Source: Demequina salsinemoris
GTDB taxonomy: Bacteria; Actinomycetota; Actinomycetes; Actinomycetales; Demequinaceae
DNA: 64,000 nt
Direction: 5' to 3'
Assembly (NCBI RefSeq): GCF_000974805.1
Contig: NZ_BBQZ01000003.1
Span: forward strand, 62,001 to 126,000
This document shows positions 1-64,000 of this stretch, piece after piece. Numbering within the stretch: the stretch's first letter is position 1; every line of letters begins with the position of its first letter. Under the pieces are notes generated by a model that saw nothing but the letters and a program-made list of their open reading frames with translations, did not search any database and was not told where the DNA came from. Made by a program: the position numbers and the translations under genes.

Positions 1-671
1 TCGGCAACGGGGGAGGGATCGCGCTGCCCGACGGCTACCTCGCCGGGGTGTGGGAGGCGGTGCGCGCTCGCGGCGGCCTGTGCATCTCCGACGAGGTCCA
101 GGTCAGCTACGGGCGGCTGGGCGACCACTTCTGGGGCTTCGAGCAGCAGGGCGTGGTCCCCGACGTCATCACGGTCGCGAAGGCGATGGGCAACGGGCAT
201 CCTCTGGGCGCAGTCATCACCACGCGGGAGATCGCCGAGGCGTTCGCAGTCGAGGGGTCCTTCTTCTCCTCGGCGGGGGGAAGCCCTGTGAGCTGCGTCG
301 TCGGGACGACGGTGCTCGACGTGCTCGAGGCGGACGGCCTTCAGGAGAACGCCCGTGTGGTCGGCGGTCTTCTCGCGGACGGGCTCAGGTCGCTTGCCGG
401 CGCGCACCCGACGCTCGGCGCGATCCACGGGATGGGGCTCTACCTGGGCGTCGAGGTGATCGCGGGCGGGCCGGACGATCCCGATCCGACGGCCGCACGA
501 GAGATCTGCGAGGCGCTGCTCGACGAGGGCGTGATCGTGCAGCCCACGGGCGACCACAAGAACGTCCTGAAGATCAAGCCGCCGATGACGATCGACGCGC
601 CCGCGGTGGAGCGGTTCCTCACCGCGCTCGACCGCGTGCTCACGTGGCGGGAGTCGCGCGCGCAGCTCTGA
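1..671 (+). CDS. Class III aminotransferase (PLP-dependent), C-terminal part
   Basis: Reading frame open from the window edge (frame of base 3), so the N-terminal part lies outside. The visible 222 residues carry the class III aminotransferase landmarks: DEVQVSYGR, whose Asp contacts the PLP pyridine, then ITVAKAMGNGHPLGA with the Schiff-base lysine, then the small domain ending in a family-typical C-terminus. Closest in style to the AGXT2/ethanolamine-phosphate lyase-like branch that can be fused to an aminoglycoside-phosphotransferase domain; the fusion cannot be checked because the 5' part is missing. Substrate unknown. The next gene is convergent, 24 bp away. Confidence 0.85.
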   Translation, partial: GNGGGIALPDGYLAGVWEAVRARGGLCISDEVQVSYGRLGDHFWGFEQQGVVPDVITVAKAMGNGHPLGAVITTREIAEAFAVEGSFFSSAGGSPVSCVVGTTVLDVLEADGLQENARVVGGLLADGLRSLAGAHPTLGAIHGMGLYLGVEVIAGGPDDPDPTAAREICEALLDEGVIVQPTGDHKNVLKIKPPMTIDAPAVERFLTALDRVLTWRESRAQL

Positions 672-695
672 TCCCCGGCCGCCGCGCGGTGTCGT

Positions 696-1865
696 CTACT
701 CGCAGACGATCCCGTCCCCGTCGCCGTCCCGGTACCAGTCGTACTCGGGGTCGACGCCCTCGTAATACGGGCCGTACCCGGCCGGCAGGTCCTTGCAGTA
801 GGGGTAGCGCTCGTCCACCGCATCGTCCGAGGTCTCGGCAGGGGCCATCGTCTTCTCGGCGACGGTCTCCTCGACGGGCTCGCTCTGCCCGCCGAGGTTC
901 GTCGCGACGACGGGCTGGTCGCCGGGCCCCGGCAGCGGGTAGTCGGGGCAGGACTCGAGCACGTCGAGCATCGCGTCCTGCTCGGCCTGCGTCACCCACA
1001 CCCCGTACTTCGCCTTCACCGCGATCTGGCGGGCGACGTACTCGCAGCGATACGACTTGTTCGACGGCAGCCAGGTCGCGGCGTCGGCGTCGCCCTTCTG
1101 CCGGTTCGCGGCGGCCTCGACGGGCTCCAGGTTGAGCGGGTCGTTCGCGAACGCGACGCGCTTGGCGAACTTCCACTTCTGCGCGCCCTTCTGCCAGGCG
1201 TCGGACAGTGCGACCATGTGGTCGATGTCGACCTCGCTCGCACCGCCGTACTCGAACACGATCGCGGTGCCCGTGTACGGGTCGTCGAGCGTGCCCGACA
1301 GCACCTTGCACGAGCCCGACATCTCCTTGTCCGTCAGCCGCAGCCGCAGCATGTCGTTCCTGGTGTCGCAGCCGTTGGAGTCCACGTCGATCCACCCGGA
1401 CCCGAACTGGTCGCGCGAGTACCCGGTCTTCGCCGCGCGGCCCTTCACCGTGAGCTCGAGGGCGGCGTCCTGCGCGGTGCCGAACTCAGGCTCCTCCGTC
1501 TCGACCGCCGCGGCGGTCGAGGGCTCGGGCGAGGAGGACGGCGTGGACGATGCGCTCGCAGCGGCGGTCGGCTCCTCGCCGAGCGTCTCGCTCGGGCTGG
1601 GCGACGCCGACGCGGTGGCCGACGCGGTGACCGACACGGACGGCGACGCCGACCCGTCGGCGACCGTCGCATCGTCCTGGTCCCCGGGGAGGTTGCTCGC
1701 GAGGAGGACGAGCGCCGCGGTGACGCCCGCGACGATCAGCTTGGTGATGGGGGAGACGCCCTTGCGGAGGAGCAGCAGGACGACGCCGGGGATGACGCAC
1801 ATGAGGAAGCCGAGGATGATCATCGGCCAGCTCAGCCACCAGGGGTTCGCGGATCCGGCGGCCAT
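696..1865 (-). CDS. Secreted or membrane-tethered DUF1524 HNH endonuclease with Excalibur domain
   Basis: 389 aa. Residues about 8-60 form two membrane-spanning stretches, followed by a Ser/Thr/Ala/Pro-rich linker (to about 125). The central domain has the DUF1524/GmrSD-C HNH signature: DIDHMVALSDAW and, further on, NRQKGDADAATWLP (metal-binding His, Asn and Lys). The C-terminus holds an Excalibur calcium-binding motif, YRDGDGDGIVCE, preceded by a Cys in YPYCKDL. This fits an extracellular nuclease displayed on the membrane, common in Actinomycetota; role in nutrient scavenging or competition is inference. Stands alone, convergent with the aminotransferase. Contains three copies of the dispersed GGACGATGC motif. 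Confidence 0.8.
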   Translation of the reverse strand: MAAGSANPWWLSWPMIILGFLMCVIPGVVLLLLRKGVSPITKLIVAGVTAALVLLASNLPGDQDDATVADGSASPSVSVTASATASASPSPSETLGEEPTAAASASSTPSSSPEPSTAAAVETEEPEFGTAQDAALELTVKGRAAKTGYSRDQFGSGWIDVDSNGCDTRNDMLRLRLTDKEMSGSCKVLSGTLDDPYTGTAIVFEYGGASEVDIDHMVALSDAWQKGAQKWKFAKRVAFANDPLNLEPVEAAANRQKGDADAATWLPSNKSYRCEYVARQIAVKAKYGVWVTQAEQDAMLDVLESCPDYPLPGPGDQPVVATNLGGQSEPVEETVAEKTMAPAETSDDAVDERYPYCKDLPAGYGPYYEGVDPEYDWYRDGDGDGIVCE

Positions 1866-1967
1866 CAGGCTTTCCTGGTCGTGGGCGCGGGCGCACCTGC
1901 ATCGTTGCTCATGCTCATCCCCTCAGCGGTCTCAGCGGCGGGAATGATTGTAGGCGGGGAAAGAGGA

Positions 1968-1997
1968 AAGCCTCGACGCCTTGCGGCGCCGAGGCTT
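1968..1997 (-). terminator. Terminator of the tRNA-Gly gene
   Basis: Inverted repeat AAGCCTCG(a)CGCC / GGCG(c)CGAGGCTT with a 4-nt loop just beyond the 3' end of tRNA-Gly; on the minus strand it is followed by a T/C-rich stretch. Confidence 0.7.
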
Positions 1998-2011
1998 GAT
2001 TCCTCCATGCG

Positions 2012-2082
2012 AGCGGGTGACGGGAATCGAACCCGCACCATCAGTTTGGAAGACTGAGGCTCTACCATTGAGCTACACCCGC
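2012..2082 (-). tRNA. tRNA-Gly (anticodon TCC)
   Basis: 71 nt on the minus strand folding as a cloverleaf: acceptor GCGGGTG with CACCCGC, D arm GCTC/GAGC, anticodon stem TCAGT/ACTGA around loop CTTCCAA, T arm CGGGT-TCGATTC-CCG. The discriminator base is T, as is usual for glycine tRNAs. No CCA encoded. Confidence 0.95.
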
Positions 2083-2181
2083 ACTGCCTTGACCTGGCCG
2101 TCGCATGTCCGACCGCGACCTCGGCGCGTACTAGAGTAGCGGAGCCTGGCGGGTGCTGGGTAATCCCGCGCGCAGCGCGGA

Positions 2182-2255
2182 CGGGGTGTGGCGCAGCTTG
2201 GTAGCGCATCTGCTTTGGGAGCAGAGGGCCGCAGGTTCAAATCCTGTCACCCCGA
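2182..2255 (+). tRNA. tRNA-Pro (anticodon TGG)
   Basis: 74-nt cloverleaf: acceptor CGGGGTG/CACCCCG, D arm GCGC, anticodon stem TCTGC/GCAGA around loop TTTGGGA (anticodon TGG), T loop TTCAAAT, discriminator A. No CCA encoded. Divergent from tRNA-Gly 100 bp away. Confidence 0.95.
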
Positions 2256-2361
2256 CTCTGGGGCCCCGGGCGCGCCAGTGGGCCATGAGTGTCGGGATCT
2301 GGACGTCCGGCGGCACCGATGGGCTACCAGGGCGCGTGGCCAGGGCGATGCTGTGCTCGGC

Positions 2362-2943
2362 TCAGCGCCCGGGCACAGGTCCCGTGTGAACCGCGCTCAC
2401 GAGCGCGTCCGCAGTGGACGACGGATCGGCGCCCGCCTGGATCGCCTTCGCCGCCGCGCCGAGCATGCCGCCGATGAGCGTCATCGCGATCTCGGGATCG
2501 GCGGCGCCGCCGTCGCGCACGGCCGTCGCGAGGGGCTCCATCTGCTCGCGATGAAGGGCGTCGATGCGCTCAAGGGTCTCGGGAGGCAGCGTGGCGGGGT
2601 CGATCGCGTCGAACATGCGATGCGACGAGCCCGAGGCGAGATCGAGGCTCGCGCGGAGGTAGGCGTCGAGCCTGTCCGAAGGCGAGTCGGCCCGGCCGAT
2701 CGCCGCGAGGATCTCCGCGTTGGCGCGCTCGAAGGCGTCCTCGATGATCGCGGCGACGAGCGATGCGGTGGAAGGAAAGTACTGGTAGACGCTGGATCGG
2801 GCGATCCCTGCCGCCTTCCCCACCGCGCCCGGGGTGACCGCGTCGGGGCCCTCGGATGCCAGGAGCGAACGCCCGGCTTCGAGCAGGGCGGCGCGGCGCA
2901 GGGCGTGGTGCTCGGCGACCGTGGCGGCCTCGATCCGTGGCAC
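2362..2943 (-). CDS. TetR/AcrR-family repressor, probably of the adjacent efflux gene
   Basis: 193 aa. An N-terminal TetR helix-turn-helix (ending GIARSSVYQYFPSTASLV, about residues 45-62) precedes an all-helical ligand domain. It is divergent from the MFS exporter at 2998 with a 54-bp gap that holds an inverted repeat and a direct repeat (see 2971-3013), the standard layout for a repressor that controls an efflux pump and itself. The ligand is not predictable. Confidence 0.88.
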   Translation of the reverse strand: MPRIEAATVAEHHALRRAALLEAGRSLLASEGPDAVTPGAVGKAAGIARSSVYQYFPSTASLVAAIIEDAFERANAEILAAIGRADSPSDRLDAYLRASLDLASGSSHRMFDAIDPATLPPETLERIDALHREQMEPLATAVRDGGAADPEIAMTLIGGMLGAAAKAIQAGADPSSTADALVSAVHTGPVPGR

Positions 2944-2970
2944 GGCGGCCTCCCCTCTCGCATTGCTTGC

Positions 2971-3013
2971 CGACAGACGTGTCGATAAGATGCCGACATG
3001 ACTGTCGATAAGG
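2971..3013. promoter_or_regulatory. Putative TetR operator between regulator and exporter
   Basis: Inverted repeat CGACA-gacg-TGTCG at 2971-2984, and a 10-bp direct repeat TGTCGATAAG at 2980-2989 and 3004-3013 that runs into the exporter coding sequence. No clear Shine-Dalgarno lies before the exporter ATG at 2998, so its transcript may be leaderless and the operator would sit over the start. Confidence 0.55.
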
Positions 3014-4617
3014 ATATCGCGGAGTCCCCGAACCCCGCCGGGTCTCGTCGTTGGTGGGCCCTCGCCGCCGTCGCGCTGGGCGTCTCGCTCATCATCATGG
3101 ACGCCACGGTCGTCAACGTGGCGCTGCCGGTCGTCATCGAGGACATCGGCCTCACCGCGACCCAGGCCGAGTGGATGAACGCGGTCTACTCGCTCATGCT
3201 CGCCGCGCTCCTGCTCACCACCGGACGCGCGGGGGACCTCTGGGGTCGGCGCCGTCTGCTGCTGGTCGGCATGGGCGTCTTCATCGTCGCCAGCGTGGCC
3301 GCCGGCTCAGTGGACAGCGGCGGCGCGCTGATCGCCGCGCGCCTGGTCCAGGGCGTCGGCGCGGCGATGATCCTGCCCGCGACGCTGTCGACGGTCAACG
3401 CGATCTTCTCCGGCCGCGAGCGGGCGATCGCCTTCGCCGTCTGGGGCTCGACCATCGGCGGCATGGCCGCTGTCGGCCCGCTCGTCGGCGGGTGGCTGAC
3501 CACGGACGTGACGTGGCGCTGGGCGTTCTGGCTCAACGTGCCCGTCGGCATCGCCGTCCTCGCGCTCGTGATCTGGGCCGTGCCGGAGACCCGCGACCCC
3601 GGCGAGCATCGCTCCATCGACGTGCGCGGCGCAGCGCTGTCGACGCTCGGCATGGGGGCGATCGTCTTCGCGCTGATCGAGGGCGGCCAGTACGGCTGGT
3701 GGCTTCAGGACTCGGGCACCATCTCGCCAGTTCCGATCGCGATGGCCGCGGGGCTCTCCCTCATGGCACTGTTCGTCGTCGACCAGCTCCGACGTCAGCG
3801 CGCCGGCCGACCCGTCCTCGTCGACCTCACCCTGCTGCGGCTGAGGTCCTTCCGCTACGGCTCGATCGCCGCGCTCGTGGTCGCGCTCGGCGAGTTCGGC
3901 CTGCTCTTCACGCTGCCGCTGCTGCTTCAGAACGCGCTCGGCTACTCCGCGCTCGGAACGGGATGGCTCGTGCTGTTCCTCGCGATCGGCACGTTCCTCA
4001 TCTCGGGTGCGACGCCGCAGCTCACCGCGCGGCTCGGCGCCCGCGCCGTGGTCCGCATCGGCCTCGCGTGCGAGGCGATCGCCGTCGGCGGGCTCGCGCT
4101 GACACTGTCCGCGGACATCGGCGGCGTGGCCATCGCCTCCTGGCTGTTCCTCTACGGCGCGGGCGTCGGCATGGCGACCGCACAGCTCACGAACGTCATC
4201 CTCACCGACGTGCCCGTCGCGGAGTCGGGCCAGGCCTCGGGGCTGCAGAGCACCTTCCGTCAGCTCGGCTCGGCGCTCGGCGTCGCGATCCTCGGCACGC
4301 TGCTCGTCGTGAGCCTCGGGACGTCCACGGACACCCACCTGGCGGATGCCGGCGTCCCGGACGATGCGCGGCCCGCGATCGTCGAGTCGGTCCGCCACTC
4401 CGCTGGTGCCGTCATCCCGTCCCTCCAGGCCGACGCGTCCACCGAGGCCGCGGGTGATGCCGCCGCGGACGGCATGATCACGGCCTCGCGGATCACGACG
4501 GGGGTCGCCTCGGCCATCATCCTGATCGGGCTCGCCGCGACGCTCGCCCTGCCCGCGCCCCGCAGGCGCGAGGACGACGAGCAGGACGAGTCCGACGTCG
4601 AGGTGGACGCCGCCTAG
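2998..4617 (+). CDS. MFS multidrug exporter, DHA2 (14-TM, EmrB/QacA-type)
   Basis: 539 aa, length and hydrophobic pattern of the 14-helix DHA2 drug:H+ antiporters. Recognisable motifs are DATVVNVALPVV in TM1, GRAGDLWGRRRLL (motif A) and GGWLTTDVTWRWAFWLNVPVG (motif C plus the TM6 signature of the family). The C-terminus is acidic and cytoplasmic. Divergently paired with a TetR gene, which suggests induction by its substrate. Its stop overlaps the stop of the convergent phospholipase gene in a shared CTAG, with no room for a separate terminator. Confidence 0.9.
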   Translation: MTVDKDIAESPNPAGSRRWWALAAVALGVSLIIMDATVVNVALPVVIEDIGLTATQAEWMNAVYSLMLAALLLTTGRAGDLWGRRRLLLVGMGVFIVASVAAGSVDSGGALIAARLVQGVGAAMILPATLSTVNAIFSGRERAIAFAVWGSTIGGMAAVGPLVGGWLTTDVTWRWAFWLNVPVGIAVLALVIWAVPETRDPGEHRSIDVRGAALSTLGMGAIVFALIEGGQYGWWLQDSGTISPVPIAMAAGLSLMALFVVDQLRRQRAGRPVLVDLTLLRLRSFRYGSIAALVVALGEFGLLFTLPLLLQNALGYSALGTGWLVLFLAIGTFLISGATPQLTARLGARAVVRIGLACEAIAVGGLALTLSADIGGVAIASWLFLYGAGVGMATAQLTNVILTDVPVAESGQASGLQSTFRQLGSALGVAILGTLLVVSLGTSTDTHLADAGVPDDARPAIVESVRHSAGAVIPSLQADASTEAAGDAAADGMITASRITTGVASAIILIGLAATLALPAPRRREDDEQDESDVEVDAA

Positions 4618-5417
4618 CTGTAGAAGGGCGCTCCGCCGCCGATCCTCACCGCGGTGTAGAAGGTCGATGCGCCGGCGTCGCACGCCACCTGCTCGGCGGG
4701 CGGGACGGTGTCGCAGATCGCGAGCATGTTGCGCTTGAAGTCGGCGTCGATCGCGGCGCGGTCCGCGTCTGTCGGCGAGAGCCGCTCGTTGCCGAGCTTC
4801 AGGTAGCCGTAGTCGTGCAGGACGCACGCGAGGAAGAACGTGTCGCTCAGGTCGTCAAGGGCCGGGAGCAGCCCATCGATCTCGGCCGGGACGCTGCATC
4901 CGTCCGACGCGGCGATCATCGCGGGGGTCGGGGCGAGGTCCATCGCGTCGTACACCGCGGCGATGTCGGCGGCGTCGCTCGGATCCGCGATGGGCTCCGG
5001 GAGCGTCACGAGCCCGGACGACTTGATGCGCCAGCCGCTGATCAGCGTCACGGTGACGCCGCGGATCGCGGTGCCGTAGCCCGCCTCGACCCGAACGGGC
5101 CCCGACGCGTCGTCACATCGGACGGTCTTCGTCTGGTTCGCTCCGGAGACCACCGACAGCGTCACCCGGACCGTGCACCGGTCGGCCGCGGACAGATCCA
5201 GGACCACCTCGGCGCCCCATCCATCGCGCGTGGCGGTGTACGCCACCGTGTCGTGGTTCGCGGAGACAACCCCAGACTTCGACTCAGCCGCGGGTGCGGC
5301 CGCGGAGGCGGACGGCGCCGCCGCCACGGCTGCGGCGAGAGCGAGCAGCAGGGTCAGGGCGAGCGCCACGAGCGGTCGGCGCGCGGGCAGGGACGATGCG
5401 GGGGCTGGCTGGGACAT
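4614..5417 (-). CDS. Secreted prokaryotic phospholipase A2
   Basis: 267 aa from the ATG at 5417, chosen because AAGGAGA precedes it at good spacing and a typical Sec signal peptide follows (RR, hydrophobic Leu/Ala stretch, Ala-Ser-Ala cleavage region near residue 43). The C-terminal half has the bacterial PLA2 fold signature: DTFFLACVLHDYGYLKLG with the catalytic His-Asp, then NERLSP, then FKRNMLAIC; paired cysteines fit disulfides. The N-terminal half (about 50-150) looks like a beta-sandwich and is not recognised. Predicted to hydrolyse the sn-2 ester of phospholipids outside the cell. Confidence 0.82.
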   Translation of the reverse strand: MSQPAPASSLPARRPLVALALTLLLALAAAVAAAPSASAAAPAAESKSGVVSANHDTVAYTATRDGWGAEVVLDLSAADRCTVRVTLSVVSGANQTKTVRCDDASGPVRVEAGYGTAIRGVTVTLISGWRIKSSGLVTLPEPIADPSDAADIAAVYDAMDLAPTPAMIAASDGCSVPAEIDGLLPALDDLSDTFFLACVLHDYGYLKLGNERLSPTDADRAAIDADFKRNMLAICDTVPPAEQVACDAGASTFYTAVRIGGGAPFYS

Positions 5418-5520
5418 CGTTGTCTCCTTGGGAAAGGGGCGACCGGGGATGCGCCCTCCCGTGCAATGTATGTCCGGCCTGCTCATCCCGCACGACAGTG
5501 GCACAAGGTGTCCCGAGCGC

Positions 5521-5556
5521 GACGATGCCCGGGCCTGACCCGGCCCGGGCATCGTC
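5521..5556. terminator. Strong hairpin terminator built on the GGACGATGC motif
   Basis: Perfect 15-bp stem, GACGATGCCCGGGCC (5521-5535) and its complement (5542-5556), with a 6-nt loop. It lies just past the stop of the minus-strand aldo/keto reductase gene. The outer half of each arm is the dispersed GACGATGC word. Confidence 0.75.
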
Positions 5557-5607
5557 CATGTGCGCGCATCGCCCCGCTGGCGCATCGTCTCCGCGAGGCG
5601 GCCAGGG

Positions 5608-6540
5608 TCAGGGGACCGTGTGCCCCGCCGCCCGGAACATCTCGTACCACTCGGCGCGCGACAGGTGGATGTCGGCCCCCTTCGCGGCGGCCTCGACGCG
5701 GGCGGGAGTGGTCGTGCCGAGCACGACCTGCATCTGCGCGGGGTGACGGGTGATCCAGGCGGTGGCGATCGCCTCGACCGGCACCTCGTACTTCCACGCG
5801 AGCTTGTCGATCACGGCGTTGAGCTCGGCGTACTTCTCGTTGCCGAGGAACGGGCCGTCGAAGAATCGCGCTTGGAAAGGCGACCACGCCTGGATGGTGA
5901 TGTCGTTGAGGCGGCAGTAGTCGACGATGCCGTTGTCGCGGTCGATCGACTGGTCCAGGTCGAGCATGTTGGACGCGATCGCGCTCGCGATCACCGGGGA
6001 GTGCGTGACCGACAGCTGGATCTGGTTCGCGACGAGCGGCTGCTTCACCGAGCGCTTGAGCAGCTCGATCTGATTGGGCGTGTGATTCGAGACGCCGAAG
6101 TTCTTGACCTTGCCCGCGTGGTGCAGCTCGTCGAACGCGCGCGCGACCTCGTCGGGCTCCATGAGCGCGTCAGGGCGGTGCAGCAGCAGGATGTCGAGGT
6201 AGTCGGTGCCGAGCGCCTCGAGCGACGCGTTGACGGACTCGATGATGTGCTCGTACGAGAAGTCGAAGTACGGTCCAGGCTGGCGGATGCCGCACTTGGA
6301 CTGGATCGTGACGGCCTCGCGCTCCGAGGGGGTGAGCTGGAGGGCCTCCGCGAAGCGGCGCTCGCACCCGTGATACGGCGGGCCGTACAGGTCGGCGTGA
6401 TCGAAGAAGTCGATGCCGGCATCCCTGGCCGCGCTCACGAGCGCTCTGATCTCGTCGTCCGTCTTCTCCACGATGCGCATGAGGCCGAGGACGACCGCGG
6501 GGGCGGTGATCTCGGTGCCGGGCATGGTGAACGTCTTCAT
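5608..6540 (-). CDS. Aldo/keto reductase (YdhF-like)
   Basis: 310 aa, full length for the superfamily. The catalytic tetrad is visible: Asp and Tyr in FFDHADLYG, Lys in IQSKCGIRQPG, His in ILLLHRPDALMEPDEV; GVSNHTPNQIELL is the conserved strand-helix after it. An NAD(P)H-dependent carbonyl reductase acting in the cytosol; substrate unknown. Start ATG is preceded by GGAAGGA. A TAGATT -10 candidate lies at 6593-6598. Monocistronic: a hairpin follows it and a repeat region lies upstream. Confidence 0.9.
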   Translation of the reverse strand: MKTFTMPGTEITAPAVVLGLMRIVEKTDDEIRALVSAARDAGIDFFDHADLYGPPYHGCERRFAEALQLTPSEREAVTIQSKCGIRQPGPYFDFSYEHIIESVNASLEALGTDYLDILLLHRPDALMEPDEVARAFDELHHAGKVKNFGVSNHTPNQIELLKRSVKQPLVANQIQLSVTHSPVIASAIASNMLDLDQSIDRDNGIVDYCRLNDITIQAWSPFQARFFDGPFLGNEKYAELNAVIDKLAWKYEVPVEAIATAWITRHPAQMQVVLGTTTPARVEAAAKGADIHLSRAEWYEMFRAAGHTVP

Positions 6541-6650
6541 CGTCGATCCTTCCAGGTCTCACGCCGCGGCGGCGTCGCCGGGCACGCTCTCCAATCTAGG
6601 CCCATCCGGCCGCTGAGGGTCTTCCGCGAGTGCCGCTCGGGCCGCGTCGC

Positions 6651-6740
6651 GGACCGTTTCTGACACACGACGGTGACGCGAGCCGGCGTGTCGCGCGCGA
6701 CACGCCGCAGCTGCCCTGCGCGCTGTGTCAGGAAGTGTCC
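6651..6740. repeat. 90-bp palindromic repeat element, copy A
   Basis: Outer arms GGACCGTTTCTGACACA (6651-6667) and TGTGTCAGGAAGTGTCC (6724-6740) are inverted copies of each other, and the centre (6685-6706) is a perfect 22-bp palindrome. A second copy of identical length is at 41761-41850; by hand the two align without gaps at about 61 of 90 positions, with arms and centre best conserved. Function unknown. Confidence 0.75.
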
Positions 6741-6840
6741 GCGGAGGCGTGCGGAGGCGCGCGGAGGGGCGCGGAGGGGCGCGGAGGCGTGCGGAGGGGC
6801 GCGGAGGGGCGCGGAGGCGTGCGGAGGGGCGCGGAGGCGT
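6741..6840. repeat. Tandem array, ten 10-bp units
   Basis: Ten uninterrupted units of consensus GCGGAGG(C/G)G(C/T), beginning exactly at the end of palindromic element A and ending 5 bp before the stop codon of the anion transporter. No open reading frame fits it (10 bp is out of frame). Together with element A it fills most of the 305-bp gap 6541-6845. Confidence 0.9.
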
Positions 6841-6845
6841 GCGCG

Positions 6846-8258
6846 TCAGACGAGCAGCACGACGAGCGCGCCCGTCGCCGCGAGGCCGACGATCCCGAGC
6901 GGCACCCCGACGCGGACCATGTCCATGGTCGAGACCTTGCCCGTGGAGTACGCGAGCGAGTTCGGGGGAGTGGACACCGGCAGCGCCATCGCGAGCGAGC
7001 ATGCGAACGTCGTCATGATGAGGGCCGGCAGCGCGCCGCCGACCTCCTGGAGCGCGGGCAGTGACGCCCCCATCGCGGCCACGAGCGGCAGCAGGAGCGC
7101 CGCGGTCGCGGTGTTGGAGATCACGGTGCTCATCGCCCACGCGACCAGCCCCACCGCGACGACGACGGCGACGCCCGACATCGCGTGGAACGGCACCATG
7201 TCGACGAGCGCGGCGCTGAGCCCCGTGTCGAACATCGCGTTGCCGAGGACGACGCCGCCGGCCACGAGCCACAGCACCTCCCAGTTGAGCTCCCTGAGGT
7301 CCACCGCGGTCATGACCCCGGTGAGGAGGAGCACTGCGATCGGGAGGATCGCCACGACCGAGGAGGTCACGCCGTGCCAGCCGCTCGTAAGCCACAGCAG
7401 CACCGTGACCGCGAAGGTGGCGTACGTGATGTAGGCCCGGGGCGAGCGCTCCCAGGAGGCGTCGATGCGCAGTGCGACGTGCGTGGTCCCCGACCGGAAC
7501 CGCCACCCGAGCATCGCCCAGGCGACGACCAGCATGAGGATCACAAACGGCACCGCGAACAGCATCCAGCCGCCGAAGGTGATCGGGTCGACTCCTACGC
7601 GGTTGCCGGGTCCCAGGTAGTTGACGGCGAGCGCGTTCGGGGGCGTGCCGATGGGCGTGCCGATGCCGCCGATGTTCGCGCCGACCGGGATGGCCAGGAC
7701 GAGGGCGCGTCGGGCGCGGTCGCCGGCCTCCATGCTCGCGATGACGGGAGCCGCGACGGCGAGCATCATCGCGGCGGTCGCCGTGTTGGACATGAACATG
7801 CTGAACAGCGCCGTGATCGCCATGAGCGCGAGCACGACCATCGGCGTGCGCGTGCCGAAGGGCTTGAGGATGATCCGCGCGAGGTTCTTGTCGAGCTTGT
7901 ACTTCGTGGCCGACGCGGCGAGGAAGAAGCCGCCGAGAAACAAGATGATCACGGGGTCGGCGAAGCCCGCGAGGATGTCGACGTGGCTGAGCGCCTCGCC
8001 GTCGCCGTCGGCGACGGCCCACCAGCGCGGCGTCTCGTCCGAGATGAGCATGAGCTGTGCGGCGATGACCGTGATCGACGTCGCGTAGATCGGGAACGGC
8101 TCGAGCACCCACGCGAGCACCGCGAACACGAAGATCGCGAGGAGACGATGCTGGACCTCGTCGAGGCCCGCGAAGGCCGGGACCGCGAGGATCGCCACCG
8201 GGACGAGGAAGACGACCGCCACACGCCACCACCGCGCCAGCAGGCTTCTCCGTGCCAT
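6846..8258 (-). CDS. DASS/SLC13-family anion (dicarboxylate or sulfate) transporter
   Basis: 470 aa from the ATG at 8258, preceded by GAGGAG. The protein is highly hydrophobic with the two inverted DASS repeats: each carries an SNTATAA motif (SNTATAAMMLA and SNTATAALLLP) followed by a proline-rich NANIGGIGTPIGTPPNALA or PVSTPPNSLAYSTGK segment that binds substrate and sodium. Inner-membrane uptake of a dicarboxylate or related anion; the precise substrate cannot be read. Monocistronic and divergent from the hydrolase gene. Confidence 0.88.
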   Translation of the reverse strand: MARRSLLARWWRVAVVFLVPVAILAVPAFAGLDEVQHRLLAIFVFAVLAWVLEPFPIYATSITVIAAQLMLISDETPRWWAVADGDGEALSHVDILAGFADPVIILFLGGFFLAASATKYKLDKNLARIILKPFGTRTPMVVLALMAITALFSMFMSNTATAAMMLAVAAPVIASMEAGDRARRALVLAIPVGANIGGIGTPIGTPPNALAVNYLGPGNRVGVDPITFGGWMLFAVPFVILMLVVAWAMLGWRFRSGTTHVALRIDASWERSPRAYITYATFAVTVLLWLTSGWHGVTSSVVAILPIAVLLLTGVMTAVDLRELNWEVLWLVAGGVVLGNAMFDTGLSAALVDMVPFHAMSGVAVVVAVGLVAWAMSTVISNTATAALLLPLVAAMGASLPALQEVGGALPALIMTTFACSLAMALPVSTPPNSLAYSTGKVSTMDMVRVGVPLGIVGLAATGALVVLLV

Positions 8259-8379
8259 CGTCGCTCCTCGTTGAGCCCTGCCTCCCCTGGGCACCAGGTC
8301 TATCGGAAGTCCGGGAGCGGCGCACCTTCTGCGCCCTGCGCGTCCCGCGTCGTCCCTGGATCATGTCCCATCCGAGTGA

Positions 8380-8417
8380 GGCTATTGACATTAGCCATAA
8401 GGCTATGGAGCATAGCC
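8380..8417 (+). promoter_or_regulatory. Overlapping palindromic operators before the hydrolase-TetR operon
   Basis: Two perfect overlapping inverted repeats, TAGCC-ATAA-GGCTA (8392-8405) and GGCTAT-GGAGC-ATAGCC (8401-8417), directly downstream of a TTGACA (8385-8390) and 3 bp from the start codon. Likely binding site of the TetR protein encoded second in this operon. Confidence 0.6.
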
Positions 8418-8419
8418 AT

Positions 8420-9253
8420 ATGACCGAGGAAGCAGTCCCCACCCTGTATCTCGACCGACCCGACGGCCGAGTCGCCTACGACGTGCGAGGCTCCGGCCCG
8501 CTCGTGGTGCTCGCGCCCGGCATGGGCGAGCTGCGCCGCACCTACCGCTTCGTCGCCCCCGCGCTCGCGGACGCGGGCTGGACCGTGGCCGCCGCGGACC
8601 TGCGTGGCCATGGCGACAGCGACGCGACCTTCGACGTCTACGGCGACGAACCCACCGCCGATGACCTCATCGCGCTGATCGAGCACCTCGGAGGGCCCGC
8701 GCTCGTCGTCGGCAACTCGATGTCCGCGGGCTCCGCGGTGATCGTCGCCGCGCGTCGGCCCGAGCTCGTGTCCGGACTCGCCCTGCTGGGGCCGTTCGTG
8801 CGGGACCGGCCCGGCGGTGCTGCGGCCCGCATGATGTTCCGGGCCCTCATGCTGCGCCCTTGGGCGGTGCCCGTGTGGAAGACCTATCTGCCGTCGCTGT
8901 ACGAGGGCGCCAAGCCCGTGGACTTCGACCAGCATCGTCGCCTGGTCGCCGACGCGCTGAGGCGCCCCGGCGCCGCGAACGCGTTCGTCCGCACGACTCG
9001 GACGTCGCACGCGCTGTCCGAGTCACTCCTGGACCGCGTCGAGGCGCCGGCCCTCGTCGTGATGGGGGACAAGGACCCCGACTTCCCTGACCCTCGCGCC
9101 GAGGCCGCGTGGATCGCGCGCGCCCTCTCCGGCGAGGCGGTCGTCGTCCCCGACGCGGGCCACTACCCGCAGGCCCAGCAGCCCGAGGCGACGCTCGACG
9201 CGCTCCTCACCTTCGCCGAGGGGGTGAGGGACGATGCCGCGCGCGGGGCTTGA
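8420..9253 (+). CDS. Alpha/beta hydrolase
   Basis: 277 aa. The ATG at 8420 is chosen over upstream in-frame starts because those would read through the operator palindromes. Features: oxyanion-side APGMG, nucleophile elbow GNSMSAGS (Ser about residue 97), acid in VMGDKDPDFPD and the His in VPDAGHYPQAQQP. A generic cytosolic esterase/hydrolase of the 2-hydroxymuconate-hydrolase type. It overlaps the following TetR gene by 20 bp, so the two are translated as one operon; the regulator probably responds to the hydrolase substrate. Confidence 0.85.
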   Translation: MTEEAVPTLYLDRPDGRVAYDVRGSGPLVVLAPGMGELRRTYRFVAPALADAGWTVAAADLRGHGDSDATFDVYGDEPTADDLIALIEHLGGPALVVGNSMSAGSAVIVAARRPELVSGLALLGPFVRDRPGGAAARMMFRALMLRPWAVPVWKTYLPSLYEGAKPVDFDQHRRLVADALRRPGAANAFVRTTRTSHALSESLLDRVEAPALVVMGDKDPDFPDPRAEAAWIARALSGEAVVVPDAGHYPQAQQPEATLDALLTFAEGVRDDAARGA

Positions 9254-9821
9254 TCGACCTTCCGTGGTCGCGGCGGCGGTCGCGATGGTCGACGAGCTCG
9301 GGGCAGAGTCCCTCACCCTCGCACTCCTTGCCGGGCGGCTCGGCGTCAAGGCGCCGTCCCTGTACAAGCACGTCGACGGGCTCGCCGACCTCCGGGCGGC
9401 CGTGACGGTCGAGTCCAAGCGCGAGCTCGCGGGGGTGCTCGAGCGCGCCGCAGTCGGACACGGGGGCGCGGAGGCCATCGTCGCGCTCGCGGACGCGTAC
9501 CGCGCGTGGGCGAAGGCGCATCCCGGGCGCTATCCCATGACGATCGTCGCCGAGCGCGCGGACGACGCCGAGGACATCGCCGCATCGTCCCGGCTGTACG
9601 CCGTCGTAGCCGGTGCGCTCCGCGCGCTGCGACTGGACGGGGAGGACGAGGTCGACGCGATTCGCGCGCTGCGCGCCTCGCTCCACGGATTCGTGGGCCT
9701 CGAGGCGGCGGGGGCCTTCGGTCTCCCGGACGATGTGGACCGCAGCTTCGCGCTCATGGTCGCCGACGTGGTCGCGGGGCTCGAGCGTAGGGCCGCGAAA
9801 GACGGAACGCCCGCCGGCTGA
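9234..9821 (+). CDS. TetR-family regulator with WHG-type C-terminal domain
   Basis: 195 aa. HTH at about residues 27-46 (LAGRLGVKAPSLYKHVDGLADL) and an effector domain with FVGLEAAGAFG typical of the WHG subfamily. Translationally coupled to the hydrolase, and the operators at 8380-8417 are the likely target, so it would autoregulate. Its ATG sits inside a GGACGATGC motif. Stop codon lies in the loop of the terminator. Confidence 0.88.
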   Translation: MPRAGLDRPSVVAAAVAMVDELGAESLTLALLAGRLGVKAPSLYKHVDGLADLRAAVTVESKRELAGVLERAAVGHGGAEAIVALADAYRAWAKAHPGRYPMTIVAERADDAEDIAASSRLYAVVAGALRALRLDGEDEVDAIRALRASLHGFVGLEAAGAFGLPDDVDRSFALMVADVVAGLERRAAKDGTPAG

Positions 9822-9833
9822 CAGCCGGCGGGC
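9809..9833. terminator. Bidirectional terminator
   Basis: Perfect 11-bp inverted repeat GCCCGCCGGCT / AGCCGGCGGGC with a 3-nt loop between two convergent genes (TetR and FGGY kinase). Confidence 0.8.
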
Positions 9834-9858
9834 GCCCTTCACAGATGCGGCGGAGGCG

Positions 9859-11460
9859 TCAGCTGATCGCCTCAGTGGCCGCGCGCTCGATCGCGAGACC
9901 CGCGCGGTACTGGGCCAGCCAGGCGTCGTATCCGGCCACGTCGGAAGCGTCGGGAGCGACCGTGTCGAGCGTCGCGTCGGCGAAGACCTCGTCGTTCAGG
10001 TACGCGCCCAGGCCGGCGTCGCCGCCCTTGCGCAGGTACTCGGCGAGCACCGCGATGCCCCAGGCGCCGCCCTCGGAGGCGGTGTCGCCCACGGACACGG
10101 GAGCGTTGATCGCCGCAGCGAGGAGGCGCTGGGCGACGCCAGCGGTACGGAACATGCCGCCGTGCGCGAACATCGAGTCGAGCTTCACGCCCTCGTCGTG
10201 CAGGACCTTCATGCCGAGGCTGAGCGTGCCGAAGGCCCCGTACAGCTGCGTGCGCATGAAGTTCGCGAGCGTGAGGCGGCTGCCGGGGGTGCGCACGAAC
10301 AGCGGGCGGCCCTCGGCCATCCCGGTGATCGGCTCGCCGGACAGGTAGTTGTAGGCCAGCAGCCCGCCGCCGTCGGCCTCGCCCTCGAGCGCGGCCGCGA
10401 ACAGCGCGCCGAACACGGCGTCCGAGCCGCCCTCGACCCCCATCGCGGTCGCGAACTCGGTGAACACCGAGGCCCACGTGCCGAGCTCGCTCGCACCGTT
10501 GTTGCAGTGCACCATCGCGACCAGGTCGCCGCCGGGCGTCGTGACGATGTCGAGCTCCTCGTGGACCGAGTCGAGCGGGTGCTCGAGGACGACCATCGCG
10601 AAGATCGAGGTGCCGGCGGAGATGTTGCCGGTGCGCGGCGCGACCGCGTTGGTCGCGACCATGCCGGTGCCCGCGTCGCCCTCGGGCGGCGCCACGGGGG
10701 CGCCCGCCTGGAGCTCGCCCGTCGGGTCGAGCAGCAGCGCGCCCTCGGGGGTCAGCGATCCTGCGTCGGCGCCAGCGACGATCGACTCGGGCAGCATGGC
10801 CGTGATGTCCATGCCGGGACGACGCTCGGCCACGAGCTCCTTGAAGCGGGCGAGCATCGTCGCGTCGTAGTCACGCGTGGCGGGGTCGATCGGGAACATG
10901 CCCGACGCGTCGCCCACGCCCAGCACCTTGCGGCCCGTGACCTTCCAGTGCACATAGCCCGCGAGCGTCGTGAAGAAGTCGAGGTCCGCGACGTGCGGCT
11001 CCTCGTCGATGATCGCCTGGAAGACGTGCGAGGCGGACCAGCGCAGCGGGAAGTTGAAGCCCAGCTCCTCGGTCAGCGCGGCCGCGGCGGCCTCGGTGTT
11101 GGTGTTGCGCCACGTGCGGAACGGGGTGAGCAGCGTCCCGGCCTCGTCGAAGGCGAGGTAGCCGTGCATCATCGCGGAGAAGCCGAGCGCGCCGACCTGC
11201 GTGAGCGCGACGCCGTGAGCGGTGGAGACCTCCGCCTTGAGCGCGGCGATGCTCGCCTGGAGTCCTGCCCAGATCGCGTCCTCCGAGTAGGTCCAGAGGC
11301 GGTCCACGAACTGGTTCTCCCACTCGTGGCTGCCCGTCGCGAGCACCTCGTGGTCCGGGCCGATCAGGCACGCCTTGATGCGCGTGGACCCGAGCTCGAT
11401 GCCGAGCGAGGTCTGGCCGGTGGTGATTGCGGTGGCTGCGTCGATCGCGTGCTTCGCCAT
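9859..11460 (-). CDS. FGGY-family carbohydrate kinase (xylulokinase/ribulokinase-like)
   Basis: 533 aa. N-terminal phosphate-binding segment LGIELGSTRIKACLIG, mid-protein TGNISAGTSIFAM and C-terminal nucleotide site (FAHGGMFRTAGVAQRLLAAA and ASEGGAWGIAVLA) are those of the FGGY family. It phosphorylates a sugar or polyol; the divergent substrate pocket prevents choosing between ribulose, xylulose and others, though this branch often sits in arabinose loci. Here it stands alone. A LacI/AraR-like palindrome is 49 bp upstream of the start. Confidence 0.82.
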   Translation of the reverse strand: MAKHAIDAATAITTGQTSLGIELGSTRIKACLIGPDHEVLATGSHEWENQFVDRLWTYSEDAIWAGLQASIAALKAEVSTAHGVALTQVGALGFSAMMHGYLAFDEAGTLLTPFRTWRNTNTEAAAAALTEELGFNFPLRWSASHVFQAIIDEEPHVADLDFFTTLAGYVHWKVTGRKVLGVGDASGMFPIDPATRDYDATMLARFKELVAERRPGMDITAMLPESIVAGADAGSLTPEGALLLDPTGELQAGAPVAPPEGDAGTGMVATNAVAPRTGNISAGTSIFAMVVLEHPLDSVHEELDIVTTPGGDLVAMVHCNNGASELGTWASVFTEFATAMGVEGGSDAVFGALFAAALEGEADGGGLLAYNYLSGEPITGMAEGRPLFVRTPGSRLTLANFMRTQLYGAFGTLSLGMKVLHDEGVKLDSMFAHGGMFRTAGVAQRLLAAAINAPVSVGDTASEGGAWGIAVLAEYLRKGGDAGLGAYLNDEVFADATLDTVAPDASDVAGYDAWLAQYRAGLAIERAATEAIS

Positions 11461-11508
11461 CGGTTCTCCAACTCCTTCGTCGTGCGTCCGCCCCGTTGCG
11501 GGCGCGCA

Positions 11509-11525
11509 ATGTGAACGTTCGACAT
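11509..11525 (-). promoter_or_regulatory. Putative LacI-type operator of the FGGY kinase
   Basis: ATGTGAACGTTCGACAT: a perfect 8-bp core palindrome GAACGTTC flanked by ATGT and ACAT, the shape of LacI/GntR sugar operators. No matching regulator gene is next to it. Confidence 0.5.
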
Positions 11526-11699
11526 CACTGTACGGGTTGCGCCTGCGCCCCGACGACCGCCGAAGGTCCCCCAGTCATCGTGCCAGAAGGCGTGGGCGCG
11601 CGCGTGGGAATGCGGCGTTCGTCCCCGTGGGTGCGCTTACCTGCGATGTGATGGCATTCGGTGCTGGATAAATAGTTTGAATATCGCTAAGTTCATCGG

Positions 11700-13025
11700 G
11701 TGATCCCCGTGAAGCGCATCTCGCGCACCCTTGCCGCCTCTGCGGTCGTCCTCGTCCTTGCAGCTATGCCAGCCGCCGCCACCGAGGTCGACGTCTCCGA
11801 CACCCCGTCCGACACGATCATCGTCGACCGCACGTCGGTCGACCGCGCACTCGAGGTCGACACCGTCGGCATCGTCCAGTCGGCCTCGGTGACGATCGAC
11901 TTCCAGAAGATCGACGGCGACAACTGCCCCGTGCCCGAGACCGGCACGCCCTACGACGACGAGATCGTCTTCGGCCTCACGTCGCCGACGGGCACGACCG
12001 TCGCGCTCCTCGAGGAGGACACCTACGACACCAACGACACGACCGCCGGGCGTGTTCAGATGACGTTCCAGGATGGCGGCGCCGCCTTCGGATCCGCGCC
12101 GGCCACCGGCGTCTACGCGCCCGTCGAGCCGCTGTCGGTGCTGGCCGGCGAGCAGGCCGAGGGCACGTGGACCGTCACCGTCGCCGACACCGCGGGCGGC
12201 GACGTCCTGTGCTACTACGGCGCCACGCTGTCGCTCGAGGTACTGGCAGCTCCGGTGCTCGCGGGCACCGCGGTCGCTGACGGGGTCCTCGGCGCCGCCT
12301 ACGACGAGACCCTGGCCCTCGCCAGCACGAGCGACGCGGCTGACTCGTACGCGATCGCGACCGGTGCCCTGCCCGACGGGCTCACGTTCGACACCGCCAC
12401 CGGCGAGATCTCCGGCACGCCCACCGAGACAGGCGACTTCGCCTTCTCCGTCACCGCGACGAACGCCGTGGGCACGAGCGCCGCGGTCGACTATGTGCTC
12501 ACGATCGGATCGGCTCCGACCATCTCCGCGACGGGCGCGCTGACCCTCACGCTCGGCAAGGCCTTCGAATACCTGCCGACGATCGTGGCGGGCTACCCCG
12601 CTGACCTCACGGTCTCGCTCGCGTCCGGCAAGCTTCCGAGCGGACTCACGCTCGACGCGGTCACCGGCGCGCTCTCGGGCACCGCGAGCGTGGCCGGCGT
12701 CTACCCGATCACGCTCAGCGTCACCAACGGTGTGGGGGAGGCCGCCGAGGTGGAGCTGTCGCTCACCGTCGTTGACGACGCCGCGCTCGCCGATTCGAGC
12801 GACTCGGACGACTCGACCGCCGACGCTGCATCCACGGAGGATGACGCCGCCGTCACGGAGACGGCGTCCACGACGACGACCTCCGCCACCTCGGCCACGT
12901 CGGCCACCGCCACCGAGCTCGCGGAGACCGGAGCGCTCGACGGCTGGCAGCCGCTCGCCGCGGGGGCCGCCGCGCTGATGGCGCTGGGAGCCGCGCTCGT
13001 CGCGCGCCGCCGCGCTGTCCGCTGA
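11700..13025 (+). CDS. Cell-wall-anchored adhesin-like protein with LAETG sortase signal
   Basis: 441 aa. GTG start at 11700 is supported by TAAGTT (11688-11693) 6 nt before it, as in leaderless actinobacterial mRNAs; GTG 11709 is an alternative. A signal peptide (KRISRTLAASAVV, cleavage near AAATE) is followed by a proprotein-convertase P-domain-like beta region (about 40-185) and two He_PIG-type Ig-like domains, each with an LPxGLT(F/L)D..TG.(I/L)SGT core. A Ser/Thr/Asp-rich stalk follows, then LAETG, a hydrophobic helix and RRR: a class E sortase substrate. Surface adhesion is inferred. Confidence 0.82.
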   Translation: MIPVKRISRTLAASAVVLVLAAMPAAATEVDVSDTPSDTIIVDRTSVDRALEVDTVGIVQSASVTIDFQKIDGDNCPVPETGTPYDDEIVFGLTSPTGTTVALLEEDTYDTNDTTAGRVQMTFQDGGAAFGSAPATGVYAPVEPLSVLAGEQAEGTWTVTVADTAGGDVLCYYGATLSLEVLAAPVLAGTAVADGVLGAAYDETLALASTSDAADSYAIATGALPDGLTFDTATGEISGTPTETGDFAFSVTATNAVGTSAAVDYVLTIGSAPTISATGALTLTLGKAFEYLPTIVAGYPADLTVSLASGKLPSGLTLDAVTGALSGTASVAGVYPITLSVTNGVGEAAEVELSLTVVDDAALADSSDSDDSTADAASTEDDAAVTETASTTTTSATSATSATATELAETGALDGWQPLAAGAAALMALGAALVARRRAVR

Positions 13026-13049
13026 CGCGGGCGCGCACGCCTGACGACA

Positions 13050-13090
13050 GACGGGGCCGGCCCGGGGAGGATCCTCGGGCCGGCCCCGTC
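13050..13090 (+). terminator. Terminator after the sortase-anchored protein
   Basis: 15-bp perfect stem GACGGGGCCGGCCCG (13050-13064) with its complement (13076-13090); the loop contains AGGATCCT. No T-run, as usual in high-GC actinobacteria. Confidence 0.8.
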
Positions 13091-13155
13091 GTCTGTGCGT
13101 TCGGCGACTGCGTGGGCGTCTCCTCGCCGCGCGGTCCGCGTGGGTCGGGCGGGTG

Positions 13156-13545
13156 CTAGGCGAGCAGCGCCGCCGTCATCGACGCGACCGCGATGAGCGG
13201 GAAGGTGCCCTGCGAGGCGGCGGCTCGCGCGTACGCGCGGGACCTCGTGACGAGCACGATCGCCGCCGCGAGCATCGATCCGGTGCCTGCCAGGATCAAG
13301 GCCGCCCCCGCATCGTCCTGGCCCGACAGGAGCAGGACGATGCCGACGGCCGTCACGATCGCGAGGAACAGGTTGTAGAAGCCCTGGTTGTAGGCGAGCT
13401 CCCGGGTCTGCTCGGCCTCCTCGACCGACGCCATGCCGAACACCTTGCGGGCGCGCGGCCCGGTCCAGGCGATCGACTCGAGGACGAAGATGTAGACGTG
13501 CAGCAGCGCCGCGAGCGCGGCGGTCACGAGGGCGAGGGCGGTCAC
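13156..13545 (-). CDS. DUF1304 small membrane protein
   Basis: 129 aa from the GTG at 13545, which follows AAGGA at suitable distance. Four hydrophobic helices and the DUF1304 landmarks (an HVYIFVLE near the N-terminus, NQGFYNLFLA in the middle). Biochemical function of the family is unknown. Monocistronic, downstream of a terminator. Confidence 0.82.
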   Translation of the reverse strand: MTALALVTAALAALLHVYIFVLESIAWTGPRARKVFGMASVEEAEQTRELAYNQGFYNLFLAIVTAVGIVLLLSGQDDAGAALILAGTGSMLAAAIVLVTRSRAYARAAASQGTFPLIAVASMTAALLA

Positions 13546-13639
13546 GGGGGGTCCTTGCGAGAGACGATGCGCGACCGGGCGGCCGCGCCAGTGCAAGGCG
13601 TCGGCCGCCCGAGGTATTCCCGCTCCCTCGAGCGCTCCG

Positions 13640-14872
13640 TCAGACGGCGTCGCCGACGCTGATCGCCTCGGCCTCGAGCTCGAAGGGCTCGGGCTCGACG
13701 CCGTCGACCCGCGCGAGCAGCGGACGGCCCGCGAGGATCACCGCGGAGGCGCCCAGCACCGCGAGCGCGGCGACCGCGTACGCGAGCCAGTCGCCGGCAA
13801 GGGCCGCGAGCCATGCGGCCAGCGGGGGAGCGGCCGCGCCGCCCAGGAACCGCACCGACGAGTACGAGGACGAGGCGACGGAGCGGGGCAGGTCCGTGAC
13901 CTCCATGACCGACTCGGTGAAGACCGTGTTGAGCACGCCGAGCAGGAGGCCGCCCACGACCACGACCGCGACGAGCGCCGCGGCGTTCGCGACCACGACC
14001 GCGCCGACGGCGAGGTCGAGCGCGAGGAGGGCAAGCGTCGTCGACAGCACGAGCGTGCGCGGGAAGCGCGCCGTGAGGAGCGGCGCGACCAGCACCGACG
14101 TGATCGCGAGGCCGACTCCCCAGCCGAAGAACGTGAGCCCGAGCCCGATCTCGCCGAAGCCGAGGGGGAAGGGCGAGTACGCGAGCAGGGTGAAGAAGCC
14201 GATGTTGTAGAGCACCGCGGCGATCGCGAGGAGGCGCAGGCCCGGGTGGGCGAGCGCCTTGAAGGGGGCCGAGAGCGGGACGCGGACGCGCGGGGCGCCG
14301 TCTCCCTTGAGAAGCACGACGAGGCCGATGAAGCCGACCGCCATGAGGACCGCCGTGCCGAAGAACGGCGCGCGCCAGCTCACGGTGCCGAGCGCACCGC
14401 CGAGCAGCGGGCCGATCGCGATGCCGAGGCCGAGAGCGGCCTCGTACAGGATGATCGCGTTGGCCGCGCCTCCCGAGGCGGCTCCGACGATCGTCGCCAG
14501 CGCTGTTGAGATGAAGAGCGCGTTGCCGAGGCCCCAGCCTGCGCGCAGGCCGATGATCTCGCCGACCGTGTCCGAGGATCCTGCGAGGGCCGCGAACAGC
14601 ACCACGAGCGCGAGGCCCGTGAGCAGGGTGGCGCGGGCGCCGATGCGCCCCGACACCCAGCTCGTGAACATCATCGCGATGCCGGTGACGAGCAGGTAGC
14701 TCGTGAACAGCAGCTCCGCCTGGGCGGGGGTCGCATTCAGCTCCTCGCTGATGGCGGGGAGGATCGGGTCCACGAGGCCGATGCCCATGAAGGCGATGAC
14801 GCTCGCGAAGGCGACGGCCCAGACGGCCTTGGGCTGGTGAAGGATGCTTCCTTCTGGTGAGGCGTGACTCAA
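13640..14872 (-). CDS. MFS transporter (12-TM, DHA1-like), MarR-controlled
   Basis: 410 aa. The start is inferred to be TTG at 14872: AGGAG lies 6 nt before it and the TTG overlaps the TGA stop of the MarR gene (TTGA), so the two are translationally coupled. Twelve hydrophobic helices, GLVDPILPAISEEL in TM1 and VSGRIGARATLL as motif A. Likely an exporter of a toxic compound sensed by the MarR protein; substrate unknown. Confidence 0.85.
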   Translation of the reverse strand: MSHASPEGSILHQPKAVWAVAFASVIAFMGIGLVDPILPAISEELNATPAQAELLFTSYLLVTGIAMMFTSWVSGRIGARATLLTGLALVVLFAALAGSSDTVGEIIGLRAGWGLGNALFISTALATIVGAASGGAANAIILYEAALGLGIAIGPLLGGALGTVSWRAPFFGTAVLMAVGFIGLVVLLKGDGAPRVRVPLSAPFKALAHPGLRLLAIAAVLYNIGFFTLLAYSPFPLGFGEIGLGLTFFGWGVGLAITSVLVAPLLTARFPRTLVLSTTLALLALDLAVGAVVVANAAALVAVVVVGGLLLGVLNTVFTESVMEVTDLPRSVASSSYSSVRFLGGAAAPPLAAWLAALAGDWLAYAVAALAVLGASAVILAGRPLLARVDGVEPEPFELEAEAISVGDAV

Positions 14873-15297
14873 CGGGGGCTCCTGTCGATCGAGGCGAGGA
14901 TCGCGACGGTGCGGGCCAGCGCGGCCCAGTCGTCGTCGGAGAGCTCGCCGAGCATGGGGGACAGCGCGTCGGACAGATCCCGACGCCATGAGTCGACCGA
15001 CGCGCGGCCGGCCGGGGTGAGGGAGATGCGGGTGGCTCGGCCGTCCTCGGGATCCGGGGAGCGGACGACGAGCCCCTCGCCTTCGAGCGCGTGCACGGCC
15101 TGGGTGACGGCCGGCTGGGCGAGGCGCAGCTGCACGGCGATCTCGCCGACGCGGTGGTCGCCGTCCCTGGCCAGCAGGGCGAGCAGGGTGCGGTGCGACG
15201 ACGGGACGATGCTGCCGGTCGCCGTGCCGGCGATCCGAGTGACGCGGTGCGCCTGGGCGAGGAGGTCCTCGAGCGTCGTCCTACGATTACTTTCCAT
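14869..15297 (-). CDS. MarR-family repressor
   Basis: 142 aa from ATG 15297 (an adjacent GTG at 15300 is also possible). Winged-helix core with recognition helix QLRLAQPAVTQAVHALEGEGLV and wing RSPDPEDGRATRISLT, the MarR hallmark. First gene of an operon with the MFS exporter and divergent from a CDF-like transporter; the AT-rich 15299-15335 stretch between them is the probable operator region for both. Confidence 0.88.
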   Translation of the reverse strand: MESNRRTTLEDLLAQAHRVTRIAGTATGSIVPSSHRTLLALLARDGDHRVGEIAVQLRLAQPAVTQAVHALEGEGLVVRSPDPEDGRATRISLTPAGRASVDSWRRDLSDALSPMLGELSDDDWAALARTVAILASIDRSPR

Positions 15298-15298
15298 C

Positions 15299-15335
15299 AC
15301 GTGAATATATAAGCAGTATATGTAAAGATTGACAA
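15299..15335. promoter_or_regulatory. AT-rich divergent promoter region (MarR operator candidate)
   Basis: An A/T island in otherwise GC-rich DNA with ATATA-taagcag-TATAT symmetry (about 15306-15322) and a TTGACA at 15329-15334. Lies between the MarR-MFS operon and the divergent transporter. Confidence 0.5.
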
Positions 15336-15359
15336 GTGTCCACCTGCAAGGATGGTGCC

Positions 15360-15953
15360 ATGCCCGTCTCGCAGCTCCGTCGCGCGGTCCTGGCCGTCGC
15401 GCTCATCAACCTCGCCTATGCGGTCGTCGAGTTCACAGTCGCGAGGCTCATCGGGTCGGTGTCGCTCACGGCGGACTCGATCGACTTCCTCGAGGACGCG
15501 ATCCTCAACCTCCTGATCTTCTTCGCGGCCGCGTGGTCGGCGCAGCGGCGCGCCCGCATCGGTCACCTGCTCGCGCTCGTGATCCTGGTGCCCGCCGTCA
15601 CGACCGTCGTGACCGCGATCATCAAGATCCTCGACCCCACGCGTCCCGAGACGATCCCCCTCACCGTGACCGCGTTCGGCGCGCTGCTCGCCAACCTCGC
15701 CGCCGCCTCGATCCTCGTGCGGCATCGCCACCACGGCGGATCGCTCGCCCGGGCAGCGTGGCTGTCCGCGCGCAACGACGCGCTCGCGAACGTCGCGGTG
15801 ATCGGGGCCGCGCTTGTCGCTCTCGTCTGGGTCTCGGGCTGGCCGGACATCATCGTCGGCCTCGGGATCGGAGCGCTCAACGCCGACGCCGGGATGAAGG
15901 TATGGCGCACCGCCTCCAAGGAGAGGCTCGAGGCGAAGCAGGCCGAGGCGTAA
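15360..15953 (+). CDS. Cation diffusion facilitator-like membrane protein, transmembrane domain only
   Basis: 197 aa from the ATG at 15360 (AAGGA upstream; an earlier GTG at 15336 lacks one). Six hydrophobic helices. TM2 carries SLTADSIDFLEDA and TM5 SARNDALANVAV, matching the metal-site positions of CDF exporters, although the usual TM5 His is not seen. The cytoplasmic C-terminal dimerisation domain is absent. Metal export is inference from family. Confidence 0.72.
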   Translation: MPVSQLRRAVLAVALINLAYAVVEFTVARLIGSVSLTADSIDFLEDAILNLLIFFAAAWSAQRRARIGHLLALVILVPAVTTVVTAIIKILDPTRPETIPLTVTAFGALLANLAAASILVRHRHHGGSLARAAWLSARNDALANVAVIGAALVALVWVSGWPDIIVGLGIGALNADAGMKVWRTASKERLEAKQAEA

Positions 15954-16004
15954 TGCGGGCCGAGGTGTAACGCGGCGCGGGCCGCGCCTCGTGCCCGCCC
16001 GGCG

Positions 16005-16071
16005 CCCCGCATCGTCCCTGCCTCCGCGTCCCCGCCGGACCCCCGCATCGTCCCCGCCTCCGCGTCCCCGC
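16005..16071. repeat. Direct repeat, two 31-bp copies at 36-bp period
   Basis: 16005-16035 and 16041-16071 differ by one base; each begins CCCCGCATCGTCCC and therefore carries one GGACGATGC motif (minus orientation). Intergenic, upstream of tig. Confidence 0.85.
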
Positions 16072-16104
16072 GTGTCAGCCGAGGGCGAACCGGTCGCCTC
16101 TCGA

Positions 16105-16132
16105 TTGGGGCGATGCGCCTATCCCTTATAGG
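16105..16132 (+). promoter_or_regulatory. tig promoter candidate
   Basis: TTGGGG (16105-16110), 16-nt spacer, TATAGG (16127-16132); the -10 side is the right arm of a perfect CCTAT-ccctt-ATAGG palindrome (16118-16132), a possible regulator site. Confidence 0.5.
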
Positions 16133-16202
16133 ATTGCGGGGTTGCCCGTGCGCGGGCCCGCCCGGCACCCGGGTCATATCCCACCCACTCAGGAGTTTTT
16201 CA

Positions 16203-17594
16203 GTGACCAGCGCCCTCGAGAAGATCGACGACACGACCGTCAAGCTGACGGTCACCCTGACCGAGGAGGACCTCAAGCCCTCGCTCGACCACGCCTACCA
16301 GCACGTGGGCGAGCAGGTGACCATCCCCGGCTTCCGCAAGGGCAAGGTCCCCCCGCGCATCCTTGAGCAGCGCGTCGGCAAGGGCGCCATCATCGAGCAC
16401 GCGGTCAACGATGGACTGCCCGGCTGGTACTCCGCCGCGGTCGAGGAGCAGGGCCTGCGCCCCTTCGGCCAGCCCGAGGTCGAGATCACCAAGATCCCCG
16501 GCGCCGTCGAGGGCGACGAGGGCCTCGAGTTCATCGCGACCGTCGAGGTCCGCCCCGAGATCGAGCTGCCCGCCGCCGACTCGCTGACCATCACCGTCGA
16601 GCCCATCGAGGTCTCCGACGAGGACGTCGCCGAGCGCCTCGACAACCTCCGCGAGCGCTTCGGCTCGCTCAAGAGCGTCGACCGCCCCGCCGCGGACCGC
16701 GACTTCGTGACCATCGACCTCGACGCGGTCGTCGACGGCAACGACGTCGACTCCGTGCAGGGCACCTCGTACCAGATCGGCGAGGGCAACATGCTCGAGG
16801 GCCTCGACGAGGCCGTCACCGGCCTGTCCGCCGGCGAGGAGACCACGTACGAGGGCCCGCTCGCCGCGGGTGAGTACGCGGGCCAGACCGCGACCATCAC
16901 CGTCAAGGTCACCGCCGTCAAGGAGCGCGAGCTCCCCGAGGCCGACGACGACTTCGCGCAGCTCGCCTCCGAGTTCGACACGATCGAGGAGCTCAAGGCC
17001 GACCTGGTCGAGCAGACCAAGCGCATCAAGACCAACAACCAGGCCATGGAGGCCCGCGAGAAGCTCCTCGAGGTCCTCATGGAGGCCACCGGCGAGTTCG
17101 CCGTCCCCGCCAAGGTCATCGAGAACGAGGTCCACCAGCACCTCGAGAACGAGAGCCGCCTCGAGGACGACGAGCACCGCGCCGAGGTCACCGAGGAGGC
17201 GCACACCGCGCTGCGCACCCAGATCCTGCTCGACACGCTCGCCGACGACCTGGACATCCAGGTCGAGCAGCAGGAGCTCCTCGACTACCTTCTGAACGCG
17301 TCGCGCCAGTACGGCATGGACCCGGGCACGTTCATCCAGCAGATCGAGCAGGCCGGTCAGATCCCCGCGATCGTCGCCGAGGTCGCCCGCTCGAAGGCCA
17401 CCGCGTTCGCGCTGCGCCGCGCCACCGTCGTCGACACCGCCGGTGCCGCCGTCGACCTCTCTCCCGTCATCGGCTCGCTCGAGGACGAGAACAAGGAGGA
17501 GATCGACGTCGAGGCCGCCGCCGCGATGGTCGCCGAGGCCGCCGGTGCGGTCGAGGCCGACGCTGAGGCCGCTGACGAGGCCGACGCCAAGTAA
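16203..17594 (+). CDS. tig: Trigger factor, ribosome-associated chaperone/PPIase
   Basis: 463 aa from GTG 16203, 7 nt after AGGAG; upstream in-frame codons lack a ribosome site. The N-terminal ribosome-binding domain contains the signature GFRKGKVPP (about 45-53). A FKBP-type prolyl isomerase domain (about 150-240) and the helical chaperone arms follow, ending in an acidic Ala/Glu tail common in actinobacteria. It binds at the ribosome exit tunnel to fold nascent chains. Its place upstream of clpP1-clpP2-clpX is the conserved bacterial order, here separated by three small membrane genes on the other strand. Confidence 0.97.
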   Translation: MTSALEKIDDTTVKLTVTLTEEDLKPSLDHAYQHVGEQVTIPGFRKGKVPPRILEQRVGKGAIIEHAVNDGLPGWYSAAVEEQGLRPFGQPEVEITKIPGAVEGDEGLEFIATVEVRPEIELPAADSLTITVEPIEVSDEDVAERLDNLRERFGSLKSVDRPAADRDFVTIDLDAVVDGNDVDSVQGTSYQIGEGNMLEGLDEAVTGLSAGEETTYEGPLAAGEYAGQTATITVKVTAVKERELPEADDDFAQLASEFDTIEELKADLVEQTKRIKTNNQAMEAREKLLEVLMEATGEFAVPAKVIENEVHQHLENESRLEDDEHRAEVTEEAHTALRTQILLDTLADDLDIQVEQQELLDYLLNASRQYGMDPGTFIQQIEQAGQIPAIVAEVARSKATAFALRRATVVDTAGAAVDLSPVIGSLEDENKEEIDVEAAAAMVAEAAGAVEADAEAADEADAK

Positions 17595-17605
17595 CCCCTC
17601 TTCAC

Positions 17606-17650
17606 GCACGAGGCCCCCGTACTCCTCAAGGGAGGACGGGGGCCTCGTGC
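17606..17650 (+). terminator. tig terminator
   Basis: Perfect 15-bp stem GCACGAGGCCCCCGT (17606-17620) with 17636-17650, 15-nt loop. Confidence 0.9.
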
Positions 17651-17670
17651 TGTGTCGGAGCCCGTGGGGC

Positions 17671-18033
17671 CTACCTGGCCGGCGCGAAGACGATCCTCAG
17701 CATGAAGGCCGCGAACATGACGACGACATAGAGGCTCGCCGCGAGCAGCAGATAGCTCAGGATCAGGCCGACGACAGCGACCGCGCGATTCGTCGGCCGG
17801 CCCCGCTTGATGCCGTACAAGGCTCGATGACCCTGCACGATGCCCATGACCGCGGAGCCGAGCGCGAGCCCGAACATGAGTCCACCCGCGCCGAAGCTGA
17901 CGGCCGCCGACAGGCCGACGCAGCCCGCGCTCACGAGCCCGTAGACGAGCGAGGAGGTAGCACGCCGGTCCCTGAACGCTCGCGTCGGCGCGGGCCACCG
18001 CAAGCCGGACGGTCTCTCACGCGCGTCGCTCAT
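17671..18033 (-). CDS. DUF4190-like small membrane protein
   Basis: 120 aa. A basic 30-residue N-terminal tail is followed by three hydrophobic segments, with FGLALGSAVMGIVQGHRAL between the first two. It resembles the DUF4190 pattern (helix, GHxAL, helix) shared with the next two genes, so the three are probably ancient duplicates. Function unknown. Confidence 0.65.
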   Translation of the reverse strand: MSDARERPSGLRWPAPTRAFRDRRATSSLVYGLVSAGCVGLSAAVSFGAGGLMFGLALGSAVMGIVQGHRALYGIKRGRPTNRAVAVVGLILSYLLLAASLYVVVMFAAFMLRIVFAPAR

Positions 18034-18173
18034 GGACCCCTCCGCAGGTCTCTCGCGTCCCTGCCTGACGCGGACGGCTCATGCCGAGAGACTACTGGCG
18101 GTGGTCGTCTTGCCTGGGGAGTCGCGAGTCGGAAGCCGGGCGCCAGGCGGCCTGGGGGTCAGACGGCCTGGGA

Positions 18174-18689
18174 TCAGGCCGCCGTGGCCTCGAGACTTGA
18201 GAGCACCTCGGGGTCGCACCAGGACGCGGGGTTGTCGCCGCCGCACTCGTTCGCCAGGTAGCCGACGACCACGAAGAGCATGATCAGCCCGATCGCTGCG
18301 GCCACGACGATGACGTAGCTGAGCACCAGGCCGGCGAGGCTCATGCCCGCGTTGTCGGCCTCGCCGCGACGCGCGGCCGCGCGGCCCATGTGACCGAACA
18401 CGATTCCGGCGAGCGCCGTGACACCCGTGAACAGGCCGAGGAGGCCCATGACGAGCGCGGTGATGCCCATCCAGTTCTTCTCGGTGCCGTACCGCGGACC
18501 CGCGGGCGGCTGAGCGTAGGGTTGCTGCATCGGGTACTGCTGCTGCGTGTACTGCTGGTTCTGCGGCTGGCCCTGGTAGGGCGGCATCGCGTACTGCTGG
18601 CCCTGCTGCGCGGCGTCGGGCTGCGGCTGCTGCGCGGCTCCCGAATCCTCCGGCCGGCTCTGGAACGGGTCCTGAGGTGTGCTGGACAT
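18174..18689 (-). CDS. DUF4190 domain membrane protein with Gln/Pro-rich N-terminus
   Basis: 171 aa from ATG 18689 (GGAGGG upstream). The first 75 residues are a Gln/Pro/Tyr-rich cytoplasmic tail with repeated QQ and QPY. A DUF4190 core follows: ALVMGLLGLFTGVTALAGIVFGHMGRAAARRGEADNAG is spread over two helices and their loop, then a third helix and a short external end with two Cys. Often found near division or secretion genes in actinobacteria, but no function is established. Confidence 0.75.
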   Translation of the reverse strand: MSSTPQDPFQSRPEDSGAAQQPQPDAAQQGQQYAMPPYQGQPQNQQYTQQQYPMQQPYAQPPAGPRYGTEKNWMGITALVMGLLGLFTGVTALAGIVFGHMGRAAARRGEADNAGMSLAGLVLSYVIVVAAAIGLIMLFVVVGYLANECGGDNPASWCDPEVLSSLEATAA

Positions 18690-18811
18690 GATGCCCTCCT
18701 GGCGTTCGTCGTCTGTCCTGCTCCTGACGCTACTCAGGGGCGGCGCGCCCCGCATCGTCCATGCGCCCGATTGCGCGGCCCGAGGGATCGGGGAACGCCC
18801 CGAAGGGCGCG

Positions 18812-19183
18812 TCAACCGAGCCCGGGGTGGAGGACCAGCGCGACCACCGACGGCCCGAGCAACCACGCCACCGCGCCGAGCCCCGCGGCGCCCAGGACCA
18901 CCGCCGCGTAGCCGAGCGCGGCGCACCCGGCATCGTCCCGCGCGGCCGCGCGCACTCCCATGACGCCCAGCGCCACCGCGCCCACGGACATGAGAGGAGC
19001 GATGTACAGCAGCGGCCCCACGGGAATTCCGGCGAGCGCGAGCGCGAAGCCCAGGACGTTGATCCACGAGCAGCTCTCGCGCCGCGTCGCGGGCGCGGCG
19101 CCGCGCGCGACCGAGCCCCCGATCGTCGCATCGTCCTGCTCGTCGTCATGGGCGCGAAGGCGCGCCGAGGCGTCCGTGAACAT
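18812..19183 (-). CDS. DUF4190-like small membrane protein
   Basis: 123 aa from ATG 19183 (AAGGGGG upstream). Three to four hydrophobic helices, NVLGFALALAGIPVGPLL and VGAVALGVMGVRAAARDDAG matching the loop signature of the neighbouring genes. Function unknown; third member of a local paralogous trio. Confidence 0.65.
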   Translation of the reverse strand: MFTDASARLRAHDDEQDDATIGGSVARGAAPATRRESCSWINVLGFALALAGIPVGPLLYIAPLMSVGAVALGVMGVRAAARDDAGCAALGYAAVVLGAAGLGAVAWLLGPSVVALVLHPGLG

Positions 19184-19307
19184 CGTGATCCCCCTTGATG
19201 GTGCGTCGACCGCCCCCAGCCGTCGACGGATCGACCCTACCCCTTCTGTCATGGAGTGTCCGATGGCTGTTCACCCCGTAGCGAAAAGGCGCGCTTTCCG
19301 GCATGAC

Positions 19308-19330
19308 TTGTCAGTCCGCGCCGTTAGGTT
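19308..19330 (+). promoter_or_regulatory. RecA-NDp (PafBC-type) promoter of clpP1P2
   Basis: TTGTCAGTC, 8-nt spacer, TAGGTT. This fits the published mycobacterial DNA-damage promoter consensus tTGTCRgtg-N8-TAnnnT in sequence and exact spacing. It lies 31 bp before the clpP1 start, which leaves room for the Shine-Dalgarno. Confidence 0.75.
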
Positions 19331-19360
19331 TGACGCAAGACCTGAGAAGGAAGGACCGGC

Positions 19361-19975
19361 GTGAACGAGATCACCGCACGCTCCGAGGGCATGGGGATGG
19401 CGCTCAACGACTCCATCTTCAACCGCCTGCTGCGGGAGCGGATCATCTGGCTGGGCGACGAGGTGCGCGACGACAACGCGAACGCCATCTGCGCGCAGAT
19501 GATGCTCCTCGCTGCTGAGGACCCGGACAAGGACATCTACCTGTACATCAACAGCCCCGGTGGCTCGATCACCGCGGGCATGGCGATCTACGACACCATG
19601 CAGTACATCAAGCCCGACGTCGCGACCGTCGCGATGGGCATGGCCGCGTCGATGGGGCAGTTCCTGCTCTCGTCGGGCGCGCCCGGCAAGCGCTACGCGA
19701 CCCCGCACGCCCGCGTCATGATGCACCAGCCCTCGGGCGGCATCTACGGCACGGCGACGGACATCCGCATCAACGCCGAGCTGATCATGCACATGAAGAA
19801 GACGCTCGCGTCGCTGACGGCGGAGCAGACGGGCAAGACGCTCGAGCAGATCACCAAGGACGCGGACCGCGACCGATGGTTCACCGCGGAGCAGGCGCTC
19901 GAGTACGGCTTCGTCGACAAGGTCATCAAGCACGCCGCTGAGGCGGGCGACTCTTCCCAGGGAGGCAAGGCGTGA
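19361..19975 (+). CDS. clpP1: ATP-dependent Clp protease proteolytic subunit ClpP1
   Basis: 204 aa, GTG start after GAAGGAAGG. Serine protease of the Clp family: catalytic Ser in [11 protein letters not shown], His in [11 protein letters not shown] and Asp near the C-terminal third ([10 protein letters not shown]). [16 protein letters not shown] is the conserved substrate-channel segment. In actinobacteria ClpP1 and ClpP2 stack as a hetero-tetradecamer loaded by ClpX or ClpC. The stop overlaps the clpP2 start (GTGA). Confidence 0.97.
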
Positions 19976-20709
19976 GCAGCTCCGAGTACCAGGCGATCCA
20001 GGCCGCGGGACGCACCGCGGGCACGCTGGGCAACGTGGCCGGCTTCGGAGGCGCGGCGGGTGTTGGCGGGACTGCACCGGCCGGCCCCGACTCGCGCTAC
20101 ATCCTGCCCCAGTTCGAGGAGCGGACGGCCTACGGCTTCAAGCGCCAGGACCCCTACGCCAAGCTGTTCGAGGACCGCATCGTGTTCCTCGGCGTCCAGA
20201 TCGACGATGCGTCGGCCGACGACGTGATGGCGCAGCTCCTCGTGCTCGAGTCCCAGGACCCCGACCGCGACATCAAGATCTACATCAACTCGCCCGGTGG
20301 ATCGCAGACCGCGCTCACCGCGATCTACGACACCATGCAGTACGTGAAGCCGCACATCCAGACGGTGTGCCTCGGCCAGGCCGCCTCCGCGGCCGCCGTG
20401 CTGCTCGCGGCGGGTCAGCCCGGCCAGCGCCTCGCGCTGCCCAACGCCCGCGTCATGATCCACCAGCCGCGCATCGAGGGCGGCTCGCGTGCGCAGGCCT
20501 CGGACATCGAGATCTACGCCGAGGAGATCCTGCGGATGCGCGAGTGGCTCGAGAACACCCTCGCGCTGCACTCGGGCCAGACGCCCGAGAAGGTGCGCGA
20601 GGACATCGAGCGCGACACCTTCCTGTCGGCGCAGGAGTCCAAGGAGTACGGACTCGTCGATGAGGTGCTGGAGTCGCGCAAGTCACAGGCGCTCTCAGCG
20701 AAGGCCTGA
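19972..20709 (+). CDS. clpP2: ATP-dependent Clp protease proteolytic subunit ClpP2
   Basis: 245 aa, GTG start overlapping the clpP1 stop by 4 nt. Catalytic Ser in [13 protein letters not shown], His in [13 protein letters not shown], Asp in [10 protein letters not shown]. It carries an N-terminal extension of about 40 residues rich in Gly/Ala before the conserved RYILPQFEE, longer than most ClpP2 proteins; a propeptide removed on assembly is the likely explanation. Co-translated with clpP1. Confidence 0.96.
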
Positions 20710-20726
20710 CCGCCGATAGGACATTC

Positions 20727-20768
20727 GAGAAGAGGACCCCGGGGCCACCGTCTCGGGGTCCTTCTCGT
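20727..20768 (+). terminator. clpP2 terminator
   Basis: Stem of about 14 bp with a 2-nt bulge, left arm 20727-20742 and right arm 20755-20768, core GGACCCCG/CGGGGTCC, ending in TTCTCG. It separates clpP1P2 from clpX, which has its own promoter. Confidence 0.8.
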
Positions 20769-20823
20769 ATCCCCGGCCCTCCCGGCCGCGCTGCCGCCAC
20801 CTGGCGGCGCGTCGAGAGGCCAC

Positions 20824-20846
20824 GTGTCAGACCGTCTAGGTAGCCT
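20824..20846 (+). promoter_or_regulatory. RecA-NDp (PafBC-type) promoter of clpX
   Basis: GTGTCAGAC, 8-nt spacer, TAGCCT; same consensus and spacing as the clpP1 promoter, 32 bp before the clpX start. Confidence 0.7.
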
Positions 20847-20878
20847 TGAAGCAGACTGGACGGTTGGAAGGAGACCGC

Positions 20879-22144
<1,266 letters not shown>

Positions 22145-22248
22145 CCTTCACGCCACCGCTCTGCGGCGGGTCGGCTCTGGCCACTTGCTCGCGCGTCCGA
22201 CGTCCACACTCGGAACCTCGCGCCACCCGCTCCGCGTGTCGTGCGTCC

Positions 22249-22310
22249 CAGTGGACACTCATGGTCGCCTCGCGGGCGTCGTCGCGTGCAAGTGGACGAT
22301 TCTGGACCAC
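22249..22310 (+). repeat. Inverted repeat, left copy, flanking the DUF559 gene
   Basis: 62 bp beginning CAGTGGACACTCATGGTCG and ending GGACCAC. An inverted copy at 23486-23547 shares the blocks CAGTGGAC, CTCAT, GTCG, AGTGGAC, ATTC and ACCAC in order. It lies in the 356-bp gap between clpX and the DUF559 gene; nothing else is recognisable in that gap. Confidence 0.65.
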
Positions 22311-22500
22311 CCGGGGTGCCGCTCCGCACCCTACAGCGCCGCTATGCGCCTACGCGCCCTGACCGCTGCGATCACGCTGCCTCCGCTCGTGACTGCGACG
22401 GCGAGCACACGTCGTCCACAGGCGCGCGGCCCTCAGATGTCTGTCCACGGACAACGCCTCCGCGCGATTGGGGCCGGCGGGGTGATGGTGGGCTCGACCC

Positions 22501-23439
22501 ATGGAGCCATCGCTGCCGCGTTCCCGTGTGGACCGGCGCATCGTGGATGCGCTGATCGACTCGCCTGCATGCTTCGCGTTCGACGAGCTTGCCGGGCTTG
22601 CGTCACGTCGCGCGGCTCGAACGGCGATCGACACGGGCCACGCGGTCAGGTTGCTGCCTAACGTTTATGTCGGTGCGTGCCACGCTCAGTCCTTCGCGGC
22701 CCGCGCTTCCGCGACGCTCCGATGGCTCGGCGACGGCGCGGTGCTGTCCGGCGGGGCGGCGCTGTTTGCCTGGGACGCTGTGAGGGAGGCACCTGAGCGG
22801 ATCGCCGTGGTTGTCGAGTCATCGCGTCGGCCGCGGGCCCCGGAGTGGATCCGGGTCACCCGCACAGGCGTTGCGATGCCTTCCTCCCTGAGAGGGACGC
22901 TCCGGGTGGTGCCACTCGCGCACGCCCTGATTCATGGCTATGCAGAGTTGCCGCGCGATGTCGCTGAGGAAGCGATGTACCGAGCGGTCCAGCAGCGGCG
23001 CCTCTCAGCCCGGACGTTGCAGGGGGTGCTCGAAGCCATGCCGCGTGTCGCGCGACGTCGGGAGATCGAGCGGCTCGTCAGGGCTCTCTCCGCCGGCGCG
23101 CATAGCCACCTCGAACGTGTCGCGCTGACGGACGTCTTCTACGGGCAGCCGTTCTCCGACCTGCTCCGGCAGCACACGCTCGTCGTCGAGGGCCGGCGTT
23201 GCGACTTCGACATGTACGACGCCGCGACCCGCACCGCCCTCGAGGTGGACGGCGCTGCTTATCACTCGACGCCCGCCGCACACCAGAGCGACGCTGAGCG
23301 CGATGTCCTGGTGGCGACGCTCGGAATCCAGACCCTGAGGTTCACGTATCGCGACATCGTCGAGCGTCCTGACTGGTGCCGGGCGATGGCTGCGGCCGTA
23401 CTGCGCGTGCGTGCAAGGCGGCAGGGCTCCGGGCGATAG
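22501..23439 (+). CDS. DUF559 (Vsr-like) domain protein with AbiEi-type N-terminus
   Basis: 312 aa. The N-terminal third resembles the winged-helix AbiEi-type antitoxin domain (SRRAARTAIDTGHAVRLLPNVYVG). The C-terminal about 100 residues are a DUF559 restriction-endonuclease-like fold (VVEGRRCDFDMYD, then ALEVDGAAYH, then ERDVLVATLGIQTLRFTYRDI), with the Asp and Glu-x-Asp expected of the nuclease core. A large lineage-expanded family in actinobacteria whose function is unproven; defence or mobile-element linkage is suspected. Enclosed by 62-bp inverted repeats, suggesting it moved as a unit. Confidence 0.75.
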   Translation: MEPSLPRSRVDRRIVDALIDSPACFAFDELAGLASRRAARTAIDTGHAVRLLPNVYVGACHAQSFAARASATLRWLGDGAVLSGGAALFAWDAVREAPERIAVVVESSRRPRAPEWIRVTRTGVAMPSSLRGTLRVVPLAHALIHGYAELPRDVAEEAMYRAVQQRRLSARTLQGVLEAMPRVARRREIERLVRALSAGAHSHLERVALTDVFYGQPFSDLLRQHTLVVEGRRCDFDMYDAATRTALEVDGAAYHSTPAAHQSDAERDVLVATLGIQTLRFTYRDIVERPDWCRAMAAAVLRVRARRQGSGR

Positions 23440-23485
23440 TGACTTTCTCGGCTTCACCGGGGTGGCGAGGCGTGCACGGGCGCAA

Positions 23486-23547
23486 GTGGTGCGGAATGGT
23501 CCACTGGCTGACGCTGGTGGCGCGAAGACGACAATGAGCGTCCACTG
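23486..23547 (-). repeat. Inverted repeat, right copy, flanking the DUF559 gene
   Basis: Reverse-strand counterpart of 22249-22310, about three-quarters identical over 62 bp by eye. It lies in the 336-bp gap 23440-23775, which otherwise holds only the valS terminator. Confidence 0.65.
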
Positions 23548-23731
23548 GGGCGCCTTGCCGCAGATGAATGGCGTGAGTGCCGCACGGGTCGCGTTTGCGT
23601 GCCAGTGAGGTCGTTCGCGCATGTCTGATCGGGCCGCGGACGTTTTGGTTGCCTTCGGCATTGCTTGCTCACGCAAGGAGGGGCGCGACGCCCCGCAGGC
23701 CAGTTCCGTAGGGACCGCGGAGACGCGCGAA

Positions 23732-23757
23732 GGGGCGGCGCCCGCAGGCACCGCCCC
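23732..23757 (-). terminator. valS terminator
   Basis: Hairpin GGGGCGG / CCGCCCC with a 12-nt loop, 19 bp beyond the valS stop codon. Confidence 0.6.
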
Positions 23758-23775
23758 CTCGTCGCTGAGCTCGCG

Positions 23776-26526
23776 TCAGGCCTCGGCCAGGACCGCGTTC
23801 TCCGTGCGGACGACGGTGGTGTCCGCGATCTCGTCAGCGACGCCGTCCTCGGGGGCCTCGCCGTCCACGCCGGGCTCGAGCGCGGGCACCGAGTCGACGA
23901 TCTGCATCTCGCGGACCTTGCCCGCGGACATGAGGTCTGCCTTCGCCGCGCGCACGGCCGCGACCTGGACCTCGGGCACGAGCACGTCGACCGAGAGGAT
24001 CTCGGTGCGCTGTGCAACCTTGGCCTCGGACTTGACCTTGCGCAGCGCGGACAGCGCGGCGCCGGCGGCGGGGAGCACGCCCGCGTCGGCGTCATCGCCC
24101 GCGGCGGCCGACAGGGGAGCGGAGACCGGCCACGCGGCGTGGTGGACCGAGCCCTCGCGGAACCAGGACCACACCTCCTCGGTCGCGAACGGCAGCACCG
24201 GTGCGAACAGGCGCAGGAACGTCTCGAGCGCGAGGGTGAGCGCCGCACGCGCCGAACCGGCCTCAGGTGAGCACCCGGCCGCCGCGTCGATCGCCTCGCC
24301 GGGGGCGGCGCCGTCGTAGGCGCGCATCTTCACGAGCTCGAGGTAGTCGTCGCAGAACGTCCAGAAGAGCGTCTCGGCGACCTCGAGGGCCTTGGTGTGG
24401 TCGTACTTCTCGTACGCGGCGGTCGCCTGGTCCACGACGGACGCGAGCGCGGCGAGCATCGCCTTGTCCAGGGCCTCGGTGACGGGCAGCGCCATCACGG
24501 AGTCGGAAACCGCCACACCCTCAGCGAGCGACACATCAGCCGCCGTCGCGATGCCGGTCGCGCCGAGCACGAACTTGGAGGCGTTGAGGATCTTCATCGC
24601 GAGGCGACGGCCGATCTTCATCTGGCCCTCGTCGAACGCCGCGTCGGTGCCGAGGCGGGCCGAGGCCGCCCAGTAACGCACCGCATCGGACCCGTGCTGT
24701 TCGAGCAGCCCCATGGGCGTGACGACGTTGCCCTTGGACTTGGACATCTTCTTGCGGTCGGGGTCGAGGATCCAGCCCGAGATCGCCGCGTTCTTCCACG
24801 GCAGCACGTCGTCCTCGAGGTGCGCGCGCACCACGGTGGAGAACAGCCAGGTGCGGATGATGTCCTGGCCCTGGGGGCGCAGGTCCATGGGGAAGACCTT
24901 CGCGAACAGCTCGGGGTCGGTCCGCCATCCGCCGACGATCTGCGGCGTGAGCGACGACGTGGCCCACGTGTCCATGACGTCCTTCTCGCCGATGAATCCG
25001 CCGGCGACGCCGCGCTGCGACTCGTCGAAGCCGGGCGCGGGCTCGGCGGACGGGTCGACGGGCAGCATGTCCTCGGTCGGCACGATGGGCGCGTCCCACA
25101 CGGGGTTGCCCTCGGCGTCGAGCCCGTACCAGACGGGGATCGGCACGCCGAAGAAGCGCTGACGCGAGATCAGCCAGTCGCCGGTGAGCCCGTTGACCCA
25201 GTTCTCGTACCGCTTGCCCATGTGCGAGGGCACGAAGTTGAGCTCCTCGCCGCGAGCCACCAGGCGGGAGCGCAGCGCCTCGTCCTTGCCGCCGTTCGCG
25301 ATGTACCACTGGCGCGAGGTGACGATCTCGAGCGGCTTGTCGCCCTTCTCGAAGAACTTCACGGGGTGCGTGATGGGCTTGGGGTCGCCCTCCATCGCTC
25401 CGGACTCGCGCAGCATCTCGACCACGCGCTGCTGCGCGGAGAACACGGTCTTGCCCGCGAGCTCGGCGTACGCGGCGACGCCCTCAGGCGAGGAGATCGC
25501 GGCGGGCGCCTCGGCGAGGAAGCGGCCATCCCAGCCGATGCACGCGCGGGTGGGGAGCTGGAGCTCGCGCCACCACACGACGTCGGTGACGTCGCCGAAG
25601 GTGCAGATCATCGCGATGCCGGAGCCCTTGTCGGGCTGGGCGAGGCGGTGGGGGACGACGGGCACCTCGACGCCGAACAGCGGCGTGCGGACGTGCTTGC
25701 CGAACAGCGGCTGGTAGCGCTCGTCGTCGGGGTGCGCGACCAGGGCGACGCACGCGGGGAGGAGTTCGGGGCGCGTGGTCTCGATGTAGACGGCCTCGTA
25801 CGAGCCGGTGGCCTCCTCGAGGTCGGCCGCGGGGTCGAACGCGAGGCGGTGGTACGCGCCGGGACGCTCGCGGTCCTCGAGCTCGGCCTGCGCGACGGCG
25901 GTGCGGAACGTCACGTCCCACAGCGTCGGGGCCTCGGACTGGTACGCCTCGCCGCGCGCGAGCGAGCGCAGGAACGCCTGCTGCGCGACCGCGATGGAGG
26001 ACGGCGAGATGGTCTGGTAGGTGCGCGACCAGTCGACGGAGAGGCCGAGGTGGCGCCACAGCGCCTCGAACTGCTTCTCGTCCTCCTCGGTGAGCCGCTC
26101 GCACAGCTCGACGAAGTTCTTGCGCGAGATCGGCACCTGGTCCGCGGCCTTGATGGACTTGCCCTCGCCGCCGACGTGCGGGGGCTCGAAGCCCTCGACG
26201 TAGGGCAGCGACGGGTCGCAGCGGACGCCGTAGTAGTTCTGCACGCGACGCTCGGTGGGCAGGCCGTTGTCGTCCCAGCCCATCGGGTAGAACACCTCCT
26301 TGCCGCGCATGCGCTGGAAGCGCGCGACGGTGTCGGTGTGCGTGTAGCTGAAGACGTGGCCGACGTGGAGCGATCCCGAGACGGTCGGCGGGGGAGTGTC
26401 GATCGAGTAGATCTGCTCGCGGGTCTTCGAGGAGTCGAAGCGGTACGTGCCCTGGGTCTCCCAGGCGGCGTTCCAGCGGTCCTCGAGCCCGTCGACGGTG
26501 GCCTTGTCAGGGATGCGCGACGTCAT
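23776..26526 (-). CDS. valS: Valyl-tRNA synthetase
   Basis: 916 aa from ATG 26526 (ATG 26535 is an alternative; neither has a strong ribosome site). Class I synthetase: HIGH motif as GSLHVGHVFSYTH near residue 55, KMSKS as KKMSKSKGNVV near residue 590. A large CP1 editing domain lies between them (ETTRPELLPACVALVAHP), followed by an anticodon-binding helical domain and a C-terminal coiled coil. It charges tRNA-Val. No T-box visible upstream. Unlike most of the window it contains no GGACGATGC motif. Confidence 0.97.
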   Translation of the reverse strand: MTSRIPDKATVDGLEDRWNAAWETQGTYRFDSSKTREQIYSIDTPPPTVSGSLHVGHVFSYTHTDTVARFQRMRGKEVFYPMGWDDNGLPTERRVQNYYGVRCDPSLPYVEGFEPPHVGGEGKSIKAADQVPISRKNFVELCERLTEEDEKQFEALWRHLGLSVDWSRTYQTISPSSIAVAQQAFLRSLARGEAYQSEAPTLWDVTFRTAVAQAELEDRERPGAYHRLAFDPAADLEEATGSYEAVYIETTRPELLPACVALVAHPDDERYQPLFGKHVRTPLFGVEVPVVPHRLAQPDKGSGIAMICTFGDVTDVVWWRELQLPTRACIGWDGRFLAEAPAAISSPEGVAAYAELAGKTVFSAQQRVVEMLRESGAMEGDPKPITHPVKFFEKGDKPLEIVTSRQWYIANGGKDEALRSRLVARGEELNFVPSHMGKRYENWVNGLTGDWLISRQRFFGVPIPVWYGLDAEGNPVWDAPIVPTEDMLPVDPSAEPAPGFDESQRGVAGGFIGEKDVMDTWATSSLTPQIVGGWRTDPELFAKVFPMDLRPQGQDIIRTWLFSTVVRAHLEDDVLPWKNAAISGWILDPDRKKMSKSKGNVVTPMGLLEQHGSDAVRYWAASARLGTDAAFDEGQMKIGRRLAMKILNASKFVLGATGIATAADVSLAEGVAVSDSVMALPVTEALDKAMLAALASVVDQATAAYEKYDHTKALEVAETLFWTFCDDYLELVKMRAYDGAAPGEAIDAAAGCSPEAGSARAALTLALETFLRLFAPVLPFATEEVWSWFREGSVHHAAWPVSAPLSAAAGDDADAGVLPAAGAALSALRKVKSEAKVAQRTEILSVDVLVPEVQVAAVRAAKADLMSAGKVREMQIVDSVPALEPGVDGEAPEDGVADEIADTTVVRTENAVLAEA

Positions 26527-26738
26527 GGGGGCCATTCTTTCAGACGGGTGGGACACTCCGCGCACGGGTGAGCGGGCGCGACGGGCGCCTTCGCGCCCAG
26601 GGACGATGCGTGGGCGGGGCTCGCGCATCGCCCGGACGATGCTCGGGTCGCCTTCCGAGGGAGCGCTGGCGACGTGCCGAGACGGTACCAGGTGTCGGAT
26701 TTGCCCCTTCTCAGATCCGGGTTGCTACCCTGCCTGGC

Positions 26739-27155
26739 GTGGACGATGCGACGCTGCGACCGGAGTTCCTGCGCCGGATGGAGGGGTCGGACGGTGATGC
26801 TGGCCGCGGCCTCAAGGCGGGGCTCAAGGCGATGCTGCGCCTGCGGTGCAGCCACATCAACGGAGACGCCTACTCCGTGCGCATGCACTCGGAGGAGCTC
26901 GCCGATCTCGGCGCCAAGCCGGGCCTCATCGCCTCGCTCGCGCGCCCGGTCAAGCTCATGCGCGAGGATCTCGTCTCCGCGCCTCACGCGGCCGCACTGC
27001 GTTTCGCGGAGATCCTCACGGACTACCCGCGCGGCCTCGAGGTCGAGGCGCGCGAGGAGCTGAGGGCCCACTTCTCGGCGGAGGAGGTCGGCGCGATCAT
27101 CGAGGTGATCGCGGTGACGAACGCCTGGAACAGGGTGACGCGCGGGTCGGAGTAG
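26739..27155 (+). CDS. AhpD/carboxymuconolactone decarboxylase-like protein, incomplete redox motif
   Basis: 138 aa, GTG start 7 nt after TACCCT (26726-26731), a leaderless layout. All-helical CMD-type sequence with LRCSHINGDAYSVRMHSEEL, corresponding to the CxxC-x3-H peroxidatic region of AhpD proteins, but only one Cys is present. Classical CxxC disulfide chemistry is therefore unlikely. Divergent from valS. Role unknown; it may bind a ligand or use a single-Cys mechanism. Confidence 0.65.
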   Translation: MDDATLRPEFLRRMEGSDGDAGRGLKAGLKAMLRLRCSHINGDAYSVRMHSEELADLGAKPGLIASLARPVKLMREDLVSAPHAAALRFAEILTDYPRGLEVEAREELRAHFSAEEVGAIIEVIAVTNAWNRVTRGSE

Positions 27156-27280
27156 GCGGTCGCTCTCGACCCGTCCGCGCAGCATCGTCTCCGCGAAGGC
27201 GGCCCGCGCATCGTCCCCGGGCCCGCGAATGCGTGGCTGCCAGCGCGAATGCACACGATCGACATGCATTCGACGCGCAT

Positions 27281-27303
27281 TTGTCACCCATGCGCGGTAG
27301 TGT
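27281..27303 (+). promoter_or_regulatory. RecA-NDp-like promoter of the holin-like gene
   Basis: TTGTCACCC, 8-nt spacer, TAGTGT, then 7 nt to the ATG, so the transcript would be leaderless. Matches TTGTCR and the N8 spacing; the gtg part is not conserved. Confidence 0.55.
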
Positions 27304-27310
27304 CCGAATC

Positions 27311-27703
27311 ATGGTGCGATTCATCGTGAACGGGGTCATCTACCTCGGCTCTGCCGCTATCGGTCTGTTCGTGACGTCCCTCATCCTCGGTGAGGACTTC
27401 AAGCTGTCGATCGCGGCGCTGCTGCTCGCGACCGTGCTGTTCGCGGCGTTCCAGATGATCCTGGGGCCGTTCATCTTCAAGATGACGCACAAGTACGCCT
27501 CGGCGCTCACCGGCGGCGTGGGGCTCGTGTCCACGTTCGTCGCGCTGCTGCTCACCAACATCCTGGTCGACGACTTCTCGATCACGGGCGGCATCGCCAC
27601 GTGGCTCGCGGCGGTCGTGATCGTCTGGCTCATCACTGCCATCGCGACCTGGGTCCTTCCCATGTTCGTGCTCAAGGAGGCGGTCGAGAACCGCAAGGAC
27701 TAG
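27311..27703 (+). CDS. Four-helix membrane protein, phage holin family IV-like
   Basis: 130 aa with four hydrophobic helices and short loops (VNGVIYLGSAAIGLFVTSLI; LLLATVLFAAFQMILGPFIF; GGVGLVSTFVALLLTNILV; LAAVVIVWLITAIATWVL) and a charged C-terminus. Similar in layout to the chromosomal phage_holin_4_2 proteins of actinobacteria. No phage genes are near, so a lysis function is not implied. Confidence 0.6.
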   Translation: MVRFIVNGVIYLGSAAIGLFVTSLILGEDFKLSIAALLLATVLFAAFQMILGPFIFKMTHKYASALTGGVGLVSTFVALLLTNILVDDFSITGGIATWLAAVVIVWLITAIATWVLPMFVLKEAVENRKD

Positions 27704-27795
27704 GACCCGAACGGCGCCCGGGCCCGGGCCGACGCGGAAGTCGGCGCCTCGTCAGGACCAGCGCCACACCACTCGGGACCTAAGTCCTATGGGCA

Positions 27796-27814
27796 ATGCC
27801 CCCGGGGGTATAGT
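27796..27814 (+). promoter_or_regulatory. CsoR/CstR-type operator over the SQR promoter
   Basis: ATGCCCCCGGGGGTAT (27796-27811), a palindrome of the TACCCC...GGGGTA class bound by CsoR-family copper or persulfide sensors. Its right arm overlaps a TATAGT -10 box (27809-27814). A second site is at 36152-36171. Confidence 0.6.
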
Positions 27815-27864
27815 TTCTTCGGAGCCGCAACGGCGCGGTCCTCCTCAAGAAGAAGGTGATCCCC

Positions 27865-29412
27865 ATGGCCCGCGTGGTCGTCCTCGGAGCCGGCGTGTCC
27901 GGCCACACCGCCGCCCTCTACCTGCGCAAGCGCCTGCCGCGCGAGCACGAGGTCGTCGTCGTGTCTCCGAACTCCCACTACAACTGGATCCCGTCCAACA
28001 TCTGGGTCGGGGTCGGCAAGATGACCACGGACGATGTGGTCTTCCCCCTCGCCCCGATCTACGAGAAGAAGGGCATCACGTTCGTCCAGGCCAAGGGCGT
28101 CGCCCTGTGGCCCGAGGGCGACGCGAACGTCGAGCCCGGCTCGGACGGCGCGACCGCGTACGGCACCGTCGCCGACGCATCGTCCACGAAGCCCGCCGTC
28201 ACCGGCGAGATCGGCCTGACCCAGTCCGCCGTGGACGTCGAGCACACCGCGGCGCACCGCGTGGGCGAGATCGAGCGCATCCGCTACGACTACGTCATCA
28301 ACGCGACCGGGCCCAAGCTCAACTTCGGCGCGACCGCGGGCCTCGGCCCCGACAACGGCTACACCGTCTCGGTGTGCACCCCCAGCCACGCGACCGAGGC
28401 GCACGCGCGCCTCGACGAGCTCATCGCCGAGTGCAGGGCGGGTGCCAAGAAGACCGCTGTCATCGGCGTCGGCCACGGCACGTGCACATGCGAGGGCGCG
28501 GCGTTCGAGTACACGTTCAACGTCGAGCACCAGCTGCGCGAGGCGGGCGTGCGCGACAACGTCGAGCTCATCTACCTGACCAACGAGAACGAGCTCGGCG
28601 ACTTCGGCGTGGGCGGCATGCAGTTCGACCAGAACGGCTACCGCACCACGAGCCAGCTGTGGACGGAGTCGCTCTACCGCGAGCGTGACGTCAAGGCGAT
28701 CACGGGCGCCGCCGTGACGAGCGTCGAGCCCGGCGTCATCCACTACGACCAGCTCGACGGCTCGCACAACGATCTCGAGTTCGACTTCGCGATGCTGCTG
28801 CCCCCGTTCAAGGGCAACGACTGGAAGGCCTACGGGGCCGACGGCGCCGACATCACGGGCACCGTCTTCGCGCCGTCGGGCTTCATGAAGGTCGACGCGG
28901 ACTACACCGCGAAGAAGTACGAGGAGTGGAGCGCCAAGGACTGGCCCCGCACCTACCAGAACCCCACGTACAAGAACATGTTCGCCGTCGGCATCGCGTT
29001 CGCGCCGCCGCACCAGATCTCCAAGCCGCGCGCCACGCCTGACGGCGTTCCCGTGGCGCCGAGCCCGCCCCGCACGGGCATGCCCTCGGGCACGATGGGC
29101 AAGGTGGTCGCGTTCACGATCGCGGACATGATCAACAAGGGCGCGACCGAGCCCACGCACTCCGCGTCGATGTCGGAGATGGCGGCCGCGTGCGTCGCGT
29201 CGGCCGGCACGGGCTTCCGGACGGGCACCGCTGCGGCGATGACCATGAGCCCCGTCGTCCCGGACTGGGAGAAGTACCCGGAGACCGGGCGCAACCTCAA
29301 GGAGACCATGGGCGAGATCGGGCTCGCGGGCCACTGGGTCAAGCGCATGCTCCACACGCTGTTCATCTACAAGGCCAAGGTGAAGCCGGGCTGGACCTGG
29401 ATCCCGGAGTAA
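27865..29412 (+). CDS. Sulfide:quinone reductase-like FAD oxidoreductase
   Basis: 515 aa from ATG 27865 (AAGAAGGTG upstream). N-terminal Rossmann FAD motif VVVLGAGVSGHTAALYL; SHYNWIPSNIWVGVGKM is typical of SQR-like proteins. Candidate redox cysteines occur in VSVCTPSHATEAH and GVGHGTCTCEGA. The C-terminus (about 490-515) is an amphipathic helix with aromatic end like the membrane anchor of SQR. Predicted to oxidise sulfide to persulfide and reduce the quinone pool at the inner membrane. The CstR-like operator before it agrees with sulfide detoxification. Followed after 12 bp by a 48-aa gene. Confidence 0.82.
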   Translation: MARVVVLGAGVSGHTAALYLRKRLPREHEVVVVSPNSHYNWIPSNIWVGVGKMTTDDVVFPLAPIYEKKGITFVQAKGVALWPEGDANVEPGSDGATAYGTVADASSTKPAVTGEIGLTQSAVDVEHTAAHRVGEIERIRYDYVINATGPKLNFGATAGLGPDNGYTVSVCTPSHATEAHARLDELIAECRAGAKKTAVIGVGHGTCTCEGAAFEYTFNVEHQLREAGVRDNVELIYLTNENELGDFGVGGMQFDQNGYRTTSQLWTESLYRERDVKAITGAAVTSVEPGVIHYDQLDGSHNDLEFDFAMLLPPFKGNDWKAYGADGADITGTVFAPSGFMKVDADYTAKKYEEWSAKDWPRTYQNPTYKNMFAVGIAFAPPHQISKPRATPDGVPVAPSPPRTGMPSGTMGKVVAFTIADMINKGATEPTHSASMSEMAAACVASAGTGFRTGTAAAMTMSPVVPDWEKYPETGRNLKETMGEIGLAGHWVKRMLHTLFIYKAKVKPGWTWIPE

Positions 29413-29424
29413 GGAGGAATCGAC

Positions 29425-29571
29425 ATGGACACGACGAACGACAGGATCGCGGCCGCGCCGCTTCCCACGCAGGGCGAGCTCCGCAGGCGGCGCAACCCCT
29501 TCACGCAGTTCTTCCGCTTCATGCGGATCAACCTGACGATGTTCATGCTGGCGCAGAAGAAGCACGGCTGA
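29425..29571 (+). CDS. Small basic 48-aa protein co-transcribed with SQR
   Basis: ATG with AAGGAGGA immediately after the SQR stop, so clearly expressed from the same mRNA. An N-terminal polar part and a basic RRRRNPFTQFFRFMRINL segment ending in MFMLAQKKHG: one short amphipathic helix that could lie on the membrane. Not recognised; a partner or membrane anchor for SQR is an inference from the operon. Confidence 0.7.
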   Translation: MDTTNDRIAAAPLPTQGELRRRRNPFTQFFRFMRINLTMFMLAQKKHG

Positions 29572-29640
29572 ACCAGTCGGCGGGTCGGCGGGGCCCTCTG
29601 CTCCGCAGTCCGGCCGACAGGACGAACCAATCTCAGAACG

Positions 29641-29686
29641 GACACCCCGGTCGAGGGGCCTCGAGAGGCCACCTCGCCGGGGTGTC
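29641..29686 (+). terminator. Terminator of the SQR operon
   Basis: 10-bp stem GACACCCCGG / CCGGGGTGTC enclosing a second GGCCTC-gaga-type inner hairpin. Confidence 0.75.
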
Positions 29687-29729
29687 GGCGTTCAGATTGG
29701 TGCAGACTGTCCGGCGGGGAGGGGGAAAG

Positions 29730-29765
29730 GGACGATGCCGCACCCGGGTGAGCGCCGCATCGTCC
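29730..29765. terminator. Hairpin of two inverted GGACGATGC motifs
   Basis: GGACGATGC at 29730-29738 and its complement at 29757-29765, 18-nt loop, placed 27 bp beyond the end of the minus-strand antiporter gene and after the SQR operon terminator. A convergent-gene terminator made from the dispersed word. Confidence 0.6.
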
Positions 29766-29792
29766 GTGGTCTGGCGCGGGAGGGACGACGCG

Positions 29793-31433
29793 TCAGTCGC
29801 CCATCTCCTCCGGGTCCGCGGCCGCGGCGACCATGAGATCGGAGATCTCGTGCACGCCGACGTACACGCGGCTCGCGCCCATCTCCATGAGGTAGTCGAT
29901 GTCGACCTGGCGATGGCCGCGCGCGATGATCGTGGCGTCGGGGGCGAGGCGGCGGATCTTCGCGACGACCGCGCCGGCCTGGATCGGGTCGGGGATGCCG
30001 ACGAGCACCGTGTGCGCTCGCTCGATGCCCGCGGCGCGGAGGACCTTGGAGCGCACGGCGTTGCCGAGGATCGCCTCGTGCCCCGCGTCGCGGATCTCGT
30101 GCACGTGGTCCTCGTCGTCCGAGACGACGACCGTGGGCAGCCCTCGGGCCCACAGCCCCGCGGCGATGCGCTTGCCGACGCGGCCGTAGGTCACGACGAT
30201 CGTGTGGCCCTCGCCGACATAGGCGATGGGGCCCGTCTCGCCGCTCGTCTGGTCGTCGGTGACCTTGGCGACGTACGCGCGCGACGCCCACGCGAACAGC
30301 GCCGGGTTGATGACGATCGACACGATCGCGCCCGCGAGCACGAGGTTCTGGGCGTCCTCGGGAAGGATCTCGTAGTCCGCCCCGAGCGTCACCAGGATGA
30401 AGGAGAACTCGCCGATCTGCGCGAGCGAGGCGGCGATCACCAGGCTCATCGCCTTCGAGTACTTCATGAGCCGGACCAGCGCGTACGCGCCGAGCCCCTT
30501 GCCGACGACGATCGCGAGCACGGTCAGGACGAACGACACCGGCCGCGACACGACGATGCTCGGGTCCACGAGCATGCCGACCGAGACGAAGAACAGGACG
30601 GCGAACGTGTCGCGCAGCGGCTGCGAGTCCTCGCCCGCGCGGTGAGCGAGCTCGGACTCCTTGAGGATCGTGCCCGCGAAGAACGCGCCGAGCGCGAACG
30701 AGACGTCGAAGACCGCTGCCGCGCCGACGGCGACGCCCAGGCTCAGCGCGAGCACGCCGAGCGTGAACAGCTCGCGCGAGCCCGTGTCCGCGGTGCGCGC
30801 AAGGATCCACGGGATCGCGCGACGCCCGAACAGGACCATGATCGCGACGAACGCTGCGACCTTGAGCGCCGTGATGACGAGCTCCCATGCGAGCTCCGCG
30901 CCGCTCGCGTCGCCGCCGCCCACGACGGGGATCACGACGAGGGCGACGACCATCGCGAGGTCCTCGACGATCAGCCATCCGATCGCGATGTGACCCGCCC
31001 TGGTGTCGAGCAGGCCGCGGTCCTCGAGCCCGCGCAGCATGACGACGGTGGACGCGACGGACAGCGCGAGCCCGAACAGCAGCGAGGGCCCCCAACCCCA
31101 TCCGAGCCAGTGCCCCAGCATCGTCCCGAGCGCCGTCGCGAGCGTCATCTGCACCACCGCGCCGGGGATCGCGACCTTCTTGACGCTCAGCAGGTCTCCG
31201 AGGGAGAAGTGCAGGCCGACGCCGAACATCAGCAGGATCACGCCGATCTCGGACAGCTGGTTCGCGATCTCCACGTCGCCCGTGTAGCCGGGCGTGTACG
31301 GGCCGATGATGATGCCGGCCGCGAGGTAGCCGACGATGGGGGAGAGCTTGGCCTTCTGCGCCGCGAATCCCAGCACGAAGGCGACGACCAGTCCCGCGGC
31401 GATGGTCAGCAGGAGCGGGGCATGGTGCAGCAT
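29793..31433 (-). CDS. CPA2 monovalent cation:proton antiporter with TrkA-N domain (KefB/YbaL-like)
   Basis: 546 aa. About 12 hydrophobic helices (residues 5-390), then a Rossmann RCK/TrkA-N domain (EGHTIVVTYGRVGKRIAAGL, about 405 onward) that gates transport by binding nucleotide. GYLAAGIIIGPYTPG and SFALGAFFAGTILKESELAH are family signatures. Probably K+/H+ exchange for pH or stress control. Monocistronic. Confidence 0.88.
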   Translation of the reverse strand: MLHHAPLLLTIAAGLVVAFVLGFAAQKAKLSPIVGYLAAGIIIGPYTPGYTGDVEIANQLSEIGVILLMFGVGLHFSLGDLLSVKKVAIPGAVVQMTLATALGTMLGHWLGWGWGPSLLFGLALSVASTVVMLRGLEDRGLLDTRAGHIAIGWLIVEDLAMVVALVVIPVVGGGDASGAELAWELVITALKVAAFVAIMVLFGRRAIPWILARTADTGSRELFTLGVLALSLGVAVGAAAVFDVSFALGAFFAGTILKESELAHRAGEDSQPLRDTFAVLFFVSVGMLVDPSIVVSRPVSFVLTVLAIVVGKGLGAYALVRLMKYSKAMSLVIAASLAQIGEFSFILVTLGADYEILPEDAQNLVLAGAIVSIVINPALFAWASRAYVAKVTDDQTSGETGPIAYVGEGHTIVVTYGRVGKRIAAGLWARGLPTVVVSDDEDHVHEIRDAGHEAILGNAVRSKVLRAAGIERAHTVLVGIPDPIQAGAVVAKIRRLAPDATIIARGHRQVDIDYLMEMGASRVYVGVHEISDLMVAAAADPEEMGD

Positions 31434-31500
31434 TGGGCAAGTCTACCTGGGGTGATGTGAACGGGTCGTGAACTCGTGTCTCCTGGTGCCCCGGGCGCCG

Positions 31501-33261
31501 TCAGTTCCCGAGCTGCTGCAGCAGCGTCGCCTGCGAGGCCGCGCGCTCCTCGAGGTACGCGGCGAGCTCGTCGGTGTCCGCGTCGGTCCAGCCGTCGGGC
31601 TCGGTGATCGCGGCCCAGGCCTCGAGGTTCTCCGTGTACGAGTACATGTGCCCGTATCCGTCGGGCACCGAGCCGGACGTCGGCATGTCGAGCAGCACCT
31701 GCCACACGGTCACGAGCGGGAACCAGTCCATGCGCGGGGACACGTCGGGCGCGCGTTCGTCGCCCTCGAGCCAGTCGGGCTCGCTCCACGTGAGCGAGGG
31801 GGAGAACATGCCCACCGGGTCGGAGCCGTGCTGCAGGTAGACGATGCGGGTGTCGCCCCAGGTGCCGGTCGGCAGGTCGAGCGTCCCCAGCCCCATCATG
31901 AACCGCACGGTGCGTCCCTCGCCCACGATCGGGAGCCATGCGGTGCTGCCCGCGTCGCGCGCGGCGGTGAGCTCGGTGTGCGCCGGGTTCACGAACGTCG
32001 GGCCGACCATGAGCGCGCCGTCGATCGGCTCGTTGAGGATGTCCGGCGAGGTGAGCACCGACTCGACGCCGTACGAGCCGAGCGAGAGCCCGTAGAGGTA
32101 GAGCTCGGGTCGGTCGTCCTCGGGCAGCGATGACCAGTACTCGTACACGACGCGGAACGTCGCGAGCGCGGTGTCGCGCGTCACCTCCTGGTCGGCGAGC
32201 ACGGAGATCCAGCTGGGAAGGTACGAGTACTGGATGCCCGCGATGGCGACGTCGCCCTGGTACAGGTAGTCGAGGGGGTCGACGCCGCTGGGTGCGAGGT
32301 ACCCGGTGCCGGTGACCGTGCCGAGGACGATGGCCTTCCGGTCGAACGCTCCCGTGCGGACCAGCTCCTGGAGCAGCAGGTCGGCCCGCTCCTCGAGCGT
32401 GTCCGCGGATCTGAGCCCCACGTAGACCCGGATCGGGTCCATCGAGCCTCCGCCCCAGTAGTCGTCGAGGTCCTCGGCGGTGGGGCCGGAGGAGATGAAG
32501 TAGCGCCCCTGCCGCCCGAGGTCGTCCCACGAGATGAGCGACCCGGGGCCGCCGGACCGCAGCGTCGAGTCGGTCTCGACGACGCCCGGCAGGTCGTGGG
32601 TGTCGACGATCGAGAACGCGGCGTTCGAGGCCGCGAAGAAGCCCCGCACGAACAGGCCCGACACGGCGAGGTACAGCACCACGAGCAGCAGGGTGGTGCC
32701 GATCGCCACGGCGAGACGATGCGGCATCCAGCGGTCGAGCCGCCGGTACGCCGTGCGGAACAGCAGGCGCAGCGCCCGCGCGGAGACGAGCAGGAGCGCC
32801 GCGGTCAGCGCCCCGACGCCGATGACGATCGGCCACGCGGTGGGGCTGAGGTCGTCCATCCCGAACTGGTCGCGGATCTCGTTCTGCCAGCCGACCCACT
32901 GCCAGATCGCGAGCCCCGTGAGCACGCCGACGATCGCGAGCAGCGCGAGGGAGACGACATGGATCCACCGCCCGCGCAGGTTCGGGATCTGGAGGTAGTT
33001 CCACACCGCGTGGCCGGACGCGCCGATCGCGTACCCGATCATGAACGACACGGCTGAGGCGACGCCCTGGATCGCGGGCAGGCGCGGCAGCAGCGACGGC
33101 AGGAGCGACAGCGCGATGAAGTACGCGCCGAGCACGAGCCCCACGCCGGAGAACGTCGGCTCGAAGACGCGCGGCGGGATGGGGCGGAGCGCGCGGCGCT
33201 GGCGCGCCGGCGAGGTTCCCTCCGGCGCCGCTGACTGCTCGTCACGCATCGTCCCTGGCAC
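31501..33261 (-). CDS. Membrane-anchored alpha/beta-hydrolase (PF10081/PF15420 type)
   Basis: 586 aa from GTG 33261 (GGGAG 6 nt upstream; ATG 33249 possible). The N-terminal part has about six hydrophobic helices (residues 35-220). The catalytic domain has the nucleophile elbow YLYGLSLGSYG and a C-terminal His (YGHMYSYTE). This actinobacterial family is widespread, of unknown substrate, and thought to act at the outer face of the membrane. Divergent orientation to no gene; it follows arcA on the same strand with a 62-bp gap. Confidence 0.78.
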   Translation of the reverse strand: MPGTMRDEQSAAPEGTSPARQRRALRPIPPRVFEPTFSGVGLVLGAYFIALSLLPSLLPRLPAIQGVASAVSFMIGYAIGASGHAVWNYLQIPNLRGRWIHVVSLALLAIVGVLTGLAIWQWVGWQNEIRDQFGMDDLSPTAWPIVIGVGALTAALLLVSARALRLLFRTAYRRLDRWMPHRLAVAIGTTLLLVVLYLAVSGLFVRGFFAASNAAFSIVDTHDLPGVVETDSTLRSGGPGSLISWDDLGRQGRYFISSGPTAEDLDDYWGGGSMDPIRVYVGLRSADTLEERADLLLQELVRTGAFDRKAIVLGTVTGTGYLAPSGVDPLDYLYQGDVAIAGIQYSYLPSWISVLADQEVTRDTALATFRVVYEYWSSLPEDDRPELYLYGLSLGSYGVESVLTSPDILNEPIDGALMVGPTFVNPAHTELTAARDAGSTAWLPIVGEGRTVRFMMGLGTLDLPTGTWGDTRIVYLQHGSDPVGMFSPSLTWSEPDWLEGDERAPDVSPRMDWFPLVTVWQVLLDMPTSGSVPDGYGHMYSYTENLEAWAAITEPDGWTDADTDELAAYLEERAASQATLLQQLGN

Positions 33262-33323
33262 GGCCGCTCCCTTCCTCCTTCGACTGTAATGCCGGGAGGA
33301 GCCGGAGGATTCCGGGTGGGCCG

Positions 33324-34595
33324 CTAGAAGGCGAGCGCGTCCCTGCTCAGCGGGCAGGTCATGCAGTGGCCGCCGCCGCGGCCGCGGCCCAGCTCGGCGC
33401 CGACGATCTCGAGGACCTCGATGCCAGCCGCGCGCAGGAGGTCGTTCGTGTGGGTGTTGCGGTCGTAGGCGACGACGACGCCAGGCTCGAGAGCCACGAG
33501 GTTGTTGCCAGAGTCCCACTGCTGGCGCTCGGCGGCGTACCGGTCGCCTCCAGTCTCGATGAGGTTGAGCCCGTCGAGCCCGAGCGCGTCGGCGACGACC
33601 TCCACGAACGGCTTGCCCTCACGCACGACGTCGAGCGTGGCCGGCGGCTCAGCGGGGTACAGCGAGAAGGTCTCGATGTCGTCGACCACGTCGGGGAACA
33701 TCGTCGCGACGTCCCTGTCCGCGAACGTGAAGATCGTGTCGAGGTGCATCGCGGAGCGCATGCGCGGCATCTTCGCGACGATCACCCTGTCGGCCGCGTC
33801 CGCCGCGAACAGCTCGAACGCGACCTGCGTGATGGCCTGCCGCGAGGACCGCTCGGACATGCCGATGATGACCACCCCGTTGCCGATCGGCATCACGTCG
33901 CCGCCCTCGAGCGAGGCGAGCCCGTGGCCGATCTCGGGGTCGCCCCACCACACGTTCACCTGCTCCTTGAATCGCGGGTGGTGGTCGTAGACGGCCTTCA
34001 TGATGAGCGTCTCGGCGTGCCTGGCCGGGTAGTACAGCGGGTTGAGGGTGACGCCCTCGTAGATCCAGCTCGTCGTGTCCCGCGTGTACAGCGTGTTCGG
34101 CAGGGGCGGCACCAGGTAGTCGCGCATGCCGGACTCCTCGCGCACGAGCTGCACGGCCGGCGGGGCGAGGTCGCGTGGCAGGTCGGCGACGGCGAGGCCG
34201 CCGATGAGGTGGTGGGCGAGGTCCACCGAGGGCAGCTCGTCCAGGAAGGCGCGCACGTCCTCGGTGAGGCCGACGCCGAGATCGTCGCGAGTGAGCTTGC
34301 GATCCAGGAGCCATGTTCGGGCCGTCGGTGCGTCCATCGTCTCGGCGAGGAACGTGACGAGGTCGAGCACCTCGATGTCTCGAGAGCGCATCAGCTCGAC
34401 GAACTCGGCGTGGTCGCGGATCGCGTTGTCGACCCACATCACGTCGTCGAACAGCAGGTCCGCGCAGTTCGTGGGCGTGAGCCGATGATGCGCGAGCCCG
34501 GGCGAGCACGTGAGAACCGTGTTGAGGACTCCGACCTCGGAATGCACGCCCAGGGGCGTGACCAGGTCGTTCTGGGTGACAGCGGCGTCGGACAC
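33324..34595 (-). CDS. arcA: Arginine deiminase
   Basis: 423 aa, GTG start after GGGAGG. Guanidino-modifying fold with [24 protein letters not shown], the catalytic His in [13 protein letters not shown] and the nucleophilic Cys in [15 protein letters not shown] close to the C-terminus. Hydrolyses arginine to citrulline and ammonia, giving acid resistance or ATP when the rest of the ADI pathway is present. No arcB or arcC lies nearby, so the pathway is split or incomplete here. Divergent from a LacI-type regulator. Confidence 0.95.
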
Positions 34596-34698
34596 GGGGC
34601 CTCCCTATCACTCCTGACGCTAGCATCGGGGCCTAGGCTGGGGAATGGCGAGGGGGCGAGCCGCGCGCCGATGTCGACGCGCAGGAGGGCAAGGGACG

Positions 34699-35784
34699 AT
34701 GGCCGAGCACCGTCATGTGACACTCGCCGCCGTCGCGAAGGCGGCCGGCGTCGCGAAATCGACGGCATCCCACGTGTTCACGGGCAAGCGCGTCGTCGCG
34801 CCCGAGACCGCCGAGCGGGTGCGACGTGCTGCCGAGGCGATGGGATACACGGGACCGTCCGCGCTGGGGCGCGCGCTCGCGTCGGGGCGCTCCCACCTGA
34901 TCGGGGTCGTGACGCACGCGCTGCTGGAGGACGCCGACACGGATCCGCTGTCGCTCGCGATCCTCGACGGCCTCCAGCGCGAGTTCGCGCAGGCCGGCTA
35001 CGGCATCGTGATCATCCCGCCGATCACGGACGATGCGTCGCGCGAGCTCGCGCACGCGGTCCTCTACGACGGGGTCGTGTCGGTGCGCCGCATGGTGGGC
35101 TTCGAGGAGACGGACCCGTACCTCGCCTCGCGCAAGGTCCCGTGGATCTCGCTCGACGGCTACATGAACGAGGAGTCGGCGGTCCGCATGGACGATGCGG
35201 CGGCCACGGAGGAGCTCGCGCGCCGGGTCCTGGAGGCGGGTCACACGCGGATCGCGATCGCCGCGTACACGTTCGCTGTTGAGGAGCGGCCCGACGGGCT
35301 CACGACGTACGACGAGCTCTACGCGATCGCGCCGGAGAACGTGAGGCGCAGGCTCGACGGGTTCCGGCGCGCGGGAGTTCAGCCCGTGGCGGTGTACCAG
35401 TGCGGCTCGGTGAGCCGCGCGAGCGGGGAGGCGGCGGGCGAGGCGCTGCTGGGTCTCGATGAGCCGCCCACGTGCATCCTCACGACGGCCGATGTCCACG
35501 CCGCGGGGATCATCGACCATGCGCGCCGGAGCGGCGTGAGGGTTCCCGAGGATCTGTCCGTCACGGGCTTCGACGCGATCACGCTGCAGGGCTTCGAGAA
35601 CGGTGAGATCTGCACGATCGTGCAGGACGGCGAGGCCAAGGGGCGGATCGTGGCCCGCCGGCTGCTCAGGATGCTCGAGGTCGCCGCCGCTGCGCGCGCC
35701 GGCGGTGAGGTCGAGGAGCTCGGCGAGGTCGAGGAGCTGCCGCTTCCGGTCCGGTGGGGGACCACCGTCGCGACCTTGTCCTGA
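34699..35784 (+). CDS. LacI-family transcriptional regulator
   Basis: 361 aa, ATG 34699 after GGAGGG. N-terminal HTH LAAVAKAAGVAKSTASHVFTGKR with hinge helix, then a periplasmic-binding-protein-like effector domain (LTTADVHAAGIIDHARR; VTGFDAITLQGF). Effector unknown. Adjacent and divergent to arginine deiminase with a 103-bp shared upstream region; no sugar genes are next to it, so the target may be itself or arcA. Confidence 0.88.
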   Translation: MAEHRHVTLAAVAKAAGVAKSTASHVFTGKRVVAPETAERVRRAAEAMGYTGPSALGRALASGRSHLIGVVTHALLEDADTDPLSLAILDGLQREFAQAGYGIVIIPPITDDASRELAHAVLYDGVVSVRRMVGFEETDPYLASRKVPWISLDGYMNEESAVRMDDAAATEELARRVLEAGHTRIAIAAYTFAVEERPDGLTTYDELYAIAPENVRRRLDGFRRAGVQPVAVYQCGSVSRASGEAAGEALLGLDEPPTCILTTADVHAAGIIDHARRSGVRVPEDLSVTGFDAITLQGFENGEICTIVQDGEAKGRIVARRLLRMLEVAAAARAGGEVEELGEVEELPLPVRWGTTVATLS

Positions 35785-35880
35785 CACCTGCGCGAGGCGG
35801 CACGTGTCACCGTCGCCGCTGCAGCTCTCCTGAAGGCGGCCAGGCACCGCTCCGCCCGATCACTGGCCAGGGCACAAAGA

Positions 35881-35918
35881 AGCGGCGGGCCGACCCCCGG
35901 AATGGTCGACCCGCCGCT
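35881..35918. terminator. Bidirectional terminator
   Basis: 15-bp stem with one G-T wobble: AGCGGCGGGCCGACC (35881-35895) with 35904-35918. Sits between the convergent LacI gene and the zinc-ribbon miniprotein gene. Confidence 0.8.
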
Positions 35919-35937
35919 GTGGGAGAGAAGGTCTGGA

Positions 35938-36114
35938 TCAGCGACCGAACATGCGGCCGAGCAGGCCGGCAGTCGTGGCGCCGTTACCCGAGGCGGCCGA
36001 GTCGCACGAGCAGCGCTGCGCGGCGGGAACGCCGGCGAGGGCCTGCTCGATGTGGTTGCCGCAGCCGGTCCAGGTGGTCTTGCCGCAACGCGGGCAGGTG
36101 GCGGGAGAGCACAT
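35938..36114 (-). CDS. 58-aa zinc-ribbon miniprotein
   Basis: ATG with AAAGGAA 8 nt upstream. The sequence starts MCSPATCPRCGKTTWTGCG and contains NHIEQALAGVPAAQRCSCDS further on: seven Cys and one His, giving CxxC pairs that should bind zinc or another thiophilic metal. Similar tiny proteins are common in actinobacteria; function unknown. A strong sigma-A promoter with a CsoR/CstR-type palindrome in its spacer controls it, suggesting a role in copper or sulfur/persulfide stress. Confidence 0.8.
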   Translation of the reverse strand: MCSPATCPRCGKTTWTGCGNHIEQALAGVPAAQRCSCDSAASGNGATTAGLLGRMFGR

Positions 36115-36151
36115 GTGTGCGTTCCTTTCGTTGGTGGTCTTGACGCATCCA

Positions 36152-36177
36152 ATATACCCATGGGGGTATATGTTCGC
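36152..36177 (-). promoter_or_regulatory. Promoter with CsoR/CstR-type operator for the zinc-ribbon gene
   Basis: On the minus strand: TTGCGA (36172-36177), 17-nt spacer, TATATT (36149-36154). A perfect 8-bp palindrome with 4-nt centre, ATATACCC-atgg-GGGTATAT (36152-36171), fills the spacer and touches the -10. Repressor binding here would block RNA polymerase. Confidence 0.7.
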
Positions 36178-36189
36178 AAGTGGATCTAG

Positions 36190-36427
36190 TCACTCCCGAC
36201 CCTAGGACGCGGACGATGCGCACGCGGGCTGGGTGCCGCGTCAATGGTTCGCGGAGGGCGAGGGGTTGTGGGAGGCGCCGGGTCGTGGCGTCCCCGCCGC
36301 GATCGCGAGGTGCCAGGAGCGGGACCTGCGGGTCCCCGAGCGCGCCCACCGGGCGCCCACTCCCAGCCCGCGCGCGCATCGTCCCTGGTGGGTACCCTGA
36401 ATCCACGGCGCAGGACGTGCGCGAGGC
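36190..36427. other. Non-coding gap upstream of glpK
   Basis: No credible gene. It holds a GGACGATGC at about 36211, a reverse copy at about 36379, and a small GGGACC-tgcg-GGTCCC hairpin (about 36321-36336). Confidence 0.5.
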
Positions 36428-36471
36428 GGTGCGACGGTGTTCGGTGCGACGGTGTTCGGGCGACGGTGTTC
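36428..36471. repeat. Three tandem 15-bp repeats upstream of glpK
   Basis: GGTGCGACGGTGTTC at 36428-36442 and 36443-36457, then a 14-bp version lacking the T at 36458-36471. Located 14-57 bp before the glpK start, where a regulator or leader could act. Confidence 0.8.
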
Positions 36472-36484
36472 GGCGGGGAGCGTG

Positions 36485-37999
36485 ATGGACCACTACGTGA
36501 TGGCGATCGACCAGGGCACGACGTCCACGCGCGCCATGGTGTTCGACCACGCCGGGTCGATCGTCTCCGCGGGCCAGCTTGAGCATCGCCAGCACACGCC
36601 CCGCCCGGGCTGGGTCGAGCACGACCCCCTCGAGATCTGGGCCAACACTCGCCGTGTCGTCGCGGAGAGCCTCGCGAAGGCCGATCTCACGCGCGTCGAC
36701 ATCGCCGCCGTCGGCATCACCAACCAGCGCGAGACCACCGTCGTGTGGGATCGCCGCACCGGACGCCCTGTCCATCCTGCGATTGTCTGGCAGGACACGC
36801 GCACGCAGCACATGGTCGACGCGCTCGCGGCCGAGGGTGGGCGCGACCGCTTCCGCGACGTCACGGGCCTGCCGCTCGCGACCTACTTCTCGGCGTCCAA
36901 GATCAGGTGGATCCTCGACAACGTGGAGGGCGCCGCGGAGAAGGCCCAGGCGGGCCATCTGGCCTTCGGGACCACGGACTCGTGGCTTGTGTGGAACCTC
37001 ACGGGAGGCGTCGACGGCGGCCTCCACGTCACCGACGCCACGAACGCCTCGCGCACGCTCCTCATGGACCTCGCGGAGCTCGACTGGGCGGACGACATCG
37101 TCGACACCTTCGGCATCCCGCGCTCGATGCTTCCCGAGATCCGCTCATCGTCCGAGGTCTACGGCATGATCGGCGGGCACTCGCTGCTGCAGGGAGTGCC
37201 GATCGCGGGGATCCTGGGCGACCAGCAGGCAGCCGCTTTCGGGCAGGCGGCGTTCGACGAGGGCGAGTCCAAGAGCACCTACGGCTCGGGCAGCTTCATC
37301 CTGGTCGGCACCGGGACCGAGCGCGTCCTGAGCGAGCACGGGCTCCTCACCACGGTCGCCTACCAGCTCGGTCGCAGCGCGCCGCGGTACGCGCTCGAGG
37401 GGGCGATCGCGGTCACCGGCGCCCTCGTCACGTGGCTGCGCGACAACCTGGGCATGATCGATGACGCCGTGCAGATCGAGGCGCTCGCGGCCTCCGTGCC
37501 CGACAACGGCGGCGCGTACATCGTGCCCGCGTTCTCGGGGCTGTTCGCCCCGTACTGGAGGCCCGACGCGCGCGGCGGCATCCTCGGCCTGACGAGCTTC
37601 GTGACGCGCGCGCACCTGGCTCGCGCCGTGCTCGAGGCGACGGCCTTCCAGACGCGCGACGTGCTCGGCGCGGTCGAGGCCGACATGGGCGCCGAGGTGC
37701 ACACGCTCGCCGTCGACGGCGGCATGACGGTCAACGACCTGCTCATGCAGTTCCAGGCCGACATCCTCGGAATCGACGTGGTCCGCCCCGGCGTCACCGA
37801 GACCACCGCGCTCGGCGCGGCCTACGTCGCGGGTCTCGCGGTGGGCTACTGGCGCTCGCTCGACGAGCTCAGGGACAACTGGCAGGAGGACCAGCGGTGG
37901 GAGCCGACGATGCCCGCCGAGCAGTCCGAGCGCCTGTACCGGAACTGGCGCAAGGCCGTGTCCCGCACCCTCGACTGGGTGGACGACGACGTCGACTGA
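36485..37999 (+). CDS. glpK: Glycerol kinase
   Basis: 504 aa, ATG after GGGGAG. FGGY family: [45 protein letters not shown] and [21 protein letters not shown] are glycerol-kinase signatures. Phosphorylates glycerol to glycerol-3-phosphate in the cytosol. It stands without glpF or glpD here. Preceded by three 15-bp tandem repeats and followed by a hairpin of inverted GGACGATGC words. Confidence 0.96.
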
Positions 38000-38003
38000 T
38001 CCT

Positions 38004-38036
38004 CGCATCGTCCCTGGTCGGTCGCGGGACGATGCG
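38004..38036. terminator. glpK terminator built from inverted GGACGATGC motifs
   Basis: Perfect 11-bp stem CGCATCGTCCC (38004-38014) / GGGACGATGCG (38026-38036) with an 11-nt loop, 5 bp past the glpK stop and ahead of the convergent TM2 gene. Confidence 0.8.
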
Positions 38037-38076
38037 GAACCGACGATGGGTCAGGGCGCGACGCGCCGGGGCTGCG

Positions 38077-38307
38077 TCAGCGGATGCCCGCCGCGCGCTG
38101 GGCGTTCACCTGGCGCACCTGCGCGGGGATCGTGAACAGGTCCCAGATCACCATGATCCCGAGCACGCCGCCGGTGAGCAGGTAGAGGATCCCGCGGCCG
38201 ACCTTGCCCATGTAGAACTGGTGCACGCCGAGGATCCCGAAGAAGAACCACAGGATGTACGTGACGAAGGTGTCCTTCAGCGGAAGCGGGGCGGTCTGCT
38301 GGGCCAT
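38077..38307 (-). CDS. TM2-domain protein
   Basis: 76 aa from ATG 38307. Two hydrophobic helices joined by GVHQFYMGKVGRGILYLLTGG, the canonical TM2 (PF05154) loop, with the DLFTIP end. Function of bacterial TM2 proteins is unknown. Confidence 0.88.
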   Translation of the reverse strand: MAQQTAPLPLKDTFVTYILWFFFGILGVHQFYMGKVGRGILYLLTGGVLGIMVIWDLFTIPAQVRQVNAQRAAGIR

Positions 38308-38512
38308 GGTCGAGTCCGTTCTGTCGTGTTTCGGCAACTGGATCGATCGTACGGCGAAGGGGCGCGTGACGCCCTCGTGCCAGGGGATGACGTGGCCGCG
38401 TGCCGAGGTCAGGGTGCGGCCGTCGCCCGAGCCTGGAACGCGCCGATGCGGCGGCACTGCATCGTCCGAAATCCGCCAGACAGCGGGCTCCCCGGGCGCG
38501 CATCCTGGCGCC

Positions 38513-39178
38513 ATGACTGTAGCGCCGCCCCTCGTCACCCTCGGATCGCACGAGGTGATCGACCCCGCGATCCTCTACTTCGGCACCCCCGTGGTGCTGC
38601 TCTCGACCGTCGCCGCGGACGGCGCGGCGAACCTTGCGCCGATGTCCTCGGTGTTCTGGCTCGGGAGCACCGCGGTGCTCGGCATGGGAGGACGGTCGCT
38701 CACGGCACGCAACCTCGTCGACACGGGCGAGTGCGTCCTCAACCTCCCCTCGGCAGCGCAGGTCGCCGCCGTCGACCGGCTCGCGCTCACGACCGGCCGG
38801 GTCGATGTTCCCCACGTCAAGCGCGAGGCCGGCTACCGCCACGTCGCCGACAAGTTCGCGCTTGCCGCCCTGACGAGCCTCGACGCGGACACCGTCGCCG
38901 CGCCGAGGGTCGCCGAGTGCCCGGTGAACCTCGAGGGCCGGGTCGTGGCGCATCGTCCCTTGGATGCCACGAGGGACGACGACGTCCCTACCTGGCTCTT
39001 CGAGGTCGAGATCGGCCGCGTCCACGTCCACCCGGAGATCCGCGCGGACGGGCACGCCAACCGCGTGGACCCCGACCGGTGGCGGCCCCTGATCATGAGC
39101 TTCCAGCACTTCTACGGGCTCGGCCCGCGCGTGAATCCCTCACGGCTGTCGACGATCGACGAGGAGTGGTACCGCTAG
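38513..39178 (+). CDS. Flavin reductase-like FMN-binding protein
   Basis: 221 aa. Split-barrel flavin reductase fold: TVAADGAANLAPMSSVFWLG (FMN phosphate region), TARNLVDTGECVLNLPS and HFYGLGP near the end. Likely an NAD(P)H:flavin oxidoreductase or an FMN-dependent enzyme of unknown partner. Contains two GCATCGTCC copies, one just upstream and one inside. Confidence 0.82.
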   Translation: MTVAPPLVTLGSHEVIDPAILYFGTPVVLLSTVAADGAANLAPMSSVFWLGSTAVLGMGGRSLTARNLVDTGECVLNLPSAAQVAAVDRLALTTGRVDVPHVKREAGYRHVADKFALAALTSLDADTVAAPRVAECPVNLEGRVVAHRPLDATRDDDVPTWLFEVEIGRVHVHPEIRADGHANRVDPDRWRPLIMSFQHFYGLGPRVNPSRLSTIDEEWYR

Positions 39179-39255
39179 GCGTGGTCGAGCGCGGGCGTGC
39201 GGGAGCGCGGCGGAGGCGGCCTCGGGGTGACCCCGAGCCCGGCTACGGTGAGGGC

Positions 39256-39786
39256 ATGACCGATCCGGGCGGAGCGTACGAGCGCATCCACATGAGGGCC
39301 GCGCTCGCCGACGTCGTCGCCGCCGCTCCCGCGGCGCCGCGCTGGCGAGCGGGGACGCTCGAGGACCTTGACTGGCAGAACGACATGGCGTGGGGGATGT
39401 ATCCCGCGCGTCCGCCGTTCGAGTCGCGGGAGGCTCTCGACGTCCTCGCGGACGAGATGCGCGCCGGCGCGTGGGGCGAGATGGTGCCCGAGGCCTCGCC
39501 CGTCGTGCTGACCGACGGGGGCGAGGTGAGGGGCTTCGTCGTCACCACCCGGAGGCTGCTCGGCGAGTCCGCGCCCGACTGCCCCTACGTGCTCGACGTC
39601 GTCGTCGCGCCTGCGTCCCGACGCCAGGGCGTGGCGGCGGGGATGCTCGGCGTCGCCGCATCGTCCCTGCTCGCCGACGGCGAGGCGCACCTGGCGCTCA
39701 CCGTCGACGCCGACAACCCGGGCGCGCTCGCGCTCTACGCGCGGCTGGGCTTCGTGGAGACGGGCCGGAGGGTGCAGGCGGGCTAG
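39256..39786 (+). CDS. GNAT N-acetyltransferase
   Basis: 176 aa; ATG 6 nt after TACGGT (39244-39249), so probably leaderless. Acetyl-CoA motif A as VVAPASRRQGVAAGMLGVA and motif B as VDADNPGALALYARLGFVETG. Substrate unknown. Convergent with the thioredoxin-like gene. Confidence 0.85.
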   Translation: MTDPGGAYERIHMRAALADVVAAAPAAPRWRAGTLEDLDWQNDMAWGMYPARPPFESREALDVLADEMRAGAWGEMVPEASPVVLTDGGEVRGFVVTTRRLLGESAPDCPYVLDVVVAPASRRQGVAAGMLGVAASSLLADGEAHLALTVDADNPGALALYARLGFVETGRRVQAG

Positions 39787-39811
39787 GCTCCTGCGCCCTG
39801 GGGTCGCGAGG

Positions 39812-40054
39812 TCACGCGAGCGGCGCGAGCAGCTCCTTGAGGGTCGCCGCGGTGGGAACACGGCCCGACATCACGAGCTTCTCGTCGACGACGAGGCCCG
39901 GGGTCTTCATGACGCCGTAGCCGGCGATGGCGCCGTAGTCGGTGACCTTCTCGAACTCGGCCTCGATGCCGAGGTCCGTCGCGGCCTCGCGCGCGGCCTT
40001 CTCGAGGTTGACGCAGTTGGCGCATCCGGCGCCGAGGATCTTGATGTTCATCAT
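39812..40054 (-). CDS. Small thioredoxin-like redox protein of the ars-type operon
   Basis: 80 aa, ATG 40054 after AAAGGA. Thioredoxin_3 family (small redox-active disulfide protein 2): ILGAGCANCVNLEKA supplies the CxxC, and MKTPGLVVDEKLVMSG the cis-Pro region. Third gene of arsR-permease-thioredoxin; in such operons it is thought to reduce the permease or the metalloid. Gap of 41 bp to the permease. Confidence 0.88.
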   Translation of the reverse strand: MMNIKILGAGCANCVNLEKAAREAATDLGIEAEFEKVTDYGAIAGYGVMKTPGLVVDEKLVMSGRVPTAATLKELLAPLA

Positions 40055-40095
40055 GATGCTGTCCTTTCGGGTGGTTCGTGCGGTGGAAGGTGTCG

Positions 40096-41151
40096 CTAGA
40101 CGGGGATCACGGCGTTGAAGAGGTAGCCGACGGCGATGATGCCGACGGTGACGACGCCGATGAACAGCCCGATGAGCTGGGGCTTCAAGACTCGGCGCAG
40201 CAGGATCATCTCGGGCAGGCTGAGCGCGACCGTCGCCATCATGAAGGCGAGCAGCGTGCCCATCGGCAGGCCCTTGTCGAACAGCGCCTCGACCATCGGG
40301 AGGACGCCCGCGGCGTTCGAATACAGTGGCACGCCCAGCAGCACGGCGAGCGGCACGGCGAGCAGGTTGTCCGCGCCGGCGTGCTCGGCGAACCACTGCT
40401 CGGGCGCCCAGCCATGGATCGCGGCGCCGATGCCGATGCCGATCACGAGGTAGGGCCAGATCTTCTTGAGGATGTCGAGGACCTCCTCGATGCCCATCTG
40501 GATGCGGTCGTTCCAGGTGAGGCTCATGCCGGGGTCGATGGCCTGCCCGCCGATCTTCGTCTCGAACACGAACGGCTCGATCCAGCGCTCGGGCCTCATG
40601 CGGCCCAGGATGAACCCGGCGACGACCGCGATCGTGAGGCCCGCGCCGACGTAGAGCAGCGTCGGGCCCCAGCCGAACAGGCCCAGCAGCAGGGCGATCG
40701 CGACCTCGTTCACGAGCGGGCTCGCGATGAGGAAGCTCATGGTTACGCCGACGGGGACGCCCGCCGCGACGAAGCCGATGAACGCGGGCACCGCCGAGCA
40801 CGAGCAGAACGGCGTGATGACCCCGAGCCCTGCCGCGATGACGTTGCCGACGCCCTCGGCCTTGCCGCCGAGGATCGCGCGCGTGCGCTCGACCGACATG
40901 AAGGACCGCAGGACGGTGACGATGAAGATGATCCCGGTCAGGAGCAGCAGGATCTTGACGGTGTCGTAGAAGAAGAAGTGAACACCCGAGCCCAGGCGGG
41001 TCTCGAGGTCGAGGCCGATGACGTCGCCGATCATCCAGTTCCAGAACGGCAGGTTGACGCTGTAGAGCGCCCACCAGAGCACGGTGGCCGCGGCGAGGCC
41101 GCCCCAGCGCTGCGTGGGGGACGCCTTGTGGACGCGGTCGATGACGGTCAT
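40096..41151 (-). CDS. ArsP/DUF318-family permease
   Basis: 351 aa with about 8-10 helices. The family motif ITPFCSCSAVPAFIGFVAAGVP is present, with the Cys pair implicated in binding trivalent organoarsenicals in ArsP, and a second-half ALPLYSN-like GVPLYSNAAGVLPMVEAL. Start ATG overlaps the ArsR stop (ATGA), so it is translationally coupled. Efflux of arsenicals or another thiophilic compound is likely. Confidence 0.85.
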   Translation of the reverse strand: MTVIDRVHKASPTQRWGGLAAATVLWWALYSVNLPFWNWMIGDVIGLDLETRLGSGVHFFFYDTVKILLLLTGIIFIVTVLRSFMSVERTRAILGGKAEGVGNVIAAGLGVITPFCSCSAVPAFIGFVAAGVPVGVTMSFLIASPLVNEVAIALLLGLFGWGPTLLYVGAGLTIAVVAGFILGRMRPERWIEPFVFETKIGGQAIDPGMSLTWNDRIQMGIEEVLDILKKIWPYLVIGIGIGAAIHGWAPEQWFAEHAGADNLLAVPLAVLLGVPLYSNAAGVLPMVEALFDKGLPMGTLLAFMMATVALSLPEMILLRRVLKPQLIGLFIGVVTVGIIAVGYLFNAVIPV

Positions 41152-41573
41152 GGTGTCGCCGCCGCGGGGGAGGGGGACGATGCTTGGGCCGACGAACCGC
41201 TGACCAGGGACGATGCGGCGGGCAGGGCCTCGGTCAGCCGCGCGAGGGCGTCGGTCGCGAGCGTGTAGTCGACCCAGCGGCCCCGGCGCGAGGTGGTGAC
41301 GAGCCCCGCGTCGCGCAGGATCCGCAGGTGGTAGCTGAGCAGCGTGTTCGAGACGTCGACGTGGGCCTGGAGGTCGCACACGCAGTGGGTGCCGTCGGCG
41401 AGGCGCTCGAGCACCGTCCAGCGCACCGGGTCCGCGATGGCCTGGAGAAGGTCGAGCGCGGGCGCGGGGTCGCGCGGGGTCGGCGCGGAGCCGCACGCGC
41501 CTGAGGCGCAGGAGGAGGGCTTGTCCGCCGATTCCTTCGTGGGCTTGGGGCCGATCTTCAATAGTTGAGTCAC
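41148..41573 (-). CDS. ArsR-family metalloregulator
   Basis: 141 aa from GTG 41573; the longer open frame upstream runs through repeats and is not credible. Winged helix VSNTLLSYHLRILRDAGLVTTSRRGRWVDYTL. Metal sites: CVCDL in the alpha3 position used by As(III) sensors, plus a Cys-rich N-terminus SSCASGACGS. Operon leader of arsR-permease-thioredoxin. The probable operator overlaps its own start codon. Confidence 0.88.
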   Translation of the reverse strand: MTQLLKIGPKPTKESADKPSSCASGACGSAPTPRDPAPALDLLQAIADPVRWTVLERLADGTHCVCDLQAHVDVSNTLLSYHLRILRDAGLVTTSRRGRWVDYTLATDALARLTEALPAASSLVSGSSAQASSPSPAAATP

Positions 41574-41582
41574 ATTTGAATT
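41557..41582 (-). promoter_or_regulatory. ArsR operator candidate over the arsR start
   Basis: TTCAAT...ATTTGAA imperfect inverted repeat in an A/T-rich island, typical of ArsR sites; it covers the GTG start of arsR. A CCGCCTC-gga-GAGGCGG hairpin lies directly upstream at 41586-41602. Confidence 0.5.
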
Positions 41583-41670
41583 GTCCGCCTCGGAGAGGCG
41601 GAATCGCGTGGGACGAAGGTCCGCATCGTCCTCGTGAGCCCTCGTTCGCCGTCTGGGCGCCCCATAGCCT

Positions 41671-41718
41671 CGGCTCCTCGGCTCCTCGGCTCCTCGGCTC
41701 CTCGGCTCCTCGGCTCCA
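41671..41718. repeat. Tandem array, six 8-bp units
   Basis: CGGCTCCT repeated five times plus a last unit ending in A. Adjacent to palindromic element B, as the 10-bp array is to element A. With element B it occupies most of the 323-bp gap 41574-41896. Confidence 0.9.
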
Positions 41719-41760
41719 CCGCCCGCCTGGTTCAGCTCGGCCCCGCGCCGACCCCGCCGC

Positions 41761-41850
41761 GGACACTTTCTGACACATCGCGGGGCGGTCGCCCCGCGTG
41801 TCGCGCGGGACACGCCGTCGGCGGCCGCCGGCTGGTGTCAGAGACCGTCC
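41761..41850. repeat. 90-bp palindromic repeat element, copy B
   Basis: Left arm GGACACTTTCTGACACA (41761-41777); right arm at 41835-41850 has GTGTCA-GAGACCGTCC; centre at 41795-41816 aligns position for position with the palindromic centre of element A at 6651-6740. Same total length. Confidence 0.75.
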
Positions 41851-41866
41851 GCTCGCCGCGAGGTCG

Positions 41867-41889
41867 GTGTCAGTCCGCGCTCGTAGACT
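41867..41889 (+). promoter_or_regulatory. RecA-NDp (PafBC-type) promoter of the UvrD-like helicase
   Basis: GTGTCAGTC, 8-nt spacer, TAGACT, then 7 nt to the ATG (leaderless). Near-identical to the clpP1 promoter over the TGTCAGTCCGCGC stretch. Confidence 0.78.
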
Positions 41890-41896
41890 CGTCCGC

Positions 41897-43927
41897 ATGA
41901 TTGAGCGGGTGGGCGGAAGCGGCGCGGCAAGCACCGGAGACCTCCTCGACGGGCTCAACCCCGGTCAGCGAGAGGCCGTCGTCACCGGCGCGAGCCACAA
42001 CTTGGTCCTCGCGGGAGCGGGGACAGGCAAGACGACCACGATCGTCGCGCGCATCCGCCACCTCATCAGGAGCGGCGCCGCGCCGAACCGCATCCTCGCG
42101 ATCACCTTCACCCGCCGCGCCGCCGCGGAGATCCGCTCCCGCGTCCAGGCCGACAGCGCGGCGACCGAGGGCGTCGCGGCGATGACCTTTCACGGCTGGG
42201 CGATGCGCGAGGTGCGAGCCAACCCCGACGTGTTCGGCTATGAGGGGTGGAGCGTGCTCGACTCCGACGACCAGGCCCAGGTCATGCGCGGCGTGCTCGG
42301 GCGCGGCAAGCGGGTCGAGGGGCTCAAGGCCGCGCAGATCATCGACGTCGTCTCCTTCGCCCGCAACACCCGGGTCACGCTCGCCGACGCGATCAAGGCC
42401 AAGTTCCCCGACCAGACCATCGACCCCAAGGCCATCGCGACCGTCGTGAGGGACTACGAGGCGCGCAAGAAGGAGCGGCGCTACCTCAACTACGACGACC
42501 TGCTCATGATCTTCGCGGCGCGGCTCGCCGACCCCGAGGTCGCGGCCTGGGTCGGCAGCCACTACGACGAGATCCTCATCGACGAGATGCAGGACACGAA
42601 CCCGCTGCAGTGGACCATCATCGACCCGCTCGTGCCGCACACGCGGTTCTACTGCGTGGGCGACGACGCGCAGTCGATCTACGGCTTCCGTGGCGCCGAC
42701 TTCGCGTCGATCCACTCGTTCTCCGAACGGGTGCCAGGCGCGCGGATCCTCAAACTCGAGGACAACTACCGGTCCACGCAGGAGATCCTCGATCTGTCGA
42801 ACTGGCTGCTCGCGGCGAGCCCTCTCGGCTACGACAAGAAGCTCCGCGCGGTACGCGGCAACGGCGCCAAGCCGGAGCTGCACAGCTTCGAGACCCCGCA
42901 GGACGAGGCGGGATGGATCGCGGGGGAGCTCAAGCGGGCGCATGAGGACGGGCTGCCGTGGGCCACTCATCTGATCCTCGTGCGCTCCAACTACTCGGGC
43001 CGCAGCATCGAGGCGCTGCTAGTCGAGAACGAGATCCCGTACGTGTTCTTCGGCGGAACGAAGCTGCTGGAGAGCGCGCATGTGCGCGATGTCCTCGCCG
43101 CGCTGCGCGTGGTCGCCAACCCCGACGACGAGGTCGCCTGGATGCGCCTGCTCACGCTCGTCCCGAGGGTGGGGGACCGGACCGCGGTCCGTGCCTTCGA
43201 CGCGCTGCTCGACGCGCGCGCGGGCGGCGCGACCGCGAGGCAGGCGCGGGCCTCGGCGCTCGCGGGCATGCCCGGCTGGCTCACGGCCGGCCTGGACGCG
43301 ATCGAGGACGCCGCCGACCGCGTGGACGATGCGGTGGGACGGGCGGGCGCGATGCTCACCCCGGTGCTCGCGCACAAGTATCGGAACGAGAACTGGGAGG
43401 CGAGGCAGCGTGACCTCGTCCACGTCGAGCGGCTCGCGGCGTCGCGCTCCTCGATCCTCGAGTTCATCGAGGAGTACCTGCTCTCGCCGGTCTTCACCTC
43501 CGAGCTGACGGCCGATCAGAAGGACGACGATCACGTCGTCCTGTCCACCGTGCACTCCGCGAAGGGGCTCGAGCGCGACTGGGCGTTCTGCGCGGGCGTG
43601 AGCCCGGGCGCGTATCCGTCGTCCCGCGCGCTCGGCGACGAGGACTCGGTCGAGGAGGAGCGGCGCGTGCTCTACGTCGCGCTCACGCGTGCCCGGGACC
43701 GGCTGTGCGTCACGCGGTCCGTGTTCCATACGCCGGTCCGCGCGTGGGTCGGCGGCCCCTACGCGATGCACGAGATCGAGGACGCCTACTTCCTCGCGAC
43801 CCTGCCCGAGGGGCTGATCGAGGAGACGGTGCACGTGCCGCAGCGTCCACCCAAGCCGAAGCCCCCGTCGGGGCTCAGCGCGCCGCGCGAGATCGACCTC
43901 GGCGTGGACCTGGGGGATCTGGGGTAG
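41897..43927 (+). CDS. UvrD/Rep-type superfamily 1A DNA helicase
   Basis: 676 aa. Q-motif LNPGQREAV, Walker A AGAGTGKTTT, motif Ia ITFTRRAAAEIRSRV, motif II LIDEMQDTNPLQ, motif III GDDAQSIYGFRGAD, motif IV-V STVHSAKGLERDWAF and motif VI VALTRARDRL. The C-terminal tail is proline/lysine-rich instead of a Tudor domain, so it is a UvrD2-like or UvrD paralogue rather than canonical PcrA. Acts in DNA repair; the DNA-damage-type promoter is consistent. Confidence 0.92.
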   Translation: MIERVGGSGAASTGDLLDGLNPGQREAVVTGASHNLVLAGAGTGKTTTIVARIRHLIRSGAAPNRILAITFTRRAAAEIRSRVQADSAATEGVAAMTFHGWAMREVRANPDVFGYEGWSVLDSDDQAQVMRGVLGRGKRVEGLKAAQIIDVVSFARNTRVTLADAIKAKFPDQTIDPKAIATVVRDYEARKKERRYLNYDDLLMIFAARLADPEVAAWVGSHYDEILIDEMQDTNPLQWTIIDPLVPHTRFYCVGDDAQSIYGFRGADFASIHSFSERVPGARILKLEDNYRSTQEILDLSNWLLAASPLGYDKKLRAVRGNGAKPELHSFETPQDEAGWIAGELKRAHEDGLPWATHLILVRSNYSGRSIEALLVENEIPYVFFGGTKLLESAHVRDVLAALRVVANPDDEVAWMRLLTLVPRVGDRTAVRAFDALLDARAGGATARQARASALAGMPGWLTAGLDAIEDAADRVDDAVGRAGAMLTPVLAHKYRNENWEARQRDLVHVERLAASRSSILEFIEEYLLSPVFTSELTADQKDDDHVVLSTVHSAKGLERDWAFCAGVSPGAYPSSRALGDEDSVEEERRVLYVALTRARDRLCVTRSVFHTPVRAWVGGPYAMHEIEDAYFLATLPEGLIEETVHVPQRPPKPKPPSGLSAPREIDLGVDLGDLG

Positions 43928-44058
43928 AGAGCAGAGTCATGCGTGGTCCGCGCGTTGGGTGCCGCGGTAGGCGAGGATGCGCCCCTCGCGCCGTACGCGA
44001 TCGCTCGATCGAAATGCAGCACCGCATCCGCGAGGCGTTCATCGGTGCTCCGGCTCAC
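43786..44058 (-). pseudogene. Truncated HEPN-toxin (HepT-like) remnant
   Basis: GTG start overlaps the stop of the MNT antitoxin gene (GTGA), the normal coupling of mntA-hepT pairs. The first about 26 codons (STDERLADAVLHFDRAIAYGARG) look like the start of a DUF86/HepT protein. The rest is low-complexity and runs antisense into the helicase 3' end; no Rx4-6H catalytic motif is present. Interpreted as a toxin gene lost by deletion. Confidence 0.5.
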
Positions 44059-44525
44059 AGGGGAACTGCCTCATCGAGGATGCGGTCACGCAGATCGTCA
44101 CGCAACGACGACTCCGCGACGAGGTCGACCTTCACGCCGACGAGCGCCGATAGCTCGCGCTCGACTGCTGAGAGCTGCATCAGGCTCAGCGGCTCTCGCA
44201 TCTCGAACAGCAGGTCCACATCGGAGTCTGACGACTCGGTGCCGCGTGCCGTGGAGCCGAAGACGCGGACGTTCCTGCCGCCAGCCGCCCGCACCCGCGC
44301 CCGTATCTCAGCGCTGTGCAGGCGAAGGGCATGCGCGCGCGGGGTCGAGCCGTGGAAGCGGAGGATTCGGTTCACCTCGGATTGGCTGCGGCCGATTCGG
44401 GCGGCGATCTGCTCTTGCGTCATCCCTCCTCGGTAGGCGGTCCTCACCGCGTCGACGAGCGTGGCGCGCGCGTGCTCGACGGCTGCGTCGCACTCACGCG
44501 CCACCCGCTCCAGGTCCCGCTCCAT
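44055..44525 (-). CDS. MNT-domain nucleotidyltransferase (MntA-like antitoxin) with HTH
   Basis: 156 aa from ATG 44525. An N-terminal helix-turn-helix (MTQEQIAARIGRSQSEVNRILRFHG) is fused to a minimal nucleotidyltransferase: FGSTARGTESSDSDVDLLFEM with the GS and DxD residues. MntA proteins AMPylate and silence a HEPN RNase partner; here that partner is reduced to a fragment, so the gene is an orphan. The HTH suggests autoregulation. Confidence 0.8.
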   Translation of the reverse strand: MERDLERVARECDAAVEHARATLVDAVRTAYRGGMTQEQIAARIGRSQSEVNRILRFHGSTPRAHALRLHSAEIRARVRAAGGRNVRVFGSTARGTESSDSDVDLLFEMREPLSLMQLSAVERELSALVGVKVDLVAESSLRDDLRDRILDEAVPL

Positions 44526-44649
44526 GCTCCAAATATAGCAAGTGCGATAGTCGGAGGAATGGAGGCGGCGCCTCGCTGTGGAGAGGCTTGCGCGAGGTGT
44601 GCTCGCTGAGTGCGGATGAGGTGACAGCAACGGCTCCGACGCCAGACCT

Positions 44650-44672
44650 CTGTCACCCGGGGGCGGTAGGGT
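44650..44672 (+). promoter_or_regulatory. RecA-NDp-like promoter of the 5'-nucleotidase
   Basis: CTGTCACCC, 8-nt spacer, TAGGGT. Same TGTCACCC-N8-TANNNT form as the holin-like gene promoter; 31 bp before the start codon. Confidence 0.5.
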
Positions 44673-44703
44673 CGAGGCTTCGCCACCCCGACCGGAGGAC
44701 TGC

Positions 44704-45639
44704 ATGCCCGCCTACGATCTCCACGACAGGCTCGTCGTGGGCGTGGCCTCGAGCGCGCTGTTCGACCTCACGGAGTCCGACGCGTACTTCCGCGAGCACG
44801 GCGAGGCCGCGTACGCGGCGTACCAGGACCGTCACCTCGACGACCTTCTCGCGCCCGGCCCCGCCTTCCCCTTCATCAAGCGGCTCCTGACGCTCAACGA
44901 CCTGCGCCCGCGCGACCCGCTGGTCGAGGTCATCGTGCTGTCGCGCAACGATGCGACCACGGGCCTGCGAGTGATGCGCTCGATCGAGAAGCACGCGCTC
45001 GGCGTGACCCGTGCGTTCTTCACGCAGGGCAGGTCCCCGCTCGAGTACGTGCCCGCGCTGGGGATGAGCCTGTTCCTCACGCGCAACGCGGACGACGTGG
45101 TGACCGCGGTGAAGGCCGGCCATCCGGCGGGCCACGTGCTCGAGAACACCGCTGCCTACGACGATGCGGATCGGGGCCTCAGGATCGCGTTCGACTTCGA
45201 CGCGGTGCTGGCGACGGACGAGTCGGAGCGGGTGTTCCAGTCGGAGGGCATGGACGGCTTCGTGGCCAATGAGGTCGCGAAGCGGGACGTCGCTCACGCG
45301 CCGGGGCTGCTGCAGCCGCTCGTCGCGGACCTCAACCGCATCCAGCGGCTCGAGCAGGAGCGCCAGGCGCAGGACCCGTCGTACGAGCCGCGCGTGCGCA
45401 TCGCGCTCGTCACGGCTCGCGCGGCACCGGCTCACGAGCGCGCGGTGCACTCGCTGCGCAGCTGGGGCGTCACGGTCAACGATGCGTTCTTCATGGGCGG
45501 CATCGAGAAGGCGCGGGTGCTCGAGGTGCTGCGTCCGCACATGTTCTTCGACGACCAGCACGGGCATCTGAGCCCGGCCCTGGAGCATGTGGCAGGCGTC
45601 CACGTGCCGTACGGCGTCGCGAACGAGCCGCTCTTCTAG
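44704..45639 (+). CDS. 5'-nucleotidase (PF06189, cytosolic NT5C1-like)
   Basis: 311 aa, ATG after CGGAGGA. Family landmarks: VASSALFDLTESDAYFR at the N-terminus, VIVLSRNDATTGLRVMRSIE, IAFDFDAVLATDESERVF (the DxD nucleophile region) and MFFDDQHGHL. Dephosphorylates nucleoside 5'-monophosphates. A DNA-damage-type promoter precedes it, which would link it to nucleotide turnover under stress. Confidence 0.88.
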   Translation: MPAYDLHDRLVVGVASSALFDLTESDAYFREHGEAAYAAYQDRHLDDLLAPGPAFPFIKRLLTLNDLRPRDPLVEVIVLSRNDATTGLRVMRSIEKHALGVTRAFFTQGRSPLEYVPALGMSLFLTRNADDVVTAVKAGHPAGHVLENTAAYDDADRGLRIAFDFDAVLATDESERVFQSEGMDGFVANEVAKRDVAHAPGLLQPLVADLNRIQRLEQERQAQDPSYEPRVRIALVTARAAPAHERAVHSLRSWGVTVNDAFFMGGIEKARVLEVLRPHMFFDDQHGHLSPALEHVAGVHVPYGVANEPLF

Positions 45640-45646
45640 GAGCCGT

Positions 45647-45892
45647 TCAGAACGGGGTGCCGGCGGCGCGGGTGATCTTGCGGCGCGTGTCGGGGTCCAG
45701 ATGCGCGTCGAAGAGCTCCAGCGCCCAGGAGAAGGCGCTCGTGAACGCGCGCCAGGTGAACCGTCCGACGGAGCCGAGCGCGCGGACCGGCGCCTCGACG
45801 ACAAGCACGGCGTACCCGATCGCGTTGAACACGAGCGCGAGGATGCTCGAGTGCGGGACCTGCGGGCCGGTCGTCACGCGCGCGGTCGTCAT
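45647..45892 (-). CDS. Hypothetical 81-aa protein with one hydrophobic segment
   Basis: One hydrophobic stretch near residues 16-35 (SILALVFNAIGYAVLVVEAPV) and an amphipathic C-terminus. Its ATG overlaps the stop of the preceding 65-aa gene (ATGA), so the two are co-translated. Not recognised. Confidence 0.6.
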   Translation of the reverse strand: MTTARVTTGPQVPHSSILALVFNAIGYAVLVVEAPVRALGSVGRFTWRAFTSAFSWALELFDAHLDPDTRRKITRAAGTPF

Positions 45893-46086
45893 GGCAGCTG
45901 GGTGGGGGTCGCGTGCGAGCGCCGTGGATTCTGCAGCGCGGCCTCCTCCTGGTGGCGGGAGTAGGCGTACTCCCAGAGGCGTTGGAAGGCCGTGCGCGGG
46001 TCGGGTCGCGTCGGCACGGTGACGCCGAGGTCGAGACGGGTGGTGCGCGGCTGGATGATGAGCCGCGGGGTGGCGAACGAGGTCAT
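45889..46086 (-). CDS. Hypothetical 65-aa polar protein
   Basis: Starts MTSFATPRLIIQPRTTRLDL; basic, Arg/Pro-rich, no helix-spanning segment. First gene of a two-gene unit with the 81-aa protein. The upstream 46100-46135 has three GGCGTCAC-type repeats in both orientations, possibly an operator. Function unknown. Confidence 0.5.
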   Translation of the reverse strand: MTSFATPRLIIQPRTTRLDLGVTVPTRPDPRTAFQRLWEYAYSRHQEEAALQNPRRSHATPTQLP

Positions 46087-46279
46087 GGCGGGGACTCCTG
46101 TGGCGGCGGGCGTCACGGCGGTGACGCGGGCGTCACACGGCCGTGGCGCCCGAGCCCAGGCTGTGCCCGGTCGGTCTACGGTCGGTAAACAGGCGGACAA
46201 TGCGGCACGGGGCGTCGCGCGGCAGAGCGCGATGGAGCGCGGTGGAACGCGGCGCGAGGCGCCGACTTCAGAGGTTCGG

Positions 46280-47350
46280 TCAGGCGGGCAGATGCAGCCG
46301 GTAGAACCGGAAGAAGCTGAAGTCGGAGATGGGCAGCACCGACACGTCGGTGAAGCCGGCCTCCATCGCGTAGTGCGTGAGTGTCGCGGGCCGCATTACG
46401 GTGCCGGTCCCGGCGGACGGCTGCGACGACATCCCATCGGGGAGGCAGACGAACAGGCTGAAGCCGTACATGAGCCGTTCGACGTCGTCGCCGGGCGCCA
46501 CCGCGTCGCCGACGCCCTCGTCCATCACGATCACGACGCCATCGGGCTTCACCGCCCGCCGTATCGCTGCCAGCGCTTCGACCGGGCGCGGCATGTCATG
46601 CAAGGCCTCGAAGACGAACACGCCGTCGAATCGACCGCTGAGATCCGCCACGTCACCCGCATGGAACACGACGCGATCCCAGGAGGACGACTCGGAGGCG
46701 TTGCGTCGCGCGCGCTCGATTGACGGGCCGTCGATGTCGATGCCCGTGACGGCGGCGAGCGGGTAGGCGTCGGCGAGCGCGATCGTGGACCAGCCCGCGC
46801 CGCACGCGACGTCCGCGATCCGAGCGCCGGGCCGGTCGAGCACCTGGTGGACGTCGGGCACTCCGCGGATCGCGTCTGCCAGCAGGGACTCGAACCAGGG
46901 CCGGTTCATGTCGGCCTGGGACCAGCGCGCATCGTCCCCGAGCTCGGTCCAGCTCACGCCCTTGCCCGTGCGATACGCGTCGAGCAGCGCGGGCATGTGA
47001 GAGGCCGAGCCGGACAGCATGCGGGCCAGCGGGGCTATGTAGGCGAGGGAGTGCTTGTCCGTGAGCGCCTCGGCGGCGCCCTCGGGAAGCCGGAACTGCA
47101 TCGGGTCGGTGGGCAGGGCCTCGAGGAATCCGGAGGTGACCTGCTGCTCGAGCCACTCCTGCGCGTATCGCGGGTGCGTGCCGGTGCGCTGAGCGAGCTC
47201 GCTCGCGGTCAGGGGGCCGGCGGCCGCGAGCGCGCGATACCAGCCCAGCCGATCGCCGAGGTGGATCGCGAGGATGTCGATCGCGCCGAGCGCGGACGCG
47301 AAGACGAGGTCCGCCCAGGCGTTGGCGGGTGCGTGAGGATGCAGGGACAT
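46280..47350 (-). CDS. Class I SAM-dependent methyltransferase with winged-helix N-terminus
   Basis: 356 aa, ATG 47350 after AGGAGG. An N-terminal dimerisation winged helix (LTASELAQRTGTHPRYAQEWLEQQ) is followed by a Rossmann core: IADVACGAGWSTIALAD (SAM motif I), VTGIDIDGPSIERA, GVFVFEALHDMPRP. Layout of O-methyltransferase-like enzymes acting on small molecules; substrate unknown. Confidence 0.85.
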   Translation of the reverse strand: MSLHPHAPANAWADLVFASALGAIDILAIHLGDRLGWYRALAAAGPLTASELAQRTGTHPRYAQEWLEQQVTSGFLEALPTDPMQFRLPEGAAEALTDKHSLAYIAPLARMLSGSASHMPALLDAYRTGKGVSWTELGDDARWSQADMNRPWFESLLADAIRGVPDVHQVLDRPGARIADVACGAGWSTIALADAYPLAAVTGIDIDGPSIERARRNASESSSWDRVVFHAGDVADLSGRFDGVFVFEALHDMPRPVEALAAIRRAVKPDGVVIVMDEGVGDAVAPGDDVERLMYGFSLFVCLPDGMSSQPSAGTGTVMRPATLTHYAMEAGFTDVSVLPISDFSFFRFYRLHLPA

Positions 47351-47408
47351 GGCAGGTCTCCTCCTGCGGGCGTCTTCGCTCACATACCTCCAGGGTCGCA
47401 CCGGAGGC

Positions 47409-47430
47409 GTCGAACGTCCACCCGTTCGAC
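47409..47430. promoter_or_regulatory. Perfect inverted repeat upstream of the methyltransferase
   Basis: GTCGAACG-tccacc-CGTTCGAC, 8-bp arms and 6-nt centre. Either an operator of the methyltransferase or the terminator of the lamin-tail gene upstream. Confidence 0.5.
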
Positions 47431-47452
47431 GGGAGACCGGCCTAGCAGCCCG

Positions 47453-47911
47453 TCAGCACTTCCTCGCGGAGCCCGAGCTTCCCCACGTGCACGTGTCGAC
47501 CTTCGTGCCGGCCCGGTTCTTCAAGACGGCGACGTCTCCGTCGTTGTTCCAGATGTACCAGGTGCTGCGCCAGTAGCGGTGCTTGCTTGAGTTGCTGCCC
47601 TTGCCCGTGTGGAGCGTCACCGTGGCGCCGGGCTTGAGGGTGAGCGTGCCGAACTTGTACACGTGCCCGGCCTTGTCCCGCACGGTCCAGCCGGTGATGT
47701 TCCGCGACTTGCTGCTGTAGTTCTTCACGACGATGTACTCGGCGTTGAGCGACGTGTTCGAGCCACGGTCCGAGCCGGGGCTGTTGTACTGGACGTACGA
47801 GAACCGTACGGCCGACGCGGCGTCGGCGGGCTCGGTCCCGACGGTGACGCTCCATGCGAGCGCCATCGTCAAGGCGATGGCGAGCGTGGTCACGCGGCGA
47901 ACAGCAATCAT
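47453..47911 (-). CDS. Secreted lamin-tail domain (LTD) protein
   Basis: 152 aa. Signal peptide VRRVTTLAIALTMALAWSV with cleavage near ADAASA, then a single lamin-tail domain: EYIVVKNYSSKSRNITGWTVRD, KFGTLTLKPGATVTLHTGKG, WNNDGDVAVLKN. Usually an accessory domain on extracellular nucleases or adhesins, here alone. Two Cys near the C-terminus may form a disulfide. Confidence 0.85.
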   Translation of the reverse strand: MIAVRRVTTLAIALTMALAWSVTVGTEPADAASAVRFSYVQYNSPGSDRGSNTSLNAEYIVVKNYSSKSRNITGWTVRDKAGHVYKFGTLTLKPGATVTLHTGKGSNSSKHRYWRSTWYIWNNDGDVAVLKNRAGTKVDTCTWGSSGSARKC

Positions 47912-48044
47912 CGGTTGCCCCCTCAGGCATTCGCAGTATCGGCATCGGGATTCTACGCGCGAGCAGGGATGCCGAGGTTCCGCACGTGCGCGAGATCACA
48001 TGGCCCGCTCCGCGGGTGCCATCCGCTTCTCGCGGCACCGGGTG

Positions 48045-48072
48045 TTGCGATGTGACGGATGTCACATACAGT
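48045..48072 (+). promoter_or_regulatory. CRP-type operator inside a promoter
   Basis: TGTGACGGATGTCACA (48051-48066) is an exact TGTGA-N6-TCACA palindrome. It fills the 16-nt spacer between TTGCGA (48045-48050) and TACAGT (48067-48072), whose start codon follows after 6 nt. Placement suggests repression by a CRP/GlxR-family protein. Confidence 0.65.
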
Positions 48073-48078
48073 CGTGCC

Positions 48079-48642
48079 ATGAGCATCGAGAAGACGCGCC
48101 GAGAGGTCACCCGCCTGCGGGCGGAGTTCACGGTTGAGCCGCGCGAGAGCGCGCTTCGCCTCGCCCAGCGACTGTCCTGGTACTCGATGGAGCTCGCGCT
48201 CGCCAAGGACTACAAGAGGTCCGAGGAGGCGTGGGAGGAGGCGTACGGCGTCGCCCGCTGCATGCTCGAGGGCGGCGGTCCCACGCAGTACGAGCGCACC
48301 GAGCTGATCCGCATCGGCGTCGGCACCGCCCACGCGCTGCTGCTCGCGGGCCGGCAGGACGATGCGTCTGCCGTCGTCGATGAGACGGAGCGCCAGTACG
48401 ACCGTCTCGTGGCGCAGGCGGACGATCCTTCGACGGTGCTCGCGCTGCGCGGCCCGATCCTCGGGGTGCGGGCCGAGATGCTTCACGATCAGGGGGATCG
48501 TGAGGCGGAGATCGAGGCCGTGTGCGAGTCGATCCTCGAGATGCTCGCCGGTTCCGAGGCGAGTCCGGCGATCGTGAACTCGATGGTCAAGGAGCCGCTG
48601 CGGAGGCTCCACGCGCTGGTCGTCGCGGGGGACGACGTGTAG
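48079..48642 (+). CDS. Alpha-helical (TPR-like) hypothetical protein under CRP-type control
   Basis: 187 aa, leaderless ATG. All-helical with repeats resembling tetratricopeptides (LRLAQRLSWYSMELALAKDYKRSEEAWEEAYGVAR read over two helices). No catalytic motif. Unknown function; shares the CRP-type operator arrangement with the gene at 61423, also an unknown helical protein. Confidence 0.65.
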   Translation: MSIEKTRREVTRLRAEFTVEPRESALRLAQRLSWYSMELALAKDYKRSEEAWEEAYGVARCMLEGGGPTQYERTELIRIGVGTAHALLLAGRQDDASAVVDETERQYDRLVAQADDPSTVLALRGPILGVRAEMLHDQGDREAEIEAVCESILEMLAGSEASPAIVNSMVKEPLRRLHALVVAGDDV

Positions 48643-48727
48643 CTTCCGCGCGACACGCCGTGTCGTGCGTGGTTAGCCTGAGATCACGGGGGTGTTGATC
48701 GCAGGCTGAGGGGACAAGGGGGAGGCC

Positions 48728-49879
48728 ATGCCGGGAGGCGAGGGCCAGGTGCGGCCGCCAAGGCTGCCCGAGGCGGGTTGGCTGCCCGATCCTGCACTGG
48801 TGGACGTCGAGCGCTACTGGGACGGCCACCGCTGGAGCGCGCATACGCGCGATCGCGACACCAAGCTCGAATTCGTCGATCCGCTGTGGACCGCCGCCGA
48901 GCACCTGGACCGTCGTCGCACCGACGTGAAGCCCATCGATCCGCGCTTCGAGGCGATCCCGGAGCTTCCGGGAGTGCCGGCGGCGGCCGCGACCCATCCG
49001 CACAGTCACTGGGTCATGGGGTTCGCGCTCGTCGGCGTGGTCGCCGCGGGGACCATCGCCTCGGCGGGCCTGTTCTCGGGGACGCTGTCGTGGGGCGGTG
49101 GCGGTTCGGCGGTACCGGCGGGCCCAGCCGTCGACTATCCGGTCTTCGGGTCGGATGCACTGAGTCTCTACCTCGCGCGAAGCCTCGTCGCTCAGGAGCA
49201 GACGATCGACCTGTCATGGATCGCCGTGGACGGCGACGAGCGCGAGGCGCTGGTCGAGGACGCGCTTCTCGAGGTCGCGGCGCAGAACCCGTACGTGTAC
49301 ATCGATCCCGACGCGGCGGAGTTCGCGGAGCTGGGCGACGCGCTGACGCCCGCGTACTCGTATACCGACACGCAGGCCGCGATGCGGCGCGAGCGCACGG
49401 CGTCAACGGTCGACGTGATCGTGCAGTCCGAGGCGGTGGCCGGGGCCGTCGGCGATGTCGCGACCGCTGCGGCGCTCTACGACGCGCTGATCGACGCGAC
49501 CGAGTATGACGCGGACGGCGCCTTCTCCTCGGGCTCCGCGAGCCTGAGCGAGTACGAGGCCTACGGCGCGCTGGTCGACGGCGTCGCGGTGGGCGAGGGG
49601 TACGCGCTCGCCTTCCAGGCGCTCGCCGAAGCCGCAGGGCTCACGAGCGTCGTTGTCACGGGCACGGCCTACGACGGCGACGTCCTCGGTCAGCACGCGT
49701 GGAACAAGGTGCTCATCGGCGGTGCGTGGCTCGTGGCCGACGCCGCGTACGACGACCTCGGCGAGCTGGGCGCGTCGCACGACTACTTCCTCATCGCGGA
49801 CTCCAACTCGGCGATGTCGTCGCGCGCCGCGGACAGCGACTGGGTGGCCGACGATCTGGTGTGGACCTTCGGGAGCTAG
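48728..49879 (+). CDS. DUF2510-transglutaminase-like membrane protein, catalytic Cys lost
   Basis: 383 aa. DUF2510 at the N-terminus (PEAGWLPDP...YWDGHRWSAHTRDRD), one TM helix (about 97-117), a variable helical region, then a transglutaminase-like domain. Where the three downstream paralogues read AVCNGYAQAF, this one reads AVGEGYALAF near residue 288: the nucleophile Cys is Gly (TGC to GGC). The His (GQHAWNKVL) and Asp (VADAAYDD) remain. Predicted to be a catalytically dead, externally exposed binding protein. Confidence 0.78.
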   Translation: MPGGEGQVRPPRLPEAGWLPDPALVDVERYWDGHRWSAHTRDRDTKLEFVDPLWTAAEHLDRRRTDVKPIDPRFEAIPELPGVPAAAATHPHSHWVMGFALVGVVAAGTIASAGLFSGTLSWGGGGSAVPAGPAVDYPVFGSDALSLYLARSLVAQEQTIDLSWIAVDGDEREALVEDALLEVAAQNPYVYIDPDAAEFAELGDALTPAYSYTDTQAAMRRERTASTVDVIVQSEAVAGAVGDVATAAALYDALIDATEYDADGAFSSGSASLSEYEAYGALVDGVAVGEGYALAFQALAEAAGLTSVVVTGTAYDGDVLGQHAWNKVLIGGAWLVADAAYDDLGELGASHDYFLIADSNSAMSSRAADSDWVADDLVWTFGS

Positions 49880-49905
49880 CCGGCACGGCGCGTCGCGCGC
49901 CGGCT
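49878..49905. terminator. Bidirectional terminator
   Basis: AGCCGGC (49878-49884) and GCCGGCT (49899-49905) enclosing GCGCG/CGCGC; between convergent genes, the stop of the first lying in the left arm. Confidence 0.7.
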
Positions 49906-49917
49906 CGGGCGTGAGCG

Positions 49918-50697
49918 TCAGTGCCAGGTGGCGGGACGGCGCGCGGCGTTCGCGATCTCGTCGACCTCCTCGAGCGTGAGGACCCCTGCCCGACGCTCGA
50001 AGTGATCCGGCAGATCGAGCGGCCGCAGCACGGCGACGTCCGCCGGCGGCTGGAGGAACGTCAATCCCTGCCCGATCGCGCCCGCGACGATGACGAGCGT
50101 GGGGCGGACCTCGACGAGCGCGCCGGTCGCGTCCGACAGCAGGCGGCCCGCGATGTCGGCGTCGGCGCGGGCGTCGAGAAGGTGGTTGGCGGGACGGCCG
50201 TCGACCATGACGTCGTCCGCGCCGATCCACACCCGCTTGCCGCGGTGATTGCGGGTCGTGACGGTGAAGACTCCTCCTGGCCCGACGAGCAGGTGGTCCA
50301 GCCGTGAGCCGGCGGGGCCGAACGGGACTCCGTGCAGCACCTGCCAGCCGACGTCCGCGAGGCGATCCAGGCGGGCGGAGATCGCGTCGCTCGCGGCGGG
50401 GTCGTCGTGGGGCTCGGCGTCGTCGCGAGCCGTGACACCGGGGATCTCGGTGGGACCCGGTGCCGCGGCAAGGATGCGTGCAGGGTCGTCGGGCGGGTCG
50501 AGCGCCGGGACCGCGATGTGCTCGCGCGCCGCCCAGGCGCGCACCGCGAGGTCGACCAGCTCGGCGTCGCCCTCAGGGCTCACGGTGAGGCAGCCGGTCC
50601 CGAGGTCGATCCAGCCCAGCTCCGTGCCGTCCGCGCGCGCGACCCTGACGCGATCCCTGCCTGGCGCGCCGAGTCGGGTGACGGTGAAGCCGGTCAT
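49918..50697 (-). CDS. NERD-domain protein
   Basis: 259 aa from ATG 50697 (TGAGGA upstream). The C-terminal half is a nuclease-related domain: GWQVLHGVPFGPAGSRLDHLLVGPGGVFTVTTRNHRGKRV, seen as RLDHLLVGPGG and VFTVTTRNH; the usual Lys of the D..xK site appears as Arg, so activity is doubtful. The N-terminal half is unrecognised. It interrupts the transglutaminase-like cluster on the opposite strand. Confidence 0.72.
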   Translation of the reverse strand: MTGFTVTRLGAPGRDRVRVARADGTELGWIDLGTGCLTVSPEGDAELVDLAVRAWAAREHIAVPALDPPDDPARILAAAPGPTEIPGVTARDDAEPHDDPAASDAISARLDRLADVGWQVLHGVPFGPAGSRLDHLLVGPGGVFTVTTRNHRGKRVWIGADDVMVDGRPANHLLDARADADIAGRLLSDATGALVEVRPTLVIVAGAIGQGLTFLQPPADVAVLRPLDLPDHFERRAGVLTLEEVDEIANAARRPATWH

Positions 50698-50841
50698 GGT
50701 CCTCAGGAGACCTCCTTGCCTTGACTCGCACATTACGCGCGCGGTGCGCTTCCCGGAAGAGGTGACGCGTCCACAGATCAGGGGGGACCGACCCGGCGGG
50801 CTACCGTGGAACGAGGGGGAGGGCTTCGAAGGGGGCCCAAG

Positions 50842-51831
50842 GTGAGGTGCGCATGGACGATGCGCGCGCGTCGAGGAACCGGCGCGCTGCTCGCGCTCGG
50901 CCTGGCTGTCGGCGTCGCGGGATGCTCCGGTGGGGACGATGCGGCGACGACGGTCGCGTCGGCGCCCCTGGCATCGTCCGGGGCTGCGAGCTCGTCCCCA
51001 ACCCCCGCATCGTCCGTGAGCCCCGCGGCCCTGGCCGCGGAGGACCCGGCGATGCCCGGCGGTGAGTACCCGGTCTACGGCAGCGACGAGCTCGTGAAGT
51101 ATCTGGCGCGGGCGCTGGTGAACCAGGAGGACCCGATCGACCTCACGAGCTTCGCGGGCGCGAGCGACGGCTTCGCCGTCGACGTCATGGACGCGATGTC
51201 CGAGGTGATCGCCCAGGATCCGTACGTCTACCTGGACAGTTGGGACTACTGGGATGACGACCCCGGCCCGCGCGTGCTGCCCGTGTACCTGTACGACGAT
51301 GCCGCGGCCGATGGGCGGCGCGCCGAGACCGCCGCGGTCGTCGACGAGATCCTCGCGACGTCCGACGTTGCGGCGGCGGCCGACGATGATGAACTCGCCC
51401 TCGCGCTGCACGACGCCGTGATCGTGCGCACCGAGTATGACTGGGAGGCGTCCGAAGCGATCGACTCGTTCGACACGACCGACGCGGGCGCCGCGCTCGT
51501 CGCCCGGTCGCAGCAGGCCTCAGGGGCCCTCGTGGACGGCACGGCGGTGTGCAACGGCTACGCGCAGGCGTTCCTCGTGCTCGCGGAGGCGGCGGGGCTC
51601 GACGCGGTGCTCGTCACCGGCACCACGGACGGGAGCGATGTCTTCCACGCGTGGAACAAGGTGCTGATCGACGGCTCGTGGATGGTCGTGGATGCGACCT
51701 GGGACGACACGGACGTCGGTGCGCCGCTGCGCGACTACTTCCTGCTCGGCGACGGAGATCCGCTGCTCGACGGCCGCGAGGCCGACACCGACTGGATGGT
51801 TGACGCGTACCTGGGCGATTACGGGGAGTGA
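50842..51831 (+). CDS. Transglutaminase-like lipoprotein
   Basis: 329 aa from GTG 50842 (AAGGGGG upstream; ATG 50860 possible). Lipoprotein signal with lipobox GVAGC, then a Ser/Ala linker rich in GCATCGTCC motifs, a helical region beginning YPVYGSDELVKYLARAL, and a transglutaminase-like core: AVCNGYAQAF (Cys near 236), FHAWNKVLIDG (His), VVDATWDD (Asp). Likely a membrane-anchored peptidase or cross-linking enzyme acting on the cell envelope; substrate unknown. Confidence 0.8.
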   Translation: MRCAWTMRARRGTGALLALGLAVGVAGCSGGDDAATTVASAPLASSGAASSSPTPASSVSPAALAAEDPAMPGGEYPVYGSDELVKYLARALVNQEDPIDLTSFAGASDGFAVDVMDAMSEVIAQDPYVYLDSWDYWDDDPGPRVLPVYLYDDAAADGRRAETAAVVDEILATSDVAAAADDDELALALHDAVIVRTEYDWEASEAIDSFDTTDAGAALVARSQQASGALVDGTAVCNGYAQAFLVLAEAAGLDAVLVTGTTDGSDVFHAWNKVLIDGSWMVVDATWDDTDVGAPLRDYFLLGDGDPLLDGREADTDWMVDAYLGDYGE

Positions 51832-51856
51832 CAGCACCGCAGGAGCGCGACTGCCC

Positions 51857-51885
51857 TTCTCAGCCCGGGCGGCAGTCGCTACTCT
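51857..51885 (+). promoter_or_regulatory. Shared promoter block, copy 1
   Basis: TTCTCA, 17-nt spacer, TACTCT; one of four identically spaced blocks (others at 52987, 54221, 56154). Confidence 0.6.
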
Positions 51886-51909
51886 TCCGTGTGAGAACGG
51901 GAGGTCTCG

Positions 51910-52980
51910 GTGGGGGAGCATGACGCGCGTGTGGTGGCCGGTGACGAGTCGGCCACGCAGCCGTACGTGCCCGGCGCATCGTCCGCCACCGGGGTATGGA
52001 CCGGGTCGTCGAGCGGGGAGCCGGCATCGTCCTGGACCTCCGAGCCGATACGAGAGCGCCGCGGCCGACCCGCGTGGCTGCAATATGTGCTGCTCCTGAC
52101 CGTGACCGCGGCCGCAGTCGGGCTCGCCGGCTACGGAGGGCACCTGCCCGGGTGGGTGCCCTGGCCCGACGCGCTCACACCCCAGCAGCCCGAGGCTCCC
52201 GACGTCGCGTACGCGGTGCACGGCTCCGACGAGCTGAGCGTCTACCTGGCCACGAGCATGGTCGCCCAGGAGGACTCCATCGACGTGACGTGGCTCGTCT
52301 CCGACGAGGACGACTTCGAGGCGATCCTGACGGACACGATGTACGCGGTCGTGACGCAGAACCCCGCAATCTTCGTGGACGGCTGGGCGGTTCAGGGCAA
52401 CGCGGTCCGCGTCGAAGTGGTGCCCGACTACGTCTACGACGACGTGGAGGCCGAGCGTCGCAGGGCCTCCGCACAGGCCGAAGCCGAGAGGATCGCCGCG
52501 CTTCCCGCGATCGTCGCGGCCGCGGACGACGCTGCCCGCGCCGCTGCGATCCACAACCAGGTGATCGCCGCCACCGAGTACGACTGGGATGCCTACGACG
52601 CGATCAACTCCGGGGCGTTGGACGCCAACGCCGCGGTCGTGGCGCGCTCGCAGGAGGGCTACGGTGCGCTCGTCGAAGGCGTGGCCGTGTGCACCGGCTA
52701 CGCGCAGGCGTTCCAGCTGATCGCCGACGCCGCGGGACTCGACAGCGTGATCGTCACCGGCGAGGTGTCGGAAGGGTTGAGCACGGACGGGCACGCATGG
52801 AATCGGGTGCTCGTGAATGGGTCCTGGCTGGTCGTGGACACGACGTGGGACGACGAGGGCGAGGGCTACGTCGCGAGCGACGAGTACCTGCTGCTCGACG
52901 ACACGTCGCCGCGGTTGCTGACCAGGATGGCGGACTCGGACTGGGCGCTCGACGCTGAGCTGGCCGCCTACGGGGCGTAG
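51910..52980 (+). CDS. Transglutaminase-like membrane protein
   Basis: 356 aa, GTG after CGGGAGG. A polar cytoplasmic N-terminus (no DUF2510), one TM helix (WLQYVLLLTVTAAAVGLAGYG, about 56-76), a helical region (YAVHGSDELSVYLATSMVAQED) and a complete transglutaminase triad: AVCTGYAQAF (Cys near 260), GHAWNRVLVNG, VVDTTWDD. Third of four paralogues. External domain expected. Confidence 0.8.
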   Translation: MGEHDARVVAGDESATQPYVPGASSATGVWTGSSSGEPASSWTSEPIRERRGRPAWLQYVLLLTVTAAAVGLAGYGGHLPGWVPWPDALTPQQPEAPDVAYAVHGSDELSVYLATSMVAQEDSIDVTWLVSDEDDFEAILTDTMYAVVTQNPAIFVDGWAVQGNAVRVEVVPDYVYDDVEAERRRASAQAEAERIAALPAIVAAADDAARAAAIHNQVIAATEYDWDAYDAINSGALDANAAVVARSQEGYGALVEGVAVCTGYAQAFQLIADAAGLDSVIVTGEVSEGLSTDGHAWNRVLVNGSWLVVDTTWDDEGEGYVASDEYLLLDDTSPRLLTRMADSDWALDAELAAYGA

Positions 52981-52986
52981 CCACTC

Positions 52987-53015
52987 TTCTCGGTACTGAC
53001 AACAGCCGCTAGTCT
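52987..53015 (+). promoter_or_regulatory. Shared promoter block, copy 2
   Basis: TTCTCG, 17-nt spacer, TAGTCT, 24 bp before the GTG at 53039. Confidence 0.65.
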
Positions 53016-53038
53016 TCCCTGGTAGTGGGGGAGGTTAC

Positions 53039-54208
53039 GTGGACGACAACGGCGCGCGAGCGCGGAAGCCGGTTTTACCTGCGCCAGGTTGGCTGCCGGA
53101 TCCGAGCAGGCTCGACATCGAGCGCTACTGGGACGGGCACAGCTGGACCGCGCGAACACGCGATCGTGTGTCGAAGCTCGAACGAGTGACCTACCCCGAA
53201 CTTCAGCGTTCGGGGCGCGCGAGCCGTGGCGGTCGGGGGCCCCGCGATGCGCCTTTCGTGTGGCGGGGCGGCTCGAACTGGGACCCGGCGCCCTTGCCTC
53301 CACGGCCTCGGGCCTCGCGCATGACGCGGGTGGTCGCTGTGCTCGCCATCGTTGTGGGACTCGTGACCGTGCTCGGATACGCATGGCAGTTGGTGGACCG
53401 CGAGGCCTGGGAAGCGGTCCTCGCCGATGAGTCCCCGACGGGGCCGGACGTCGCGTACACGGTTCACGCCACCACGGAGCTCAGTCGATACCTCGCTCGA
53501 AACCTCATCGCACAAGAAGATCGCATCTCCGTGTCGGCCTTCATGGATGACAACTTCGACGAGGCGCTCTCGGATGCGATGCAGGAGGCGGCTGCGCAGA
53601 ATCCCGACGTGTTCATCAATTCGTGGCAGTGGACCACCAGCGCATCCGGGGCGTGGGTCGAGCCCGCCTACACGTACGACGATGCCGAGGCCGAGCGGCG
53701 TCGGGTCGCCACGGCGCAGGCCGTCGACGCGATCGTCGCCTCGCCCGCGGTCTCCGGAGCCACGACGCAGGTCGAGCTCGTGACGGCCATCCACGATGCG
53801 GTGATCGCCGCGACCGAGTACGACGACGAGTTCTACCAGTCGACGTTGGGCGCGACGATCGAGCCGGGCCCCGATCAGGGCCAGGAGGCCTACGAGGCCC
53901 TCGTCGAGGGAACCGCGGTGTGCAACGGGTACGCGCAGGCGTTCCAGCTGCTCGCCGACGCTGTCGGGCTCGACAGCGTCATCGTCACGGGCACTGCGAA
54001 CAACGGGCTCACCACCGGCCGGCACGCGTGGAACAAGGTGCTGATCGACGGCGAATGGCTCGTCGTGGACACGACGTGGGACGACCTGGGTGCGGCCGGC
54101 GCGCGCCACGACTACATGCTGCTGTCGGCGTCGAGCCCGCTGCTCGCCTCTCGCGCCGCCGGGACCGAGTGGGCGATCGACTCGGCGATCGCGGGGTACG
54201 GCGAGTAG
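53039..54208 (+). CDS. DUF2510-transglutaminase-like membrane protein
   Basis: 389 aa, GTG after GGGGGAGG. DUF2510 (LPAPGWLPDPSRL...YWDGHSWTARTRDR), basic linker, TM helix (about 100-120), then the same ectodomain as its neighbours with an intact triad: AVCNGYAQAF (Cys near 294), RHAWNKVLIDG, VVDTTWDD. Same architecture as the inactive gene at 48728, so those two are the closest pair and one copy has lost its Cys. Confidence 0.82.
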   Translation: MDDNGARARKPVLPAPGWLPDPSRLDIERYWDGHSWTARTRDRVSKLERVTYPELQRSGRASRGGRGPRDAPFVWRGGSNWDPAPLPPRPRASRMTRVVAVLAIVVGLVTVLGYAWQLVDREAWEAVLADESPTGPDVAYTVHATTELSRYLARNLIAQEDRISVSAFMDDNFDEALSDAMQEAAAQNPDVFINSWQWTTSASGAWVEPAYTYDDAEAERRRVATAQAVDAIVASPAVSGATTQVELVTAIHDAVIAATEYDDEFYQSTLGATIEPGPDQGQEAYEALVEGTAVCNGYAQAFQLLADAVGLDSVIVTGTANNGLTTGRHAWNKVLIDGEWLVVDTTWDDLGAAGARHDYMLLSASSPLLASRAAGTEWAIDSAIAGYGE

Positions 54209-54220
54209 TCACGGCGTTCC

Positions 54221-54249
54221 TTCTCAGGATTGACAGCGGTCGCTAGTCT
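54221..54249 (+). promoter_or_regulatory. Shared promoter block, copy 3
   Basis: TTCTCA, 17-nt spacer, TAGTCT, 23 bp before the cellulase start. Confidence 0.65.
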
Positions 54250-54272
54250 TCCCTGGGAGAAGGGGTGATCTC

Positions 54273-56150
54273 GTGGTCTCGAACGGTAGGACGGTACGAA
54301 GGCTCGGACCTGTGGCTGCGAGCAGGCTGGCCGTGGTGCTCGCGCTCACCGCCTGCACCGGTGGGGACTCCGCCGAGCCGTCGGACTTCGCGTCGACGTC
54401 GAACGCGGGCGGCGCATCGTCCTCCGCGTCCGTCGACGGCCACGTCGACAACCCCTTCGCCGGCGCGACCATGTACGTCAACGCCCAGTGGTCCGCCCAG
54501 GTCGAGGAGACCGCGTCCGACTACGAGGACTCCGACCCGGACCTCGCCGACGACATGCGCGCCGTGGCGTCCGAGCCGACCGGCGTGTGGATGGACCGCA
54601 TCTCGGCGATCGATGGCAATGCCGACGGGCCCGGGCTCAGATATCACCTGGACGCCGCCCTCGACCAGCAGGACGGCGACCAGCCCATCACCGTGACCGT
54701 CGTCGTGTACGACCTGCCCGGGCGCGACTGCTTCGCGCTCGCGTCCAACGGCGAGCTGCCCGCGACCGACGAGGGGCTCGAGCGGTATGAGACCGAGTAC
54801 ATCGACGCGCTCACCGCGATCTTCGCGTCGCCCGAGTACGAGGACCTGCGGATCGTCACGGTCCTGGAGCCGGACTCGCTGCCGAACCTCGTCACCAACT
54901 CCTCGGACGCGAACTGTCAGGCGGCCGATCCGTACTACCGGGCCGGCGTCGCCTACGCGCTCGACGCGTTCGCCTCGCTCCCGAACGTCTACACCTACAT
55001 CGACGCGGCGCACTCGGGCTGGCTCGGGTGGGACTCGAACTCGGGGCCTTCGGTCGCGCTGTTCGCGTCCGTCGTGGAGTCCACCGAGGCTGGTTTCGAC
55101 GCCGTCGACGGCTTCGTCACCAACACCGCGAACTACACGCCCACCGAGGAGACCTATCTGGCCGATGCCTCGCTCCAGGTGGGTGGTCAGGAGATCCGGT
55201 CTGGGAGCTTCTACGAGTGGAACTACGACTTCGACGAGGCCGACTGGACCGCGGATCTGTACGCGCGGGCCGTCGCGGCGGGCTTCCCTTCCACCATCGG
55301 GATGGTGATCGACACCTCCCGCAACGGCTGGGGAGGCGACGATCGGCCGACCGAGGTGACCGACGCATCGTCCGTGGATGCGTATGTCGCCGCCAACAAG
55401 ATCGACGCGCGCACGCACCGCGGCGCGTGGTGCAACCAGTCGGGCGCGGGGCTGGGGCTCAGGCCGCAGGCGCTGCCGTCGGGGTATCCGGACTCGCACC
55501 TGGACGCGTACCTGTGGGTGAAGCCGCCGGGGGAGTCCGACGGGTCTTCCGAGGAGATCGACAACGACGAGGGCAAAAGTTACGACCTGATGTGCTCGCC
55601 GTCGTACTCGACCGAGCGGCTTGGCGGTAACACGACCGGGGCTCTGGCCGATGCGCCGCTGTCGGGGAAGTGGTTCGCTTCCCAGTTCGCCGAGCTCGTC
55701 GCGAATGCGTATCCGGCCGTGGGCGAGGAGAACCCGCCTGCCAGGGAGGACGACTCGGTGGAGCTGGGGTCCGCTGAGGACTCGGCGGCCGGTGACTCCT
55801 CAAGCGATGCGGACGATGCCTGGGGTGAGGACGATGCGGTCGTCGCCGGGGAGTCTGGCGAGTGCTCGGCCTCGCTCGAGGTGACGAACTCGTGGCAGGG
55901 CGGGTTCCAGGCGAACGTTGTCGTGACTGCGGTGGGTGACCTGGCGGGCTGGGAGGTCTCGTTCGACCTGCCGACGGGCGTCGAGATCGACGGGCTGTGG
56001 AACGGCGACTCGTCCGGGACGAGCGGGGCCGTGACCGTGGGCGACGTCGGGTGGAATGGCGTGTTGGCCGCGGGCGAGACGGGGGAGTTCGGGTTCACCG
56101 GGACAGGGGATGCGCCTGACGGCGTGGACGTGGAGTGCGTGGGGAACTGA
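54273..56150 (+). CDS. Lipoprotein GH6 cellulase (cellobiohydrolase-like) with CBM2
   Basis: 625 aa, GTG after AAGGGG. Signal with lipobox LTAC, so membrane-anchored rather than released. GH6 catalytic domain about 45-470: VVYDLPGRDCFALASNGE, catalytic-acid region RIVTVLEPDSLPNLV, DAAHSGWLGW, NTANYTP, VIDTSRNGWGG, YLWVKPPGESDG. An acidic Ser/Asp linker leads to a C-terminal family 2 carbohydrate-binding module with three conserved Trp and terminal Cys. Hydrolyses cellulose from chain ends or as an endo-enzyme; loop detail cannot be judged. Confidence 0.93.
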   Translation: MVSNGRTVRRLGPVAASRLAVVLALTACTGGDSAEPSDFASTSNAGGASSSASVDGHVDNPFAGATMYVNAQWSAQVEETASDYEDSDPDLADDMRAVASEPTGVWMDRISAIDGNADGPGLRYHLDAALDQQDGDQPITVTVVVYDLPGRDCFALASNGELPATDEGLERYETEYIDALTAIFASPEYEDLRIVTVLEPDSLPNLVTNSSDANCQAADPYYRAGVAYALDAFASLPNVYTYIDAAHSGWLGWDSNSGPSVALFASVVESTEAGFDAVDGFVTNTANYTPTEETYLADASLQVGGQEIRSGSFYEWNYDFDEADWTADLYARAVAAGFPSTIGMVIDTSRNGWGGDDRPTEVTDASSVDAYVAANKIDARTHRGAWCNQSGAGLGLRPQALPSGYPDSHLDAYLWVKPPGESDGSSEEIDNDEGKSYDLMCSPSYSTERLGGNTTGALADAPLSGKWFASQFAELVANAYPAVGEENPPAREDDSVELGSAEDSAAGDSSSDADDAWGEDDAVVAGESGECSASLEVTNSWQGGFQANVVVTAVGDLAGWEVSFDLPTGVEIDGLWNGDSSGTSGAVTVGDVGWNGVLAAGETGEFGFTGTGDAPDGVDVECVGN

Positions 56151-56153
56151 CTC

Positions 56154-56182
56154 TTCTCGGTTCTCGAACTGATCGCTAGTCT
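56154..56182 (+). promoter_or_regulatory. Shared promoter block, copy 4
   Basis: TTCTCG, 17-nt spacer, TAGTCT, 18 bp before the helicase start. Confidence 0.6.
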
Positions 56183-56199
56183 TCACCCGAGGGGGACAC

Positions 56200-58305
56200 A
56201 TGACCGCTGGTAGTTCTGCAAAGACGGAGTCCGAGCGACAGCTCGCGCTCGCGGCCGCCCACGAGGCCGCGGCGGCTGACGCGCGAGCTGCGGCCGGGCG
56301 CTACGAGGTCGCAGGCGTGACCGAGCATCGGATCGCGCGACTGCTCGCGCCACTAAGCGTCTACGAGGCACGGTTCCTCCATGACCGTCGCTGGCCCGGG
56401 TCGCGCCGGGCGCAGGTGGACCTGATCATGGTCGGCAAGCCCGGCGTCTTCATCATCGACACGAAGGCCTGGAAGGACGTCTCGATCGTCGACCAGCGCA
56501 TCTTCCGCGGCGACGAGGACGTGACCGAGGACCTGATGAATCTCGCAGACCTGTGCGATCGCGCGGAGGAGGACCTCGCCGCTATCGGACTTGCTCCGGG
56601 CGAGGTCCACGCCGTTGTCGTGCTCGCCGGGCGGCAGGGCATCAATGCGCGGGTCGGACCGGTGGAGGTGGTGGGGGAGAAGGACCTGCTGCGTCACATC
56701 GCGTCCAAGGGCGAGAGGCTCACCGTCACCCAGGTGGACGAGGTCGATGGGCGGTGCCGGCAGTTCTTCCCGCCTGTGTCCGCGCCTGCGCACACGGCAC
56801 CGCCCGTATCCGTCGAGGTGCCCGTGCTGCATGTCCAGACGGATGAGCCTGTGGTCGACGAGGCTGACGCACTCTTCTCTGCCTCCGAGGTCGAGGCCGC
56901 GTTGCTTGAGGGGATCATGGCGCAGCCCGTGGAGGAGTGGATGACCTTCCTCCACCCCGACCAGGCGAAACTCGTGCGTCGTTCCTTCAACGGGCCCTCC
57001 CGCATCCGCGGCGCGGCCGGGACCGGCAAGACCGTCGTCGGGCTGCATCGTGCGGCGTATCTGGCGCGGACCAGGCCAGGGCGGGTGCTCGTGACGACCT
57101 ACGTGCGGACTCTTCCTTCGGTGCTGAAGACCTTGCTCGGCCGAATGGCACCCGACGTGGTGGACCGCGTCGACTTCATGGGAGTTCACCAGTTCGCGTC
57201 GTCCGTGCTCGACGACCGCGGAGTGCGCCGCAGGCTCGACAGTTCCGCGGCGGATGGTGGCTTCGCCGCGGCGTGGAATGCGGTCCCCATGGACAGCCCG
57301 CTGAGGCGCAAGGGGCTGTCCGAGCGGTATTGGAGGGAGGAGATCGACTACGTCATCAAGGGGCGAGGAATCTCCGACTTCGACACCTACGCCGAACTGT
57401 CTCGCACCGGGCGGCAGCATCGTCTGGGACTTGACCAGCGTCGGGCCGTGTGGGGCCTGTATTTGGATTACGACCGCAACCTGCGGCGCCAGCGCGTGCA
57501 TGACTTCGCGGACGTGATCCTGCTCGCCGAGGCGGAGCTCAATCGCGAGCCGCTCGCCGAGGGCTATGCCGCGGTGATCGTCGACGAGGCGCAGGACCTC
57601 AGCTGCGCGATGGCGCGCATGCTGCACTCGCTCGTGGGCGACGCGCCCGACGGCTTCACTCTGATCGGAGACGGGCAGCAGAGCATCTATCCGGGCGGAT
57701 ACACGCTTGTGGAGGCCGGGCTCTCCGTGGCCTCGCGAGGCGTCGTGCTCGACATCAACTACCGCAACACCGAGGAGATCCTCGACTTCGCGCATGGGCT
57801 CGTCGCGGGGACTGGATACGCCGACATTGAGGGAGAGATCGCGAAGGGTGAGCGGCCTCGCTCCATCTCTCGTTCGGGGCCCGTGCCGGAGATCGCGCGA
57901 TGTGCCACCTGGCGCGAGCATGATCGCGCTCTCGTGGCGCGGGTCCAGCGCACTGTCCGAGAGATCGGCACGTCGCTCGGGGACGTCGGGGTGCTGTGCG
58001 CCTCCAACTACACGGCGGACAAGGTCCGAAAGGTCCTCGCGGAAGCCGGCATCGCGAGTGTGGACCTCAAGGAGTATGACGGTGTCGCGGCCGACGCGGT
58101 GCGCGTGGGAACGATCAAGCGCGCCAAGGGTCTCGAGTTCAAGCAGGTGCTCGTTGCGTCGGTGAGGCTGTCGCTGCTCGAGGGCGAGCCTCCTTCCGAG
58201 GACGATGCGGCCGAGCGCGAGACTTGGGAGCTTGCTCGCAGGGAGCTGTACGTGGCGCTGACCCGCGCGAGGGACGGGCTTTGGGTCGGGGTGGTCGCGC
58301 AGTGA
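56200..58305 (+). CDS. NERD nuclease domain-SF1 helicase fusion
   Basis: 701 aa. The N-terminal NERD domain (about 55-160) has RRAQVDLIMVGKPGVFIIDTKAWK with the D and DxK residues of a nuclease core. The helicase part follows: Walker A GAAGTGKTVVGLH (about 270), motif II VIVDEAQDLSCAM, motif III GDGQQSIYPGG, motif V RAKGLEFKQVLVAS and VI VALTRARDGLW. NERD-helicases are recurrent in defence islands and repair loci. GC content is normal for the window. Convergent with the GIY-YIG helicase gene. Confidence 0.88.
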   Translation: MTAGSSAKTESERQLALAAAHEAAAADARAAAGRYEVAGVTEHRIARLLAPLSVYEARFLHDRRWPGSRRAQVDLIMVGKPGVFIIDTKAWKDVSIVDQRIFRGDEDVTEDLMNLADLCDRAEEDLAAIGLAPGEVHAVVVLAGRQGINARVGPVEVVGEKDLLRHIASKGERLTVTQVDEVDGRCRQFFPPVSAPAHTAPPVSVEVPVLHVQTDEPVVDEADALFSASEVEAALLEGIMAQPVEEWMTFLHPDQAKLVRRSFNGPSRIRGAAGTGKTVVGLHRAAYLARTRPGRVLVTTYVRTLPSVLKTLLGRMAPDVVDRVDFMGVHQFASSVLDDRGVRRRLDSSAADGGFAAAWNAVPMDSPLRRKGLSERYWREEIDYVIKGRGISDFDTYAELSRTGRQHRLGLDQRRAVWGLYLDYDRNLRRQRVHDFADVILLAEAELNREPLAEGYAAVIVDEAQDLSCAMARMLHSLVGDAPDGFTLIGDGQQSIYPGGYTLVEAGLSVASRGVVLDINYRNTEEILDFAHGLVAGTGYADIEGEIAKGERPRSISRSGPVPEIARCATWREHDRALVARVQRTVREIGTSLGDVGVLCASNYTADKVRKVLAEAGIASVDLKEYDGVAADAVRVGTIKRAKGLEFKQVLVASVRLSLLEGEPPSEDDAAERETWELARRELYVALTRARDGLWVGVVAQ

Positions 58306-58343
58306 ATCACGAAGTCGAGTGCATCGGCGGGCATGCGAGAGGT

Positions 58344-60059
58344 CTAGTCGAAGTAGGCCCGTAGACGGTGCCTGAGTGCTGGATCGCAGACGTAAACGTA
58401 CGTTCCTCGCATCCCCCGGGTCAGAAGGACTCGGTATGCGTTGAGAACGAGACTCAGGATCTCGTCGTCGGAATATGTGATTCCCAGGAGTCTGTTGTTT
58501 TGTTTGCCACGGGTGTCCGCGTATTGAGCGCGGTCCAGAATGATCCGGCGCGCCGACGGGTCCCACTTCAGCTCCGGTCCAATGATCACCCCCGCGTAGT
58601 TCAGGTCGTAACCCTGAACAGTATGGATCGAGCCCACTTCATGTAGGGATGTCGGCGTGTTGATCCAGTCGACGTCGGTTTGATTCCACTGGAGCTGGAG
58701 ACCGTCGATATTGATATCAACCGCGGCCGGGTCCTTCTTGCTCAACCATTTCCAGCCGAAGCCCGCGACGAGACGCGAAAGCCCCGCTTCGTGGTCGCGG
58801 GCGATGATTGCGCTACGCATGTCACGCAGGCTTTCGAAGAACCTGAGGTCGTAGCCTGCGAAACGCTGAGGCTCGCGTGGAGCGGCGCCAGAGAGTAGTT
58901 CGCGGACGAACGCAAGATAGTCGTCGCCGCCTTGTACTCGCATCTGGGACCTGAGCGGGTAGAGGCGTCCGACCGCTCCGGCAGCGCTTCGGAGCTGTCT
59001 CGTGGTTTCAGGCGGCAAATCGATCGGACGCACGCTTTGCTCATGGTCCAAGAGCAGGAGTTGGTGTCTGCTCCTCCTCGAGATCCAGTCCAATTGCGTG
59101 AGGCTCTCCCAGCGCTCTCCTTTATGCGCCAGCGACTGAGAGATGTGGCGGAAACGGTTGGTTACGCCCGGCGCCGACTGGGCGCCCCATTGCGACAGGC
59201 GATGGGTCTCGTCGACGATGAGCAGGTCGAAGTCTTCTGGTTGGTTGTAGACGTCGTAGGCGCTCAATACCATGCTGGCGCGCAGGCCCGGAACGCGTCT
59301 GAAGACTCCCTTGATTGAACGCCGCAACGACTGCTGAGGTACGACGAGGCCCATTCGGAAGCCGCGCAACGCTTCGCGATATCCGCCGACGAAGAAGTCG
59401 GAGAACACGGAGTCAGAAGGTGCATCGTCCGATGGCTCCGTCGACGCGATATCGCTCAGCAGTTTCATGAGGTAGATTGCGACGATCGTCTTGCCCGTCC
59501 CAGGCGCGCCTTGGATTACTGCGCGACTCGCCGTGCCACCGGATAGGTCGTCGAAGAGGCCCTCGAGGATGTCGACGATGGCCACTTCCTGGTCCTGCGT
59601 GAGGGCCTTGAACGGGGACAGTTTGAAGAGGTCGCTGTTCTCGATCTCGGCAATCGAATTCCGGAAGAGATCGTCTTCGCGTAATTGCTCGAAGATCTCC
59701 CCAAACAGTGCTTGATAGCGATCTCGATCGAAGTAGTCCGCGTTGGTGATGCCATCGTTGCGGTTCAGAACCGTGAACTGGCCGTCGCCGGCGAAAAGCC
59801 GTATGAGGTACGACTCGAGGTCGAGGCATACCGACTTGTTGAACTGTTCGTCGATGACCACCCGCAGAGACGTCAAATGCTTCTTCTCCGGGTTGTCAAG
59901 ATGCTGTCGCATCCGCCCGACGGCGTTCAGGGTTTCGCCGACGTACACCTCGCGCCTGTCGTTGAGCGTGTAGACGACGGGCCAGTTCGACTGACGGCCG
60001 TGGGGCTCTTCCCAGGTTCGCAACGAGGCCGGGCTGAACGGCAGTCGCTCAATCTTCAT
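58344..60059 (-). CDS. GIY-YIG-DUF2075 helicase (Schlafen group-3-like), candidate defence protein
   Basis: 571 aa. N-terminal GIY-YIG-type nuclease domain (about 25-95): VVYTLNDRREVYVGETLNAVGRMRQH, later LESYLIRLF. DUF2075 ATPase/helicase: Walker A QGAPGTGKTIVAIY (about 185), Walker B DLLIVDETHRLSQ, VGSIHTVQGYDLNYAGVIIG and LTRGMRGTYVYV at the C-terminus. ATG overlaps the MazG-like gene by 11 bp. Base composition is clearly lower (28 and 31 G/C in two sampled 60-base rows against about 42 in valS), suggesting recent acquisition. Confidence 0.85.
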   Translation of the reverse strand: MKIERLPFSPASLRTWEEPHGRQSNWPVVYTLNDRREVYVGETLNAVGRMRQHLDNPEKKHLTSLRVVIDEQFNKSVCLDLESYLIRLFAGDGQFTVLNRNDGITNADYFDRDRYQALFGEIFEQLREDDLFRNSIAEIENSDLFKLSPFKALTQDQEVAIVDILEGLFDDLSGGTASRAVIQGAPGTGKTIVAIYLMKLLSDIASTEPSDDAPSDSVFSDFFVGGYREALRGFRMGLVVPQQSLRRSIKGVFRRVPGLRASMVLSAYDVYNQPEDFDLLIVDETHRLSQWGAQSAPGVTNRFRHISQSLAHKGERWESLTQLDWISRRSRHQLLLLDHEQSVRPIDLPPETTRQLRSAAGAVGRLYPLRSQMRVQGGDDYLAFVRELLSGAAPREPQRFAGYDLRFFESLRDMRSAIIARDHEAGLSRLVAGFGWKWLSKKDPAAVDINIDGLQLQWNQTDVDWINTPTSLHEVGSIHTVQGYDLNYAGVIIGPELKWDPSARRIILDRAQYADTRGKQNNRLLGITYSDDEILSLVLNAYRVLLTRGMRGTYVYVCDPALRHRLRAYFD

Positions 60060-60375
60060 AAGCGTCGTACTTGGTGCTCTTGCCTCGGGCCTTCTCGACC
60101 GGGTACTTCACGCGCGTCGTCGCCAGTTTGTCGAGCACAATCTCGTCGGCGTCCAGGCCGAGCGCATCGGCGAACAGCAAGCAGTAGGTGAGCACGTCGG
60201 CCAATTCGTCCTTGACCTTGTCGGCATCGGCGTAGGGACTCCATTGGAAGCACTCAAGCAGCTCGCCAGCTTCGATGGAGATGCTTTTCGCGAGATTCTC
60301 GGGCGTGTGGAACTGCGCCCAATCGCGTTCGCGAACGAATTCTCGGAGAGTGCGAAGGACCTCGTCATCGGCCAT
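60049..60375 (-). CDS. MazG-like nucleotide pyrophosphohydrolase
   Basis: 108 aa from ATG 60375, 6 nt after TACTGT (60382-60387), leaderless. All-alpha NTP-PPase fold: SISIEAGELLECFQW (the metal-binding ExxE region) and KDELADVLTYCLLFADALGLD (second ExxD). Hydrolyses (d)NTPs to monophosphates. It is the first gene of a two-gene operon with the GIY-YIG-DUF2075 helicase and overlaps it by 11 bp, so the products probably act together. Confidence 0.88.
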   Translation of the reverse strand: MADDEVLRTLREFVRERDWAQFHTPENLAKSISIEAGELLECFQWSPYADADKVKDELADVLTYCLLFADALGLDADEIVLDKLATTRVKYPVEKARGKSTKYDAYED

Positions 60376-60530
60376 GTCTGGACAGTAGCAAGCGGTGCCT
60401 GGCCGTGGCAGGAGGGCACCGGCGAGCCGTCCCAGGTGGCGGTGAGCGACGGGGAGGTCTCGCAGCCGAGTGTGGAATACATCACACGCCAAGCAGTACC
60501 CTTGAGGCAGTCAGTGTCAAGGAGGCGGTC

Positions 60531-60806
60531 ATGACGGTCGATAGCGCAACCAAGGCCGGCGTCGTGTACTTCCACGGTCCCGAGCCCGTCTTCGCCGACC
60601 ACTACGACTACCGCGAGGAGAGGGCCTACATGGCGACGCTCGCCGAGATCGACAGCCTTGACGTCCCGACGGACCGTGGTGCCCACGCCGCCGCGTCGGC
60701 CCCGGGTAAGAAGAAGTCGCGTGCCCAGGCGGCCGCGGCGGCCACCCGTCGCTCGGTCGCCTACGCCACGCTGGCCGCGCTCGAGGTTCGCGCCGCGCGC
60801 GCCTGA
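60531..60806 (+). CDS. Hypothetical 91-aa protein
   Basis: ATG after AAGGAGG. An N-terminal half with YFHGPEPVFADHYDYREERAY is followed by a basic Lys/Arg/Ala-rich tail (PGKKKSRAQAAAAATRR) that could bind nucleic acid. Not recognised. A GCGC hairpin follows the stop codon. Confidence 0.55.
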   Translation: MTVDSATKAGVVYFHGPEPVFADHYDYREERAYMATLAEIDSLDVPTDRGAHAAASAPGKKKSRAQAAAAATRRSVAYATLAALEVRAARA

Positions 60807-61025
60807 ACCGAGCCCGCGCTTTCGCGCGGCGGCGGTCCCGGATCCACGGCGCGCCGACGGATCGTTTGACGCCCGTCAAACAAGGTCCTACGGTCTGAGG
60901 TGGAGGCACGTCACCGGCGACTGCACCCTTCCCTTCCCCGGGGGCATGGCCAGCGCTGCCGTGCAGCCGCGCGCCACACGAGGCGCAGGCATCGGGCTTG
61001 CGCTGCACAACGGAAGGGGAATGCC

Positions 61026-61250
61026 GTGACCGCTGGAAAGATCGCCAAAGTCGTCGAAGTCCACCGCGACGGCCGCGCCATCGTCGAGATCGGGAGCGAG
61101 CGCCAGGAGGTGCTCGAGATGACCGTCTCCGACGACGACATCACGCCGGGGGACTGGGTCATCGTCCGTTCCGGCTTCGCCCTCGAGCGCCTCACGGACA
61201 AGGAGCTCAAGGAGCTCCAGGCGCAGCACAAGACCGAGATCACCGCCTGA
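61026..61250 (+). CDS. HypC/HupF-like small protein without the N-terminal Cys
   Basis: 74 aa, GTG after GGAAGGGG. The beta-barrel pattern GKIAKVVEVHRDGRAIVEIG then ITPGDWVIVRSGFALERLTDKE matches HypC hydrogenase chaperones (VGDYVLVHxGFAxxxxDxxEA). The essential MC(L/I) start of HypC is replaced by VTAGK. No hydrogenase or hyp gene is near, so it probably does something else. Confidence 0.6.
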   Translation: MTAGKIAKVVEVHRDGRAIVEIGSERQEVLEMTVSDDDITPGDWVIVRSGFALERLTDKELKELQAQHKTEITA

Positions 61251-61267
61251 CCGGCGACGCTCAAGCT

Positions 61268-61297
61268 CCGACGCCCGGGCGGGAGCGCGGGCGTCGG
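61268..61297 (+). terminator. Terminator after the HypC-like gene
   Basis: Perfect 10-bp stem CCGACGCCCG / CGGGCGTCGG with 10-nt loop. Confidence 0.75.
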
Positions 61298-61340
61298 CGT
61301 GTCTCGGTGGCTTGCCGACCGGAAGCCGCCTAGCGTGGGG

Positions 61341-61371
61341 TGTGACAGATGTCACACGTGCGTCGTATAGT
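61341..61371 (+). promoter_or_regulatory. CRP-type operator and -10 box
   Basis: TGTGACAGATGTCACA (61341-61356), exact TGTGA-N6-TCACA, 9 nt before TATAGT (61366-61371). The operator covers the -35 position. Differs from the 48051 site at one central base. Confidence 0.65.
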
Positions 61372-61422
61372 TCACCTCATCTGGAATATGCACCGAGTGA
61401 CGCTAGGCCTGGGGGATTGACG

Positions 61423-62190
61423 ATGCAGATCGCTGGAGACGCGAGCAGTCTGGACCTCTGGCGCAGGGCCGTCCTCGACAACGCGGACGATGCGTCCCTC
61501 AAGCTCGGCCTCGCCCGCGCCTTGGTCTCGCACTCCATCCGCGCCACGTGCTCGGGCGGCGACGGAGCGGAGCTCCTCGCCGAGTGCGCCTTCACCCTGT
61601 GCGCGATCGATGACCTCGAGGCGCTGACCGACCCCGAGGCTCTGCTCTTCGCGGGCACTGCCGCGGGCTGTGCGAGCGGTCTCGTCACGGCGGGGCGTCC
61701 CCGTCTCGCGCTCGGCGTCCTTGCGCCCGCTGCGCACGTCCTCGACTCGCGCCCGGCCCTCGCCGGCACCGCGACGCCGCAGGCCAAGCCGCAGCTGCCC
61801 GGCACGGCGGCGGAGGACGGGAGTGAGGCCAAGGGGCGCGCCCTGGCGGCCTCGGCCCGACGCTCCGAGGCCTCGCGCAGGTTCCAGTCGTTCACGCCGT
61901 ACAGCCCCGAGGATGTCGCCCCTGGCACCGTCTTCACGACGCCGTGGCCCCTGCCTCCCGTGTCGTGGCACTACCTGCGCGCGTCGGTCGGCGTCGCGAT
62001 GGGATGCGGGCTCGCGGCCGTCGGCGAGACGGACAAGGCGATCGCGGAGCACAGCGAGGCGATGCTCACCTGCTTCGCGGGGGCGCCCTACGACTACGCT
62101 CGGACCGTCAGCCTCTCGGCGACGATCGGGCGTCGGCTCGAGCAGCTGCTCGAGACCAGCGAGCCGCACGGTCGCGCCGCGAACCGCTGA
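61423..62190 (+). CDS. Unknown helical protein, paralogue 1
   Basis: 255 aa, ATG 61423 with GGGGG upstream. All-helical, Ala-rich, with a low-complexity middle (about 115-150). It shares with the next gene LAECAxTLxxID-LExL, GRPRLAL-LAPA and a C-terminal block starting SPED(V/T)APG and containing WPLPxVSWxYxRA and IGRRLE. No known catalytic motif. Preceded by a CRP-type operator. Confidence 0.65.
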   Translation: MQIAGDASSLDLWRRAVLDNADDASLKLGLARALVSHSIRATCSGGDGAELLAECAFTLCAIDDLEALTDPEALLFAGTAAGCASGLVTAGRPRLALGVLAPAAHVLDSRPALAGTATPQAKPQLPGTAAEDGSEAKGRALAASARRSEASRRFQSFTPYSPEDVAPGTVFTTPWPLPPVSWHYLRASVGVAMGCGLAAVGETDKAIAEHSEAMLTCFAGAPYDYARTVSLSATIGRRLEQLLETSEPHGRAANR

Positions 62191-62268
62191 CGAGCTGCCG
62201 GAAAAACCGGACATCGGGGGACATGTCCACCAAATCTCGGGAGATTTCTCCTTGGACTGTGGAATTTC

Positions 62269-62278
62269 TCACATGTGA
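62269..62278. promoter_or_regulatory. Short palindrome before paralogue 2
   Basis: TCACATGTGA, followed by CACCTAGGCT; possibly a half-degenerate relative of the CRP-type sites, but it does not fit TGTGA-N6-TCACA. Confidence 0.3.
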
Positions 62279-62338
62279 CACCTAGGCTGGCACTCAGAGT
62301 CACTTCGGGGGGCGAAGCGGCTTGTTGGGGGTATTCAC

Positions 62339-63094
62339 ATGCAATACAGCAGGGGACTGATCGGTCCGGCCGCCTGGCGGGCCGCACGCGACGCGAGGCC
62401 CACCGATCCGTATACGCGGCTCGGACTGGCGCAGGCGCTCATCGTGCGGGCCTTCGAGGCCGATGCGGACGAAGTCGGCGATGCGAGAGGCGACGAGCTG
62501 TCGATCCTCGCCGAATGCGCGCGCACGCTCGCCTCGATCGACGGGCTGGAGGGGCTCAGCAACTGCGACGCGCTGCTCTACGGCTCCACCACGGCGCGAT
62601 GCGCGACGCGCCTCAGCGAGCTGGGTCGCCCGCGGCTCGCGCTCACGATCCTCGCGCCTGCGATCGCGCTCCTCGATGAGCGCGCCGGCAAGGCCGGCTG
62701 CGCGCCGTGCGAGCTGTTCCGCGACGCCTCTCCCGGGTCATCGAACGCATCGGCGCCGCAGGCGACCGCCCACGCCGCTCGCCCCGACTTCGTGGCGCTC
62801 AGCCCGGAGGACACGGCGCCCGGCGAGCTGTTCACGCGACAGTGGCCGCTGCCGGGCGTGTCCTGGCAGTACATGCGCGCGACCCTCGCGGCCACGGCGG
62901 GATCGGCCCTGCTGCTGGCGGGGGACCATGACCGGGCCATCGACGAGCTGAGCCACGCCGCTCTCATCGCGATGGTCGGCGCGCCTCTCGACTACACGCG
63001 CACGGCGCAGCTTTCGGAGGAGATCGGTCGCCGGCTCGAGGAGGCGCTCGACCTCGAGGCCGCCCTGAGCCGCGAGGGGCTCTGGGGGCAGTAG
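62339..63094 (+). CDS. Unknown helical protein, paralogue 2
   Basis: 251 aa, ATG after TTGGGGG. Same length and domain order as paralogue 1 with about 40% identity in the shared blocks by eye, including SPEDTAPGELFTRQWPLPGVSWQYMRA and YTRTAQLSEEIGRRLEE (each read in two parts). Tandem duplicates; a TPR-like scaffold is the best guess. Confidence 0.65.
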   Translation: MQYSRGLIGPAAWRAARDARPTDPYTRLGLAQALIVRAFEADADEVGDARGDELSILAECARTLASIDGLEGLSNCDALLYGSTTARCATRLSELGRPRLALTILAPAIALLDERAGKAGCAPCELFRDASPGSSNASAPQATAHAARPDFVALSPEDTAPGELFTRQWPLPGVSWQYMRATLAATAGSALLLAGDHDRAIDELSHAALIAMVGAPLDYTRTAQLSEEIGRRLEEALDLEAALSREGLWGQ

Positions 63095-63155
63095 GGGAGT
63101 CTTCCCTGGTCGCGGCCTCCGAGGTACCCACGACGCGCGGCGCTACACTCGCGCC

Positions 63156-63752
63156 ATGGCCGGTCGCAACTACCCGAAGGGTGCGGCGAAGCGCGAGGAG
63201 ATCCTCGACGTCGCACTCGAGACGGTTGCCGAGAACGGGTACAACGCCGCGACGATCCGTACGATCGCCGAGGCCGCGGGTCTGAGCAAGACCGGCGTCG
63301 GGCACCACTTCGCGAGCAAGTACGAGCTGCTCACCGCGGTGCTCGCGCGGCGAGACGAGGCGGGCGTGGAGGCGACGCAGGACGCGGGCGTCGAGCTCCT
63401 GTTCGACGCGATCCGCGAGGCGCTCGCGGAGCACGCCAAGGAGGCGGGCCTCACCGAGCTCTACGTGCGGCTCGCGGCCGAGGCGAGCGATCCGTCCAAC
63501 GTGGCCCACGAGTTCTTCGTCGACCGCTACCGCCGCCTCGAGGAGTTCGGGGTCGACGAGCTGTCGGAGCTTCAGCGCGCTGGCGGCGTTCCTCGGGATC
63601 TCGATCCTCGGGTGCTGTCGGTGCTGATCGCCGCGGTCGTCGACGGGCTGTCTCTGCGCCTGCTGTACGAGCCGGAGCTCGACCCCGAGCCTGTCGTCGA
63701 CGCGCTGCGCGGACTGCTGGCCGCCGCGGCGAAGGCGGCTCCAGAGTCCTGA
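63156..63752 (+). CDS. TetR-family transcriptional regulator
   Basis: 198 aa; leaderless ATG 6 nt after TACACT (63144-63149). N-terminal HTH IRTIAEAAGLSKTGVGHHFASKYELL and an effector domain with EASDPSNVAHEFFVDRY, as in the TetR_C_6 group that often sits beside glycosidase or transporter genes. Its target may be the operator-bearing promoter at 63907-63951. Confidence 0.85.
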   Translation: MAGRNYPKGAAKREEILDVALETVAENGYNAATIRTIAEAAGLSKTGVGHHFASKYELLTAVLARRDEAGVEATQDAGVELLFDAIREALAEHAKEAGLTELYVRLAAEASDPSNVAHEFFVDRYRRLEEFGVDELSELQRAGGVPRDLDPRVLSVLIAAVVDGLSLRLLYEPELDPEPVVDALRGLLAAAAKAAPES

Positions 63753-63906
63753 CGCGCCCGCGCTGACCCCGGCGCGCACCCTGACGGCAGGCCCTGCATA
63801 CGGACCCTCCTAGTGGGACGATGCGGGTTCCGCTGCCCTGCCCCGCGTCCGACACGCCGCACCGAGCTCTGCGTGAACTTCCTGGCAGACCGGCGATTTT
63901 CGCATG

Positions 63907-63951
63907 GGGACATCGTCCGGTATTGAAAAACGGGACATTGTCCTGTTATCT
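63907..63951 (+). promoter_or_regulatory. Operator-bearing promoter of a gene beyond the window
   Basis: TTGAAA (63923-63928), 17-nt spacer, TTATCT (63946-63951). Two copies of GGGACAT(C/T)GTCC at 63907-63918 and 63932-63943, the second inside the spacer; each has GGAC/GTCC dyad symmetry and the centres are 25 bp apart. Tightly regulated rightward promoter. Confidence 0.65.
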
Positions 63952-64000
63952 GGTGACACGACATCCAAGTCGGCGCGACGAAGCGCAGGCTGCTGAGTTC

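Follow-up and report, generated by a model that had tools for sequence, protein, structure and literature searches.

The window, a stretch of 64,000 nucleotides from Demequina salsinemoris, holds two overlapping genes on the minus strand. Gene A encodes a protein of 571 aa and gene B one of 108 aa, counted from its ATG. The features of the locus and its boundaries are as follows.

58344–60059, minus strand: gene A, GIY-YIG nuclease domain and Schlafen-group-3 (DUF2075) SF1 helicase (Pfam, AlphaFold model, fold matches)
59796–59960, minus strand: GIY-YIG domain of gene A, residues 34–88 by Pfam; the fold match begins earlier than the Pfam span
58383–59522, minus strand: helicase domain of gene A, residues 180–559 (Pfam PF09848)
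59487–59510, minus strand: Walker A motif GAPGTGKT of gene A, residues 184–191, inside the helicase domain
60049–60375, minus strand: gene B, predicted DCTPP1-type nucleotide pyrophosphohydrolase of the MazG-like family (Pfam PF12643, profile matches)
60049–60059, minus strand: overlap of the end of B with the start of A, 11 nt (ATGAAGATTGA), read from the sequence
58306–60464, strand not applicable: block unlike the sister genome G028 (blastn of the window against L152)
56200–58305, plus strand: NERD-UvrD helicase gene, left boundary, outside the module (Pfam; a 93% identical protein lies at the same place in G028)
60528–60803, plus strand: gene of 91 aa, right boundary (78% identical in G028)

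The NERD-UvrD gene is convergent with gene A and 38 bp separate their ends. A further ORF lies to the right of the module at 60975–61250. The GC content of 58001–60000 is 0.620 and 0.594 in its two kilobases, against 0.679–0.693 at 53–58 kb, 0.666 at 60–61 kb and 0.698–0.706 at 61–64 kb. A preliminary description of this DNA had claimed an 11-bp overlap of the two genes, low-GC DNA and a combination of GIY-YIG, Schlafen-like helicase and MazG domains. The coordinates and the composition bear out the first two, and the third is confirmed by Pfam for the helicase and MazG and by fold for the GIY-YIG domain.

The helicase of gene A scores 216.6 bits against SLFN-g3_helicase PF09848 (formerly DUF2075), with a cut-off of 24. 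In the AlphaFold model (pLDDT 89.0, pTM 0.87) it is most similar to UvrD (Z 20.5), followed by human SLFN11 (Z 18.2) and SLFN14 (Z 17.0), with VIA-align spans of 277 and 279 residues for the latter two. Walker A residues G187, G189, K190 and T191 are kept in 80 of 81 aligned rows, that is, in every row with letters there, while D283, E284 and H286 of the DExH motif and R548 are kept in 81 of 81; Q482 is invariant as well. The Pfam score and the SF1 motifs place gene A in Schlafen group 3. The rows come from the 80 best-scoring of at least 580 contig stretches that encode a relative of A, all 80 actinobacterial by record titles, so the invariance among them partly reflects kinship. In Schlafens the nuclease is N-terminal to the helicase. 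Gene A shares this order and the C-terminal SF1 helicase, and the Pfam family of its helicase is named after the Schlafens. It differs from SLFN11 and SLFN14 in having a GIY-YIG domain in place of the Schlafen RNase core, in its length of 571 aa, in its MazG partner and in that UvrD outscores both on the helicase. Within residues 1–150, Pfam up to E 1 finds GIY-YIG alone and no Schlafen RNase core, and we rejected gene A as a Schlafen protein proper.

The Pfam score of the GIY-YIG domain (PF01541) is 19.6 bits in A and 17.4 bits in a natural fusion protein, below the cut-off of 22.6. A separate model of residues 1–145 (pLDDT 89.3) matches the GIY-YIG nucleases UvrC (Z 6.5), T4 EndoII (6.0), I-TevI (5.4), Eco29kI (3.9) and Slx1 (3.8). 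After re-alignment, ranks 2–12, 14 and 16 are GIY-YIG structures (Z 6.5 to 3.4), and rank 1 is the N-terminal domain of a plant Grx (Z 7.9). Foldseek with the same domain model gives nothing at E ≤ 0.001, the best being the plant Grx domain at 0.038, then UvrC from 0.085. The domain sequence searched against the PDB matches I-TevI with an E of 0.21 and an unrelated chain with one of 0.47, and a 13-row profile of full-length A finds EndoII, I-TevI and UvrC at E 0.0006–0.01, below Orc1 and other P-loop chains. Residues Y30, Y39, G41, R49, H53, E82 and N99 are identical in 80 of 81 rows (every row with letters there), and a set of 13 more divergent rows likewise keeps all of them except N99. GIY-YIG membership is supported by the fold and by the catalytic Tyr/Tyr/Arg/Glu/Asn set, with N99 varying in the wider 13 rows. 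Overall, fold and alignment show gene A as a predicted nuclease-helicase, with a GIY-YIG domain that keeps its catalytic residues and an intact SF1 motor of the SLFN11 kind.

Gene B matches the MazG-like family PF12643 with 66.2 bits (cut-off 27), and Pfam finds no domain besides MazG in its 108 residues. Its best profile matches are DCTPP1 structures (6sqw and 2a3q) with E 1.4e-31 and 112 bits, covering the whole domain. The ExxE...ExxD metal site is present as E35, E38, E57 and D60, and these residues together with W19, W45 and Y64 are kept in all 77 rows, as they are in all 15 of a wider set. They line up with the metal ligands, the two base-stacking tryptophans and the tyrosine of DCTPP1 (RS21-C6). 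Where DCTPP1 has a histidine assigned to the base, B has Leu10. B also differs from DCTPP1 in being a bacterial protein of 108 aa tied to a nuclease-helicase gene. By alignment, B is a predicted DCTPP1-type pyrophosphohydrolase that keeps the residues for metal binding and base stacking. DCTPP1 is described as hydrolyzing dCTP and 5-modified dCTP (PMC7162842), and as the nearest relative of B is this dCTP pyrophosphatase, the likeness points to dCTP or modified dCTP as the substrate. The nucleotide-destroying enzyme proposed in the preliminary description stands as a MazG family member with its catalytic residues; the likeness to DCTPP1 does not point to general NTP destruction.

The pairing of A and B extends well beyond this locus. 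Across 396 sampled genomes of the order, 45 loci encode the full-length GIY-YIG helicase, and a MazG gene lies no more than 2.5 kb from 44 of them. The two genes are arranged in three ways, and the MazG belongs to one of two subfamilies. Among the 80 best relatives, 76 are paired with MazG; another (L086) is the natural A-MazG fusion, and for three (L035, L048 and L062) MazG is not found in the stretches around A. Rarity of adjacency, set beforehand as an outcome that would speak against the proposed module, is not seen, and the pairing is more frequent than expected by chance. In the same 396 genomes, matches to the helicase part only are paired with MazG in 21 of 49 cases. These counts start from 118 helicase rows, or 108 with each of ten split matches counted once, and four short fragments are included, two (of G121 and G286) in the class of long matches and two among the helicase-only matches. 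A Mantel test of A against B gives r 0.43 (p 0.001, window and 75 loci, shared ancestry uncorrected). Outside Actinomycetota the pairing is loose, with MazG on 2 of 9 plasmid records that have a long match to A. No consistent third gene accompanies the pair; by single-linkage blastp the largest cluster of neighbor proteins beyond the module covers 16 of 89 loci.

B precedes and overlaps A in 69 of 76 related loci, and taking the nearest helicase start codon, the overlap is exactly 14 nt in 61 of 76. The 11-nt overlap in the window possibly reflects translational coupling. Antitoxin-toxin operons often have the antitoxin gene first, the order of B then A, which raises a quite improbable reading in which B, by removing a nucleotide or an infection-made nucleotide signal, would keep the nuclease-helicase off or reset it, toxin-antitoxin style. 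The kept catalytic residues of B suit such control, as does the position of another MazG at the opposite end where B is absent. However, no MazG is found with A in the three relatives named above and in 7 of 9 plasmid loci, which argues against B as an essential restraint. Another possible, though unlikely, reading is abortive infection: on sensing a replication intermediate or foreign nucleic acid, A would activate B, and B would drain dNTPs, so that replication of phage and host halts. This agrees with the overlap and co-inheritance of the genes and with AvcD, a deoxycytidylate deaminase described as a phage-defence toxin (PMC10511110). It agrees less well with the nuclease site kept in A, which suggests that A is more than a sensor, or with B being a bare MazG enzyme; a dNTPase that is free and always active would be toxic.

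The site itself has been subject to exchange. In blastn of the window against L152, from the sister genome G028, matching stops at 58305 and restarts at 60465, and another helicase and MazG module occupies the same site with the same flanks (L152 5799–10300). It differs in its N-terminal domain, its MazG and its orientation. The block that differs, 58306–60464, is nearly the stretch 58306–60400 named at the outset. The 91-aa gene on the right flank has no match at E 1e-6 in 45 other family genomes beyond G028. In the second helicase class (L009, L152 7201–9072 and others), the N-terminal domain gives nothing up to E 1 with a five-sequence profile against the PDB, and Pfam on one such protein finds the helicase region alone; an ELKQW stretch in this domain may, in our view, mark a PD-(D/E)XK nuclease. 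A second kind of exchange concerns the partner. Four GIY-YIG helicases of Demequina have a D-type MazG downstream, and in the tree they fall among the B-paired proteins, together with those of the window and G004, at a support of 97 (L082, a split ORF, and L022, which shares its genome with L008, were omitted). By this topology one clade has swapped partners and now carries a MazG of another subfamily at the opposite end of the helicase. Taken together, the comparisons show A and B as co-inherited, usually overlapping, once fused, and with B replaced by another MazG subfamily in one clade.

Full-length A is present in about 6–7 of 47 genomes of the family and, as 45 GIY-YIG loci in 396 genomes, has a patchy spread in the order; the housekeeping distribution named beforehand as the other outcome against the module is not what we see. 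The pair also occurs on two Lactobacillaceae plasmids. Viral contigs queried with A give three pattern matches, none a relative, and named phage records give four matches. The best of these is on a faecal scaffold of 10.6 kb that carries the label UNVERIFIED and has otherwise bacterial-looking genes. This distribution bears on a role in genome maintenance, in which B would clear damaged or unwanted dCTP analogues and A would remove or repair DNA containing them, as accessory repair rather than defence. The MazG of M. tuberculosis is described as a housecleaning enzyme (PMC10014863), DCTPP1 as maintaining dNTP pools and averting a mutator phenotype (PMC7162842), and UvrD is the closest helicase fold to A. 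The patchy presence, the exchange of modules at one site, the low GC of the locus, the occurrence on plasmids and the defence-rich neighborhoods nevertheless make it rather improbable.

Those neighborhoods were compared with PADLOC at 1e-15. The 79 upstream neighbors match 49 families and the 73 downstream neighbors 105, compared with 9 for 123 control genes taken from arbitrary stretches; the tallies count families and not proteins with a match, so the comparison is a proxy. Genes were called by a crude GC3 rule, and the control stretches were hand-picked in 20 genomes, the 123 genes coming from the first 16. By this proxy, restriction and other defence genes look more frequent beside the module than among arbitrary genes, in line with the defence-island setting suggested beforehand. 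R-M, Orf5/HEC-06-like and AAA genes adjoin three of the Demequina loci examined. SauUSI-like DUF3427 genes lie within 5 kb of 6 of 45 GIY-YIG loci, and the type I restriction domain HSDR_N near 0 of 45. The comparison covers matches that share a contig with a DUF2075 match, picked by eye: 18 of 89 for DUF3427 and 13 of 150 for HSDR_N, where 89 and 150 are summed totals and contig ends may hide neighbors; the expected number assumes a mean genome of 3.6 Mb. Ordinary metabolic genes are also common as nearest neighbors (zinc dehydrogenases, 5 of 79), and some matches look spurious, namely PbeA (4 of 79, perhaps zinc dehydrogenases) and mad3 (2 of 79 against 2 of 123 controls). Five of ten genes chosen beside Demequina loci have no PADLOC match or a weak one, and to the right of the pair in the window no defence gene is recognized among the few genes tested.

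The NERD-UvrD helicase, earlier taken as a sign of a defence island, is not a regular partner and was rejected as a third member: five other genomes of the family have this gene, and in one of them (G028) a module adjoins it, and NERD is present in 3 of 79 upstream neighbors.

From the sequence evidence, the pair is fairly likely to be a mobile two-gene defence module of a nuclease-helicase and a (modified-)dCTP hydrolase, a cassette that probably guards its bacterial hosts from invading DNA. A would load on invading or replicating foreign DNA and translocate along it by ATP hydrolysis, cutting it, and B would hydrolyze dCTP or 5-modified dCTP alongside. The DNA of the invader would be cut while a normal or protective precursor is withheld. 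That the genes overlap, and are fused in one relative, suggests that A and B are made in a fixed ratio or form a complex. A more specific scheme, which we regard as speculative and doubtful, is that B destroys phage-protective 5-modified dCTP (or dCTP), A cuts the plain-cytosine phage DNA and neighboring SauUSI, McrBC or GmrSD type enzymes cut modified DNA, giving a combined pool-and-DNA immunity against base modification in which the N-terminal domain and MazG are both exchangeable. Enzymes of these types adjoin the module in a minority of loci.

No PADLOC 2.0.0 model covers A or B; the best match of A is partial (PDC-S14, GIY part, 26.2 bits; PDC-S41, helicase part, 25.1 bits), and B gives nothing up to E 1. 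We found no paper on the pair in one open-access library, which holds few subscription papers and no bioRxiv preprints outside PMC. DefensePredictor names MazG among predicted nucleotide-modifying defence domains, none of them validated (PMC13092281), a listing that also favors abortive infection; its main text mentions no DUF2075, GIY-YIG or Schlafen. If the defence reading is true, the pair is an unnamed defence module made of bacterial cousins of the SLFN11 helicase and of dCTP pyrophosphatase. It is also common, with at least 580 contig stretches encoding a relative of A. Both the swap of partners and the replacement of the module at one chromosomal site suggest a need for MazG activity, whichever MazG supplies it. 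Why a nuclease-helicase would need a dCTPase thus becomes a directly testable question, with three point mutants and with phages differing solely in cytosine modification.

Two further known systems are comparable. Hachiman, with the nuclease HamA and the helicase HamB, follows a two-gene nuclease-helicase defence logic (PMC12278908); it differs in that A fuses nuclease and SF1 helicase and the partner gene B encodes a predicted nucleotide hydrolase. The type IV restriction enzyme SauUSI (PLD-helicase-DUF3427) cleaves m5C/hm5C DNA (PMC3874153), and MutT homologues adjoin its homologues (PMC7641849), so that a nuclease-helicase again lies next to a small nucleotide pyrophosphohydrolase. The nuclease, helicase and hydrolase families of A and B are nevertheless all different, and A is not known to cut m5C/hm5C DNA. 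A SauUSI-like gene adjoins the A/B pair itself in several loci.

The two genes lie on the minus strand in the order B to A:

58344-60059, minus strand: gene A, 571 aa, GIY-YIG and Schlafen group 3 (DUF2075) helicase
60049-60375, minus strand: gene B, 108 aa, MazG-like protein

The final 11 nt of B overlap the start of A, as the preliminary description had stated. Its helicase and MazG family names also hold in Pfam, where residues 180-559 of A match the Schlafen group 3 helicase family PF09848 (216.6 bits) and B matches the MazG-like family PF12643 (66.2 bits). The GC content is indeed lower than in the surroundings, 0.62 and 0.59 at 58-60 kb versus 0.67-0.71 in the 5 kb to the left and 4 kb to the right. 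The host genome (G000), of the actinobacterial genus Demequina, is assembled into 3.2 Mb on 20 contigs and is 98.8% complete; the window is on contig C18.

The AlphaFold model of full-length A, made with 43 sequences, has a pLDDT of 89.0 and a pTM of 0.87. On structural re-alignment its helicase part is closest to UvrD (Z 20.5), followed by human SLFN11 (18.2), SLFN14 (17.0) and Dda (16.7). The GIY-YIG domain named in the preliminary description matches in Pfam at residues 34-88, below the curated cut-off. Residues 1-145, modelled separately (pLDDT 89.3), re-align with UvrC over 79 residues at 2.4 Å (Z 6.5), and with T4 EndoII (6.0), I-TevI (5.4), Eco29kI (3.9) and Slx1 (3.8); the top-ranked structure is a plant Grx domain (Z 7.9). 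A Z below 8 is not strong by itself. However, 11 of the 12 leading rows are GIY-YIG nucleases, and Tyr30, Tyr39, Gly41, Arg49, His53, Glu82 and Asn99 are identical in 80 of 81 rows, the 80 with letters at these positions. All of these except Asn99 are also invariant in a set of 13 rows whose identity goes as low as 25%. From these rows and residues the N-terminal domain is taken as a GIY-YIG nuclease with a predicted intact site.

A profile of B, built from 15 MazG partners, matches dCTP pyrophosphatase 1 (DCTPP1; E 1.4e-31) and, almost equally, the 118-aa pyrophosphatase 4qgp (E 1.8e-31), and more weakly dUTPases (~1e-6), MazZ (2e-5) and YpjD (2e-4). E35, E38, E57 and D60, which we take to be the metal site, are identical in 77/77 rows and in 15/15 of a wider set, as are both tryptophans and Tyr64. 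By sequence, B is a DCTPP1-type enzyme, for which we infer the substrate.

The pairing proposed earlier recurs widely. A profile search of genome contigs gave at least 580 relatives, and among the best 80 a MazG gene is found in 76 loci. Measured from the helicase start codon nearest the MazG stop, the overlap is 14 nt in 61 of these 76 and 4, 11 or 20 nt in 8; in three the genes are separated by 1-4 nt, L086 is a fusion, another locus places MazG downstream, and for two there is no helicase start nearby. The Phycicoccus sp. HDW14 complete chromosome (L086, 6680-8728) encodes MazG, GIY-YIG and helicase in a single chain of 682 aa, a ready candidate for structure work. MazG is absent from the locus stretch in 4 of these best 80 (L025, L035, L048 and L062). 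The L025 stretch stops 85 bp past the helicase and L025 belongs to a clade with downstream MazG, so its MazG may lie beyond the contig end. L035 (4216-6630) has instead, directly upstream, an 804-aa protein that looks helicase-like from its N-terminus.

An independent count joined helicase and MazG searches in 396 genomes sampled from the order. MazG lies within 2.5 kb of 44/45 full-length GIY loci (upstream and on the helicase strand in 38, downstream in 4 and divergent in 2), where chance would give ~0.02 neighbours (45 x 5 kb x 107 / (396 x 3.6 Mb), genome size assumed); the rows are non-independent through relatedness, which affects the variety of arrangements less. A longer GIY form has MazG, always divergent, in 11 of 14 rows, two of these rows being fragments. 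Helicase-only matches are paired in 21/49 cases, and conversely 75 of 107 MazG matches adjoin a DUF2075 helicase. In family f4 of the order (e.g. L166, 7305-9179, genome G123) the GIY helicases are mostly 715-815 aa with the match interrupted near residue 335, and MazG is near in 10/13 rows, divergent in those ten.

The MazG partner is not constant. In four Demequina genomes (G037, G015, G023 and G042) a MazG of another subfamily (D-type), 39-41% identical to B, lies downstream of the helicase. In a tree of 88 helicases made by a quick method, these four group with the proteins of G004 and the window, where B precedes the helicase. The clade, of 7 rows including L025, has support 97 and nests among B-paired proteins. 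The simplest reading of the tree is that B was lost there and another MazG subfamily gained at the opposite end. The requirement seems to be for some MazG rather than one particular gene.

Exchange is also seen at one chromosomal site. In blastn the sister genome G028 shares the window flanks at 53444-58305 (85%), 60465-60810 (84%) and 60866-63066 (80%); the NERD-UvrD helicase on the left is 93% and a small gene on the right 78% identical as protein. In the window these flanks enclose A and B; in G028 they enclose 4.5 kb that encode a 623-aa DUF2075 helicase of a second class, which shares 24% identity with A over residues 131-571 of A, together with a D-type MazG and a 332-aa protein for which PADLOC gives no match. 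In G004 the window's version adjoins the same right-hand genes, NERD is missing and there are additional genes; G043 has these right-hand genes but not the module. Comparison of these four genomes shows that the site carries one of two versions or lacks both. The pair of G015, G023 and G042 adjoins another gene of the window's neighbourhood.

Tandem paralogues without Pfam match lie at 61312-62190 and 62339-63094 (~40-44% identical); the former occurs in 4/47 family genomes (E 1e-20), with a helicase-MazG module close in 3/4. Two similar adjacent genes at 51910-54208, the second with a transglutaminase-like domain and DUF2510 in Pfam, match the same relative and are followed by a GH6 cellulase with CBM2 (54273-56150). 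A second DUF2075 helicase of the window's genome is on contig C16 (L163, 7093-9129). A divergent MazG (10380-10916) is located ~2 kb away from its match, and the 19 kb around them are lower in GC (0.57-0.66). A third MazG is on C20 (29115-29450).

The nearest neighbours of the 80 loci (the best of at least 580), compared with PADLOC at E 1e-15, lend some support to the suggested defence setting by a count of families. The 79 upstream neighbours match 49 PADLOC families and the 73 downstream neighbours 105, versus 9, mostly doubtful, for 123 control genes from 16 hand-chosen stretches in genomes of the order. Among the matches listed are, upstream, type IV restriction (at most four proteins), RmrA, Drt3b, MzaA and PbeA (four neighbours, which may be dehydrogenases), and, downstream, Orf5/HEC-06, LmuB, AbiU and methyltransferases; Pfam finds GmrSD_N in three downstream neighbours. 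Metabolic neighbours are also common, with five zinc dehydrogenases upstream. The pair adjoins a type II restriction enzyme, a methyltransferase and PDC-S02 in G037, and an AAA gene of PDC-M55A/NsnB type in G015; the second locus of G000 has an Orf5/HEC-06 gene and a weak TIR match. HipA-like and Sir2-like genes of G004 (by reading) and the tested neighbours in G028 and G005 have no PADLOC match.

One link is to type IV restriction. A PLD-helicase-DUF3427 gene immediately precedes MazG-A in L013 and L011; its product has the architecture of SauUSI, which cuts m5C and hm5C DNA (PMC3874153). Of the 89 DUF3427 matches across the 396 genomes, six are no more than 5 kb from a GIY locus (~0.03 expected) and a seventh is 7.6 kb away. 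For type I HSDR_N, with 150 matches, none was found within 100 kb of such a locus. The link is thus not to any restriction gene at large, HSDR_N being the one control family compared. DUF3427-linked loci are a minority (6/45 GIY loci).

The sequences show two enzymes with conserved active sites that are inherited together, usually from overlapping genes, with exchange both of the module at one site and of the MazG partner. Context and residues suggest that A would attack foreign DNA and that B would act on dCTP or modified dCTP within the same defence. In our view a nuclease-helicase whose partner changes the invader's precursor pool is most likely; the main rival is nucleotide starvation with abortive infection, as proposed in the preliminary description. 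A cytosine trap is the boldest reading the data allow. The one close remark in the open-access literature searched, in PMC13092281, lists MazG among predicted, unvalidated defence domains.

Outside Actinomycetota, MazG is present in 2/9 examined plasmid records with long A matches (L011 and L012) and was not found in L010 and L014-L019. The L011 stretch (2324-12747), from a Lactiplantibacillus plasmid, has all genes in one direction: Nudix, PLD-helicase-DUF3427, MazG, GIY-YIG helicase, an unknown gene, a weak AAA-match protein and a DUF2357/PD-(D/E)XK protein. The arrangement resembles a stack of systems directed at modified DNA.
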